From: Agelas oroides
Taxonomy: Eukaryota > Porifera > Demospongiae > Agelasida > Agelasidae
Assembly: GCA_949130485.1 (NCBI GenBank)
Contig: OX422185.1
Span: forward strand, 3,146,304 to 3,210,303
Length of the DNA stretch: 64,000 nt
Direction: 5' to 3'
Shown here piece after piece: positions 1 through 64,000 of this stretch. The position numbers and the translations under genes were made by a program. Positions within the stretch are counted from its first letter, which is position 1, and each line of letters begins with the position of its first letter. The notes beneath the pieces were generated by a model. It was not told where the DNA came from and did no database searches. It was given only the letters and a program-made list of their open reading frames with translations.

Positions 1-500
1 CTGCATGTGTATTCCTGGTGATGTTGGTGGTGGCAGTGCCTGTAGCCATGATATACTAGCTGTGACGTAGCATTGATCATGGATATCGAAAACATACCGC
101 TAACTAGCAGCTATACTTTTTATGAATTTAATCTTATACTAAGATACATATCATTTGTACAGACTTAATAGTTATGTACGATCAGAACTTCAATTGAGAT
201 AGGTTTTAGTGTCCAGGACAATTTACAGTATACACATAACAGGTACAGGTAAACAACATGGCTAACTCGTAGCATTATATGCCTTACATTATTTCTGTGA
301 CTTACCTTGCAGAAAATACAAGTGTTGCTGTCAGGCTAATATAATGAAAGGCATTCTATACACAATGTTTTTCTGAACTGTTTGAATTTCACATGTGAAT
401 TCAGCACTAGTTAGAAACTCAAAGACAATCTTATTGGTATGTACAGTAGGTAGTGTGCATGGCAGTATGTAAAGTCAACCAGGTTATGCGAATTTGTACT
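1..500. other. Gene-free flank
   Basis: AT-rich sequence downstream of the stop codon of the TPR-domain gene. I see no second exon, RNA gene or clear repeat. It probably holds the 3' untranslated region of that minus-strand gene, but I could not fix a polyadenylation site. Confidence 0.4.
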
Positions 501-1525
501 TCATGAATGATTTTTAATAAGTATGTTATTAATCTCTTCATGTCTCTCTAGCAACTTGAGTCGCTCATTAAACCTACGAGTTGCTAATGTTTCATTCTTT
601 TCATGAGGAAAGAGTTGTTTTGCCTTCTTAACATATTCCATAGCTTCAGGGTATTGTTCGTTCCACAAACACAAGTCACAATGAGCATTATAGTAGTTTA
701 CTGCATAAAAATTGACCTCACTTGGCAGCATGTCCAGAGATACGCCATCAAGACATTTCTTGGCTTTCTTAAGATCAAGTTTTGTAGGCCAGTATTCCTT
801 TGCTGGAAGCCTATCTGCTATCAGAAGTGTTCTCAAGTGAAACTTAGCCTTTTCAATACGAAATAAGAAAATGTATGGTTTTTCATAATCCTCCACGAAA
901 TTAGCATGTTCAAGGAGCTTGTCAAAGTCTTCTTCAATGGACTTGTACTTTTCAGCAGATGTGTCTTTTTGCATCACTAAATTACGCCATTTCACAACAG
1001 TTTCTCTGTACAGCACAAGAGCAGTTTCTTTTGAGGGTGCACCATTACATAATCTTTCCTTTGCTGCTGAGATGTGCTCTAATGCTTCATCATATTCACC
1101 TCTACTGTAATACATAGCTGCAAAGAGTCTGTGGATCATGCCTTGTAAAAGTAAACCATTTTTACATTCAATTGGTGATGCTTTCTCCCAAGCAGCTCTG
1201 AGCAGTTTTTCACCATCTTCATATTGTTCACGAAGAAAAATTTCACTTGAAGCTTCCCAAGACAATGCAAAAGCTTTAAGGTCGGTGTCAAAAAGACTGC
1301 CATAAGCAAATTTTTGGGCAAATTTCTTAATCTGCTCATAGTTGGAAGGTGAATACAACCTCTCAAAGTGCTGTGCAATCTTGTGGTAGTCTGTAGTTGC
1401 TAGGGAACCAGTGTACCTAAGGCGAAGAGGCTCTTTCAGCATCACTACTGTATGCTGAGCACTAACGTACCACTGATGCTGAGGAAGGCCTGAGGTAGAT
1501 CTTGACATCAACCAGTTCTGGACGT
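501..1525 (-). CDS. Gene 1, last exon: TPR-like helical domain
   Basis: This is the 3' exon of a death-domain/TPR-like gene. The open frame runs from a TTATTAG acceptor to a stop at 501. It encodes about 341 residues: a linker, the family motif RYTGSLAT, then amphipathic helix pairs typical of TPR-like arrays (for example EQYEDGEKLLRAAWEKA and YSRGEYDEALEHISAAKERL). Five paralogues in the window share the motif and helix layout. The exon begins with two bases that complete a codon opened by the exon at 2010..2447, so the phase agrees. Such domains normally bind partner proteins; the partner here is unknown. No lesion is visible. The family is recognised only by architecture, so no name is given. 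Confidence 0.85.
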
Positions 1526-1770
1526 CTAATAATTGAAGAAGAGCATGTAGGATTAAGAAACAGTATGCAGCAATGTCATTATTACTTGCATATGTTAACT
1601 GTAAAAACAAGTTTGTTAATTACCTTTGGCTACCTCTACTACCTGCTTTTTGTGATGGTGTTTGTAGTCTGGTGACTCAGAGTCAGCTATTACCTAAAAT
1701 TCTAAAATAGGTAATAGTCCAACCACTAGCCAAAGGGGGGTTGTACAATATTTTTAGCTATAGCATCTGT

Positions 1771-1945
1771 AATATTCACTGTAAAGTTATGACTGTTAGT
1801 TTAACCTGCATGGGTTTACTGCTGCTTATTTATAGTATGTGGTGTTTGTGTTTTATTCCTAACTGTAACCCAAACACCACTATAAATAAGCTCCAGTAAA
1901 CCCATGCAGGTTAAACTAACAGTCATAACTTTAGAGTGAATATTA
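1771..1945. repeat. Palindromic MITE in gene 1 intron
   Basis: Two arms of about 60 bases read as inverted copies. The left arm starts AATATTCACTGTAAAGTTAT and its complement ends near 1945. The loop is short. It fills much of the 484-bp intron of gene 1 and leaves both splice sites intact. Confidence 0.75.
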
Positions 1946-2009
1946 TTCATACATGCAAACCAGAAGCTTGACACTACACTTTTACTTTGAGAATATCGCA
2001 AATTCTAAC

Positions 2010-2447
2010 CTTTTCTGTAGCCGAAGCAAAGGCATGGAAGTACAATGACAATGACTCCCAGTAAAATGATTGGCCCATTGAAAACATGTTCAGGGCTGCA
2101 TGTACACTTATCCACTCCATTCTTCAAACAGATAGCAAGATTGCAGTCAGTTCCACTCTGTATACAGTCAGTGCACTGTTCTATTTTGGTAGCTAAGAGG
2201 TTTTGGCCAAGTTGCCTGAGTACATCTGTGACAGACTGCCAGCAAGGGTTGAGGCTTTGTAGATTGTACCATGCACGTAGCACAGCTCGTCGTTTGTTTT
2301 CTGTTCCCTTTTCATCATTTTCTATGTTCTCAATGGTTACATCTGGCACCCTAAGCTCATAGCCAAGATTTTTCCAATCAGATATGTTTATTAGTGCATG
2401 TGTTAGATCCATCAGATCTGTGATTTCATGACATACCTTTCCTTCAA
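2010..2447 (-). CDS. Gene 1, death-domain and membrane exon
   Basis: This exon encodes a death-fold domain followed by one membrane helix. The helical core reads ISDWKNLGYELRVP, then RRAVLRAWYNL and VTDVLRQLGQNLLATKIE, matching the W-x-x-LG and L-x-x-W pattern of death domains. A cysteine-rich spacer (CTDC, CNLAIC, CTCSP) comes next, then a hydrophobic helix GPIILLGVIVIVLPCLCFGY and a basic YRK stop-transfer end. The CAG acceptor lies at 2448-2450, and the donor after AAAAG at 2010 is non-consensus but plausible. Splicing to 1525 keeps the frame (codon G|AC). A signalling adaptor or receptor with the death domain on one side of a membrane is inferred. Upstream exons were not found. Confidence 0.75.
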
Positions 2448-2753
2448 CTGTAGGTGGATGTAAGTAAACATGATACTGAATGAAAAACTATAGCATAAGT
2501 AAATATTAACACATTATAACAAGTAGCTGCATTTAAACTATGCCTAGTATGCATGCATGTGTACTACATTTGCCTATTATTTATACTATAATTCTATAGT
2601 TCATTTAGCTGAAAGTTTGTTGTTCTAGAAAGTCAATATCAAGTCCTTTACAGTTTGTAATCTAAAGCAGTAGTAAGACTCCGCTGTGTTTAATGATGCA
2701 GAAAGTGAAGTAACCAAAACAACAGTGTATAGCAAATGTCAATTAAGCGTCCT

Positions 2754-2945
2754 ATTTCCGGAGGGCAAACGCGCGCGATCAAGAGGCAGCTGTACAGCGA
2801 ACCTTTCAGCTTGAGAGAAGCAGGTTTTTTTTTAATCTTTCAACACTAATTGTAAGGACTCAACGTAGAGCTTACTAGCCTGTATTTTGCACACAGCTGC
2901 ACTAAACACAGACCCCGACTCTTGCCCTCCGGAAGTGAAGCCACG
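2754..2945. repeat. MITE with TTCCGGAGGGCAA ends
   Basis: Inverted ends TTTCCGGAGGGCAAA and TTGCCCTCCGGAAG lie about 165 bases apart. The interior has no coding potential. Between here and 2447 there is also a stretch (2640-2700) resembling the exon-like segment carried by the MITE at 8899..9154. Confidence 0.6.
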
Positions 2946-3351
2946 CCCCATGAAAACCAATATATTGAACACTTACAAAGGTGTGGCTCAAAGTACAAAC
3001 CCCACGAATTTGGTTGCTATGCGTGCTCTATTGAGAATATTTTTATACCTACTCTAGACTATTTTTAATCCTGCCACACATTAGCCTCTTAGACTGTGAT
3101 AGTCTAACTAATCGCCACGTATTTGTGGACAGCGGAATCTACAGTCTAATTTGCGTTGTAACGTAGTCATAGAAATGGGTCACTGCAAAACATTGAAGTG
3201 CGGAAGGAACCGAGAGGAAAAGCCGCCTATCGGTGTATAGTGCCTTACTAAGTCACGACGGTGTGTGTGGACTGTTGAGGCCTTGTACCTCCAAGCAATG
3301 TGAGAGCTCAATCCTGGGATCTCAAACTCCAGCGAGGGGCGTTAACACTGG

Positions 3352-3545
3352 TTTAATATGAATGAATGAATGAAATATTTTATTAGAGTGACACGCGAGA
3401 TGCCCGGCCTGATTAGGCCTATGAGTCACTACAAACGGGTACAAAATATACAGATATTACAGATTTAAAAGCTGGATTCTAGTTTTATACAGGTTATACA
3501 AATGTTTCCCAATTATTCTACAATGATTATTTGCACTAAGGATGT
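3352..3545 (-). mobile_element. Possible LINE 3' tail
   Basis: Read on the minus strand, the segment ends with an AATAAAATATTT motif followed by a short ATTC tandem tail. That layout is common at the 3' ends of non-LTR retrotransposons. No reverse transcriptase reading frame remains, so the call is weak. Confidence 0.3.
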
Positions 3546-3720
3546 ACTTAAATTTATATGCATGATGTCACGGTGAGTGGGCCACCCACCACGACAAGAC
3601 TGCACTGACCGTATCATGCTAAACGATTGTGTTAGTGCTCGCTGGAGTCCGAGATCTTAGGATCCGGCTCTTATATCACTTGGAGATAGTCGCCCTACAA
3701 GGCACAGTTGTGAGTCAGTA

Positions 3721-4162
3721 CACTGTAAAAAATTGGAGGTTGATTTAACCCAGAAAAGGTCATCTCAGTTGCAGTCTGGATTCATCTAGGTCCAGGCAGT
3801 GGCCCACCTCCTTTTGCCAGGGTTTAGGGTTACACCCCTTGTCCAGTGGAGGTTTCTAGCAAACAATGAATTGGGTTGCAAATGAAATTCATTTTGTGAT
3901 TGCATGTTTGTGCCAAAAGGGGGTGGAACTCTCACTATATTCATGTATTATTGGATTGACTCTTAAAAATATTCATGCACTAGCTATTGGCTAACCTTTG
4001 GGCAGTATTTATGTGCTTTTATGCAAGTACATTCATGCAATATTGGAACTTTGAGTACACAAACACTGTAACCCTACACTGTGGTAAAAGTGGGAGGTGG
4101 TATAGATCCTGCAACCGAGGTAACCCATTTTGGGTTAAATTAACCTCTAGTTTTTTCCAGTG
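3721..4162. mobile_element. CACTGTAAAA MITE, copy 1
   Basis: A 442-bp element. The left end is CACTGTAAAAAATTGGAGG and the right end is the approximate complement, ending in CAGTG. The dinucleotide TA flanks both ends, as expected for Tc1/mariner-type insertions. It resembles the copy at 7449..8104 over much of its length. It has no transposase. Confidence 0.75.
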
Positions 4163-5178
4163 TACGGTAGCTATATATACTGTACACCGATAGGCCGTAT
4201 TTCGGTTTCCGCAATTTCGGTTCCACTGCCCAACAAAATTCCCAAAGCTACCGCATCTTACCCTGTCCCATACTTGCATCCACACCCAGTGCCAGGAGTG
4301 ATCGTTGAGCAACGGCACACGCACAAATCAGTAAGAATGATAGATGCCAGTTGTAGCGTACGATGACATCGCAGATTGATCGTCTATAGCGACTCAGGGA
4401 TCCCTCATACTCCATACTTACCAGTTTATGTGGTTACGTGACGACCAGCGCTATCAAACACTTACTGGCTTCTTGTGCGCCTTTGTACTGGAGATCTCCG
4501 ACTCCTTACACAGTTCAATTATTGGCACGTGACAATTTTTTTTTTGTTATTTAAAGAGTCGGACAGCTAGTCTACACGTTCCGTGCTAAACATCGGATAC
4601 GATCAGCCAGCAGATCAGGACCAAGTGACCGCAGTGAGTCAGAGGCTGGCAAAACTAGTTAGTACCTTGATTCGTAACAGGAAATAACTCGTCGGCAATT
4701 TCTAGGGAAATTTGGAGGGGACGCTATTAGGTGTTATGCCAGTATTAACAAAACAAAAGCAAATTGCAAGTAAAAACAGCGAAGGCTACATTATAATACT
4801 ACTCTTTTTACATCAAGAGCAAATAGTCCCCAACATAACATATTATGCTAGTTTACGGGCAAATGGCAAAACTGACAATCATTGTTTGTAGAATAAAAGT
4901 TGTGAAGCCAGTCACAGTATATAAGTCTGAATTGAGAAGTGTGTGAAGGTTAACTAATAGTCACTAGAACACAAGAATTCTCTATTTCAGCAACAAAGTT
5001 GTTTTACTGAATCGCTTATGTGTCTGCAGCCATACAGCTATCCCTTTAGTCCCTGAAAAGAGTACAAGTGGAAGACTGTTGCTTCTCTATTTCTACTTCA
5101 TCTCCTCCTCATCTGGAAAAAAGAAGATGGCAGAGGTATGTCTTAAGAAAATAAGAACATTTAAAAATGTACAAGATG
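4163..5178. other. Stretch without recognised gene
   Basis: Short open frames here lack splice support, domain signals or a paralogue in the window. A T-rich run near 4536 and a pyrimidine-rich stretch near 5085-5115 are the only compositional features I noticed. Confidence 0.3.
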
Positions 5179-5295
5179 TAAGGGTGGCACAACAAAAAGT
5201 ATGCAATCAAGGTAGCGATGATATAAAGTGAAGTGGTTGAGTTATACGGCTTTTGATTAAGTATTGCATAATTACACATCTGCGCCATCCCTACA
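5179..5295. mobile_element. Deletion derivative of GTAGGGATGGC family
   Basis: The left end (TGTAAGGGTGGCAC, then AGTATGCAATCAAGGTAG) matches the left arm of the larger elements at 26953 and 54851. The right end (GCGCCATCCCTAC) matches their right ends. Only about 117 bases remain, so nearly the whole interior is missing. Confidence 0.6.
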
Positions 5296-7078
5296 TAGAG
5301 AGTCTACCGACTCCCTGATAGACTTGGTGTCACAAGATCAATTCTCAATTGCTTGCAATTGCTTGATATCTTGGTGGTATGCTCTCGCGGGTTATAGGCC
5401 TGAATCATCAACTATGTATAGCTAGAGAAAAACTCATAGATCTTGCTTTCTTTACTGCAAACATGATGTCTGTGTACCACAGGTCACAGAGCAACTGAAG
5501 CTGTAGCCGCTGTTAAGTTCAAAGTCTTGGTATTATTCTTGCTTATTCTCACCTCTATAATGGAATAATCGTTTTTGGCACAAGCATCGCTCCCCTTTGA
5601 ATCCGTACATGTAAAAAGAAAACTTATTAGCATGGCAGAAACACATTTAGGCTCAGTCATGTTTCGCCTGTAATTTAAACTATTTGTAGCTCATTGCAAA
5701 GTTAGATCAAAGAAAAAATACTTGCGGGCAGGCAATCCCAGGAAGTGAAGACTAATTACTATGATGTCACTCCTGTTGTGAATAATGTAAAAACACACAA
5801 AAAAATACTTCCTTTGTCATTTATACACATGGTTGAAGCACAAGAAAACAAAAAAGCAACACTGCGTCTTGACAATTCCTTGTCTACAGACTCTACACAT
5901 GCAGTGCAACCCTCAGCTCTCAGTAGAAATAAACGTGCCTGAGTAGGTCACTCAAAGGTCAATAAAGTAGTCGTTCAGGGGATGCGATACATGAAAAATG
6001 ATGCATGTTGTGAAGTTGATGCAGGCGGTAATGAAAGGGGGGGGGGTTGAGAAACAGTGAATTGAGTTGGAGGAGCCTTATCTAGATAAGTACACTGTAA
6101 GAATGAAATTGTCAGTTGGACTAGTCTTTTTTATCTGAGTGACAAGTTAGTGAACATATTACACGCATGGACAGTTACTTATATCAGTCAAGAACACAAG
6201 CTCATTACACTAATCCTCTCAGCATCCAAACTAATAAACATGTAGGTCAATATATCTCATCTACATCAGAAATACCAGATTACTTGCTTGTGATGCATAT
6301 GAGGAAATGTCAGGGAAAGAGGAAGAGGTGATTGCTGTAATGACAAAGTTTATGGAGTCTTAACCAATCTGTTCACAGAAATAACTGTCCATGCATGTAA
6401 TATGATCAAATTCAGATTGCAAATGGCTTGTTAAAATAACAATTCCATCTGAAAACAAGATCAGTTGAAGTGAAGCATGTATACCATCACAAAGCAAAAG
6501 AAGCTCTAGTAAGCATATTGTGTCATCACATACTCAAGTAAATCGACAATTTCAAACTGTTGTTTGCTGTTGGATGATGCAAGGCAATGTTCATTGTGCA
6601 TTTCTCATTCTTGTCCACTTCAAAAATAGTGCATTTCTCATTCTTGTCAACTTCGAAAATAATTTACAAAAATGCACATAGGACAGCCACTTGCAGAGAT
6701 TGTCGCAGAAAATTTTTTTTACCCGTGAAAGTCTCCCATTCCAAGCTAGTGCATAGCAGTGCTGTTTCACTGATTTTACCACCGACTGAAGTTGTTTGCA
6801 GCCCGCGAAGCATTAGCTGCAGTGTAACCTTTTCCAGCTGCCAGCGTATGGCAAACCTGGTGTCACAGGATATCTTTTTTCCCCGAATATTTGTTGTCCG
6901 AATTCGTCACAACCGGTCACACACAGCAAGTTGAGCAGCAGATGACAAGCTTGTTCCTTTTCCCCATTATCTCATTAATGCTAGAATGCTCAGAGCGGCA
7001 GAACAGCTGGAACAGGCCGGAACAGCTAAATACAGGCCCCAGGATAATTCCTCATGCAAAGTGTCTGTTCTAGGATAA
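5296..7078. other. Stretch without recognised gene
   Basis: No exon with good splice sites or domain content was found. Near 6592-6663 a segment of about 36 bases (TGCATTTCTCATTCTTGTC) occurs twice in tandem. A G run lies near 6040. Confidence 0.3.
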
Positions 7079-7305
7079 TAATTTGAAGGGCCGAGAAGTA
7101 AAGTGGACTAACCCAAAATCAAATACTGGAAATTGCATGAAGTGCACAACAATGCAATAAAATTAATTTATCCATACCCTGTGAACATAATGTCAAAAAA
7201 CTTAAATTTTCTGCAGCTCCTGAAACACATTGAGTATTTCCAAGTTAGGAGGGGTACATTCAACATTTGTGGGTTAGTCCACTTCACCTCTCAGCCCTTC
7301 AATTT
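7079..7305. repeat. MITE with TTGAAGGG ends
   Basis: The left arm reads AATTTGAAGGGCCGAGAAGT and continues into GTGGACTAACCCA. The right arm carries the inverted copy (TGGGTTAGTCCACTTC, then CAGCCCTTCAATT). Arms are about 35 bases; the interior is non-coding. Confidence 0.65.
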
Positions 7306-7448
7306 CGGAGCATCAGTCCTTGAGTATTTCCTTCTGACTTGACATTATAACCAATGATCAACTTTTTGAACAATATACTCCATAGTCAATCCGGCTATCA
7401 AGGCCCTTGCACAATTGGCAGTACCACTGCTCAGGCACTGCATTGATC

Positions 7449-8104
7449 TACTGTACAAAATTGGAGGTTGATTTAACCCAAAAAATGTCATCTCAATTGC
7501 AGTCTGGTTTCATCCAGCTGCAGGTGGGGATCCACCTCGTTTTGCCATGCTATATAGATAGGGCCACATTACATCCTTCATCCAGTCAAGGATTAAAGCA
7601 AAAGATGAGATTGAAATTCATTTTGTAATCGCATGTTTTTGCCAATAAGGGGTGGAATTCTAGCTATATTCATGTATTATTGGATGAACTTGGGAAATAT
7701 TGGTTAACCTCTGGACAGCATTCATGTATTGTTACGTTATTATTCATGCCTTATTGGAACTATGAGTACACAAAAAAGTAACCCCACTCTGTGGTAAAAG
7801 TGGGAGGCGGTATTTTTGAATGCAATTTTTATCTGGTTTACTGGCTAGAGTTAGATATATTTTCCCATGCGTTTGATTGTTGGTTCTGATAAATTTACCA
7901 CCCTAAGTACTCTAAACTGCAAACATATACATATACTAGATTTTCTTCGGTCAGTCATGTGATTATGATATGTATACTCATGCTTTATTGAACTGTAAAC
8001 AATGGCAAATGGTGGAAGGTGGGTTAAATCCTCCATTGCAACAAGGTCAAACTGTTACTGAGATGACCTGTTTTAGGTTACATTTACCTTCAAATTTTGA
8101 ATAC
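7449..8104. mobile_element. CACTGTAAAA MITE, copy 2
   Basis: Diverged relative of the element at 3721..4162. It shares the sequences after the left end (TTGGAGGTTGATTTAACCCA and GTCTGGTTTCATCCAG) and the inverted right end. It is longer than copy 1 because of extra internal sequence near 7800-8030. Confidence 0.65.
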
Positions 8105-8359
8105 AAATGCTGCATCCACAAAGATCTTTTCTGAATAGATCAATAATGTTTGTTGAAGTATAGCTATCTTCAAGAGCTACTTGAGGTGTTCAGAGAAGAC
8201 ATACCCCACACTATTTCAATGTCAGCAAACTGAACCCTTTGTTACCATGGAACAGTAATTTAATATGCACATAATTATGTTGTTAATTGCAACTGCTCAG
8301 TATTCATGAACAATCAACGAACCACATCTCCCTTATAAAACAGGCCTAGATGTTATGCA

Positions 8360-8427
8360 AAGTCACCCGCTGCGCAGGACGCGTTTCGGCCAATACCAGG
8401 CCTCATCAGCTGCGCTGGGGTGACTTC
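8360..8427. repeat. Short inverted repeat with GACGCGTTTCGGC
   Basis: AGTCACCCGCTGCGCAGG is answered by CTGCGCTGGGGTGACT about 35 bases later. Between them lies GACGCGTTTCGGCCAATACC followed by GGCCTCATCAG, a motif I recall from dispersed repeats of several animal groups. It can fold into a stem. Confidence 0.5.
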
Positions 8428-8898
8428 AATCCACCTTGGTAGCTCTGTACAGCATGGGACAAGGACATAATTAGATCTGTAGCTTTTCAAGCCCTCTACA
8501 CTTTAAGCACATTTTGAAACTCCAGGATAATTATAGCAAAACAAAAGTGTATCAATTTGTGGTACTACATAAGAGTTCCAGAATACGTAGCCACACAGGT
8601 AGCCCTGGGTAGTCTTATTTAGTGCAGAGAATTTTGTGCTCTCAACACAAAGTATACGGCCATAGTGTCACTAAAATTACATGCGGAGTGAAGCGGACTT
8701 AGCGTGAGAGTGGGCGGACACGTGCAACCAAAACATTGCAATGGAACGTTTCCCACAGTAAACATTTCACAAAAATACTACTGTACTACTTTCACCACAT
8801 AATATTATTCACTACACAAAATGTTGTATTCTGTGTTGAACTAGTTCATACTACACTGTGGTGGGTGAAATTCACTGGCTTTTTAACTATGTGTATAT

Positions 8899-9154
8899 CA
8901 CTGTAAAAAAATTGGGTAGTTTTAACCCATTGCAGTTACCTCAGTTTCATACCATTTTCCACATGATTGGACAATTTCATTAGCAAAGTATTCTCCCATG
9001 ACAGTTGCTAATGTTCTGGAAAGCCTAATGAAGTTCTTAATCTGTTTGGAATCTAAAGCAGGCAGTGGGACTTCACTGTGTTTAACAATGCAGACAAGTA
9101 AGAGGAAACTGAGATAACCAAATTGAGTAAAAACAACCTTTCCTTTTTTACAGT
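8899..9154. mobile_element. CACTGTAAAA MITE, copy 3, carrying an exon-like segment
   Basis: The ends are CACTGTAAAAAAATTGGG and CCTTTCCTTTTTTACAGT, imperfect inverted copies of the family ends seen at 3721 and 45133. More than half of the 256-bp element is the exon-like segment described at 8940..9075. It is therefore a candidate gene-capture event. Confidence 0.6.
8940..9075 (-). pseudogene. Captured exon-like segment inside a MITE
   Basis: On the minus strand an ACACAG acceptor is followed by 136 bases of open frame and a GAG|GTAACT donor. The encoded peptide includes DSKQIKNFIRLSRTLATVMG and VQSCGKWYETE. Part of it resembles DNA upstream of the gene 1 death-domain exon (about 2640-2710), where the frame is interrupted. 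No promoter or neighbouring exon is present, so it is more likely a captured fragment than a gene. The function of the parent is unknown. Confidence 0.45.
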
Positions 9155-10145
9155 ATATGCAAAACATTCCATGCTAATTTAAATGCTAGTTTAAATTGAG
9201 ACCAGTAATAAGTAGAACATTGGAAAAAATTACTACATTGTTGCAGTAAAGAGTTAATTAATTAACATCAAGAAATTCACAACACTGTAAAGACAAATGT
9301 CAAGAAAATCACGGTTTGTTGTATACAGAAATTTACTGCAGATAGTCACAGTTCATTGCGAAAATTACTACAGCAATGTCATGTAGAGATGAGAAAATAA
9401 TTATTGATCATGTGACACTAGCAATGGGGTCGTGACACCGCAGCAGCAACCTTTGAACCTTTGGGGGTAGACAATACTATGAATGGATTGTATCTATGGT
9501 TGCCACACAGAGCTAGCTAAGTCCAACTTATTAATATGCGTAAAGGTGAGATTGCCTGTGACTTCAAGCCAGAATTACATGCACTAACGGCATTCATTGA
9601 CCTCAGTTGAGCCATCAACAACATTCATAAGTAGCCAATGAGGATTAATGAGATTCATAGCCCTGTTCTAAAGGGTTAGGGCACGCTCATAAATATTCAG
9701 CTAAGCTGCCAATGTTTCAACAGAAGAACAATGATGAGGTTCATGAGTATCAACATACTCTAATCCTCCAATTGGACAGCTGACTGAACCCAGGGATGTT
9801 CATGGCAATGCTGAGAGCCAGTTAAAGCTAACTTTACATGAACAGAAACACTCCAGATTTTAAACCGCTATACTGAGCTTTAATTAGATTCATGGGCTCA
9901 ATTAGGGTAGGGCGATTTGGGTTAATGAGATTAGGGTTAGGGCTAAGAATTTGGAACTCTATAACATGCAACTCTCCAGTAGTAGCTATTGACTTGCCAT
10001 CTCTTTAGCTAGCTACACTCGGACTTGCATGTCCTTTGACCTCCAATCTAGTGTGCATATAAATCATACGTCTAACTCATGCTAATGTATGGGAGTCAAT
10101 GGGGAAGCCTTGCAGCTGCATGCAGTTTATAAAAAGCCGTATTTG
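9155..10145. other. Stretch without recognised gene
   Basis: AT-rich, with several dispersed short words such as GGGTTAGGGC and ATTAGGGTTAGGGC near 9670-9950. No coding exon, RNA gene or complete inverted-repeat element was supported. Confidence 0.3.
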
Positions 10146-10256
10146 TTACTACAAGTCATGCGAGAATCCGTATCAGTACTGCAAGTCACGCGAGAATCCG
10201 TATCAGGTACTACAAGTCACGCGAGAATTCGTATCAGGTACTACAAGTCATGTGCG
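10146..10256. repeat. Tandem repeat, about 31 bp, four copies
   Basis: The unit contains TACTACAAGTCACGCGAGAA and ends in CCGTATCAG. Copies differ by single bases (CATGCGAGAATC, CACGCGAGAATT), and the last is partial. Open frames crossing it are by-products of the repeat. Confidence 0.8.
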
Positions 10257-10560
10257 CTGCGTCCGAACGTGCAATGAAATTGAAGGTTTGTATGATAAAA
10301 TCACTATCACCATAGTACCAAGCTATACCGGAAAAATATCACTTGTTTGTTGCCATTGGCATTGCTACTTGTGCTGCGCACTCTCACAATTGAAAACAGT
10401 AGCACAATTATGTGATTATGTACTTAGTCTTTTGTTGACTGTAACTCCGAACCATCGCTTCCAGCATCGTAGACACATATGTGAAGCCTTGAAGCAAACA
10501 CATCAAAATGAAATATATATGTAGAATGTATTATACTATAAATGTATTCCAAATTAAGAG

Positions 10561-10639
10561 AAAACCTCTGAGAAGAGAACAACCTCTCTACAAGGGACAA
10601 ATGGCCTATCCCCAATGTGTCCTTTGTTCGGAGATTTTA
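10561..10639. repeat. Small pogo/Tigger-like inverted repeat, copy 1
   Basis: It begins AAAACCTCTGAGAAGAG and ends TGTTCGGAGATTTTA. A second copy lies at 15540..15620 with the same centre (CAACCTCTCTACAAGGGACA). The AAACCTC...GAGGTTTT ends resemble those of pogo-like elements. About 80 bp, non-coding. Confidence 0.6.
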
Positions 10640-12440
10640 AGTATATGAACATAGCCAGAGCTCAGCCCCTTGTTTGGAAATTGCAATGTGAATATTGTGC
10701 ACTCTGATTATTCGAACTGATACAGTACCCTTATTCCCAGGTATATTTATATCCATCCCCAAGCTTTTGTCACATGTCCCTGACGGAAAAATCGAAGGTG
10801 TACCAATTTCAAATTTGTTGTAACAGTTCATACCGCAAAGCTATAGCTATTTAGCCAATTTGTCTTTGACTTGAAAGGGTTAATTAAATGTCAAAAATTG
10901 GACGCAATTCGGTCAAGTTAACTTTTGAATGGCACTGATCGCTGTATCTTGTGCAAAAATGCCTGGACCACTCAAGTGATATTAGCTTTTATTTTTATGT
11001 TGCAATATATTTTTCCCATAGATTGATACTTTGAAGTGACTTTTGACAAGTAGATTTAGCAAGCACCAGTGCAATTGATTAGTTACCATTTGTAGAGTCT
11101 AAAAATAGCTGGACCACTGGCATAAAAAAAATCCCATATTTTGGCACATAACCTTCGATATATGTTAGCCTACTTGAGTCAAGATTTTCCAATCTTTGAT
11201 TTTTCGTCGTGTCCCCTACACATACTATCTGTTTACCACACCTTGTTTCAACCTTACACTTGCTTCTTCACTCACAGTCCTACAAATTGTTGCTCTCCTT
11301 TGGTATTAGCTATATCGGTACTAGCCTTGTTTCCAGGCTCCCCACAAGCTTTTGCCACATAAGTTTGTGACTAAAGCTTGGAAAGAGAAACAAGATGCAA
11401 AGTGACTACCTGAAAACAAATTGCAAGAAGACTATATACTTCTGATGCAAAAAATGAGTCTACAACTTAGCTAGGTTTCCAGTTCTCTAATATTTCTACT
11501 CTAAAATAGCTTACACATGCATTCATCATTCAGTCTCGCATAAGTGTCTTATGCTGCCACTGAGTTTTCCTTGTAGATGAACCTTGGTAACTATATGGGT
11601 ACACATTGCTTTGTACATCTTCCTAGCTGGACATGGTGATCTACCTCAAATAACTGTACATAGTTCAGATCAAGTTATAGTAAGCTAATAATTAGAAATA
11701 AGTTCTTGCTTTAATTTATGCTATTTATGCACACCTACTTGGGCTAAAATACTTGCAGCGTGGTTGATGGGTGGACATTTTAAGTTCAAGTGAATGATTT
11801 AAAAATGATATTTGTTGATATAATGCCATTATTATTTTTCTCCCAGCTTGGTGGTGGTGAATCTGGTGGCTTTGGTGATGGTGGAACTAATACTAAGTGT
11901 ACAATACTATAAAGACAATGAACCCAGTACCAATGAACACTTGTACTTTGGTTACCGATAATTAGTAGTATAACTTATCAACTTGGACAACTGTTTCTTA
12001 CTATGTATCTATATTAAAGCCACTTAGAGACTCAAAGCCACTTTTGTGCTTGAATGTAAATACATATATATTTTGTAGCTGCTTATTAAAGATAGCTGTC
12101 TTTACATAGCCTACAATTACGATGCACTGCTTTGTCATTAAAATTGCCAGGTTGATAGTCAGAAAAATAATGTAGCTAGATTTGATCTCACGCAACAAGA
12201 TTGAGAAAGCACAGATGATAGTACTTCTATTCCTGCCTCTCTTCTCCACAGAATCTACTCCACAAATGTACAATTAGGTATTGCTAAGCATTTTAAGTGG
12301 GTTCTCTGTTTTCAATTAATGCCTTGGTGAATTGCATGTGCCCTGGATAAAATGATGCCAAGATCTGTAGCAGGTGAATGACAAGGTTCCAGACCTTTGG
12401 AAAATTTGGCGTGTTTGTACTTGATCTGGAAGCAAGGCAG
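10640..12440. other. Stretch without recognised gene
   Basis: No supported exon. A solitary end of the TAGCCTTGTTTCCAGGC type lies near 11322 without a partner. The rest is AT-rich and shows no long repeat. Confidence 0.3.
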
Positions 12441-12640
12441 GGTGAATTAGAATGGGGCAGTAAGAGTTGGTCTCGAAACAAAATATTTTCTGACAACTTT
12501 GGTTATGTGCTCTACCACTGAACTATGACTATTGGACAACCACCAGCCCTCAAAATCCTCTATAATTATGTATTTGCTGGGTTTGATTCCCGACAGCTGT
12601 TGGCTTCTAACTTTTCGACATTTCCAGCTGAGGCAAAATG
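12441..12640 (-). repeat. Possible tRNA-derived SINE fragment
   Basis: On the minus strand TAGTTCAGTGGTAGAGCA resembles an RNA polymerase III A box. It is followed about 40 bases later by GTTTCGAGACC, a B-box-like motif. The cloverleaf is not intact, so this is a tRNA-like repeat at best and not a tRNA gene. Confidence 0.35.
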
Positions 12641-13241
12641 ATAAAGCAAATAGCCCTGTTCCCAGGCTCACATACGTCAGCCTGGGATTGAGACTAATTA
12701 ATACCTATAGCTAGTACTCTTCAATGTTGCACTGCAATGCACTTGGAAGAAAATATGGGCCAGGGAGAAGTGGATTAGGGGTCAATTAAAGGATAGCAGT
12801 ACACGGTGGCTGTTGCATTAGTGCTTGGCCACACTGTACAGATTCCTACTCAAGAACAACTCGCCATTAGAATCACAAAGTCCACTTTAGCTGGTTCATC
12901 AGCAACTCTGCAATTGCCGAAACATTCAGTAACAGAGAATCATAAAGCTATGTATGAAGGTGTTGGTTGTTCAACGATGAGGGTATCACAAACAGTATAG
13001 CATATCAGGTTGCAGAAATATCCATGTATATGAAAATTGTCTTGGGAGATACAGAAACAGACACATAAAATAGAAGTGCATGGTATCAAATTAACAATTG
13101 CATGGAGGAGATAATTTTATATGCACCATATTTCTTTCAACATGCATACATTATCATTACTTACAAATAATGCATTGACATAATATTATTAGAAATTAAC
13201 TCTTATAGCTACAAACCATGAGATGTTTCTATTTAGCTACA
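12641..13241. other. Stretch without recognised gene
   Basis: A 50-base hairpin with CCCTGTTCCCAGGCT and AGCCTGGGATTGAG lies at 12653-12695 and looks like a tiny relative of the TAGCCTCG family. A plus-strand open frame of 64 codons at 12806 has no recognisable domain. Nothing else is supported. Confidence 0.3.
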
Positions 13242-14112
13242 TCAGCAGTAAACAATGGTTAACAAGTTATGCAAATATGAACATGGAGTATTTTGGAGTA
13301 TTTTGTCAATCTCTTCATGTCTCTCTAGCAACTTGAGCTGCTCATTAAACCTACGAGTTGCTAATGTTTCACTCTTTTCATGAGAAAAGTTGTTTTGCCT
13401 TCTTAACATACTCCATAGCTTCAGAATATTGTTCGTTCCACAAACACAAGTCACAATGAGCATTATAGTAGTTTACTGCATAAAGATTGACCTCACTTGG
13501 CAGCATGTCCAGAGATACTCCATGAAGACATTTCTTGGCTTTCTCAAGATCAAGTTTTGTAGGCCTGTACTCATCTGGTGGAAGCCTATCTGCTATCAGA
13601 AGTGTTCTCAAGTGAAACTTAGCCTTTTCAATACAAAATAAGAAAATGTATGGTTTTTCATAATCCTCCACAAAATTAGCATGTTCAAGGAGTTTGTCAA
13701 AGTCTTCTTCAATGGACTTGTACTTTTCAGCAGATGTGTCTTTTTGCATCACTAGATTACGCCATTTCACCACTGTTTCCCTGTACAGCACAAGAGCTGT
13801 TTCCTTGGAAGGAGCAGCATTACACAATCTTTCCTTTGCTGCTGAGACGTGCTCTAATGCTTCATCATATTCACCTCTACTGTAATACATAGCTGCAAAG
13901 AGTCTGTGGATCATGCCTTGTAAAAGTAAACCATTTTTACATTCAATTGGTGATGCTTTCTCCCAAGCAGCTCTGAGCAGTTTTTCACCATCTTCATATT
14001 GTTCACGAAGAAAAATTTCACTTGAAGCTTCCCAGCACAATGCAAAAGCTTTAAGGTTGGCATCAATATGACTGCTATCAACAATGCTTTGGGCAAGTTG
14101 CATAATCTGCTC
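13242..14112 (-). pseudogene. Gene 2: truncated, frameshifted copy of gene 1 TPR exon
   Basis: This segment is a close copy of the gene 1 TPR exon; long runs are identical, including EQYEDGEKLLRAAWEKA. Homology stops at about 14112, where LINE sequence takes over, so the 5' part with the RYTG motif is missing. Near 13380 a two-base deletion relative to gene 1 changes the frame. The upstream frame then ends KKAKQLFS and the remaining helix (ETLATRRFNEQLKLLERHEE) lies in another frame. No death-domain exon precedes it. The high similarity suggests a recent duplication. It is most likely non-functional unless the deletion is a sequencing error. Confidence 0.85.
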
Positions 14113-15504
14113 AACACTAGCTTGCACCCCTTCGTATACAGCCCCTCACACAAACTAACAAATGATTCTTCCACACCGTATTCCCGCATTTTCCTCCACA
14201 GCCCTTCCCTCCACACTGTATCATATGCTTTACTTACATCCATAAAACCCATCCAGGTACTTTTCTTCTTTCTCTTCCTCAACTCACATGCACCCCTCAA
14301 GATCATAATCTGGTCTGCACACCTCCTTTTTGCCCTGAAACCTCCCTGGGCATCTAGCTGTCAATATATTCTCTTCTGCATACTCTCCCAGCCGAACTAT
14401 CAAAAGCTTTGCCCAAACTTTGGCAACACAGCTTCCCAGTGCAAGGCCTCTGTAGTTGCTTGCACTCTCTGGATCGCCATCCTTAAACAGGGGTATGACA
14501 AAACTACTCTTCCAATCCTGTGGGTATACTTGGATTCTCCTCATTACATTGAACATGCACCTCATATACTTTCCACCATCCTGCTCCCTCCATAAATTAA
14601 CATCTCATTTAGAATTCCATCTGGGCCTGGCGCCTTCCCCCTCTTCAGTGTCTTCGAAACCCTCACCACTTCCTCCCATCCTATCTCTTGGCAGCTCTGG
14701 TTCCTGCTCTGGATCCAAACTATTACAACTCTTCCCTAGCTCCTCCCAATGTTTAGCCAACACCTCCAGAATCTGTTCTGTTTCTTCAACTACTGCTCCG
14801 TCTTTCCCTCTCATCCTTGTGATCCTCCGGTTTTTCTTTTTCCCTCGCAAGTCTGACCAGAATAACTTGCAACTTGGCCCTCCTTGTTCTTTGATTTTCT
14901 GCAACTTGTTCTTCCTATTTTTCTTTTTCTCCTTTCTAATCACCTTCTTCACCTGTCTCCTCTTCTCTCTGTATGTTTACCAGCATTCATTAACTGCCTC
15001 TCCTCTCCTCCTAGCCTGTCTTAGCTGTTTGCAAGCTTCCCTTCTTGTTTGGATTGCTTCCTCCACTTCCTTCGACCACCAACCCTTAGACAGCTCTGAA
15101 ATCCTTTTCTTACCAATCCCTCTTTCCGCTGCTGACATCACCTTTGTTTTCCGTTCTCCCCATACTCTCTCAACTAGTTCTTCTCCTACTTCCCTGATTT
15201 CCACATCTCTCACCCAGGGCTCCCATCCTTGAAATTCCTCCTCAATTGCTTCCTGAAACTCATCCCAGCTGCTTCTCCCATCAACCCTCCACTTGAACCT
15301 TTCTTCTCTCTTCATCTCCTTAGGGTTTCCCGCCTTAAACACACCCCAAACAACATTGTGATCTGACCCTGTATCGATAACCCCCCTGTCTTCTACTACC
15401 ATTTCCACCAACTCATGCCTATGCTCTTGTGGGAATAACATATAGTCAATCACCAATTTCTTGTCTCCACATTCCCAGGTCCACCTTCCCTTACATACAG
15501 GCAT
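14113..15504 (-). mobile_element. LINE fragment: endonuclease end and start of reverse transcriptase
   Basis: The minus strand carries pieces of one non-LTR retrotransposon open frame in order. First is the end of an apurinic-type endonuclease (IDYMLF, then DTGSDHNVVWGVF). A lysine-rich linker follows (WWSKEVEEAIQTRREACKQL). Then comes reverse transcriptase (WKSSFVIPLFKDGD, ASNYRGLALGS, and the first catalytic aspartate motif FMDVSKAYDTVW). Both ends are truncated: the start of the endonuclease and everything after the first catalytic block are missing. The coding pieces lie in more than one frame, so the copy is dead. It abuts the truncated gene 2 exon directly. Confidence 0.85.
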
Positions 15505-15539
15505 TTTTCATCTTTAAGAAATTTCCAATAGGTTTACAC

Positions 15540-15620
15540 GAAAACCTCCGATAAGAGGACAACCTCTCTACAAGGGACAACTGGCCTGTCCCCAATGTGT
15601 CCTTTGTTCGGAGGTTTTAC
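15540..15620. repeat. Small pogo/Tigger-like inverted repeat, copy 2
   Basis: Ends AAAACCTCCGATAAGAGG and GTTCGGAGGTTTTACTGT, with the same centre as 10561..10639. It lies just beyond the 5' end of the LINE fragment. Confidence 0.65.
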
Positions 15621-16006
15621 TGTAACATCATTTGTGGAAGTTGTATGTATATTTGCTTTTTCTAGGCAATTCAAGTGATGAAATCTGGGGCTCAAAATTA
15701 GTGTTATAAAAACATTTTGAAGTGCTAACTGTACATATCACGCCAGACATTGCGGAATTTTCTTTCACTGAGGACAAAAATGTGGAACTGGTAACAGCTA
15801 GTAGGTATATGATGGTGTGCAGTGACAGTATTGACTAATGAAATTACAAAACTTTAGGATCAGAAATTTCAGATCAATTACTGCTACTGATAAACCATAA
15901 AATCAGAACTGGAAGACATGGATTGACTATACTCAAGTATTATAGTATAAGTAAGAGCAGTATGAATCACTATCACTGGGCTAGACTGATACTTTCTCCA
16001 AAATAG
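15621..16006. other. Stretch without recognised gene
   Basis: AT-rich sequence downstream of the gene 3 stop codon. No exon or repeat was recognised. It may contain the 3' untranslated region of gene 3. Confidence 0.3.
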
Positions 16007-17485
16007 TTAGACAATATCAGCATTAGAATATTTCTTGAGTATTTCATCAATTTTCTCATCTCCATTTATTCTTTCTAGCAACTTCAATCGCTGATCAACT
16101 CTGCGCAATGCAACGTTTCTTTTAATTTTCATTTCATCATACATTCTTCTGGCCTTTTCAAGATAGTGCATGGCCTCAGCATATTGTTCTTTCCAGATAT
16201 GCAAGTCATAAACAGTACGATAGTATTTTGCAGTGTAAAAGTTGCTCTGATTTTGCATTGTATCCAATGACACATTCTTCTGCCTTCCTAAGATTGTCAG
16301 GACTGGGCCAGTATTCTTTTGGTGGGAGTTCATCTGTTATCATGTCTGATCTCAAGTGAAATGAAGCTTTCATTGCAAGGAAACTACAAATAGCAGCCTT
16401 TTCATATTCTTCCATGTGTTTTGCATGTTCAAGGAGTAGTTCATATCCTTTTCAACCGTAATTCTGTATGAAGTGCATAAGCTGTTTCATTTGAAGGTGC
16501 AGCATTAAACAACCTTTCCTTTGCTTGTAACATGTACTTCGATGCTTTATCATCATTACCTTGAGAATACTGCATATGTGTCAAGTGCTTTAGAACTCTT
16601 CCTTGTAACAGTAGGCCATTTTGACACTCTAGTGGTGATGCTTTCTCCCAAGCAGTTCTGAGCAATTTTTCAGCTTGTTCATAGTTCTCATTAACAGCCA
16701 CAGACAAAGATTCCCAGCACAGTGCAAAAACTTTGATATCAGTACTGATACTTATTTCACCTAGTATTTGTTTCAAAAGTTGCTGGATCTGCTCATAGTC
16801 AGGTGATAGAAACAATTTTGTGAACAGCGTTTCTAGCTTGTGGTATCGTGTATTTGCGGGCCAGTGTACCTAAGGGGAGGAGGCTCTTTCATCCTTACTA
16901 CTCCATGTCGATCTCTCATCTTCACACCTCCATGTTGATCTCTGTCAAGAATTTGCACATTACAATCACAGTCTTCGGAGTGGTACATATACTCGATCCC
17001 TTCTGAATCCACTATTGAGTGTATTGATATCTGAATGTTACAAGCTGTATCAGGCTGATAAAAACAGAAAGTAAGTAGCAGTTTACCTTGTTTACACGGT
17101 TTGCTTTCCACATGGTACAGAGGGTAAGGGTGAGAACCATGTGCATCATGATATGAAACTCGAACTGCTATGTAGCAGAATAATGTCTTGCGACTGACTT
17201 CTGGAGGTTTCTCACCATGCAACAGTAGTACACAGTCAAGAGGTTGCTGTGTTGCCGTATCCACAACAGTCACAGTGGGAGAAAACTGCTCATCATTCTT
17301 TATCTGTTGTGTGTGACATTCACTTTTGTCTATGGCAAAAACCGTTTGCAGAGGTTGATAGTTCGAAACCATTACCCGAATGTACTGAGGAAGACAGAAA
17401 ATATCTTTAGGATCAGTCATTTCGTGTCCTTTTTCTGGAAGTACTTCAGATTGTTGCTGACTTTCAAGCTTCCTGTATTTTTTGT
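16007..17485 (-). pseudogene. Gene 3, last exon: beta-rich plus TPR-like domain, three lesions
   Basis: The exon starts after TTTCTCCCAG with two bases that complete a codon left open by the exon at 18145..18262. It encodes a charged linker (KKYRKLESQQQSEVLPEKG), then a domain with alternating hydrophobic strands (YIRVMVSNYQPLQTV, PLDCVLLLHGEKPPEV, GKLLLTFCFYQ), then PPPLRYTGP and the TPR-like array. Against genes 4 and 5 there are three breaks: a one-base loss near 16858, loss of about 20 codons with a frame change near 16430, and a small loss near 16280. All three would have to be sequencing errors for the gene to be active. The C-terminal helices (IWKEQYAEAMHYLEKARRMY) are otherwise well preserved. 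Confidence 0.8.
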
Positions 17486-17815
17486 CTGGGAGAAACAGCA
17501 TACATGATATGATATTCATCAAATGCATAACATTTGTGGATGCAGACATAGCTTATGTTTATGACTGCTCTTACCTACCAACTTGACAATGTCATTCTAG
17601 TAATGACAAAACAGAGAATCCAGAGTAGGTAATAAGTAGTTGTGGTGATAGCCATTATGTATACCTAAGTTAGCCCTAACTCCAAAGCTATATGCACCTG
17701 ATGTTACACTTATCAAGCATACACAACATTAATTATTCAGAAAAAGCTGTTTATCTTCTTGGTCAGTAACATAACCTCTACCAGATTTGCGACTGGGTAT
17801 GCTATAATCCAAATG

Positions 17816-17958
17816 TAGCCTTGTTTCCAGGCCATCTTCAACTCCAGTATGTTCACCTCCAGTATGCATTTGGTTGCTTTCTACAATTGCATATTGGCAA
17901 ATACCGGAGGTGGCAAATGGCCTGGGAATGAAGTTGCAAAGGCCTAGGAACAAGGCTA
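17816..17958. mobile_element. Small TAGCCT-family element in gene 3 intron
   Basis: The ends are TAGCCTTGTTTCCAGGCC and GGCCTAGGAACAAGGCTA, close to those of the large MULE at 40287. Flanking nonamers ATCCAAATG and ATGAAAATG are similar and may be a decayed target duplication. Length 143 bp, non-coding. Confidence 0.7.
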
Positions 17959-17977
17959 ATGAAAATGTACCTGTGAC

Positions 17978-18076
17978 CTAGCCTCATTCCCAGCCCACTC
18001 CCGTACTTTATCTCACAGCCATCGAGATAACCACAGCTGCAAGATAAATCTGGGAGTGGCCTGGGAACAAAGCTAC
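17978..18076. mobile_element. Second small TAGCCT-family element
   Basis: The ends are CTAGCCTCATTCCCAGCC and GGCCTGGGAACAAAGCTAC. A perfect 9-bp direct repeat ACCTGTGAC flanks it (17969-17977 and 18077-18085). Only 99 bp long and only 20 bp from the previous element, in the same intron. Confidence 0.75.
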
Positions 18077-18144
18077 ACCTGTGACTAACTAGCTCAACTT
18101 GAGACTATAATACCGGCCTAGTACCAACTATTGAACATGGTTAC

Positions 18145-18262
18145 CTGGTGTACCAGGGTGTTCTGTTGCTATTTTCTGGGCCAGAGCATGGTTGTTACCC
18201 CCAACATGGTCCTCTACAGCTTTGACCAGTCTTCTCCACTTAGGCTTTCCAAACCTCTCCAC
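18145..18262 (-). CDS. Gene 3, second death-domain exon
   Basis: A 118-bp exon bounded by CCCTAG and CAG|GTAACC. It encodes the second half of a death domain: VERFGKPKWRRLVKAVEDHV, then GGNNHALAQKIATEHPG. The G-x-P-x-W-x-x-L-x-x-A pattern is typical of the fourth helix and the start of the fifth in animal death domains. Gene A has an exon of exactly the same length and sequence type at 35724..35841. It follows the exon at 19091 in phase 0 and leaves one base for the next exon. Death domains pair with other death domains in signalling complexes; the partner is unknown. Confidence 0.85.
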
Positions 18263-19090
18263 CTAGGGATAGAGAATAGCTGGACACATGTGATATACAA
18301 TTCCAGGCCCTACTCGCTTCCACTTTGTGATAATTAGCAGCATAGTATAATCAAAAACATGAGTCGCAGGTAAGGTCTAGGAGGTTCAAAGTAATGTTAA
18401 GCATAAATACATCCACATCCACAATTGAAGAATTTGGTAGATAGATAGTGAATAAAGAATTAATCTTCATGTTAAAATGCTATGTTGAGTTTTAGATCTG
18501 GGGTTAAAGCTGGAGGAGTTTATTGCTGATGCAGGGCTGCTGTAGCCACCAGGTTTGGACTGGTAGTGTGTGCATAAGCATGATATAGCAAGAGGGGTCT
18601 GGGGGCATGCTCCCCCAGGAATTTAGAGGCTATGAGATTGCTTCTGAGACCATTTTTGGGCCAATATGATGCTTCTCGGAGGCCAGACGACAGAGTTTCA
18701 CATGTATGAATATCTACCCTTTCTGCCCATTGCGTCATTTCGGCTTTCCAATCCTTCACTAATCTCACAAGCCACATCCTTCGCAGATGAGGATTGTGAG
18801 ACTATAATCATTCACTTGGAAGAACAGATAGTTGCTGGAAGGAAGACTTGGAAGATTCTTTTTCACACTGTTCGCAGCCATTTCACAAGATTTAAAATGT
18901 CACCTGTGTGCTTGGGTGTCCAGCGAGCAATGGCGATGCCAAGCAAGCCACGGGTGAAGGAAAAAGTGGTCCGGTTGAAACCAGACTAACCAGACCGGCG
19001 GCTATGGCCCTGTGATGTGGCCAGTGATGACCCTTTAGTCACCTAGTCATTTGATTTTGTGTATTGGGGCAGTATGAGAGTGGTCCTTAC
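18263..19090. other. Intron of gene 3
   Basis: Lies between the two death-domain exons. It holds open frames on both strands without domain content. A plus-strand frame at 18666 is unsupported by splice sites or paralogues. No complete repeat was recognised. Confidence 0.35.
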
Positions 19091-19272
19091 ATTGTAGTTT
19101 TGCTTCAGCCACAGTGCAAGCATCTCTCTCAGGCAATCACCGGGAGAGTGGGAGTTGGCTAAAAGGATGGCATTCAGCTCACTCAAGTGAATTCCCAGGG
19201 AGATACCAAGATCCTTCCACCTCGCAGTGAGGTCTGCCACCGCCAACCTCACATCTTGAAGGTCATCCTCAT
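19091..19272 (-). CDS. Gene 3, first death-domain exon
   Basis: A 182-bp exon after a TTGCAG acceptor, ending AAT|GTAAGG. It encodes DDLQDVRLAVADLTARWKDL, then GISLGIHLSELNAILLAN and DCLREMLALWLKQNYN. This is the first half of a death domain: the W-x-x-LG-x-x-LG helix, then the CL-x-x-ML-x-x-W helix. The exon at 37375..37562 in gene A is a close paralogue with the same phases. The upstream open frame (hydrophobic VSIIVTTAIYTVLLAVHHVL) might be coding, but the acceptor argues that it is intron. Earlier exons were not found. Confidence 0.85.
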
Positions 19273-20455
19273 CTGCAAGTACGAGAACATGATGCACTGC
19301 TAACAACACAGTGTATATGGCAGTGGTCACTATTATGCTAACCATTACATTTTACTTACTTAGAGGTACTTGTAAATGTACATTGCATTTAGAAGCCATG
19401 CAGCTGGACTCTGAGCTAACTATAGGAGCTAGACATGTACAATTGACAACAAGCTAGTTTTCATGTAACCAAAGCTCAGTTGAGTCCATCTAATAAACTT
19501 CCATGCCCATACATATGCAGTCCAGCTTACTGAGAATAGTAGTACCATCCACACTCTCCCAGCCTACAGGACAGGAGAAGAGAAGTACCTGTTATAATTT
19601 TTCTTGTGGCTTCCATAGCACTTATGCAGGCTTCTTCACTCATTTGTAATCAGATAGTCGGTAGATTCTTTATGGCACAAACACACAATAATGATTAAAC
19701 TTAAGCAAAAGCCATACAACTTGACTACAAACGCACTAAGCAACGAGGAAGAACAATAATTAAACACAAAGGTGTGCCAAAAAGTGTACAAACATGGTAG
19801 GAGTGATAAGGTAAATATACAAATTTAAGCTTGATCATCCCTGCATCTTTTTCACACTAGAGTGCAACTTAGCGTAAAAAGATGTAGGGATAGGGCTTTA
19901 TATGTTTACACGCTTCACTTTCATATCATCATACCTTGGTTGTATACTTCCTAGCATGCCACCCTACATCTTTTCTTGTTAGATTTACCTTCTTACCACC
20001 TTCTTAACTACATTTTCTATACACAACTCACCAGCCATTCTTCTTGACGGCTACGACCAGTGTTTTGATGTGGGAGTGTCTTCCTAGCCTCGTTCCCAGT
20101 CCTTCTTCACGCCTAGTGTTTCTGTACTGCAACCGATCAACAACAGGACGTGGAAAGGCCGAGGCTACTGTCTTCCGCTTCCGTGTATATGTTTACGGAA
20201 ATGGTTTGAGGGGACCGTCCCTGGGGCAGGTAAGCTATCCACGCCGGTTTACGCCCACCATTGTACAGCTGTTCTTGAATGAAGCAAATCACTGTAGCAG
20301 CTGCTTCAGTAGCTTATCGAAGAGCTACATAGCCGTACAGCCGTACTACAAGCGACAAAAGCATGAAGGAAGGCCTGAGAAGTTTCTACGTCGTCGATCG
20401 CCGTACATCAATAGCCACGCCCACCAACAAGACCATGGGTACATTTATTCGTGAC
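19273..20455. other. Stretch upstream of gene 3
   Basis: No promoter or first exon could be fixed. It contains the repeat at 19771..19966 and a solitary TAGCCTCGTTCCCAG end near 20085. A plus-strand frame of 136 codons at 20044 has no recognised domain and no paralogue here. Confidence 0.3.
19771..19966. repeat. Diverged GTAGGGATGGC-family inverted repeat
   Basis: GTGTGCCAAAAAGTGTACAA on the left is answered by GTATACTTCCTAGCATGCC on the right, with a central AAAAAGATGTAGGGATAGGG. It is the same arm structure as the elements at 26953 and 54851, but only the arm region is present. Confidence 0.6.
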
Positions 20456-20756
20456 CAGGGTTGTACCTATACCGGTATAGGTATTGGTATAGGTGCCTAT
20501 ACTCATGGTATAGGCACAGTATAGGTATAGGTAAGCTCATAACCTATACTGACAGTGAAAAGTGTGAAATTTTGAAAAGTTACAGTATAAAATGGTAGAC
20601 TAGTAGTCTGTTTCTCTTGCCATCAGCTATATCTCCTGCAGTACTAAAGATACAACCAGCTGTGAATATCTGTATCAGTATCGGTATGGCCGATCTGATA
20701 GCTAATATTATTGTGTATCTGCAGTATAGGCAAATTGTGGTATAGGTACAACCCTG
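20456..20756. mobile_element. hAT-type MITE, 301 bp, perfect ends
   Basis: It begins CAGGGTTGTACC and ends GGTACAACCCTG. A perfect 8-bp duplication TTCGTGAC lies directly on both sides (20448-20455, 20757-20764). Eight-base duplications and CAGGG-type ends are the hallmark of hAT transposons. The interior repeats the word TATAGGTA many times and codes for nothing, so it is a non-autonomous copy. Confidence 0.92.
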
Positions 20757-23122
20757 TTCGTGACGCCACAAAAAGTGACTTTCCAATAACAGTTTCAACT
20801 CGCCATCCGTTAAACTTTACAGCTTATGACCAAAACTCTACGTAGCCCCCTCTAGCGACTGTTGAAGTTTCTCCTCGCCAAGAATGGAGTATGTGGCACT
20901 CGTACCGTGCGAATGAAACGTGATGAAAATTATAAAACTCAACCACTGCTCTCCGCATTATTTTCTGCAGCATGCTATCAAGATTTGTTACACAGATAGT
21001 ACTTGCCATACAGTACTTGAATATCAAGTTTGGCTGTAAATGATTGCACAGCTAAGACATTTTATAATGGCAGATAATATATTGTGAAATTATTTACCCG
21101 CCACCTTAAGTAGCAGTCCTTGTAAGGAGATCATCTGTATCAGTAACTGCCGCATTCTCCTCTTGACTTTATATCTGGGAACAATTTACTGTGTATTACC
21201 TGCTGATTAAAATTGCATTTGTGATGTGTCACTTTAACATACATAACCAGCCTGACAAGGCTTATGAGACAAAGTTTAGGAATAGCCTACTACATAAACC
21301 TGCAAACAATCATAAAGATGACGAAATACATAAAAAAAATTTTTTTATATGCTATTGAAGTGCAGGCAAGTATCGGCATTATGGATAGTATGCAAGCTGA
21401 AAAACTCTGCATGCAGTCAAACATTAGCTACATGATCACACGATGTGATTGTGTGCATCATACTACCTATATAACAGGGCAGCCTGGAAACGAAGCTTAT
21501 ACTATCTGATACCTTTGTATCCAGACTACAGCAGCTTGTAGTCTGCTCATGGATTGTTGCACCACCTAAACCGGGGCCCATAACTCTAAATTCATCTCAC
21601 GAGAGTCAGAAAATTTTCACACAAGGTATTCAGCACTAAATAAAGAGTCAAAGCAAGTTTTGTCTTTGCATAAGTTTTGTAGCTGCAGTTCAAGCTACTA
21701 GACTGTCTCTTCAAGTGAGGGACTTAAATTCCTTTACTGTCAGTGCATCTCTGCTTTGAATCTGATCTCACAATTGGATATGGTCCATGCAATTTGGAGG
21801 TACCATCACTGGACAAATCAATGCCTTACACTTTGCTATAGTGTTTGACCCATAATGTGAGGACCTGGACTCTTTCCCAGGCCCCACCCAGCCTTCCATT
21901 GCTTGGGAGAGCATGGGGATGAGGCTAGTGAGGAACTAGAAGTGTTCTAGGCAGTTTACTTACAAACTGGCACATGCAAGCACAAGTCATGTTCTCATTT
22001 TATAAGGGTGTCAGTGGTGAAAGTTACATAGCATAATAACCTAGTGAGCTACTTCCATAGAAGACATGGAGAAGCTGCTGTATGAGACAGTATTTGACCA
22101 CTCAGAGTTACAAGATAACTATTACATTTACTTATTCTGCTTTCCATCGCTGACTTTCTATGCCACAGTAGGCAAATCATGACTTGAACAGTAGCAAAGT
22201 GTTTAAGTGCTATCAGTCTGCAGCCAAATATTTCCGTCACGACTTTGCATCTGCAACCTGATGTTAGTACATTCCACATGCTATGTTATGTCAGGCTTAC
22301 TGATACTACTGATACAGATAACATGATGTATACATAATTCACAAATAGCAGTTGAATTAGCTATATATGAAATCTACAGATAGCACTGCTGATATTGAGG
22401 ATGGTCCCATTCTAAAATAAAGAAATACACAAAAGGTATCCTCTGAACCTGATGGTTGACATGGCAGACTAACTGGTCTGGTATATTTCATTCGTTCAAC
22501 CAAGTCATACTTGAAACTATACCACACTTCAAACATAAGCACTATGACATACTTCTAAAGAGCTTGCTTCCACCTCTTTTGGACAGAGTATAGCTACATT
22601 GCTACATTCATTGTTGCTTTGCTACAATGATGTCAGACTTATTTCATTACATAAGATTGTGTGTCACAAGGCAACAGACCTATGCAACAATTATAGCCAT
22701 TCAAGTACAAAATGATAATATTAATGGTATAGTTCTACAAGCATGAAATATTACAAACCATGAACACCTCCTTAGCATGATGAAACAGCTGTGTGCAATT
22801 AGGGTAGGAACATGCAACAATGTCTTGAGTGTACAATTATATGCTAATGTCACCATCTATTCAAATTTCTAAGTTGTTTTGTAGCCCTGTTGGCATTTAG
22901 CATACACTATGTAGCCTTATATAACTTGTTTTGTAACCCTGTAGGACTTCTTGATTTGAGAATCCCAATAAATGGTGAACTTTAATTATATAATGAGCAA
23001 TCAAAGTACAGAAAGTTGCCAGGATTTTAGTTGATACATGGTGGGTGTACAATTGCATGTTACTATGGCAGCGTGATATATCTGGTGTTATAACATTGCT
23101 ATAGAATCAGCATTAGAATTTG
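20757..23122. other. Stretch between genes 3 and 4
   Basis: No supported exon. A partial TAGCCT-family end pair occurs near 21885-21940 (TTTCCCAGGCC and GGGGATGAGGCTAG). The segment closest to 23122 is probably the 3' untranslated region of gene 4. Confidence 0.3.
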
Positions 23123-24568
23123 TCAGATCAAGTATTCGATGAGTGTTTCATCAATCTTGTCATTGTCTTTTAGTTTTCGTAGCAACTTAAGTCGCTGATC
23201 AAGGTTGTGCACTGTTACATCTAATTTAATTCCTATGTTTCTGGCTATTTCAAGATATTGCATGGCCTTTGAGTATTGTTTTTTCCATATATGCAAGTCA
23301 CAAAGGGTATGAAGGTATCGTGCTATATAAAAGTTGCTCTGACTTGGCACTATATGAAGTGACACCCACTTGGTGCATTGCTCTGCTTTCCTGAGATCAT
23401 CAGGACTGGGCCAGTACTCTTTTGGTGGGAGTGTATCTGTTATCAAGTCAGATCTCAAGTGAAATGAAGCTTTCATTGTAAAGAAATTACAAACTACAGG
23501 TTTTTTATGTTCTTCCACGTACTTTGCATGTTCAAGCAGTAGTTCATATTCTTCCATGTACTTTGCATGTTCAAGCAGTAGTTCATAGTCTCTCTCCGTT
23601 GACTGATACAGTTCAGAAGACAATGTACGTCTATGCCTTTTCACCACTAATTCTGTATGTAGTGTAAATGCTGTTTCATTTGAAGGTGCAGCATTAAACA
23701 ACCTTTCCTTTGCCCCTAACACATATTCTAATGCTTTATCATCATCACCCTGAAAAGACTGCATAACTGCCAAGTGCCTTAGAACCCTTCCTTGTAACAG
23801 TAAGCCATTTTGACATTCCAGTTGTGATGCCTTTTGCCAAGCAGTTTTGAGCAATTCTTCAGCATGTTCATAGTTCTCATGAACAGCCATAGATAAAGCT
23901 TCCCAACACAGTGCACAAACTTTGATATCGAGGCTGATACTGCTTTCAACAAGTATATGTTTGGACAGAAGCTGAATCCTCTCGTAACTAGCGGATACAA
24001 ACATTTCTGTGAACAGCTCTTTAAGCATGTGGAACCGTTTAGTTGCTAGTGGGCCAGTATACCTAACAAGAGGAGGCTCTTTCACCCTCACTACTCCATG
24101 CTGAGTTCCAGGGTAACATTGATGCTGTTCTTGACCAACTACTTGCACAACACATGTACAGCATTCAGAGTGATACATATACTCCACCCCTTCAGAGTCC
24201 ATTATGGAGTGTATTGACATCTGAATGACACAAACTGTACCAGGTTGGTGTAAACAGAAGATAAGTGGTAGTTTGCCTTGCGTGCATGGTTTGCTTTCCA
24301 TGTGATATGGAGGGTGAGGATGAGAACCATGTGTATCACAGTATGAAACTTGAACTGCTATGTAGCAGAATAATGTCCTGACTTCTGGAGGTTTCTCACC
24401 ATGCAACAGTAGCACACAATCAAGAGGTCGTTGTGTTCCACTATCCACAATAGTCACAGTGGGAGAAAACTGCTCATCCATCTTTGTCTGTCGTGTATGA
24501 CATTCACCTTTGGCTATGGCAAGAATTGTTTGTAAGGGTTGATAGTTTGAAACTATTACCCGAATGTA
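23123..24568 (-). CDS. Gene 4, last exon: intact beta-rich plus TPR-like protein
   Basis: This is the best preserved long exon of the family. After a CTTCCTCAG acceptor it reads YIRVIVSNYQPLQTILAIAK, a strand-rich domain of about 180 residues containing PLDCVLLLHGEKPPEV, GKLPLIFCLHQ and MYHSECCTCVVQVV, then PPLVRYTGPLATKRF and a TPR-like array to the stop at 23123. It has no internal stop. The repeat AELLKTAWQKASQLECQNGL matches the equivalent helices of genes 1, 3 and 5. A 39-bp tandem duplication near 23520-23590 doubles the helix YELLLEHAKYMEE. The beta-rich domain resembles nothing I can name. Upstream exons are uncertain, and the acceptor could instead be the TTTTTAG ten bases further upstream. 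Confidence 0.85.
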   Translation of the reverse strand, partial: YIRVIVSNYQPLQTILAIAKGECHTRQTKMDEQFSPTVTIVDSGTQRPLDCVLLLHGEKPPEVRTLFCYIAVQVSYCDTHGSHPHPPYHMESKPCTQGKLPLIFCLHQPGTVCVIQMSIHSIMDSEGVEYMYHSECCTCVVQVVGQEQHQCYPGTQHGVVRVKEPPLVRYTGPLATKRFHMLKELFTEMFVSASYERIQLLSKHILVESSISLDIKVCALCWEALSMAVHENYEHAEELLKTAWQKASQLECQNGLLLQGRVLRHLAVMQSFQGDDDKALEYVLGAKERLFNAAPSNETAFTLHTELVVKRHRRTLSSELYQSTERDYELLLEHAKYMEEYELLLEHAKYVEEHKKPVVCNFFTMKASFHLRSDLITDTLPPKEYWPSPDDLRKAEQCTKWVSLHIVPSQSNFYIARYLHTLCDLHIWKKQYSKAMQYLEIARNIGIKLDVTVHNLDQRLKLLRKLKDNDKIDETLIEYLI

Positions 24569-24601
24569 CTGAGGAAGGCTAAAAATATAAACAATTAATT
24601 C

Positions 24602-24843
24602 TTATCCTTTGTCTTGACATAGTCTGGATTGATATGGATTTTCAAGCTTTCCGTATATGGTGTTTGAGTTTGTATCTAGTGGTGACCTCTGTGTCACACA
24701 GTGCTTATTGGTGACCAATGTTAAATGTTGGATTGCTCTAGTGTGACCACATTCTGTTTGCATTTCCAGTTCCTCCTCTTCCCCGTAAAGTATCTCCTCC
24801 ATTGCTCGTTCCACAATTTGATCTGTGTGCAAGGAACACTGCA
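24602..24843 (-). CDS. Possible gene 4 linker exon
   Basis: After a TTTGCAG acceptor the frame is open for about 80 codons and contains an acidic run (MEEILYGEEEELEM) and IYGKLENPYQSRLC. The position just before the gene 4 exon matches the charged linker of gene 3. No good donor is visible near its end, so it may be non-coding. Its entry phase would also fit the donor at 29959. Confidence 0.35.
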
Positions 24844-24900
24844 AATTAAATGCATACCCTGTTTGTTCCTCCCTCTGCTTTCAGAGTGGTAGGGATAACT

Positions 24901-25607
24901 TAGCCTTGTACCCAGGCTGTTCGTCAAAAAACTCATCCTGGTATCCACTGTTTGCGCACATGCGACCATCCCCATAAAAACCTGGGTAAGCAGTGTAATC
25001 CACATATGTTCATGCCCATATCGTCAAAGAGGGCAACTGAACAAGTGAGAAAGTTGGGAGTTCCAACAAACTTTCATGAGTCGGAAAGCCAAAGTTTACT
25101 CTCAATATGCAACAGTTGAAGCCTGTGCATCACATATACAAGGGAAAAGACGTTTTGGGTAAGTCACAAATTTGAAATGTTAGACTATTCAACGCTCTCG
25201 TGAGCATGAGCCTGCTGTGAAACTTGCACTCGACCATCTGCGCTTTTGCCAAACAGAAGCAGTAGCTAGACAAGTGAAGGTAAGCTATCTCCTCTAGAAA
25301 CAGACAAGAGACGTATAAACTAACCAAGAAGGTCAATCGTGCAGCAGTCTCACCTTGCTGAAGAGAGCGGTGCCGCACTTGGATGTTACTTAGCTACTAA
25401 TCATTGTAGACTCGGCCTTTGAAAGCCAGAGTGAACAGCAAATAGCTATGTCCTACGTATACTACATTGCAGACTTCCTCCGGATATGATCCATGAGGAG
25501 TTAGCTATTTGAACCAAACAATTTTACGGAAGTGTACTGTGACTGCCTCACATGTGCAAACAGTGGATACCAGGCGGTTGTTTTTGGATGAGAGGTATGG
25601 GTGCAAG
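24901..25607. mobile_element. Decayed TAGCCT-family element
   Basis: It starts TAGCCTTGTACCCAGGC. CCTGGTATCCACTGTTTGC in the left arm is repeated in inverted form near 25560-25580. The outer right end is eroded and no target duplication is visible. About 0.7 kb, non-coding. Confidence 0.5.
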
Positions 25608-26952
25608 CACAGGAGTACATACCTGCATATTCTTCTACCCAATTGCTTACGCCTTGGGGCATTTACAGCTCAAATAAGTGGGCACTTACAGGTGTACACA
25701 AGTGTTCAAATGGTTCAACTACCTCCATGTAAGTTCCCACTTAACTGCTTTCATGCAGTCCTTACCACCACATGCGGTTATTAAAACGAACAACAAAGCT
25801 CCAGTAATTGGATCACTTACAGTATCAAATATGCAGTAGCGTAGGAACCACAGCGACCATAGTGGTTTCTGTCGCTACACTTTTTAGCCCGTATTCATAG
25901 CCTGAAATAAGTTACTTATAGCTAAGCAGCCTCTTTGTTGCAGTTGTCCACTATGCAGTTACACGAATACATTTCCGCTTTTAGTACAATGCTAATGCAC
26001 TTTGTCAAATTAGCATTGAGCAATAAGGACGGAAAGGATGGCGATCTTGTGGGAACAACAACAAAGATTTTGCTTTCAATATAAATTGAATGTTAACAGA
26101 ACAGTTGGGAAAGTCTGAGAACGAGGATACAAAAGGTCAGTATAAGGAGCACAGTGCGGCAAATTATTATTGTTTCACTGTGTGTAGTGCGGCATAGCAT
26201 GGCCTCTACACTATGGTATGTCTTGCAGCCTCATTCTCAGGCATTCCCATCATTCAGTTTTTGATCACTTATAGTTTGCAAAAGGTTTAAAAAGCAAAAC
26301 AAGGGGAATGACTGTTACACACCCTCACTTTGACTTGATCCCATGAAGGGATAGGGCAATCTCATGGTTATGTAGATCATAGTGCCTCAAACTTAGTAGG
26401 CATAGAATTTGAAACATACAGATAGACAAAGAGAATTTCCATAGACTGCACATAGTGTGGGACTCACTAAGGCTCACCCCACAAAAACCAGTACATAATT
26501 GCACCACTCCTACCACACCCTACTATGACTCTATTACTAATTGGCTTGCGTGGATTTTGTATTCAGTTACACTACCAGCATTACAGTAGCTAAATACAGA
26601 AACTTGGATACATACTCTAGTCATCAACTGAGCACAAAGGCTAAAATCAATGCCTGATGTGTGCATGTGCATGTTCACAACAATGTGCATGTTCACAACA
26701 ATAAGGATCTAACCTCTTCGCGTAGGGGGTACCTCATTCTGTCTTAGACTGTGTGCAGTCTTGTATTCAACATTACTCTGCACAGCCTCATCCATCTATA
26801 TGAACCAGAGCAAATTTGTATTCCTTGTGGGAATGTCTGAATGTGTACATAAATCTGAGCTGATGGAGATGGATATTAGCATGGTTTGCTATGGTATTTG
26901 GGCTAACACCTCGAATAAGGCAGAAAGTAGACTTTAAAAAATGTAAAAAGAT
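25608..26952. other. Stretch without recognised gene
   Basis: No exon with both splice sites and paralogue support. The word GTGCATGTTCACAACAAT occurs twice in tandem at about 26666-26702. The rest is AT-rich and unremarkable. Confidence 0.3.
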
Positions 26953-27724
26953 GTAAGGATGGCATGCCAAAAAGTATGCAAACAAGGTAGGGATGATATA
27001 ATAGTGAAGGTAAATTTACAAAGCCTCATCCCTGCATCGTTTTCACACTAGTTTGCAACTGTAGCTAAATGTAAAAAGATGTAGGGATAGGGCTTTGTAA
27101 ATTTACCTTCACTATTATATCATCCCTATATACCTTGTTTGCATACTTTTTGGCATGCCATCCCTACATCTTTTTACATTTTTAATGTTTTTAAAGTCTT
27201 GTTTCTGTACTTTTTTATGTTAATCTCAGTTACGGTTAGACCTAAGAAGGATATTTCTTCCACAACTTGAAACGGCATTGACAATTTAGTAGTGGTTCCA
27301 AGCATGTAACAACATTGCCAGCTAGAATCTGATGAAGGCCAACCACTCTCCGGAGCTCCGTACCAAACTTTTTGAAACAGATCTCCTGAATTTTCGATCA
27401 CATGACGACTGACTAGCTGCAGCACAGAAAACTATACTGACAACTGACCATCATAGCATCACAGTTTACTAAAGCTATGAGTAGCTACTTTATTTAGTGT
27501 AGCTATAAGTTGGCAGCTGAATGCAGCGCCTTACCTGTATGGTGTTCATAACCTTGCCCACTACTATGGGAAGAGACCGTGCCAGCCGTGCACGTGCATG
27601 GTCAACTCGAGATTTCGCTTGTGCACTAGTCTCGTTCCCAGAGCAATGATCGTGGTATTTGGCCTGGGAACAAGACTACATGTGCGCATGTGTACATTAG
27701 AAAATGGCGTCCTTCGCAACGGAC

Positions 27725-29477
27725 ACTAGTGGCTAGCGACAGGAACGTTGCCATTGTTGTGCGCATGCGCAGTGTTTCCTTCCTGGCGCTAACCGCCACC
27801 AGTTGTGCGGGCTAGCGACAGGAACGTTGCCACTCAGTATTACGTTTTGTTCCTGGCGCTAACCACTACCAGTTTTGCGGGCTAGCGACAGGAACGTTGC
27901 CACTTTGCATTATGCATGTGCTGTAGCGGTAGACCTATTTTCCCCGTGATAACATCATTATGCAGTTGAAACTAAGACCAAGTCTCACATCACTGCTCAA
28001 CAACCTAGGCAAAACAAGTTTCATAGGTTCATGTGAAGTGATAAGCAACTACCAATACCAATAAATGATAGTACACACTCTCAGAAAGTAACCATAATTG
28101 CCTGCATGTCCTCAATACGTTGAATAAAGTCAACCTTCTACATTCTGTGTACATGATATAGTTTCTCTCAAGGAAGGAGGCATTTCGGGCAACAAAAAAT
28201 ACAAAGTACAACAATGATTATCAAAGACAAGCAGTAGCACAATCTCTAATGGCCTCAGAGAGGGGAGGGCAGTGTACAAAATATGTCAGTAAGTAAGTAT
28301 AAGGAAGGAAAAGAAGTATCTATGTAAAATAAGTATAGTCAAAAAGTTAGATCTTAAACAAAATGCGGACATGGAACTGCAACATGTTAATTACAAAAGA
28401 GGACAAGTGTGTTCCATGAGCCACCCATCCTTGTGCTGCTCACAGAGACCAAGTAGCAACTCTCTACAACCTGCAGGGTAAACATGCACTGACTACTGGA
28501 TGATGTGAGTAAATGTTTGAAACTACAATTTAGTCTGTATACATGGGCAGTCTTGTTTGATACCCCCCAGAAAAAAGGAGGAAAGGAGGACCAGGTCAGT
28601 GCTGGCTAGAATGCAAGTATACAATGTGAAAATTAGTCGCAAGTAGTTAAGCAATACATTTACAGATTTTGTACACCTTTTGCCAACAAGTAGCATTTCC
28701 AATAAATGCATATGAGGATGGTAATCAAAACCCAATCAAAATGTGCACCTGCATTCCAGGCAGTGTACCCTCCTTTCCACCCATAACAGGGAGTTTATTA
28801 GCAAGGCTTAATGCAAGAAACCCATATTACTTTCGTGTCCCTTCCTGCAAGCTCCTCTACTGTTTCATTATTGGATAACGTCATGTGATTCCTCATGCAG
28901 TTTAGTTTTATGTGTACTGCTGCTAATCAAGTTGGCTGTGTCAAATACGTTCTGTTGACAGATGAGCCAAGAATAAAATTTGTTGTCATCTTTCAGGCAG
29001 TAAGTTCCCATTAGAGAAAGCCACTCTAGCTTTTCATGAGCACTAGTGAAGCACTGAATAATAACTCGTGCCTACTATGTTCAGAAGTGGGCAAGAACTA
29101 ATGTACGTAGTTTGTGTAACCCAATTATGAAACACAGCAGTGTACTTCATAAACACTTTCTAGTACTGTCACTGGACCTCGAACAAGGTTTGTAAAGTAT
29201 GAAATATGTAGGACAGTGCTCTTCAATTAGAAAAATGCGCAACAATCATACATTTCCTTACTTCAGTTTCATATCTAACACTAAGTCTCGTGCCCAGACC
29301 CCATCCGAGTCTAACACTAGACAGTAACTACTGCATAACACATTGATATGCTAGCAATGAGCCTACCTGCTGCCTTCTCCCTCGTTTCCTTGGTTCAAAT
29401 TTCACTGTTGCACGTGAGCAGAATTTTGTATTACGTCATTTTTTGAGATGGCAACGTTCCTGTCGCTAGCCGCTAGT
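27725..29477. mobile_element. 1.75-kb MULE-like element with ACTAG ends
   Basis: The ends are ACTAGTGGCTAGCGACAGGA and its near-complement, ending TCGCTAGCCGCTAGT. The 9-bp duplication GCAACGGAC flanks both sides (27716-27724, 29478-29486). The unoccupied site exists in copy 2 near 56480 (CACAACGGACAGC). The left end holds three spaced copies of GCTAGCGACAGGAACGTTGC. No transposase frame was seen. Nine-base duplications suggest the Mutator group, but its ends differ from the TAGCCTCG family. Confidence 0.88.
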
Positions 29478-29507
29478 GCAACGGACAGCAGCCACAGAGT
29501 GTTGTGA

Positions 29508-29606
29508 ATGGCTTTTATTGACCAGGGTGAATTTGAAGCTATGAAGACGCCGATTGGTCGTAGAGCTCCACGTTGTGATAAGCATCAGTTTCGTGTTAAA
29601 ATGACG
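29508..29606 (+). CDS. Start-codon exon carried by repeat copy 1
   Basis: A 33-codon frame starts MAFIDQGEFEAMKT and continues RRAPRCDKHQFRVKMT, ending at a GTGACA junction that could act as a donor. The second copy at 56506 has the same start, length and end with GTGAGA, a better donor. Conservation of frame and boundary in two repeat copies suggests the first exon of a transposon gene or of a captured host gene. The downstream exon was not found. Confidence 0.5.
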
Positions 29607-29958
29607 GTGACACGTTTGCGAGATATCGTTGTTGAACATAGTGGTCGTAACAAGAAGAATGAGAAAAATGGCACTTTTCCTACCGCACACTTTTGCGTTT
29701 AGCTGTCTTCCGCGTGGCTTTTGGCCACTTATATGAGTCTTGCTGATCACAAAAGGCACTCAAAGAGGAAGCCTGGGCGCTTAAGTAAGCTTTTAGCGTG
29801 TTCGTGGTTGAGTTTCATGGCTATTGCTTAAGTATCGCATATATTGCGTGTCAGCGCCATCCCTACTGATAGTCACTGTAATAATATTTCAAGGTTGGTA
29901 GCAGTTGCATGGGTAGTTGGCCTTAATATATATCATTACACTTATAGAGATTCCTTAC

Positions 29959-30125
29959 CAAGTTCAAATCATCTACTTCATCATCTTCAGATCCCGTGTT
30001 CCACAAATCTGATGAAATACTGCTCTCCAGGCTTGCGAATCCAGAGGAAGAGGAAGCACCAAACAGACCATGAAGATCACTGTACCAATGTGGGTCCCAC
30101 AAATCGATTGACAGGCGAGTTTCAA
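29959..30125 (-). CDS. Gene A, acidic exon
   Basis: A 167-bp exon between TTTCACAG and CTTG|GTAAGG. It encodes ETRLSIDLWDPHWYSDLHGL, then a serine-rich stretch, then the acidic end GSEDDEVDDLNL. It takes two bases to complete a valine codon begun by the exon at 31231..31330, so the phase agrees. The domain is not recognised. It leaves phase 0, and the next exon was not identified with confidence. Confidence 0.65.
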
Positions 30126-30291
30126 CTGTGAAAGGTACAAGTACACGTACAGTAATCGAAATAAAATCTATTGCTGGGATATTGTACAAGTAGTATGTAT
30201 TTTTATGAGCCGTTTGGGTATTGTGTGAATACAATATCCAGCTTCCATGAGTGGCATGTGTTCATTAGCCATATAGTTGTTGCTTTAAACA

Positions 30292-30690
30292 CAGTAAAAC
30301 CTTCCTTATCTGAGCAGCGTGGGACCAGGGGATGCCCATAACTTAGAAATGCCCGTAATTGAGAAACATGTATAGTCATGTACCCAACATATGTCATTAA
30401 AGTAAGGCCACTCACATTTAATTTCCTGTTTGTGGTTGTAAAATAATTAAAAAATGACCAGGTAACCCAAGTATACAAAAAATTGTGTCCCAAACCCAGC
30501 AAAAGAGTCTTTAGAGAAGCCAGAAGGGGGTGAAGCCACTGGGTGCAGACTGTGTAAACACTGTGGCTGCTGCTAAATACACAAGTCAAGCACCCCTGAC
30601 CAGCACCCACAGCTGACCAGGAACAGGAAATCAATTTTGTGTGGCCAAAGATAATGCCTGGTTGGAGTCTGGATAAAGGAGTTTTTACTG
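30292..30690. mobile_element. MITE with CAGTAAAACCT ends
   Basis: The ends are CAGTAAAACCTTCCTTATC and GGATAAAGGAGTTTTTACTG, imperfect inverted copies like those of pogo/Tigger elements. It is about 400 bp with no transposase. It lies in an inferred intron of gene A. Confidence 0.6.
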
Positions 30691-31230
30691 TATTTGTATC
30701 TTTAGTCTATTCATCTCCAGTGGCACTGGTTCAAATACTTCCACTGAATGAAGCCTTGGCTTACTCCTGTCTTGCCTGGGCTAATTGTGTCTGTCTGTCT
30801 GTCTTTGTTCCATTGATGCATCGTAGTCATTCAAACGTAGATCACTAACCGTGCCTCCCTTGTGGTCTTAGCAGTGTGACGGACCACTATCGCAGTCTAG
30901 ACCTAAGCTTTTCTGCCATTCTCTCAGGCTTGAGGTTTCAACATAGCTAGCTATGACCTGTACAATTTTTAGTAATACATTTGATTGTGCACAAATAGGA
31001 TAGAAGTGCATATACGGAGTATGCATGTATCATACATATATATCTATAGACAATTTTCCATTTTCACTACAAGTGTGGGGCTCGCTGTGATTGCCCCAAT
31101 TAGGATCGATTAACTACAGTTGCGCATTGTGTTCTTGCACAATGTGTTCGTACAGGGAACAAACATCCAGCAATATCAGTGGTAGTTCCATGGGAGAATA
31201 AAACAATCAAGTGGGTTTTAGCCAACTTAC

Positions 31231-31330
31231 CTTGATCACCAGGTACATCAGTAATCTGTTCTAACATCATGGGTTGAGCCACAGGTACATCAGTAATCTG
31301 TTCTAACATCATGGGTTGAGCCACAGAAGG
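31231..31330 (-). CDS. Gene A, 14-residue tandem repeat exon
   Basis: A 100-bp exon after TATTCCAG, ending GATCAAG|GTAAGT. It encodes the 14-residue unit VAQPMMLEQITDVP twice; the 42 bases are duplicated almost exactly. It continues phase 0 from the exon ending at 31600 and passes one base on to the exon at 30125. The duplication looks recent. No domain is recognised. Confidence 0.7.
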
Positions 31331-31599
31331 CTGGAATATAAAACAAATGCAATCATATATTGGAAACTATTCTTCAGCCTGTCCGTCCAGCCATTTGCAT
31401 TTGGCAGTGGGATAGTTCACTACGAAGATAATGTCACAATGTGTATGATGTTTCTATGTCTTAGGCATAGCAGAATATGTGACTAGATAATAGATGGCTT
31501 GGCTACTTAATAAGGGTGACATACTATTCAATTGCTGATTTCAAACATGCTAACATTGCGTTTGAAGCTGGACAATACAAGGTCTCATGAATGGGCTAC

Positions 31600-32414
31600 C
31601 TGAGTAGGGAAGTGATAGGTCCCACACTGAAGATCAATCACTCCCATATCCCTCATGTCTGTCTCCTGTTTAGGGGTGAGGCGGAACACTGCATCTGGAA
31701 TGTAGTTGGGGACCAGGAATGTCAGCTGCACACATCCATTTTCAACAGAACACAAGTAGAGGGTGTGTCTTTATCAGTATCTCCTCCCACTTTCTGTCCA
31801 CCTTCATTACCATTTTCTTGCATCTCTCTCTACCATGTCCAAGTCCATTCTTGAGAGGACACTGCTTAACTTGATAGTTACAGTACTTCTCAAAGTGGGT
31901 AAGATACTCTTGATGTGCTTTTTTGATTTACTCACTATCTCTGCAGAATGTCCTAATAACACTACCAAGAAATGAATGATTAGACCATGAACAATGCTTT
32001 CCAGCAATTTGAAAAACATCAGTCAAGTTACTGGCCTCCCGGAGATTACAAATTTCTGCACGAAAAAGTGATATGTGAGTATATCCTGGCACCCCTTCCA
32101 AATGCAAGATCAAATCATCAACAGTGACATCCTGTCTCACTAGAGACATGCGTATTCTTGTAAACAAAGTGTTGAATTCATCTTGAATGTCATGTGTCTG
32201 CATAATCAACTCATTTCATCAATATCTAAGTCTTGGAACTGTTCAGCCAGAGGAGGATTTGCTTTAACTTTACTGTAGACACCTCTGTATTCATTTGTTG
32301 ATATGAAACTTTGCTGTGAAGTGGTTTCATCACGAAGGCCAACTGTGCCATTTTCTGCCGAACTTTGCTGAATTCTATTGGTGGCTGTTTTATCAGTGGT
32401 ACTGAGAGAAGATT
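31600..32414 (-). pseudogene. Gene A, long exon with decayed death-fold-like domain
   Basis: After AACGCAG the exon encodes a polar linker (ESSLSTTDKTATNRIQQSS), then, in another frame, THDIQDEFNTLFTRIRMSLV and VPGYTHISLFRAEI. Next come SWSNHSFLGSVIRTFC, HFEKYCNYQVKQCPLKNGLG and finally CVQLTFLVPNYIPDAVFRLT with DLQCGTYHFPTQ before CAG|GTAGCC. I recall this domain order from uncharacterised sponge and cnidarian proteins with death-fold modules; the family name is uncertain. Three lesions separate the pieces: a frame change near 32210, a TAA near 31936 and a frame change near 31745. It is either a recent pseudogene or three sequence errors. Confidence 0.65.
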
Positions 32415-33107
32415 CTGCGTTCATGAGGAGAAAACAAATTAAAGGCCAAGAACATGGGATGGTATATGACTACAATGAGAGTTTAAGTACATGTAAACAT
32501 GCACTGGATATAATATTATCATACATGTGCATTTGGCATATTAAGTGTCCTGTTTTTATTGCTAGATGTTTGCAGTATTATTGTGTCAAATCAAAGTTTT
32601 AAAGTTTCAGTTCAGCCTTAGCTTAGTTCAAATGCAGCATGACAATTTCCTGCCATAACAAATTATTGAGGAATAGGTCACAGCTTATGCTGCACCCCTT
32701 AAATTTCACAACTGTACATACTCACTAAGAGAGAAATGATGACCACATGTCCAGAATTTTTGGTGCATTTCAGTATGTTGGTAAGTGATGGTAAGAGGTT
32801 CCAACATGCACTTATCAAAACCTATGGACTGGTATTTTTGGGGACAAACTGTCTTGCCTAAAAGAGTGACCTAACATTACGAGTTGATATTCACAGGTCA
32901 CATATGCATTATGGTAAAGTGCAATCTTCGCCTGTTGTTTGCTCAAGACCTGCTACATAGTCTCGTTTAAATAGCTGATTCAATTCAACATGCATTGACT
33001 GAGATGTGTATGTTGTTTCTAATAAAGCTAGTAACTTTCTCTCACCATAATTGGGAAATTTTACTGTCTGAACACAAACAAACATAAAGCTGAATGAAGC
33101 ATGACTA

Positions 33108-33535
33108 CCGTATTTCTTCAATCAGACGCCGCGGCTACTACTTATTTCGCTGCTCGTTTTGTGCAGCTACCATTCGAGGACGGCTACTAATCGAGGGCGG
33201 CGTTTATTTCGTTGGAAAGCCTGGAGACATCAACAACAGCTGGATAAGGTACGTATGAGTGAGATGGTGAAGGTTGCTAGACGCTGTCAGTAGTACGTGC
33301 AGCCTCTCAGTCGTGCTGTCAGCCGTGGGAAGAACTCGTATAACACAAACCGTCCTTGCGCTAGCGTGGTGACCGTCGCCAGAAATCATTCCCACACGTG
33401 TGCGCGTGCTGCGTTTACTAGCCGCAGCTACTATTTGAGGGCGGCGTTTATTTCGTTCTAGAGCTTCGGATTGTGCGGCTACTATTCGAAGCAGCGACTA
33501 TTCAAGGATGTCGTCTATTCGAAGAAATACGGAAA
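33108..33535. mobile_element. MITE with CCGTATTTCTTC ends
   Basis: The ends CCGTATTTCTTCAATCAGACG and TCGTCTATTCGAAGAAATACGG are inverted. The interior contains several GCGGCTACTA words in both directions. About 428 bp, in the gene A intron between 32414 and 33699. Confidence 0.75.
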
Positions 33536-33698
33536 TCACTCAGCCAGCCAGGGGGTTGTTGTGATACAGTATTCACAAATGTCACATGCAATTGATGGAA
33601 GACAACATTTTGTCTGTCATTATCTCTAATTTCTGACATTGATTTTTGGTAGTGGTTATAGCAGTTGATATGAAATGTACTGAGGAAGCTTCAAATAC

Positions 33699-33962
33699 CT
33701 GCAGGATCAGTTGATTCTTGCCCTTTCTCTGGACAATGGTGCTGAATTTTAGGCTTTCTGTGTTCAGTTTCATCTGTTTTCCCATCAGGCATTGACTTAT
33801 GTTGTATCCGGTACTTTCCAATGACTACCGCTAGAGTAAATACCCCCACTCCGGCTGTGACTGCTTGGTAAAACTCCAGTTTCCACATACAAATGACCAG
33901 CAGCAGTAGCACTGCAACAGCAACTGCTACCCATGAATAAGTTCCTAAGATCAACAGCACAC
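33699..33962 (-). CDS. Gene A, membrane exon
   Basis: A 264-bp exon entered after TTCATCAG with two bases and left after GCAG|GTATTT with one. It encodes VLLILGTYSWVAVAVAVLLL (continuing LVICMW) and, after a short loop, AVTAGVGVFTLAVVI, giving two likely membrane helices. A basic, charged tail follows (GKYRIQHKSMPDGKTDETE, ending CPEKGQESTDPA). This tail aligns with the KYRKLES...PEKGHEMTDP linker of gene 3. It joins the death-domain exon at 35724 in phase. A membrane-anchored death-domain protein is inferred. Confidence 0.75.
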
Positions 33963-34225
33963 CTGATGAATTAGATTTGTTGACAATAATCATTGCATAT
34001 CTTTGTATCCTGCCTATCTCTGTGACTAGGCCCACCTACTGATTTTCCAGTACAATTCTGGTAATGTGACAAAAAGCCTGCATTTTCTGAAAGATAAGGT
34101 CAATTTATGAGTTGCACATGTCCTGCTATTGTTTCTTTATGGAACATATACACATGCCAAAGCAGCTCAGGATCTAGTAGGAGTAACCCAGATAGTAACG
34201 ATGTGATTATGGTGATACATAGCCA

Positions 34226-35369
34226 TAGCCTCGTACCCAGGCCGCATCGGAGGAGAGATGGCCTGGTATCGACTGCTTGCACATGCGTGGCTGTTTCCGC
34301 TATACCTGGTTGTTAGGCGCACCTTGCTATTAGGCGCATATTATTTATTAGGCGCATGCTTCCTTCGTGGTACATGGCATCATTCATTAAGCGCATGTGC
34401 ATTAAATAGAGTACACGATGGCGGCGAGAGATCGAGTGAAAACCATGGCATCAAGAATACGCAGCACACATCGATGTTCATCCTGAAGTCAACCAAAGAT
34501 ACACAGGCTCTTCCTGCTTCTGGCAAACAAAGCTTGCAAGCCACATCCTTCGCGGCTTACGAGACAATTTCCCGTACGAGGCGCGCGTGAAGCCCTGCAT
34601 CTCCTTGAATATACACAATCATGTCTCCTTCAGGAGAATGGAGTCTTCTGATTTTACGTCGATACTCGCCAGGTGAACGCGTCTAACGATCTACTGCATC
34701 ATAGTGCTGCATATTACAGTCGTCATGTCAAGCCGCCTATATAGGGCATGGCTTTCATTGCATTCCTTATTTAGCGCATATCCTCTATTAGGCGCATATT
34801 TGCTTACCACTTACACTTATAAGCGCATGCGCTTATTAACCGGAGTCCACGGTATTTCCATAAATTGCAATGTTTACATAGACTGTCCACGTGCAATAAT
34901 ATATACGGACAAGATACTCGAAAGTAGTGTACGTACAAAGCTGAAAAAAGAGCTACAACAAAACAACACTCACTCACACCATTAAATTTGGCAATCGTAA
35001 GTGACCCCAACGGCAAAACTAACAAGGTAATGGAGTAGCTACTCCACCCTGTACCCAAATCGCTTTATTCATGGTCAAGCATGCAAATGACAGCACTGCG
35101 TAGCGTACTGACTTACCGAAACTAGTTGATAGCCGCAAAAAAGCATCTTTGTCTTTGTATACATGGCAATTTATCCCCTACATTCAACTGAAGGTAATTC
35201 AACTGGCAAACGGCTGTATCTTTCGATGATACAGAAGTATACATATTGATTTTACTGACAATTTCCAAATGTAAATGGATTCTCAGGTTTTTCTGGGAAT
35301 GATCGTGTATGTGCTAGCACTCGGTACCAGGCTGTCTTTCTCCTCCCACACGGCCTCGGTACGAGGCTA
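34226..35369. mobile_element. 1.14-kb TAGCCTCG-family element in gene A intron
   Basis: The left end is TAGCCTCGTACCCAGGCC and the right end GGCCTCGGTACGAGGCTA. A perfect 9-bp duplication ACATAGCCA lies at 34217-34225 and 35370-35378. The ends are the same type as those of the large MULE at 40287..52205, so this is probably a non-autonomous relative. The interior carries many TTAGGCGCAT words from about 34311 to 34835. No transposase frame. Confidence 0.9.
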
Positions 35370-35723
35370 ACATAGCCATTATTATAGTCTAACTCTAATG
35401 TAGCCAATCCACTGCCTATTGAAGTTGTGCACTTTTCAGTAGTCAGTAACTATTCAGGATGATCTGATTATTTTCTCAGCTATACTGAAATATACCGTAC
35501 ATACTATGCTCAGCATAGTATGCTGTAAGCCAAAATTTAGCTTTGTATCTAGGCCTTCACCGCCTCCAGTATTCCAACATCCAAATATGGCAGTGGAAGG
35601 AGATAGAGACATTTGACTACTTTCAGTACCAGTATGTATACATTGCAAACTAGACTAGATGCGAACAATGGTTTCTGCTTGATCGTGTACATGACCTGGT
35701 ACCAGACTAATGGATATGCTTAC

Positions 35724-35841
35724 CTGGTTCACCAGGGTGATCTCTTGCTATTGTCCGGGCCAGAGCACAGTTGTTGCCCCCTACATCATCCTCCACTGCT
35801 TCCACCAGTCTTTTCCATGTTGGTTTCCCAAATTTCTTCAC
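35724..35841 (-). CDS. Gene A, second death-domain exon
   Basis: A 118-bp exon between a CCAAG acceptor and CAG|GTAAGC. It encodes VKKFGKPTWKRLVEAVEDDV and GGNNCALARTIARDHPG, the second half of a death domain. It matches the gene 3 exon at 18145..18262 in length, phase and sequence. It receives phase 0 from 37375 and passes one base to the membrane exon at 33962. Confidence 0.87.
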
Positions 35842-37374
35842 CTTGGAAATGAAGAATAGGGAAGAGGAGGGCAGAGAACAACTATATATGTACTGTAGTG
35901 TCGCGAAAGAGGGCCATAGGCGGAGCACCTTACAAGTCCGTCGAAGAGGGGGGTGGGCGCTCTTTTGAGTGCTTCCGCAGTTAATCACAAAAGAGTGTCC
36001 ATGTACACTTACAGCGACTCGATGCCCTCGATGCAAATGATTGGACAAACAATAACTTACAGTGGAACCACTGGTGGCTTTGAAGTCAAGTCCTGACAGC
36101 ACGCAACACTGTGCCATGAATGGCACCATGTGAGCATAGTTTAGCTCGCTGGGTGTGCTGCATTAGCTACGTTTGTCTACGCAAAGCTGACGTGTAGTAA
36201 CCTTCGGTGGAGTATAACACAAAATTTCTTACCTCAGATATGCATAGAACTTGAGGGTGTGCTTCTCAAACTCCACGCATATGTTCCATTAGCCTCGCAA
36301 AGCTCACTCCAGGCTGGACACTCATTCAAGCAAACTTTAACCCTATACAGGAAATTGGGCCAAAGTAGGGGGTGGGCACACTTGTGTGACACTACTGTAT
36401 ATACTATTAGCCTTGTTGCTAGGCCATCCTGCCTTGCAAGTTTTACCTACCACTTCCTAATCATTTTAGTGTAAAAAGAATTTCCTCCCTACATCCAGGT
36501 TTGAGTTTGTGAAATAGGTGGTGGACCACAGAATTAATCCCGAGTTTATATGGGGAGCTATGTTAATTATTGAGATATTAAAGCTGTTAATGTGGCCACT
36601 AATGACCCTTCAGTCAACTAACTATAGTGGATATGGCATACCAGTAATGAGGTAGCATGAAAGTGGTCCCTACATTGGTGGAATGGAATATATACACAGT
36701 TACAACTAACTATTGTAACTGGTGCTGCTCTTCTAGGTCGAGCTACGCACTATGTCTCTAGGGCTCTTGTCTCACTGAATAGAGTTTGCATGAGTAAGTC
36801 CAGTGTTACTGGCTACTTCCTTGTCTGGTAACATGATGTCATGATCAGAAAACGGGGGTTCCCTAAATGAGAGTCCCCCAGGCCCATCTGCTGCTACTAA
36901 GCAGCTAATAACTAGCTATAATACCATGCATGGGGGCCATGCTTACTACTGAAGGCTGCTACTAAGGTTGTGAGACCTATGAGTTACCAAGGATCAACGT
37001 GCACAGACAAGGATTGACCAAAGATCGAGTACTAGCTAATTTCTTACATTACATTTTTGTTCATAACGACATTCCATAACTATAGTCGCGTGAAGTCAGA
37101 CTCTTGATTTTTGTGTGACACTCTGTCTTTGCAAGACTACCATAACTAAGCACCTAATGATGAGCTAGCTACAGTACCATGCTTGGATATATAGAAGCAA
37201 CACCATACTTGCTCATGTGTAAAGCCTCTGCAATGAGATGACTGCCTTAGAGATACAGTAGGTAGTTCAACCTGGTCTCAGCCGTTACACAAGTTAGCTA
37301 TAACTGTTCCGTTCAATATTTCATTCCATTGTTCCATTCCATACTCCAGTCCAGAAATTAGAGACACCCCTTAC

Positions 37375-37562
37375 ATTGTAGTTTTGCTTCAGCCACAGTG
37401 CCAGCATCTCTCTCAGACAGTCACTGGAAGAGTGGGGGTTGTTTGATAGGATGGTATCGAGGTCACTTGAGTGCACCCTCAGAGAGATACTAAGGTTTTT
37501 CCACCTCCCAGTGAGGTCTGTCACTTCTGAAATTACCGGTACGTCTCGGAGATCATCCTCAC
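37375..37562 (-). CDS. Gene A, first death-domain exon
   Basis: A 188-bp exon after a TTGCAG acceptor, ending AAT|GTAAGG. It encodes EDDLRDVPVISEVTDLTGRW, then KNLSISLRVHSSDLDTILSN and SSDCLREMLALWLKQNYN. The core matches gene 3, with two extra codons near the start. The usual LG after the first tryptophan is LS here, a mild change in a normally conserved position. First exons and promoter were not found upstream. Confidence 0.85.
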
Positions 37563-37599
37563 CTGCAAGTATTAATATGTAGTATGTTAGGCAGTATAT

Positions 37600-37725
37600 C
37601 AGACCCTTCTGGGTTGGGTCTATAATCTCACATAGCCAGACCCTTCTGGGTTTGGTCTATGATCTCACCAGCCAGACCCTTCTGGGTTTGGTCTGGCCAC
37701 ATGAGACTAGGTTGGGTGCAGTGTC
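37600..37725. repeat. Three tandem copies of a 40-odd-bp unit
   Basis: CCAGACCCTTCTGGGTTTGG recurs three times between 37604 and 37700, separated by TCTATGATCTCACC-like spacers. It lies in sequence upstream of the gene A death-domain exon. Confidence 0.7.
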
Positions 37726-39453
37726 TCCAGATGCAGGAAGTACTATCTCCCTAGATAGAATTCATTTTCCCCCTAAAATTCCCTAGCCCATCCCACATCT
37801 GTTTCCCCTATAGTTTTACACCTATTTTCCCTAGATAGTACATACTCATATATATTTTAACATAGTACATGTTGTTATCTGTACTTTCACCATCATGCAT
37901 TTGAGATGTTATGGCTTTACACACATCAGAATTTGGTTTGTAGTTACACAGTTAGCTGGTAGAGAATCGTTAGTCATTCACTGTATGCTGACTGAATGTG
38001 ACTGACCACACTACCAACATGGGTCTAGCTATTCGAGATTACTTGCAGGCTGTTTTCCCTTATGCACCTATCAATGTTATCCCCAGTACTGGATTAGTAG
38101 GGGGCAAGGTGGGGATTTGACATACAGGAAGTTCAAAAACCCCACCCCTTGGGAGGTAATTTCCCCTAATACATATGATTGTGTATATTTTCTCCATCCA
38201 GATAACAGAAAAAGTCAAGCAATAGAAAATACACAATACTTTGACACGTGACTTCACATTAATATACACATTCAGTTTACACGTCAGTAATTTATAACTC
38301 TGTACACTACACACTAATGGCTCCTTATCGCTGGTGCCAATGCTTCCGGTGAAGTTTAGTGGCCGATTACAGACATCGTTAGGTGACTTCAATCACATAG
38401 AACTTTCACTGCTGTTCTCCGCCACCTTCTTGACCAAAAGACACGTCACAACACCGTCCCATTCCTGGTTCCATCTGGGACAAGCTTTATACTGTATATG
38501 ATGCTATTACACATAGAATGCGACATGTTCAAATGGCTGATTTGCATTATAGGATCACGTGATACAGCCGGGGGTCAGGGTCCACAGAATCGCCATAGAA
38601 AACGTATGGCAAGTGCTGACAGCGCGGTACAAAGTCAGCTGCCATTCATGATCGAGAAGATAGATAGATACTTTATGTTGCTGTTCTAGGGTGGATTACC
38701 TTGACTGTGGACACTATATGAACCAATCTTGGGATGTCAGCTGATGCAGGTGAGCCAAAAGCCGTGAAAGCCTGGCTGCTAGCTTTTGTGTACATGTTAT
38801 TAATGGGCGGGTGCAGGGGAATGAAGTCAGTTTCAGCTGCTGTACAAACAGCTCTTCAAATCTAGCTAGTTACTCTTGGCATTAGAGTTTCCGTGTGGAG
38901 TCATCTGCTAGAAATATGATTCCCCACTGCATGCTACTTTATAGATGTCATTGTGTCTATGCAGGTACACTGATTTCCTGATGAAACAGGGCTACCATCA
39001 AAGTGGACAGTGGGGCAGCAAACCATCCAAGAATAGGGTTGACCAAGCCCATAGACCTGAGTTATGATTGGACGTTCCAGCTTCTTTGGACCACTTGGCG
39101 TATTTCTAGCATTAATGCTTGTATGTACTGTTTTCAGCCACCCTGATACTTGTTGCCTAGCTGTGCACAGCTTGACTCTGGTTGTGGTTGTAGTTGTGTG
39201 GGGATGGGCATTGTATGTGTGTGTGTCATTAAAATTTGAGGGTGGGACTATGATGGTCATGGTTCCACGTCAGTACTTTCAACTTAGTAGCTGTGAGGGT
39301 CCTGCTGTACAGTGAAGCCTTGGGAACGTCAAGCTGTCGAAGTATAAGTAGTGTAAGTCGGTTTTTAGTCGGTCTAGCCATTGTTCCACAATCATGGCAG
39401 TAGAATTTGCCGTGTTTTTGCCGTGTACGAAGAGCTTTAACATATTAGCTATA
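37726..39453. other. Stretch without recognised gene
   Basis: No supported exon. At 38540-38570 the words TTTGCATTATAGGATCACGTG recur in inverted form at 52620-52643, beyond the far side of the large transposon. A GTTGTGGTTGTAGTTGTGTGG stretch near 39180 is low complexity. Confidence 0.3.
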
Positions 39454-40031
39454 TACCGTAAAATCGGGATAATAAGCACCCACACAAAATAAGCACCCCA
39501 TGAATATAGGCACCCATTTTGATTACAACAACCACATCGTGTTTATAAGCACCCATACAAAAATAGGTACCCAACATGAAAAGGCACCCGTTCCATTCAA
39601 ACGGAAGTGAATTTGCTGATTCAGCTTTTTCGAACGTAGCAGCTACGTGTCTATCTCCGATTGTAAGCAAGCTATCGACACGGGATAAAAACCGAAATTT
39701 AGGAAGGCCTCTTGGTAAAACATATCCAGGAATTAGCAAAAACCTCTCACGGATTCGTTGGTTCCAGGCGCTTTACGTTGGTGGGCGGGGGTTGGCAACG
39801 ATTGATCGATTGCTGACTGTATCTCTGGTTGTAGAAAAGCGATAAATAGTGGACAGAAATTAGCAGAAAAAGAACCTTTAGACCTAAAATATGCACAGCT
39901 AATCCGTTCCCACACAACTGCGTGCTACCAGAAAATTACATGCGTTTATTAGCACCCCATGAAAATAAGCACCCATCATGGCTGCTAATTTCGAAAATAG
40001 GCACTGGTGCTTAATATCCCGATTTTACGGT
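39454..40031. mobile_element. MITE with TACCGTAAAATCGGG ends
   Basis: The ends TACCGTAAAATCGGGATAAT and ATATCCCGATTTTACGGTA are inverted. AATAAGCACC words repeat inside both arms. About 578 bp. An 89-codon frame at 39576 sits in the centre but has no recognised domain. Confidence 0.8.
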
Positions 40032-40286
40032 ACTGTAGCAGAGCTTATAGTATCTGCAATACATAAGGCCAGGCAAACTAGATTTATTGTTTCACACAGG
40101 AGTTCATAACAGTAAGAGTGTGCAACTCCCATATGGTTTCAACACCCACCATAACTGGATAGGATGACGTAGGCAATCAGCAGTGAATATGCTTAGCAGG
40201 TACTTAACATTAAGCCATTCTAGGTGCTAGCTATGTGAAAGCCCACCGCTGTGTTTCACAGCTAAGCATATTCACTGCTGATTGCC

Positions 40287-40420
40287 TAGCCTCGTACCCA
40301 GGCTCCTCCCTACAGAAAAACGGCGAGAGAGCCTGGAAGATCTGATCACGTACCTGTGACGTACTATGCGTGGTTTTGATAATCGAATTATTGCCCACGC
40401 AGTCCGGTCCGTACTCGGTG
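40287..40420. repeat. Left terminal inverted repeat of the MULE
   Basis: Starts TAGCCTCGTACCCAGGCTC and pairs with the complement of 52205 downward. The match runs through TGCCCACGCAGTCC and fades after about 40420. Transposase binding sites are expected here. Confidence 0.88.
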
Positions 40421-40664
40421 GGGATTCGCTTTTTTCACAGCGGTTCATGCGGTCACGTGCGAAGAATAACCCCTACAGCACTACGCTAGCGCTAGAAATA
40501 AACAGGATCTGAGTGCGAATTTACAATGACTGAAAGAGTGGTCACGCAGGACGACGGTGGTAGGAATACCTTGAATGCCAATAGTAAGGTACAAATAAGT
40601 CTTTTTATAACACAAACAATATAAAAGTCTATAACACAAACAATATAAAAGATGTACAGACAAA

Positions 40665-41729
40665 CTATATAATACAGTAGTGATGAACACTTTGGTTGAG
40701 AGGAGGCTCATCTAATGGATAATCTCCATGTTGTGATAAAATACAGTCATAGTGGCATCCTCTGACATTAAGAAGCTCAATGTGGTTTAGACGAGACAGC
40801 TGTTTGGGTGGTGGATCTTGGGATGGAAAAGTAAGCCTATCCCCACGGAGAGGATTATAACGGAACCATTTGTAGGTATTCACATTGGGAATTAGGGTGA
40901 ATACAGGAATTTGAAGGAGCGACGCTGTTGCTAGTATCTCAACTGCTGTGCCCCACACCCTTGTACATCTCATATTAGATAAGTATCTTTCAAAGTCACC
41001 ACCAATGTACGGTCTGAAGCTATCTCGGTTCTGCGAGACAAACTGGACCAATAGCTCACGTACTTTCTCATGGCACATTTCATTGCCATACAACACAAAA
41101 GCAAGGGCACGGAACAAGCAATTTCCATCTCCAGAGATAGGTTTGACTTTGCAATCCCTTGCAGATAGAGAAGCTATTGCTTGCTGAAGAGGATCCTGTG
41201 GATGAATTGAGATCACTCGTATAATATTGGATCCCATGTTTACTGTATGTTTTACACACCTTATCTCCTATCTGCTGTGTAGCTGGAGCAGGCCCTGAGG
41301 TTACAGCAGGCTTCATCTGATGAGATCCTAAGAAGACGATGTATTCAACACAAATAAAAGTGATTCAGCCAGGTATGTTATATCCTTACCTTGTGATTCT
41401 TCCGCAGATGTTAACCCAAGACATCTACGTTTAGCACAGCACTGCTTCAGTGTACCATGTCCCCCAAACTTTGGCTTGTCGAGGCAATATTTGCATTTGC
41501 CACAGTCTGTACAAAGGCATCCTTCACAGGTGCCACAGCGCTTCCTCTTCATCCCTATGATCATAGTTACAGAAGTACGTATGATACTTTGTTGTCTGCT
41601 GTCTCTGCTTGCATAAATCATACCTGTGTGTGGTTTAGTGGGCTCACTCTTCCCTTGTACATTGTCACAGGGGCTTGGCAGACAACCAGTGTCAGACAGA
41701 GAGGTTGATTTGCTGGAGACTGCAAGTGC
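40665..41729 (-). CDS. CXXC zinc finger and OTU protease exons of the MULE
   Basis: Four exons join in phase: 41729..41624, 41554..41390, 41327..41260 and 41195..40665. The second encodes a CXXC zinc finger: KRKRCGTCEGC, CTDCGKCKYCLD, KFGGHGTLKQCC, KRRCLGL. This fold binds unmethylated CpG DNA in DNMT1 and related proteins. The last encodes an OTU cysteine protease with the nucleophile motif GDGNCLFRALAFVLYG and the histidine motif HYDCIL, so catalytic cysteine and histidine are present. OTU enzymes remove ubiquitin. All exons are open. They may be the 3' part of the transposase transcript or a separate gene; the link across 41730..47446 is not resolved. Confidence 0.85.
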
Positions 41730-42127
41730 CTATACAAAGGTATGAACAGATATCTTCATGTTGGATGTGAGTGAATCCTTGTTGTTTGTTGCTTAGCAAC
41801 TAAAACAAGTGAGTAGATGTGATACTGAACTAGCAAGATACTGGCATGAAATACCAGGCCTAGCAAAAAAAGATTTCACTGTAGATGTAAGGAAGACTTT
41901 AGCCACAAGCATGCACCCAGTGTAGATATATGCATACCTTCCACAGCTTGCTGGCTCGAATCCCCAGGGTGGTCCAGGATTGCCATAAAGTGCCAAAGTT
42001 GTCCTTGGGGTATCCCAGGAACAAAGGATGTCCCAGGGACATCCTTGACACCAGACATATTGTGGGACTGCCTCAAAGGTTTAGGGGTGTCCTAGAATCT
42101 TCCATAGATGAGTCTTCCCACCACTGT
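41730..42127. other. Spacer before the minisatellite
   Basis: Inferred intron or spacer of the MULE. Several GTCCCAGGAA and GGGATGTCC-like words near 42000-42120 look like degenerate units of the neighbouring minisatellite. No exon was supported. Confidence 0.4.
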
Positions 42128-43590
42128 CCAAGTTGTCCCTTTCTGTCTGGGACAACTGCAGACATCCCGGGTTAGTCCACTGACCAAGTTACCCCCCAAA
42201 GTCCCAGGTCCAAGTTGTCCCTCTCTGTCTGGGACAACTGCAGACATCCCGGGTTAGTCCACTGACCAAGTTACCCCCCAAAGTCCCAGGTCCGAGTTGT
42301 CCCTTCTGTCTGGGACGGCTGCAGGTATCCTTGGTTAGTCCACTGACCAAGTTACCCCCCAAAGTCCCAGGTCCAACTTGTCCCTTCTGTCCGGGACAAC
42401 TGGAGACATCCCGGGTTAGTCCACTGACCAAGTTACCTCCCAAAGTCCCAGGTCCAAGTTGTCCCTTCTGTCCGGGACAGCTGCAGGTATCCCGGGTTAG
42501 TCCACTGACCAAGTTACCCCCCGAAGTCCCAGGTCCAAGTTGTCCCTTCTGCCCGGGACAACTGGAGACATCCCGGGTTAGTCCACTGACCAAGTTACCC
42601 CCCAAAGTCCCAGGTCCGAGTTGTCCCTTCTGTCCGGGACAACTGGAGACATCCCGGGTTAGTCCACTGACCAAGTTACCCCCCAAAGTCCCAGGTCCGA
42701 GTTGTCCCTTCTGTCCGGGACAACTGGAGACATCCCGGGTTAGTCCACTGACCAAGTTACCCCCCAAAGTCCCAGGTCCGAGTTGTCCCTTCTGTCCGGG
42801 ACAACTGGAGACATCCCGGGTTAGTCCACTGACCAAGTTACCCCCCAAAGTCCCAGGTCCGAGTTGTCCCTTCTGTCCGGGACAACTGGAGACATCCTGG
42901 GTTAGTCCACTGACCAAGTTACCCCCAAAGTCCTAGGTCCAAGTTGTCCCTTCTGTCCGGGACAACTGGAGACATCCCGGGTTAGTCCACTGACCAAGTT
43001 ACCCCCCAAAGTCCCAGGTCCGAGTTGTCCCTTCTGTCCGGGACAACTGCAGACATCCCGGGTTAGTCCACTGACCAAGTTACCCCCCAAAGTCCCAGGT
43101 CCGAGTTGTCCCTTCTGTCCGGGACAACTGCAGACATCCCGGGTTAGTCCACTGACCAAGTTACCCCCCAAAGTCCCAGGTCCGAGTTGTCCCTTCTGTC
43201 CGGGACGGCTGCAGGTATCCCGGGTTAGTCCACTGACCAAGTTACCCCCCAAAGTCCCAGGTCCAAGTTGTCCCTTCTGCCCGGGACAACTGGAGACATC
43301 CCGGGTTAGTCCACTGACCAAGTTACCCCCCAAAGTCCCAGGTCCGAGTTGTCCCTTCTGTCCGGGACAACTGGAGACATCCCGGGTTAGTCCACTGACC
43401 AAGTTACCCCCCAAAGTCCCAGGTCCGAGTTGTCCCTTCTGTCCGGGACAACTGCAGACATCCCGGGTTAGTCCACTGACCAAGTTACCCCCCAAAGTCC
43501 CAGGTCCGAGTTGTCCCTTCTGTCCGGGACAACTAGAGACATCCCGGGTTAGTCCAATGACCAAGTTACCCCCCAAAGTCCCCAGTCCAT
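42128..43590. repeat. 81-bp minisatellite, about 18 copies
   Basis: The unit includes TTGTCCCTTCTGTCCGGGAC, CATCCCGGGTTAGTCCACTG and ACCAAGTTACCCCCCAAAGT. Because 81 is a multiple of three, long open frames of 200-240 codons appear on both strands. They repeat a 27-residue unit (minus strand: GQKGQLGPGTLGGNLVSG) and are not convincing genes. Units differ by a few substitutions, with variants such as CTGCAGGTATCC recurring in spaced copies, which suggests multi-unit duplications. It lies inside the MULE. Confidence 0.95.
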
Positions 43591-45132
43591 ATGTACACAT
43601 TCATTCTGCAGCAGTACATGTGATTTGATTATTAAGAGTTTATTGATGTAGAACAAATTTAGTGGTTAAATAACAGAATTGGAGGAAGAATCAGTGTTGG
43701 ATGGTAATTAGAAGTGGTTTATTGTTTATTAATGATAGAAAATCAGATAAATGCTGATCTATATTATGCTGGATGATAATGAGAGAAGTTGTTAAATACC
43801 AGAATTAGAAAGTATAAATACTGGTCTAGATTAATGAGTTGTGGTGGATGAGGATAAATGAGAAGTGGTTACCCAAGCTGTCCTTTAAAGGGTTTTTCTT
43901 GGACTTCTGCGAGGGGGACTTGTGGTTGGGCCTAATTTGAACCCCTTTGTGGGCGTTCCATGCTCACCATGTTGTACTGGTCTCTTTGTACCCATGGGAG
44001 AGGATTAACAAAGTTAATCCTACACATGTACTTCCTCACATCAGTGAAATACATGGAATCCTGGGACTTATTTAATTTCCTGCTGAAGGAGAATGCGGGT
44101 GAATTGCATTAGTGATATGTTGTACTTCCCCAGTTTCCTAAGCAGCTCCAACTTGTCTTGTTGGTCTGTTGGGATCTGGACCTTCTCAAATTTGTATTGC
44201 TGCAAGGGGTGAACTGGTGATCACAGCTGGCAACACGACATTGAGTAATATCCAATCACCCATACATGTGTCAAATGAGCTGGAATTCCAGTATCAAGTA
44301 AGCTGGAATCCCAGTATCAAGTACCATATAGCTCCAAATTTTTGTGGTTCAAAAATTTTGTGAATGTCTCCAAATTAGCGTCGAAGTAAATTTTCATGAT
44401 ATAAATTTCGTGATCACTTTAAATTTGGTGATTCAATGTTGCCCCACCCATTTTTCAGCAAGGGCACTATATAGGCCACCTCGTGACACGTGTTTACATA
44501 TAGCATTACACCTTTGGTGTGCATTTTGTAGTAGTGTATGTACATGCATGGGTAACATGTACATATGCTAGAGTGCATGGTCAAAGGTGGTGCATGGGGG
44601 TATATATGTATGGCATATACTCTCTGCAGTTGCAGGAGTATATGCTGAAGTCAGGGGTGTAAACACCAATTAATGGTGAGTTTATACAGCAAGAGCCAGA
44701 GCTAGCAATATGACCAATTTGTATTTGACGAGTCTTTGCTGCCACTGCTAGCAGGACTGGGAGGTTGCGAGTTCTACTGACAGCTTGTAGTAATTGTTGC
44801 ATGATGGTCAGCCTCTGAGAATGGCTAGGTAGCAAGCTAGCTGGCCGTTGGCATCATGGCTAAGTGTCAGCAAGCATCTTGGTTTCCAGTTGACATGATC
44901 GAAAGACCCTTCGTCTGACTCCACCTTGACTACAGGGATATTTTGGGTATGCTTTAGTTGCCTAAGCGTACTCAAATTCATCCTTTTCCAGTCAACACAC
45001 CAACACTAGCTATGTGGATTCAAAATTCAAAAATGCAATGGAAACCATTCGGCTCAGGGTATATCTACTGGAAACTTCCTCCAACTTCGGTCTCGGGCAG
45101 TAGATGTATACCCACCATACATACCTCCTTAT
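43591..45132. other. Interior MULE sequence without recognised gene
   Basis: AT-richer sequence between the minisatellite and the MITE at 45133. A stretch at 44328-44440 (AGCTCCAAATTTTTGTGG, then AATTTCGTGATCAC) looks like a dispersed repeat. No exon with domain content was found on either strand. Confidence 0.35.
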
Positions 45133-45387
45133 CACTGTAAAAACAGATTGGTTGTTTTAACTGGAGAGTGGTTACCCTGGTTGCATGGTTTACTTTGGTA
45201 CTATAGACCAATTGTATAAGACAACCAGTTTCCTTGTTGTTTCTTCCTCTTTTCTTTGTTCTGAAATAAGGAAAAGTGGAGGAAACGAGGAAACTACTTC
45301 TCTGGTTGTTCTTTACAATTACCAAACTAAGACATGAAATCAGGGTAACCACTCTGTGGTTAAAACAACCAATCTGTTTTTACAGTG
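45133..45387. mobile_element. CACTGTAAAA MITE, copy 4, inside the MULE
   Basis: The ends CACTGTAAAAACAGATTGG and CCAATCTGTTTTTACAGTG are inverted and followed inward by GTTGTTTTAAC in both arms. 255 bp, non-coding. It inserted into the MULE interior. Confidence 0.85.
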
Positions 45388-45413
45388 AATTACAATGGTA
45401 TATATATAACACA

Positions 45414-45904
45414 TACCATATTGTCCCGGGAAAGCACCCAAAAGCGCTTGCAGCTCAAGCACAAAAAATGGGGGTGGGCAGTGAATTATCTCCATGTAAG
45501 CGCCCACCTTGGATCTGAAGTTAGCTGACAGGACTACCGAATTGACCTGCATTGTCCGTGCTTTCTTGTTTTTTTTTTTTTTTAGCCAAACAAGGCCAGC
45601 GCAGCATGGAGTAAGCTGTATCGTGTTAGAAAATGGACCAACCCGCGTTTGTCGCTTGCAGTAAGCACATTTCGTACTGCAAGTGAACAACGCTGAGGAC
45701 GAGGCTATGACTGGTGTGTGCAAACCTTGCTACCAGATGTAGTGGCGCCCGAAGCTCATCAGAATGATCGCAGGTATGTACGCGAGCTCAGCGGCAATAC
45801 CAACTGTGAACTTTTGAGTCATTTTCAGGTTACACGGAGGACCACGTAAAACCACCAGAACAGTCAAAATTGGGGAGTGGGTGCTTGCCCGGGACAATAT
45901 GGTA
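45414..45904. mobile_element. MITE with TACCATATTGTCCCGGG ends
   Basis: The left end TACCATATTGTCCCGGGAAA is matched by GCCCGGGACAATATGGTA at the right, with AGCACCCA in both arms. A poly-T run of about 15 lies at 45570. About 491 bp, non-coding. Confidence 0.82.
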
Positions 45905-46814
45905 CAGCAAGTGTAGTTTCATTGCAGCCAGTAGTATGTGGTATGCAGATGAAACAGTAACCCTTGCTTATTTTACAGTGTATGTAGTTGTTAAGTGTCA
46001 ATAAACCAGTGCTTGCATGGACAAGCAGGACAAAGACAAGGGTAACTGACAGGACATGCACATTCCTACTGCCTGAAGCAGAGAATGGTACTAATCTTTG
46101 GCCACATCCTTGCTTCCCAAAAGACTTGTCTACAAGCTACATGTACACAAAGTGATTCACCTGATTGACACCTCTATATCACCACCTCCACACTCCCCTT
46201 CTGTGTGATCATTGCTGTCTGTTTGCATCACACTCTCGCAAAGTTGATTGCAGCTTTCATTGCAGCATCACTGACATCATTTGAGAAGCTAACTTCTTCA
46301 GACAAAATCTGACACCACAGTCAATCCAACTTGCAAACACTGAGATTGTCGTTGACAAACTCCACATGGCTGGGCACACAGACACATTGTGCCATCAACA
46401 CTGTGACCCCAAATCTTTCAAGGAGTTAATGATGTGTGTTACATACTGTGATCTGATATTATTGTTCAAGCCTAATCTACCATTTATATAGGTTGATACC
46501 GAAAGGAGTTACATAATATATGTGATCAGATATTACTATGCAAACCTAATCATAGGTTGACACCGAAGTGTGTGATCAACACTTCTCGTGGCTTTCAAAG
46601 TATGCCAGGATGACCCGACATATGAGCCGCATGTTCTTCATTCTGCACATTGTGGACATGCATAGCAGGCAGGAAGAGTGCAAGCTCCGTAGAGGAGGAT
46701 TCACTTCTTTAACCTAATCAACTTATAAATAGCTAGCTTTCATTCTTGCCTACATTTAGCTACTTGCACAGAGAGCATTTCCTACTGTTTATGTCTCAAC
46801 TGTGGCTGTTTCTG
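45905..46814. other. Interior MULE sequence with a local duplication
   Basis: Two diverged copies of a segment of about 70 bp (TGTGATCTGATATTATTGTT and TGTGATCAGATATTACTATG, each followed by AGGTTGA and ACCGAA) lie at 46447-46570. No exon was recognised. Confidence 0.4.
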
Positions 46815-47395
46815 AACCTGGGACTGGCAGGGTGGTGTAAGATAGTGGGAGGTCCCCGGGATGTCCCAGGTTGTCCCATGGCAACTTGGGACAACTAACT
46901 GGCAGGCTGGTGTAAGGTAGTGGGAGGTTCCCGGGATGTCCTGGGATGTCCCATGGCAACTTGGGACAACTGACTGGCAGGGTGGTGTAAGGTAGTGGGA
47001 GGTTCCCGGGATGTCCCGGGATGTCCCGGGATGTCCAATGGCAACTTGGGACAACTCGGACCTGGGACTGGCAGGGTGGTGTAAGGTAGTGGGAGGTTCC
47101 CGGGATGTCCCGGGATGTCCCATGGCAACTTGGGACAACTGGGACCTGGGACTGGCAGCTGGGTGGTGTAAAGTAGTAGGAGGTTCCTGGGATGTCCCGG
47201 GATGTCCCTTGGCAACTTGGGACAACTGGGACCTGGGACTGGCAGGGTGGTGTAAGGTAGTGGGAGGTTCCTGGGACGTCCCATGGCAACTTGGGACAAC
47301 TCGGACCTGGGACTGGCAGGGTGGTGTAAGGTAGTGGGAGGTTCCCGGGATGTTCCGGGTTGTCCCATGGCAACTTGGGACAACTGGGACTTAAT
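46815..47395. repeat. Second minisatellite of the MULE, about seven copies
   Basis: Units of about 77-96 bp contain CTGGCAGGGTGGTGTAAGGT, GTGGGAGGTTCCCGGGATGT and CCATGGCAACTTGGGACAAC. Units vary in the number of GGGATGTCCC blocks. The words GGGACAACT and GGGATGTCC are shared with the 81-bp minisatellite. Open frames in all reading frames are by-products of the repeat. Confidence 0.9.
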
Positions 47396-47446
47396 ACTAA
47401 GTACAACTAGGAATATCCCATGCATTCCCAATGGCCTAAGATGTAC

Positions 47447-50400
47447 TTAGTACAACTTTGACATTTTATGGCAGTCCTGGACATTTGTGCGAATCCCAAC
47501 ACGATTCCTGAACTTGGAGTTCATTCTTTTTCGTCCATGTCTCTTGGGATTTGGTAGGGAACCATATCCAAGTTTCAGCTTTGAAGAGATTGACTTGTAT
47601 TTCTTCTTTGTGCGAAGTGCTTGTTTTTGTGTTTGGGTAGCTGTCAAAAGGAGTCCATCCTGAGAAGGAAGTTTCTCTTGGAACATCTCAGTGATGTCAT
47701 GTATCAATGACTGCAAGTTCATCAACATTTCTGCATCTGTACACACATATGACAATGTTTCGAGTCTTTTGAGCGCAATGCGAACCTTCTGATCGGCTTT
47801 CTCCACACTAACAGACCTTGCCTGGGGTGAAAGGTGAGCACCATACAGACATGTTATCAGCAACATTTTTATGTCATAATAATCATCAAACTATCATAAA
47901 GATGGCATTTTCAATCAAACATGTAAAAGGACATACCTGAACATGACCGGCAATACCAACAATTAAATGTTTGTGCTGTTTGCCCACACAAATTACTACC
48001 TCCAGCCAGCCCAATTTTAACATACACAAAATCATAATGATGTACATGTACATTATAACACATACTTTAACTTGCAGATTTTGTGTAGACTGTTGTATCA
48101 GTTCAGCATTATGGACATCGTTGTCATCATTCAGATTGAGAACAGGAGATCCATCAAAATGCTTCTTCAGAGCCTCAACATCAGTTGATAAGTATGGGCT
48201 GTGAAGATAGCTCGGTGGTAGGTTACTCCACTGCCATGCTGACCTGTGCTTGAAGATGGCGAAAAAGTGTTTACACGGTATGTGCCAATTTGTCCAGTCT
48301 TGACATGTGCATGAGGGCATAGAATCTGGGTTGTCATTGCCAAAGCTGACTCTGTATTTAGCACCAGATGATTTCATAATTTCAAATATTCCCTTCTCCT
48401 GATCATTGTCAATAATGTTACTGGCTGTGAGCTTGTGGCTTCTTGCCATCCTGTCAAGACAATGCAGAATGATGTTTCTGGGTCTGTCCCGGAGGTAATC
48501 AGGCACAAAGTCATTGTAGGTTCGGTACATAGATGTTTGTTTATAGTTTTGCAGCAAGTACTTTTGATAGGCTGTTGGCAAGTAGTCTTCAACAAGTAGA
48601 GTTGTGATGGCAGAGACAGTTGCCCTCTGTTTGTTGTGAGGAAGGAAGTTGTACTTGAAGAGCTTATTCTGAGCTTCTATGCTGTTGTTTGTATTGACGG
48701 CAGCATGGTACACAGAATCACGATAGGCATGTGCCCATCTCTGCAACATGAATGGATACAATCAAGGTAGAATTTGGTTTACACTAATGACCATGCATGT
48801 CCCTGGGTTTTGTCCACCTATAAGAAAACCCAAGGAGAGCCCATAGAACCTTGTGCTCTAACACATAACACTAGATATGGAGCTTTTGTCTCCATGGTAA
48901 CATGTTTACATTGCTACTGGTTTGCTAATTGGTATGTGGTCAAGAAGCCAGCCACATAATTACATTCATATGCACATCATGTAGGTACCTTAGCCTCGTA
49001 CCCCGGCCGTTAATTAGGAAAAACGGCCTGGCAACTTCTCCGAGTTCAAACTGTTGACTTCCGCTGCACTGGAGTTGTCAGTACCAATCAGATTTCAGAA
49101 CACTTCACGTGACAGTTGTACAGAATTTTAATTGCGTCATAAATGCATCACAGTATTAATATACCCGTCCCGTGGTACCGCTAGCGCTTGGAATGACGCT
49201 TTTGTTCGAACTCCTTCCGTTGACTTGTGTGCAACAACTACAGTGCCTGCGGACAAAACGGATTCTTTATAAAAAAGGACCAGTTCGAGAGTAGCAGTGT
49301 CAGGTACTAGTTTAGTACTTACTGTCAGTCGGACACATCGACATCGGTGAGCAAGAGCGAGTCTACTGCAAGCAGTTCGTCTACAGATGACAAGTAAGAC
49401 AGTAACCATCCAATATAAGCCTGTAACGAGTCTACTGGCAACAACAACGCGCTTGCACAATTACGAACAGTCACGTGGCTACGATTAAATATCACATGCA
49501 TTATCCAATATTCATGGCTTGTATGGGTGCAGCTGTAATCTTTTTGACGTCACATCCGTATACAGTTTGAACCCGGGTAAGTTGCCAGGCCGTTTTTCCT
49601 AATTAACGGCCTGGGTACGAGGCTAGTAGGTACCTGTGATATGGAAAGCCATGTTGTTGATAACCACTGCTGGACACATGGGTGATCTTTCCACACCTTT
49701 GAATGTTTGAGGTGCCGTACTGATTCTTCGTAGCAGATGCCAATATTTTCACCCTCTTTTCCAGGTGGTGCCCATGCACAAGCCCGCAGCTCAGCCAGGA
49801 GTTGGTCCGCTTCCTCTGATGTCAGGCCATGTTTCCCATCTTTGGCCCACCTTTCCCATGCCTGTTCACGATGGAAGTCACAGAGGTAAACGATTGTGTC
49901 TGGAAAACAGCATTCAAGAGCAGATATCTCAGCATCTGAGTAATCACACATCCAAAACTTTGGATTCCATTCTGGATTCCAGCAATGTAGAATATGCAGT
50001 GCCTCAGAGATGCTTTCTGTACTTTCTGATTCCAGAATAAATTCTGCAACAACAGAGTAGCCAACATTGGTACGAACGCACACAAAGAATAGTGGAAGCT
50101 CATATCTTGTGGTTTTATGTGTAGCATCAATTAGGGAAATGGTGTTCCCATACTTCAAAATTAGGTCTTTTTGCCATTTTTGCTGGTGAATCCAGAGAAA
50201 CGAGTTTTCCTGTGACTGTTTAGCTGTAGGGCCATCAACTTCACCTTCTTTTTTACTTTCAGCAGCAGTGCTGTTGCAGTCACTGTCAATGCAGCGTGGA
50301 CGGAAGAAGTTTGCATCAGGATGAGTTTTCTTCCAGTTGAGGACCTTTAGTCTGAGGTTTTCTTGGTCGTATTTTGAATGTTGTAGAGCTTGTTTTGCTC

Positions 50401-51283
50401 TGTATATATGATTCCTCAAGTCATCATGTGTTGGGAAGTATGCTCAATCATTTGGGTCTGGTGGGGAATCTTTGCAGAGGTAGTGGTTGATGCGATGTCG
50501 AAGTGACTTTTTCACATCATCAATTTCAGTAATACCATCTGCAACTAACTCAGCTATCATTTGAGCTACAGCTGGGTTAACCTTCTGTGAGAAAACTGCA
50601 GCCTGTTTCACTGGGTGCGCTTTCTCATGTGCCTCTACTGTTGGCAAAGATAACCAGTATCTTGTCGTCTGCTTGATGCATCCAGATTCGATTTCATTCT
50701 GCAATTTCTTCAGTGTTTGTTCCTTTAGGAGTCGCAGGTTGTATTTGCTCTTCCCCTCAATATCATCAGGGTGTATAGCATACTCTGGGAATAGAGTGTA
50801 GTGTTTGACGACAACATGTGCAGGGCATCCAATTTTACGTGTGCTTTGCAAACGTAATTGTTTTCCTTTCTTTGGTTTGGATTTATAGTACTGAGGACCA
50901 TACTGGCATTGGAGATGCTGGCTGTCTCCTACAATAAAGGGTGTATTTCCAAACTCCACTGTAGTATTCCCTTGTTTGTAACTCCAGTATATTCTGGGCT
51001 GAGGTTTCTGTAAAAAATTAACACCATATGTACTGGCTAGTATTCAATCTACATGTACAACTGTACCTTTCTGCCATCTTGAGTTTCATCATTCTCCTTG
51101 TGCTCTAGCTGTGAGTGACATCTCCTGCTGGAATTACGCACACCGAAAGATGTGACTGTCTCCTTGTAGTATTCCTCCAAGACTGCTGGTGCATCATTGA
51201 CAAAGCCTTCAAAGTACAGTCCAACTTGATGCAAACCTGCATCCCACCTTGGAGCCATCTCTGATACTTGTGCACACATGCCA
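47447..51283 (-). CDS. MULE transposase with CaRF-like and SWIM domains
   Basis: Exons 51283..51067, 51007..49634, 48740..48066 and 47821..about 47447 join in phase. Domains in order: a CaRF/ALS2CR8-like region (TPFIVGDSQHLQCQYGPQYY, STRKIGCPAHVVVKHYTLFP); the MULE catalytic core (SLIDATHKTTRYELPLFF, WMCDYSDAEISAL, LCDFHREQAWERW); a helical stretch (AVNTNNSIEAQNKLFKYNFL); a SWIM zinc finger CTCQDWTNWHIPCKHFF; and a basic tail (NPKRHGRKRMNSKFRNR). The core cuts and pastes the element and SWIM probably binds DNA. The frame has one TGA at 50444-50446 where the domain continues on both sides (PPDPND then AYFPTHDDL). CGA to TGA by CpG decay would explain it. The first exon is unclear. Confidence 0.87.
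48991..49625. mobile_element. TAGCCTCG-family MITE in a transposase intron
   Basis: The ends TAGCCTCGTACCCCGGCC and GGCCTGGGTACGAGGCTA lead inverted arms of about 60 bases that include TTAATTAGGAAAAACGGCCT. A 10-bp duplication GTAGGTACCT lies at 48981-48990 and 49626-49635. It is 635 bp and carries no transposase. The duplication spans the GT donor of the second transposase exon, and the donor copy next to the exon is retained. Confidence 0.9.
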
Positions 51284-52044
51284 CTGCATACCAAAGAATT
51301 TTAATCAATTGTATGCCCAGACGAATGTTTGCATTACATGTTATAGTGTCATTGATGCTATTTACGTTCCACATGTAAGAGAATGATTTCTAGTCTGTCC
51401 ATCAATACATACCTGGTGGTCAACTTAACAGTCAGCGAGCACACCGGATCTGTTGGAACTTGCCGCCAGTGCAGTGTTACATACCGGGTTAAACTTGGTA
51501 AGTGCGCACGTGACCACATGAACCGCTGGTGAAAAAAGCGAATCCCGTACTCAGTGGCAGTGCTGACACGACACGGCCGTTGTTGTATGTCGCTGAGACT
51601 ACAGATCGGCACTGAAAGACTGTTTCACTATTTCTAGCTAGACTCAAGCTCCTAGTATGATATTTCAAGTATAGCTTCTGCTGCAGCGCCAAGTTTTACG
51701 CTACCACGACGTTGTTTCGTTCAAATGGCGCAGGAGGCAGTCGCCTTATCGACGTTGACAGCGTTGGCTGTCGCTCACTATGTCAGCAAAGAGTCTTTGG
51801 AATGCCTCTGTGAACAGTTGTGAGTTGTGAATACTCCTGGCGTGCTGTCATAGTGAGCGGTAGCCAGCGCTGTGAATGTCGCTAAAGCGACTATCTTCTA
51901 GCGCCGTTTGGGCAGAATAGCGATGTGTAGAGTAGAAGCTACACTGCTTACCAGCTAGCTAGATAACACTGAAACAGCCTTCCAGTGCCCATCTGTAGTC
52001 TCAGCGACATCTACTGATCCAGAACTCCAATAACAGCACAAGTA
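51284..52044. other. 5' region of the MULE
   Basis: Expected to hold the promoter and first exon of the transposase. Short open frames at 51358-51692 (minus) have no recognised domain. Around 51735-51900 inverted words such as GACGTTGACAGCGTTGGCTG and CCAGCGCTGTGAATGTCGC form a weak stem. No TATA box could be assigned. Confidence 0.35.
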
Positions 52045-52205
52045 CCGCTTAGTATAGTACGGACTGCGTGGGCAATAATTCGATTATCAAAACCACGCAT
52101 AAAACCACGCATAAAACCACGCATAGTACGTCACGGGGCACGTGATCAGATCTACCAGGCTCTCTCCCCGTTTTTTTGTAGGGGAAGAGCCTGGGTACGA
52201 GGCTA
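52045..52205. repeat. Right terminal inverted repeat of the MULE
   Basis: Complement of the left repeat, ending GAGCCTGGGTACGAGGCTA. It contains three tandem copies of AAACCACGCATA where the left end has one, so this side is about 24 bp longer. Confidence 0.88.
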
Positions 52206-52490
52206 CTGATTGCCTACGTCATCCTATCCAGATGGCTGGTATAGAAACCATATGGGAGTTGCACACTCTTACTGTTATGAACTCTCGTTTCGCATCAGCC
52301 ACTTTCTCGATTTGCATGCGGGCGGGCGGGCGGTCATTATTCATTACTAGCAAATGCTAGGCAAATCTACGGCGCTACGGCCATTGAAAGTGGGCGTGTC
52401 ATTGCTTGGAAGGCGATAATGACAGCTGAGGTGGCAGGTCTCAGAGGAAGTGGGCGCTGATGCGAAACAGTAAATCTAGTTTGCCTGGCC

Positions 52491-52804
52491 TAATCTCAAA
52501 ACGATAGCTGGAGGACACGCTATACATCAGTAAGCTATTTTATCGACCACGGTAGTCATTTCCCATACATTTTGTACGGAGAACGAGGAAGAGCTGACTC
52601 CCAGGGGGGCGTGGCAGTAATCACGTGATCCTATAGTGCAAATCGAGATTGCTCAGCGTCAAATTCTCAACTTACCCCCACTTTTCCATACTAATCCCAT
52701 ACTAATCCCATACTAGGGGTAGTGGGGGATAACATGGATATGTGCATTAGAACTACCATCTCTATTCAGTGTAGCTTACCAAGAACTGTAGTGTCATCCA
52801 CGCC
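52491..52804. other. Flank right of the foldback MITE
   Basis: Contains AATCACGTGATCCTATAGTG (52619-52638), inverted relative to 38541-38562. CCCATACTAATCCCATACTA is a short tandem repeat at 52689-52712. No gene. Confidence 0.4.
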
Positions 52805-53256
52805 TACCGTGAACGCTTTAATTAACGCGCCTCCCTAATGAAAGCGCCCTTTTGACAGGAAACTAATTTTTCTCGCTCTAACGCGGGCGCCCCTTGACGA
52901 CATAAATACTTTTTTAAGGGCGCTTTCTATTAAGAGAGATTTCGCACCCGACTCGTGTGACTTTCGAGACATCTAGTTCTTCGACTGATTTCTACTTCTA
53001 CTTTTAATCTCTGGACTCCAAACGCGCTTGTATTCATGGTAGCCTCGAATAACGTACTCAAATTCGATCGTTGTCAGTGTAGCCATACTCAGCTCTTTCA
53101 ACTTCACGGAAAGGTGTCAGTTGCGCTCTAATTCGAAGGCGCCTCCCTAAATAAGGCGCCCCCATGGGTCTGAAGTAATTTTTTTCGCTCCAAACAAGGC
53201 ACCTTTGCGGATCGTAATTATTTTTTAACGGCTCATTAATTAAAGCGTTTACGGTA
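52805..53256. mobile_element. MITE with TACCGTGAACGC ends
   Basis: The ends TACCGTGAACGCTTTAATTA and TAATTAAAGCGTTTACGGTA are inverted. GCGCCTCCCTAA occurs twice inside. About 452 bp. It shares the TACCGT start with the MITE at 39454, but the inner arms differ. Confidence 0.8.
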
Positions 53257-53494
53257 CAGGACAAAAGACTACATTGCGTGTGAACACCGATACAGAGTCA
53301 CTCCAATTTATGTTACTAGGCCTGTCCACTTGTACACAACTCACCAGCCATCGTTGGAAGCAAACAGCAATGATAGACACACACTTCTGCTCACGGAGAT
53401 GACCAAAAAAAAAAGCACCGTCATTAAACGTCAATACACAGCAGACTGGGGTAGGTACAAAACCTGGACTCTGGACTGGACTGTGGACTGGACT
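53257..53494. other. Short stretch without recognised gene
   Basis: Ends with a tandem GGACTGGACTGTGGACTGGA repeat at about 53466-53492. An A run lies at 53407. Nothing else is supported. Confidence 0.3.
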
Positions 53495-54461
53495 TAGTCT
53501 CGTACCCAGACCCTCCCCGCACGTGCGAGAAAGAGGGTCTGGTGTTCTGAACGACTTTTCTTGTCACAGCTCCCCAATCTGAGAACTCGAATCAGATTGC
53601 AGAACGCGTAATTATATGCGATGACGTAAAATCGAGCACGGGGAATGCAATAATTACATTCTTTACGCCGTTCGACCCCGCCCCATGTGACAAGAAAAGT
53701 CGTTCAGAACACCAATACCCTCTTAGTCTCGCCCCCACACCCCACCCTCCCAGAAACGGTCCGGTGAACCAAGTTGAATTTCTTGGGCTAGCGCACGCTT
53801 TTGCGACAAAGTAACCTAGCAACGATCAAAACATTTTGCGGCCAACCCGCTCAAAAAAGGTACGGACACTCGAATGGAGATGTACTGTTGTAAGGGAAGT
53901 GCTACGAACTGGAGAGTTACCTCTCTCAAGTCAAGGTAGCAAAGTATCGCATAGCTCTCACCAAGTTGAGAGTGAGTTGTCACAGGCTTCAGATAGAACT
54001 GGGAAGGTACCACAAACCATGCTCCATCCCCCCAGAACAGAGACTTTGCAAATCATGCAATTGTATCGAGGATGAAGTCCATTTCGTATGTGTCTGTCCT
54101 GTTTATAACGACCTGAGGGATGAACTGTACACTATCATTGTTAAATCTAACCCAAGCTTCATGTATCTCTCCACTAGAGACAAATTTATCCGTCTGTTAA
54201 CATCTAAAAACACAGCTGTTGTGAACTCCTTAGCCAAGTTTGTACATTTAGCCTTTAAATTACACAGTTCATACTTTATTGACTTATAAGCCACCCCGGC
54301 TTCTCTTGTCATTAAAAATTATTATTATTATTATTATTAATAATTACCGATCTCGCAATCTCATTGGTCATTACCACGCTGGGTAATAAGCCCAAGAAAT
54401 TCGACTTCGTTCACCAGACCGTTTCTCGCCGGGAGGCGCGCGCGGGCGGGGCACGAGACTA
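53495..54461. mobile_element. Nested TAGTCTCG-type elements
   Basis: The outer ends are TAGTCTCGTACCCAGACC and GGGGCACGAGACTA. Inside, 53541-53714 is a palindrome with arms GTGTTCTGAACGACTTTTCT and its complement. From 53735 a second set of arms (AGAAACGGTCCGGTGAACC, then AATTTCTTGGGC) pairs with 54385-54425. A LINE fragment sits between those arms. No clear target duplication was found, so the nesting order is inference. Confidence 0.6.
53865..54340 (+). mobile_element. LINE 3' end fragment with ATT tail
   Basis: The plus strand encodes the typical end of a LINE reverse-transcriptase protein: AKYRIALTKLRVSCHRLQIE, LGRYHKP, then the cysteine-histidine motif RLCKSCNCIEDEVHFVCVCP. A stop lies near 54287, and an ATT tandem tail follows at 54316-54340. 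The upstream polymerase is missing (5' truncation). It is a different LINE from the one at 14113. Confidence 0.85.
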
Positions 54462-54850
54462 AGACCTAGTCGGGTGTAACCCGACCTTCGCGAAAAACGG
54501 AAGGTCGGGTGCCAGCCCGATGCCCGGATTTGTTCTGAACTGTTATGTAATAGTTATGAATACTGGTACCGCCATAGTTAGTTGGAAGTGTCCTAATTGC
54601 GTACATAGCACTTGCGTAAAATCTTTTGGGGGGGGGGGGGGGGGGCTTATAGTCGAGACTAATTGCATCCTCGAATATAAGCCCCCCCCCCCCCCCACTT
54701 TAGGCGGGATGTAGTGTACAAAATGGGGGGGGCGTATTAACGGGACACTACGGTATATGTTATGTAATTGGGGCGAGCGCAGCGAGCCCCACACTTGTGG
54801 TGAAAACGGAAAATTGTCCATATACAAGACTTTATAAATGTAAAAAAGAT
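54462..54850. other. Hairpin and homopolymer stretch
   Basis: A stem CCGACCTTCGCG...AAGGTCGGG lies near 54480-54513. Runs of about 17 G (54628) and 15 C (54683) flank a short centre and can pair; a further G run lies near 54725. GGGGCGAGCGCAGCGAGCCCC at about 54770 is a compact stem. No gene. Confidence 0.45.
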
Positions 54851-56875
54851 GTAGGGATGGCATGCCAAAAAGTATGCAAACAAGGTAAGGTAAGTCGGGG
54901 TAATTTCGGTCACGGGGTATTTCTGGTCACTTAGTAGAGAAGGACTTCTCTATTCTAACAGCTACGCTCTCAGCCAAAACTACGGTGCTGTACATATAGT
55001 GGCAACACTTAGCTACAACATACCTGTCAGCAAAGTCGAGACCTTACTTCCTTTGCGCAGATCTGGCGTCACTTGTAGTTGCTGTAAGTGAAATGGCGCC
55101 AGTTTGACCTGTCAAAACTTCAGAACTCCTTTACTTACTGCAAAGGAAGGGCGCCCAGTCAAAAATGTGCAGACATAAACATCAACTATTATCAAAAGCG
55201 ACAGTACACTACTAGCAGCTCAGCACTTGCACTATGCCGTGAGGCGCTAACTCCTGCATGGCCTACTTGCGTGGGTGGCGGATGAAAAACACGCGTAGGT
55301 GATTCAAAACATTGCAACATTGCCCAAGGCAATTCCCGGCGGGAGTTTGGAAAAGCTAACACTAGCGCAATCCCTCGGGGCAAGAAAAAAGTTAACCCTG
55401 GCCCTAACCTAACCCTAAACCTCGCGTGGCTATACCCCCGGTAATTTCGCGGTGCCGTTAATCCGACTTGACCGCTTAGGTGTCCCCAGGGATGCCTTAT
55501 ACTTGCAAACGTCGTAAAAACGACGAACGAGCACCACCATCATACTTTTCACCGTGTTCAACATGACTATCAAAGGTGACCGGAATTACCCCATTAATTT
55601 TATTTTCTCATATTTAGAACACAACTTTTAATCTCATATACGAGAACCACAGATTGAAGCGAGTAGTTTGCAGCAAGTAGTACATACTTAGTAGTGTCAG
55701 CGACCACTGTTTAGCAAGCTCTTCATTGTGTACTTTTGGCACTGTGTTCGAGTAAAGTTGTAAGAGCCTTATATAGGGATGATATAATAGTGAAGGTAAA
55801 TTTACAAAGCCTCATCGCAGGGATGAGGCTTTGTAAATTTACCTTCACTATTATATCATCCCTACCTTGTTTGCATACTTTTTGGCATGCCATCCCTACA
55901 TCTTTTTACATTTTTAATGTTTTTTAAGTCTTGTTTCTGTACTTTTTTTGATGTTAATCTCAGTTACAGTTAGACCTAAGCCTAAGAAGAATATTTCTTT
56001 CAAGTGTAACCACAACCCCAGAACTTGAAACAGCATTGACAATTTAGTAGTGGTTCCAAGCATGTAATAACATTGCCAGCTAGAAACTGATGAAGGTCAA
56101 CCACTCTCCAGAGCTCTGTACCAAGCTTGTTGAAACCAATCTCCTGTTTTTCGATCACATGACGACTGACCAGCTGCATGCAGCACAGCTAGGAAACTGA
56201 CAACCGAGCATCATAGCATCACAGTTTACTAAAGCTGTGAGTAGCTACTTTATTTAGTGTAGCTATAAGTTGGCAGCTGAATGCAGCGCCTTACCTATGT
56301 GGTGTTCATAAACCTTGCCCACTACTACGGGAAGAGACCGTGCCAGCCGTGAACGTGGTCAACTCGCGATTTCGCTCGTGGAGTAGTCTCGTTCTCAGAC
56401 CAATTATCGTGGTATTTGGCCTGGGAACGAGACTACATGTGCGCATGTGTACAAAATTAGAAAATGGCGTCCTTCACAACGGACAGCAACCACAGAGTGT
56501 TGTGAATGGCTTTTATCGACCAGGGTGAATTTGAAGCTATGAAGACGCTGAATGTTCGTAGAGCTCCGCGCTGTGATAAGCATCAGTTTCGTGCTAAAAT
56601 GACGGTGAGAACTCAACCCGTTTTCGAGATATCATTGTTGAACATAGTGGTCTTAACAAGAAAGAAAGAAGAATACGAAGTGGCACTTTCATGACCGCAC
56701 ACTTTTGCCGGTTTAGCTGTCTTCCACGTGGCTTTTGGTCACTTATATGAGTCTTGCTGATCACAAAGGCAAAGAGGAAGTCTGGGTGCTTAAATAGGCT
56801 TTTAGCGTGTTTGTGGTGAAGTTATACGGCTTCTGCTTAAGTATTGCATATATTGCGCGTCGGCGCCATCCCTAC
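54851..56875. mobile_element. GTAGGGATGGC-family element, copy 2
   Basis: The left end GTAGGGATGGCATGCC and the right end GCGCCATCCCTAC match copy 1 at 26953. Its left arm is interrupted between about 54889 and 55770 by unrelated DNA with partly inverted words GGGGTAATTTCGGTCAC and GTGACCGGAATTACCCC, probably another insertion. The part from 55900 to 56875 aligns with copy 1 on both sides of the 1753-bp insertion found there. The start-codon exon lies at 56506. Confidence 0.75.
56506..56604 (+). CDS. Start-codon exon carried by repeat copy 2
   Basis: MAFIDQGEFEAMKTLNVRR, then APRCDKHQFRAKMT, followed by GTGAGA, a good splice donor. It has the same start, 99-bp length and end as 29508..29606, with a few residue differences. 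It is probably the first exon of a transposon gene or a captured host exon. It is not recognised. Confidence 0.5.
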
Positions 56876-57264
56876 ATAGAGAGTCTACCGACTCTCTGAT
56901 ACATGTATATATATATGGTACGTGCGCATTCCGTATATACATTCTGCCCTATTTGTGCACGATGCAATATTTCCACATTGCACATTGGCACGACATGACC
57001 AACCCAAATATTGGCAGACGCTACTCAAAAATGATTGTCTACAATGGCTCATAGCCACGAATTACGCATTAGTCCATGATGTCATGAATTAAAGTTCCAT
57101 GTCATTGAAGAGTATGGTATTTTGATCCTTGCTTAAAACTGTTCTGCTCAGACTCATTTTAGCTTTGATTCCCTACAAGGTCACTGTTTCAATGTCTGCC
57201 ACCAGCCAAGTCTTACTGCTTCAACCTGGCATATTAAACTTGAGCTCAATAGACAATTATGTAT
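56876..57264. other. Short stretch without recognised gene
   Basis: Begins with AGAGAGTCTACCGACTCTCT, a perfect short palindrome also seen in similar form after the deletion derivative near 5300. No exon. Confidence 0.35.
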
Positions 57265-57960
57265 GGATCTCTGAATCTTTCCCGGAGAGTTTCCAAGTAG
57301 CTGGAATGTCGTTCCTCACTATATGGTGCACCATTATTGTCCCTGGCAAATTATGACTGATACGGAGATAACAGAAATTGAATGGTGACAGATACTTTCC
57401 AGTTTTGTTCACAGTTCACTGATAGTGCATTGTAGTTATAGTTTTTGATGTTAAAGGTCATTGGAAGGATAGATAGCATCCTTCCAATTATTGCCGTCTT
57501 CTTGGCTCGATCACTGCTCGATCATGTGCACTCGACATAATGACAGACTCTCACACCATTCCCAGCCACAACACAGTACAGAATAGCTGTTGAATAGATG
57601 GCTTATTGTGAATCTCTAGGTCTTTTCTGTTACCCATCAGGTAAATGCAAGATAGCTAGTTCTAATTGCTGCCCATTCCTGGGACAACATTCCCTGAGAG
57701 TTTCCAGGTTGCAGGAATGTCTTACTGGCTAAGATAGACTATATGATGCACTATCATGATTGTCTTTGGCAAATTATTTCTAGAGGAGACAACAGAAATT
57801 GAACAGTGGCCAGATACGTACCTTCCAGTTTTGTTCACATGTTCACTGAAAGCACATTGTAGTTACAGTTTGAAGTTCTTTGTTGTTAAAAATCACCTGA
57901 GGAATCGCTCTCTTTCCAACTGCGGTCTTCGTGGCAGTAGTTTTGCTCGATCACGCCCTT
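57265..57960. repeat. Two diverged tandem copies of a segment of about 270 bp
   Basis: Copy 1 (about 57265-57540) and copy 2 (about 57685-57960) share GAGAGTTTCCAAGTAGCTGG / GAGAGTTTCCAGGTTGCAGG, AGATAACAGAAATTGAA / AGACAACAGAAATTGAA, CCAGTTTTGTTCACA and TTGCTCGATCA-like words. They diverge by many substitutions and indels, so the duplication is not recent. No coding frame is conserved in both. Confidence 0.65.
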
Positions 57961-58494
57961 CACAAAGGTCTAAGTACACAGAGGGTGTAGCACGGCGCAT
58001 CCGCAGATGCATTGCTGTCCAGAGACTAAGTCGAAAGTACGTCCAAAAAAAAGTACGCCCGAAGCGCTTACGTGACGTCACACGTTCAATATACCTACGT
58101 ATAAAATCATTGCTACGTGTATATTACGTACGTAACGCGCGAGTATAAAGCAGGTGAAGGGGTGCCTCGCTATTCACGATTTGATAAACTGATGTCTGGC
58201 TCATCCCTTGAGGGTAAAGCTTTTTATTAAGAAGCCGCAAAACTGTGATCTCTAAACCCTTCTACTTCAGGTCTTGTAGCTAAGTAGCAGTGGACTTTTT
58301 TCCCTAAAGCCTACTAACAAAGATTTGACCTACGTATAGCACTGAACTCTAAAGTGTTTGAGCCAAGGTAAACCTGCAGCACTAACCTTCCGTGAGCATC
58401 TTGGAGTGCGGTTACTTTGCTCGATGTAACAGCAGCCACTAAGAATTGAAGCCAGCCCCAAGGCACCTGGAATGAGCCATCAATGCTCTATCAC
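57961..58494. other. Stretch without recognised gene
   Basis: An open frame reaches into this part from 57756 but carries only low-complexity basic residues (RRIRRCIAVQRLSRKYVQKK). Without a paralogue or splice support I do not call it a gene. Confidence 0.3.
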
Positions 58495-58790
58495 AGGGGC
58501 AGATCTAGAATTTTGAAAAGGGGGGTGCAGATCATGCCTTTAATTAAAGGCGTGACTCCGCTTTGGGCCGCAGAGGCTGCAAAGCAGCTGGTTATCCACG
58601 TAAGGTGCGGGGAAATAAGCGCTGATATACTGATAGTGTGGCTTCTGCATAGCTCCAGTGTGGGCGTAGTGTACGTAGTACGTAGCTCTAGCTAGTATAG
58701 CGCAAGCGAGTTAGCGATTCAGTTCGCTCGTATTTTGAAAAGACGAACGAACCTAACGATCCTCCCCCGAATCCGTCATTGATTATCACT
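58495..58790. mobile_element. Possible hAT-like MITE
   Basis: CAGGGGCAGATCTAGAATTTT at the left resembles the common CAGGGGCGGATC-type hAT ends. A weak inverse (CCTCCCCCGAATCCGTCATTG) lies near 58760-58782. No target duplication was found. Confidence 0.3.
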
Positions 58791-60529
58791 GAACTATGAC
58801 CACCACTGTACAAGGGGCAGGAGGAAACCAATCTCTACATTGTACACTACATGTAGTAGGCCTCAACCTGGTGAGCTTTGTAAGATATGGAAGAAACTAA
58901 TGGTAGCGATCACCAACTAAAATTGAAACCTTACAAATACAACAAGAAAAGTGCTTTGAAAATTTTTGTAGCCAGAGTGATTGATATTAGTGCAAGTTTG
59001 ACATTTGTATCTCATTCGTGGCCTAAGTTATGATTTTTAGAAGTAAAAGTCTGGCTTTCCAGATTTTCCATAGAAAACATGGCACAATAACCATGCAAAT
59101 AGCACTCCTTTCTCTTTTTCAATATCTTCACTTCTGAACAAGCTATCAACATGAAACTTGCACCAAACAGGGTAAAAAAAATCAAATTTTAATTTGAAGT
59201 GTGCAAACTTGTATGGCTTCAATTGAATACCTGGACATTATCCACTAATTCTCACCATATCTCACTTGCAGTACAGAAGTTTTACCGAATGTCACAAACT
59301 TATTTTTTTGTTCGCTATTTTTGACACAACATTTACACCACACAGTGGAATAAGATTATAATAAACATTTGAATCCCTATTTTCTTGCTATATCTTCATG
59401 AAAGTCCTAGCGTAAGAATGACTTTCTCATTTTGTACATTCGGTATACATTTGTACATTGTGCACTTTCTGAAGCTGTATTCTAGATATGAGCTGTACAC
59501 CCTCTTTATTACACCACTTGGGCCCAATTGGGGCTCACCATGACCATCAAGTGGAGCTGAAGCTGTCTTAATTCAAGTTCTCAAAATGAGTGAGTAGCTC
59601 AGCCACTGAAAATTGCTTATGATTCAGAAAGAGTTCTATGTCTGGGTAATTTAGCCCTAGTATATTTGCTTTCTAAGGTCAATCCGAGACTTGAGAGTCT
59701 TCATATTTGCAGACATTGACCTTTGTTTATTTCTGACACCATCATGCATCTGGCATAGTCAATACTGCACTATTTTCTTTCTCAACTACTTTTTCCGTCT
59801 CAACACGGATTCCAGGGACCTGTGTAGTGCCCAGCTGTGCAGCTAGGGCCTAGGGACAAGCTAGGCACGTGGAAATTATTGTTTGCACAGAATTATCTCA
59901 GCAATTCAGTGTCAGCAGGATCTAAATAACAATCCGGAGTAACAAGGGACATGTATTAACTGCATGCAGTCCTGGGTATATCGAGCTCGTGCTAACAAAC
60001 CTGTATCTACTTGTATTAAATATGGGCAGTAATCCACCGTTAAACATTTTGTGCTAAATTTTGGGCTGCTTTTAACTTGCTTACCGACAGATCCATGTTT
60101 TTTGACGTAAAACAACTCCCAGATCTGAAATCAGGGTCCTGGATTTACATTGGAGCAGTCAAACGGCTCAGAAACAGCTTATCCAGTTGCGGAAACACAT
60201 CACAAAATGAACTGTAGGCGGTGCCACAAATCCAATACAAATTATTATCAATTTTTATTCCACATTACTTTACCATTGTAGATTTACATAAGAAAAATCG
60301 TTAACGCGTAACTCCGGAAATACTCGCCCGATTTGCGCGAAACAAATTTTGTTTGGAAGGGCAGCGACCGGACTTTCTCGTGATCAACCAACGAAGACAT
60401 CTTTCATTATCACTTTTTGCATTAAAATTTTTATACTACAGAGCGTAAAATCATACAGGTTGGAGAACGCTACTAATGGAAGCAGTATCGGTCACTGAAA
60501 GTTTAGCAATATGTATAATCACTGACATA
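58791..60529. other. Stretch without recognised gene
   Basis: AT-rich sequence with only short unsupported frames. No inverted-repeat element, RNA gene or paralogous exon was recognised. Confidence 0.35.
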
Positions 60530-60811
60530 CTAATGTGTTTTACATACTACTGATAGTATATTCAAGACACAAACCAGCACAGCTACACCTGAAAATGAAA
60601 ACACTAACTTGTACAAAATGGCAATATGTAACTGGAATAAAATGATCTTGACAACAACACATGCACTACATAACAAGTTTAGCTGCAAGAGGTAGCACAT
60701 GATACACAAGGGCAACACAATGGTGAACAAGGTTCTGAACCAAGTGATATACAAGTAACAGCTGATGACATCTCCGAGACACAAGTACACTACAACTAGT
60801 AGTTTGGCCAC
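60530..60811 (-). CDS. Hydrophobic open frame downstream of gene 5
   Basis: A frame of about 90 codons after an ACTTTCAG acceptor-like site. It is rich in hydrophobic runs (TIVLPLCIMCYLLQLNLLCS, FSFSGVAVLVCVLNILSVV) that could span a membrane. The phase does not fit a donor at the end of gene 5 in this frame. It could be a separate small exon or chance. Confidence 0.2.
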   Translation of the reverse strand: MAKLLVVVYLCLGDVISCYLYITWFRTLFTIVLPLCIMCYLLQLNLLCSACVVVKIILFQLHIAILYKLVFSFSGVAVLVCVLNILSVVCKTH

Positions 60812-60851
60812 TGAAAGTTACCATAATAACAGAATATGAAGAGCAAAAGGC

Positions 60852-61873
60852 TTACATTTCACCAAATGTTGTTATAGCAGTATCATAATCCTTGTGCATT
60901 TCATGACCTTTTACTTTTTCTAGCAATTCAATTTGCTGAACAACTCTGTCCAATGGATTGTTTTGTTTTACTTCCATTTCATCATACAGTTTTCTGGCCT
61001 TTTTAAGATAGCACATGGCCTGAGAGTATTGCTCAAAGTGCTTCCATATATGCAAGTCACCACAAGTGCGATAGTATCGTGCTGTATAAGAGGTTTTCTG
61101 ACTTGGCATTATATCCAGTGACACTCCATTGAGGCATTCCTCTGCCTTCCTAAGATCTTCAGGACTGGGCCAGTATTCTTTTGGTGGAAGTTTATCTGTT
61201 ATCAAGTCAGATCTCAAGTGAAATGAAGCTTTCATCGAAAAGAAATTAAAAACGACAGGTTTTTCATAATATTCCATGAACTTTGCATGTTCAAGGAGTA
61301 GTTCATATTCTTTCTCAATTGACATATACAGTTCACAAGAAAATGGTTCATGTTTGTCATAAAGTGTATGCCTTTTTATTCGTAATTCTGTATACAGAGC
61401 CAAAGCTGTTTCATTTGAAGGTGCAGCATTTGACAACTTTTCCTTTGCCTGTGACATGTACTCCAATGCCTTATCATTATGACCCTGCACATACTGAAAA
61501 TGTGCAAAATGCCTTAGAACTCTTCCTTGTAAAAGTAATTTATTCTCACACTCTGGTTGTAATGCTTTCTCCAAAGCACTTTCCAACAATCTTTCAGCTG
61601 GTTCATAGTTTTTATGAACAGCCTCAGACAAGGCCTGCCAGCACAATGCAAACACTTTGATATCAGCACTGATACTATTGTCATCAAGTGTTTGTTGGGA
61701 AAGTTTTTGCAGTTGCTCATACTCATCAGACAGATACAGTTTTGTGAACTGACTTTCTAGCTCATGGTATTTTTGAGTTGTTAATGAGCCAGTATACCTA
61801 AGAAGAGCAGAATCTTTCTCAGTTTCTATTCCCTCCTGATCGTTATACCGAGGCGACTTTCTGGCACTGTGAT
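60852..61873 (-). CDS. Gene 5, TPR-like exon
   Basis: After AAATCCTCAG the exon starts with two bases of a codon, the same phase as the TPR exons of genes 1 and 3. It encodes about 340 residues: a polar linker (DHSARKSPRYNDQEG), LLRYTGSLTTQKYHELESQF, then the helical array (NYEPAERLLESALEKALQPE, LPPKEYWPSPEDLRKAEECL, YSQAMCYLKKARKLYDEMEV). Like gene 1 it lacks the beta-rich domain. It has no internal stop. It ends ITTFGEM, then TAA; an alternative donor GAAAT|GTAAGC overlaps the stop. Death-domain exons would lie upstream but none was seen before the window ends, though 2.1 kb remain. Confidence 0.85.
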
Positions 61874-62965
61874 CTGAGGATTTAGAACACACCTACCATT
61901 CACATACTAGGTAGCTAGAAGGGATGAGCTAGATACATGATTAGTGTGGAGTATTATGGCTATGCAGCCTGAAAAATAATGACCACTGCATCAAAAGCTT
62001 ACAGAATGAAACATTCAAAGATCAGTCATGCGCCTTTGGGAGACTATTCTTGAGTGTCATACGAAGAAGTTTGTGATCATTTGCTGAAAATAGCACCTTT
62101 ACACCATTGGAGCAGTTAGGAAATTAGTACCATGTCAAAGTATTTTTTTCTGAAATAACTCCCTCCTGTGACAAGATATCAATTTTTCCAAGACACCACT
62201 GAATTCATCCATGCAAGTTTCATGCTACTACTTTGCTCCATCTTTGGGCCGTTAGCATCACTATACAATTGACTGTAAATACTTTAGTAGGGAGAAGTCA
62301 CACTTCAACATTTACCCATGTGGAACTCAAATTTTAAATAAAATCCAGAAATTTCCAACAACGTAGGCCAACACGTGAGGATTCTGTTGATATACAGTTT
62401 GCCTAGTTGCTTCATTCCTTCTGTCGGCCGATGAGTTACAAGTGACCATACTAATATCACCAACTTCCGCTTCCGTGATTTGGGGCTATCATAGCATGTT
62501 GTTGGCCCCATGCTGTTGGCCCCAGTCTGTTGGGCGGTGGGAAGAGTATGCTGAGATGATGGCCATGGAAGAGACTGTTTTCTACTAAGCAGATTGCTGA
62601 AATAGTATGCCTAAGTTCGTCTAGTACTGCCTACAGTTACGTATCTGCATCTAGCAGCTTACCTGGCGATTGATTCTGGAGTTTAATGATTACATATCCC
62701 ACCTAGTATAGTTTTGCCTATACAACAGGTGGGGATTTACTGTGATAATTTCCCTCCCTGAGGGCTACAAAGGAAATTATGGCTCATAATTCCCTCTCTA
62801 TGTATTTTTAGTTTACAGTCCACTACATTGTCAGACTATAGTACAGATTTTACATCATTTTACTGTGACAGTAAATAATGTTGAAGTTACTGTAAACACT
62901 TGCACATGTACAGATGTGTTTACAATAATAACAACAAAGGACCAATCAGGTGGGATATATAATAA
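61874..62965. other. Upstream of gene 5, no exon recognised
   Basis: No death-domain exon was found here on the minus strand. GTTGGCCCCATGCTGTTGGC and CCCCAGTCTGTTGG near 62503-62530 form a short direct repeat. GGAAATTATGGCTCATAATTCC near 62772-62794 is a short stem. Confidence 0.3.
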
Positions 62966-63078
62966 TTATAGCACAGTTGGCCAGGGATTTATGGCTGTAG
63001 TAAACAAACCTCTTCCTCGGGCTATGCCCTTGGACTCGGTCTGTTCACTGCCATAAATCCCTGGCACCTGTGCTATAA
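62966..63078. repeat. Small MITE with TTATAGCACAG ends
   Basis: TTATAGCACAGTTGGCCAGG and GGGATTTATGGC on the left pair with GCCATAAATCCC and TGGCACCTGTGCTATAA on the right. About 113 bp, imperfect stem. Confidence 0.7.
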
Positions 63079-64000
63079 CTATAACTTCATATTAGCACTT
63101 CCTTAATACTTCTAGATGCAATGATTGATTTAAGGTGGCGGGGAAGTCTTGGGTTACAGTCAGGACCAGGGTTACTCCTAGTTTCAGGGTTAGGGTTTGC
63201 TTTAGGGCAATCTTGCTTTGCCTAATTTTAAAAAGGGTTTTAGTGGCTCATTAATATATTCATGAACCCCAAATTGCCACTCGATGGACGCATCTACACA
63301 CTCACTGTAGGTAGCGTCCTAACCACCAATGTATCTCAAATCAGTCTGTGCCAGCTTTTGTTCAGAGCTACTCTCAAAGTCTGCATGTTTGTCACTACTC
63401 TTGGAATGGACAACTTTGACTGCACCAAAATGAATGCACATTTTAAGAAATTCACAGCTTGTCTACGGGAGGGACTCATTCACGAGTGGAAGCAAGCATT
63501 ACTAGCCCCACCTCTCCCCCTTATGTCGCTGAACAACTCATGGCTCTGTTCCACACACAACTGGCCACCGTTCAGCTCCCTTGGGTACCAGAGCGTAGCA
63601 CCAACGATAAATTGCGCATTCTAGTTAAAGCCCAGCCCAGCACTCGAAGCACTGGGCCACGGTCACCTACTAGGCTTGGCATACGATTGCAAGACCTGGG
63701 CCTACCCAATGAGTACAGTCTTGGCCATTGTGGCCTTTCTGCTGCTTCTAGACACAAGCTTGCTTTCACAAGCAGGCATCACGCACTACTCACAGCTACA
63801 GCACTCTAAACTCCTTCTTTTTTTTTTTCTTCTTCTTTGTTTTAAATCGATCTAAGCTTATCTTCAAAGTTCCGACCACCACATGAGGGGTTCCGCCAGG
63901 CCACATCTTAACTAACTTAATTATAAACTGATTATTGGATGCCAATGCCGACAGGAAATGGGGAAAATCCTCAATTTTACGGACAGTGAACGGTTGAAGA
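63079..64000. other. Unrecognised open frames at the window end
   Basis: Two overlapping plus-strand frames (63262-63624 and 63459-63809) contain FKKFTACLREGLIHEWKQAL, and in the other frame YVAEQLMALFHTQLATVQLP. Together they may be one broken or spliced gene, or a repeat. A pyrimidine-rich tract follows at 63812-63838. I recognise no domain and see no paralogue in the window. Confidence 0.25.

Follow-up and report, generated by a model that had tools for sequence, protein, structure and literature searches.

Which mobile element occupies this sponge locus, where does it end, and do the regulatory modules that it appears to encode belong to it? We addressed this in a stretch of 64,000 nucleotides of Agelas oroides DNA (contig OX422185.1, positions 3,146,304 to 3,210,303), hereafter called the window. 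The initial annotation had described a nearly complete 11.9-kb Mutator-like element (MULE) between 40287 and 52205, with long inverted ends, a 9-bp duplication and five modules encoded on the minus strand. Comparison with other copies in the genome gave a different extent, namely 40421-51546. The homology of all eight other copies with a readable 3' end (L032-L034, L036, L037 and L039-L041) stops at window positions 40419-40421, and their matching 5' end lies at 51546. The inverted ends at 40287 and 52205 and the duplication CTGATTGCC do exist, but they belong to a host MITE inside which the MULE landed. When the two MITE flanks (40287-40420 and 51557-52205) were joined, the resulting 783 positions were aligned from first to last in 13 of 29 MITE loci, corresponding to 11 distinct elements because two pairs of loci overlap. 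In these 13 loci, 4-25 positions were missing out of the 31 that surround the junction, so the empty-site evidence falls short of base-by-base. A query of 194 bases starting at 40287 gave 42 matches, and beyond base 123 only the window's own match continued, among the 40 of 340 candidates scored. That 40287 and 52205 are the ends of one long MULE, as the inverted ends and the duplication had suggested, is hardly conceivable given where the other copies end and that the joined flanks, small gaps at the junction apart, align along their whole length in 13 MITE loci; the 11.9-kb total includes the host MITE pieces, the 5.5-kb insertion and a nested MITE. The layout of the window copy is as follows.

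40421-51546, minus strand: MULE element proper with the transposase gene; homology of other copies ends there; ends GGGATTCGC...GCGAATCCC
51505-51546, minus strand: MULE 5' terminal inverted repeat, about 42 bp, inverted partner of 40421-40461
40421-40461, minus strand: MULE 3' terminal inverted repeat, about 41 bp
51547-51556, no strand: MULE target-site duplication gtactcagtg, 9/10 identical to the copy on the other side
40411-40420, no strand: MULE target-site duplication gtactcggtg; 10-bp duplications occur in other copies too
40287-40420, no strand: host MITE, left piece, within which the MULE landed
51557-52205, no strand: host MITE, right piece
40278-40286, no strand: left 9-bp duplication CTGATTGCC of the host MITE, not of the MULE
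52206-52214, no strand: right 9-bp duplication CTGATTGCC of the host MITE, not of the MULE
41965-47489, no strand: insertion that entered exon 5 later, perhaps a hAT-like element; contains two minisatellites and has imperfect inverted ends
41957-41964 and 47490-47497: 8-bp duplication CGAATCCC of this 5.5-kb insertion
48991-49625, no strand: nested 0.6-kb MITE in intron 3, with the end sequence of the outer MITE and a 10-bp duplication

The window MULE is 11,126 bp long, as compared to about 4.95 kb for undisturbed copies, being swollen by the nested MITE and by the 5.5-kb insertion (41965-47489), which is absent from all 11 other copies examined. Undisturbed copies have inverted ends of about 41 bp, and in copy C1 the first 41 bases of both ends are identical. 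The MULE target duplication is 10 bp rather than 9 bp: at least 8 of 10 positions were identical in 9/9 copies examined, with five perfect, where C15 and C6 were left out of the count, C9 was judged by eye and C2b, which has two tandem 3' ends, was read at the outer one. The window copy carries an in-frame TGA at 50444-50446, within predicted exon 3, and is degraded and therefore probably dead.

Four of the five modules proposed for the minus strand were recovered by Pfam from the window ORFs, namely ALS2CR8 (1e-22), OTU (2.9e-14), zf-CXXC (8.1e-14) and MULE (PF10551, 2.5e-10, above cut-off). SWIM stayed below the cut-off (16.8 bits vs 19.6, E 0.0049) and was missing from the Pfam matches of the full-length protein; a C-x-C-x9-C-x-H motif of the SWIM pattern is visible in exon 4. 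In the MULE domain, D340 (P0001 numbering) was invariant and D279 was present in at least 90% of the sequences, for 40 aligned of 120 listed homologues. These two residues and a glutamate in exon 4 are presumably the MULE catalytic acids, as assigned by eye from known motifs.

The CXXC finger has eight zinc cysteines and KFGG. Its closest solved structures are those of DNMT1 and KMT2A/B, and DNMT1 was nearest, aligned at 7.8e-14. CXXC fingers with eight cysteines and KFGG bind unmethylated CpG, and by its sequence the MULE finger is of this type. The same residues are found in the PDB matches from DNMT1, KMT2A/B, KDM2A/B and CFP1, all of which are host chromatin proteins, whereas here the finger sits in a transposase. 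In CXXC rows from 29 of 30 OTU loci the FGG core was mostly kept (FSG in L055, YGG in L056), although the row of L057 was cut short and some loci had lost single cysteines or carried stops. The OTU residues D, C and H were all present in 26 of the 30 aligned loci (L031-L060, two of which are pieces of one copy), the exceptions being L051 with Q in place of H, L057 with Y in place of C, and two loci whose alignment does not reach the residues concerned, L042 (D and C) and L054 (H). The predicted OTU structure (pLDDT 88) matched OTUD1 best (TM 0.70/0.82), and was nearest to OTUD1, OTUD3 and OTUD5 with 19-25% identity by structure alignment. These proteins share the fold and the D/C/H catalytic residues with the element's OTU but are host deubiquitinases. 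Both the modelled fold and the catalytic residues fit an active deubiquitinase. The initial annotation had proposed that OTU may shield the element's proteins from ubiquitin-dependent turnover.

Nine exons were predicted in the window copy.

51413-51519, minus strand: possible exon 1, the least secure piece of the gene model; its start lies within the inverted repeat; hand-mapped from C1
51067-51283, minus strand: predicted exon 2, hand-mapped from C1
49634-51007, minus strand: predicted exon 3, ALS2CR8 and MULE catalytic domains
48066-48740, minus strand: predicted exon 4, last part of the MULE catalytic region plus the SWIM motif
47490-47821, minus strand: predicted exon 5, first part; the remainder, 41938-41956, is separated by the insertion
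41624-41729, minus strand: predicted exon 6
41390-41554, minus strand: predicted exon 7, CXXC zinc finger with KFGG (Pfam 8.1e-14)
41260-41327, minus strand: predicted exon 8
40665-41195, minus strand: predicted exon 9, OTU cysteine protease with D/C/H residues present

A module set seen at one locus might be a local accident or a chimera. All 11 loci with close MULE matches (at least 91%, window included) carried close CXXC and OTU sequence; the initial annotation had named the loss of these modules from other copies as its refutation, and the two modules are thus no local accident. At one further locus, C6:2038687, CXXC and a portion of OTU occur but no MULE sequence matches closely; C8:5914080 is a 97-bp fragment of the 5' end with none of the modules. 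Eleven copies have the 3' end (with the 3' repeat) and 5'-end sequence, C6 being partial. Across the genome, the order MULE, CXXC, OTU was found at 42 of 85 OTU matches, a count that used 114 of 135 MULE rows and in which a few OTU loci were counted as two rows; the 21 omitted rows are confined to query residues 244-297, a stretch in which the reading frame of the window copy passes into the nested MITE. CXXC lay within 3 kb upstream of 58/85 OTU matches and downstream of 0/85, against a chance expectation of 0.04. An accident or chimera is rejected by this order together with the recurrence in close copies, and the element is, on its sequence features, a multi-copy Mutator-like DNA transposon family in an animal.

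MULEs have a tendency to pick up pieces of host genes (Dupeyron et al. 2019, PMC6446971), and the window copy is itself broken, so CXXC and OTU could be accidentally captured, functionless cargo of the Pack-MULE kind. This is very improbable and already largely refuted, as the module order is constant at the 42 OTU matches and in families whose OTU domains are only 35-47% identical, the zinc and catalytic residues are conserved, and the CXXC-OTU pair also occurs in P0142 and P0143. Differences between families are biased by codon position as well: among six representatives of different families they were 0.50/0.38/0.66 for OTU and 0.31/0.32/0.57 for CXXC, highest at the third position. Codon-position differences were used rather than dN/dS because third positions are near saturation between families. 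Among close copies of the window, several copies carry stops and differences were not concentrated at third positions (OTU 34/45/18, CXXC 27/34/0), as expected of relics. Searches for relatives found none for the OTU exon among viral contigs or for the SWIM exon among plasmids, and a full-length protein search with the CXXC-OTU region returned only two nematode USP-OTU proteins. The window had no match in Rfam.

The transposase is most likely a single multi-exon protein, ALS2CR8 (CaRF-like)-MULE-SWIM-CXXC with a C-terminal OTU, its exons being joined by prediction. In the natural copy C1 the nine predicted exons read through as a 1198-aa protein with all of these parts, and phase was kept at all eight predicted junctions. 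It is unlikely that MULE, CXXC and OTU are instead separate proteins of one element, made from several genes or alternative transcripts. CXXC-OTU does occur as one ORF without MULE in P0142 and P0143, where a single exon would look alike, but the phase-compatible junctions argue for a fusion, as does a phase-1 acceptor directly before the CXXC exon, seen by eye in all three of the six families in which it was judged (L037, L047 and L056).

CpG is distributed unevenly in and around these elements, which is a new observation: the bodies are CpG-depleted, the ends are not, and the 3' flanks are CpG-rich. In C1, CpG observed/expected was 0.30 in the middle, against 0.86 and 1.07 for the 250 bp at either end; at the 3' ends of 17/17 copies in five families it was 0.62-1.48 in the last 200 bp and 0.18-0.46 inside. 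The first 100 bp of 3' flank held 5.76 CpG (n=17) as compared to 2.12 in the background, which was the window plus MITE neighbourhoods rather than a random genome sample, 3.37 in GC-matched sequence (P 0.0002; one matched pool had only 7 windows) and 1.33 beside the MITE (n=24; Mann-Whitney 3e-6). The last comparison drew on 28 of the 29 MITE loci; an end could be read in 24, some of which are the two sides of one element. Values in the first 100 bp and at 600-700 bp did not differ significantly (5.76 vs 5.24, p 0.32); the enrichment is therefore regional, and 2 of 8 close-copy flanks carry merely 3 and 1 CpG. The 17 flanks, 9 of them from relatives, come from the 30 OTU loci L031-L060, with the 3' side systematically covered and the window (L031) reported apart; L035, L038, L042, L043 (same copy as L041), L046, L048, L050, L051, L054 and L056-L058 were omitted because they lacked a 3' end or had one that was disturbed or could not be recognised.

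The best explanation of these data, to which we give a probability of about 60%, is that the window holds a degraded copy of a Mutator-like family with one ALS2CR8-MULE-SWIM-CXXC-OTU transposase, whose CXXC would tether it to unmethylated CpG and whose OTU would deubiquitinate. The element may thus locate insertion sites by sensing DNA methylation. The tethered transposase would cut and/or insert at unmethylated sites, that is, at the CpG-bearing ends of the element and at promoter-like targets, and OTU would remove ubiquitin from the transposase or from chromatin at such sites. Polycomb places the histone H2A ubiquitin mark on CpG islands through the CXXC protein KDM2B. A fuller version, which we propose tentatively and at less than even odds, is that the CXXC methylation reader directs integration to unmethylated CpG-rich DNA and licenses only unmethylated element ends, while OTU deubiquitinates there, perhaps removing the Polycomb H2A mark, so that the element would open its own landing site.

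The CpG-rich flanks and CpG-retaining ends fit CXXC-guided recognition of unmethylated DNA, as had been suggested from the window alone, with CXXC as a possible cause; the flank pattern could also stem from retention near CpG-rich genes and not from insertion preference. In the rival account that survives best, possible but on the doubtful side, the MULE-CXXC-OTU combination is real, the CpG-rich sites reflect a general MULE habit of entering promoters and open chromatin, and the action of CXXC is confined to the element's own ends or is of another kind; the CpG retained at those ends agrees with this. Maize Mu is not known to have a CXXC. Two reports describe a preference of Mu for transcription starts and open chromatin (PMC2774946, PMC7337890), so CpG-rich flanks may need no CXXC; in the sponge Ephydatia, a third describes CpGs as commoner near transcription starts and promoters as demethylated (PMC7385117). 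Against this stand L016 and L026, with 1-4 CpG per 100 bp of flank (n=4 flanks, class uncertain), which are the sole other MULE-bearing repeats with readable flanks; among L001-L030 no other clear set of MULE families lacking CXXC with readable ends was found.

An OTU within a MULE is already published, in Hydra: MuDR-6_HM (Repbase), in group 14 of Dupeyron et al. 2019, has an 'Ovarian Tumour Gene' (OTU) part (PMC6446971). Compared by its table entry, it is like our element an animal MULE with OTU, but in that listing it has neither inverted repeats nor a zinc finger nor a target duplication (PMC6446971). The text of that paper has 0 occurrences of CXXC (PMC6446971), and no CXXC-bearing MULE was found in the literature searched. 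Ginger1 DNA transposons likewise join a DDE transposase to a C-terminal OTU (or Ulp1) protease, but the transposase is of the Gypsy-integrase type and not MULE; plant, hydra and lancelet MULEs with an Ulp1-like protease also carry a de-conjugating cysteine protease, of the Ulp1/SUMO type instead of OTU, and the relevant portions of that report mention CXXC for neither (PMC2836005). The OTU fusion thus extends a recurrent link between DNA transposons and ubiquitin/SUMO proteases, seen in Ginger1, Helitrons and other MULEs in the same portions (PMC2836005).

It has long been asked how DNA transposons settle on promoters and keep clear of silenced DNA. If the proposed reading is true, the fusion of a transposase with a methylation-sensitive CpG reader would be a direct and testable answer, in an animal whose genome is CpG-depleted and apparently methylated. 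It would also be a naturally evolved means of directing integration towards unmethylated DNA.

Comparison with other copies relocated both ends of the MULE, which the initial annotation had placed at 40287 and 52205 of the window with a 9-bp duplication, CTGATTGCC. Eight further copies have a readable 3' end, and in these the homology stops at window 40419-40421 on the OTU side; the 5' end matching that 3' end is at window 51546. The MULE ends make an inverted repeat of about 41 bp (GGGATTCGC...GCGAATCCC) holding four CpG; both ends of copy C1 are identical over the first 41 bases. Positions 40287 and 52205 are the ends of another element, a host MITE, whose two outer pieces (40287-40420 and 51557-52205) were joined by script into a 783-bp sequence for alignment. 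Thirteen of the 29 MITE loci examined, representing 11 distinct elements, align over this joined sequence from first to last position. The loci aligned over the full span measure 724-762 bp, with 4-25 of the 31 positions around the junction missing; thus uninterrupted MITEs are seen, and the exact empty site is not seen base by base. Since the MITE ends at 40287/52205 and exists uninterrupted elsewhere, CTGATTGCC is the duplication of the MITE and not of the MULE. Searching the genome with the 194 bases that begin at 40287 yielded at least 42 matches (the best 40 of 340 candidates scored), and among the matches listed only the window's own extends past base 123. The family of TAGCCTCGTACCC-ended MITEs, of at least tens of copies, has two copies in the window, this outer one with its 9-bp duplication and an inner one (48991-49625) with a 10-bp duplication, the latter lying in intron 3 of the window MULE. 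The outer MITE is enclosed by a further inverted repeat (40063-40197 and 52203-52494; its arms include 40100-40152/52232-52284, and 40170-40197/40261-40288 form a hairpin), indicating several nested elements at this locus.

Target duplications of the MULE were assessed by comparing both flanks of nine copies including the window, C15 and C6 being left out. The duplication was 10/10 identical in C20, C2b, C3b, C2a and C9 (C9 was judged by eye, and for C2b, where the 3' end occurs twice in tandem, the outer one was used), 9/10 in C1, C3a and the window, and 8/10 in C10. Ends were seen for 11 copies, the 5' end of C6 only in part; one more locus with end sequence, C8:5914080, consists of a 97-bp piece of the 5' end. 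The end-to-end distance is 4811-11,587 bp, with 7 of the 11 copies at 4.8-5.2 kb. At locus L036 (C2:11980681-11980802) the 3' inverted repeat occurs twice in tandem, 81 bp apart, at one copy end, and the outer repeat has a perfect 10-bp duplication. In the relatives L046 and L050, the 3' end passes, just beyond the homology (~2153, minus orientation), into sequence similar to the inverted repeat of a different CXXC-OTU family, GGGATCCACTTTGTTCACC; it seems that an element of one such family landed in the end of another.

The MULE copy in the window is defective: an in-frame stop interrupts it at 50444-50446, a point at which C1 is open, and its predicted exon 5 is split by a 5.5-kb insertion (41965-47489). 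This insertion, which has an 8-bp duplication, CGAATCCC, is absent from all 11 other copies examined. The imperfect inverted ends of this insertion (CA...TG) make it hAT-like by resemblance only. Both minisatellites lie within it: one has an 81-bp unit in about 18 units, and the second array (~74-87 bp) shares short words with it in inverse orientation. Elsewhere in the window, minus-strand ORFs at 504-17552 and 60855-61892 gave weak TPR matches, below the cut-off, and a Death domain lies at 2008-2487 in a minus-strand ORF; together these are possibly an immune-type gene cluster. The genome also has three well-matched Wnt loci and one weak match. Together with the Death-domain ORF these mark it as that of an animal, and a set of three Wnt loci would fit a sponge.

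The undisturbed copy C1 (C1:21931732-21936682, 4951 bp) served for the gene model. Its nine predicted exons have GT/AG borders and join in phase to encode 1198 amino acids; predicted exon 1, the start of which falls within the inverted repeat, is the least certain part. The modules of the predicted C1 protein are as follows.

Modules of the 1198-aa predicted C1 protein
aa 107-315, ALS2CR8
aa 401-488, MULE
aa 945-989, CXXC
aa 1044-1121, OTU

Of the five modules initially annotated on the minus strand of the window, these four were matched there by Pfam, and the SWIM match was sub-threshold. Past the end of the C1 element, a neighbouring ORF carries GDVETNPGP, which we take to be a 2A-like motif; this ORF is perhaps a retrotransposon.

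The genome examined comprised 259 Mb in 141 contigs, with the window at C3:3146304-3210303. Close MULE matches (≥91%) occur at 11 loci including the window, and the possibility raised initially, that other copies might lack CXXC or OTU, was dispelled by close matches to both at all 11. At one further locus, C6:2038687, CXXC and a portion of OTU are present but a close MULE match is lacking. Module order was examined genome-wide at 85 OTU matches, with upstream limits, on the same strand, of 3 kb for CXXC and 10.5 kb for MULE. CXXC was upstream at 58, MULE at 47 and both at 42, as against 0 (CXXC) and 3 (MULE) on the wrong side and chance expectations of 0.04 and 0.20, respectively. Some of the 27 OTU matches with no CXXC nearby are probably host genes. 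A phase-1 acceptor lies immediately 5' of the CXXC exon in 3 of 6 printed families, as judged by eye.

ALS2CR8 was also present in 103 of the best 120 of 511 MULE-exon homologues in the protein collection, so its pairing with MULE is ordinary. CXXC and OTU were together in two ORFs, P0142 (38% identity) and P0143 (35%, representing 13 sequences), both possibly from the same species. OTU is listed for MuDR-6_HM of Hydra, an animal MULE as here (PMC6446971). Ginger1 is known to carry an OTU or Ulp1 tail, Helitrons carry OTU, and MULEs of plants, hydra and lancelet carry Ulp1 (PMC2836005). No CXXC transposase is announced in the titles or abstract beginnings of the open-access papers listed on CXXC and transposons, and neither CXXC nor OTU occurs in the main text of a 2026 arthropod MULE survey (PMC13359780) or of PMC10027918.

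The CXXC finger is nearest to that of DNMT1 (7.8e-14), followed by KMT2A/B, KDM2 and CFP1, and the OTU structure model (pLDDT 88) is nearest to OTUD1 (TM 0.70/0.82), also resembling OTUD3 and OTUD5. The residues D, C and H occur together in 26 of 30 OTU loci aligned. When six sequences, each representing a different family, were compared, the differences at the three codon positions were 0.50/0.38/0.66 for OTU and 0.31/0.32/0.57 for CXXC; third positions were also highest in the L046-L054 group of loci (85/78/114 and 22/50/62). This bias is missing among close copies of the window (OTU 34/45/18, CXXC 27/34/0), which is what one would expect if these are recent relics.

The window has a CpG o/e of 0.47 and a TpG+CpA o/e of 1.30, as in a methylated genome. 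Within C1, CpG o/e is 0.30 mid-element versus 0.86 and 1.07 in the outer 250 bp, and at all 17 3' ends, from five families, it is 0.62-1.48 in the last 200 bp versus 0.18-0.46 inside. The 100 bp beyond these 3' ends hold a mean of 5.76 CpG (6.1 for 8 close copies, 5.4 for 9 relatives), compared with a background of 2.12 per 100 bp (1,426 windows taken in the window itself and around MITEs). GC-matched windows hold 3.37 (P 0.0002), and the CpG-poor flanks of 24 MITE ends hold 1.33 (Mann-Whitney 3e-6). Two of the eight close-copy flanks have just 3 and 1 CpG, and the window's 3' flank, which is MITE DNA, has 10. The few 5' flanks seen have 4 (C1), 5 (L011), 6 (L019) and 5 (window). Flank CpG is down to 3.3 at 700-1000 bp, and the 0-100 and 600-700 bp intervals do not differ significantly (p 0.32).

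Judged from CpG, the MULE body looks as if it was once methylated, and its ends and landing sites otherwise. The main rival explanation is that MULEs enter promoters anyway: maize Mu does so (PMC2774946; PMC7337890), and the sponge Ephydatia has demethylated promoters, with CpGs more frequent near transcription starts (PMC7385117). As a direct cause of the state of the ends and landing sites, we offer the CXXC finger of the transposase, which would bind unmethylated CpG both at targets and at the element's own ends, where the 41-bp repeat has four CpG.
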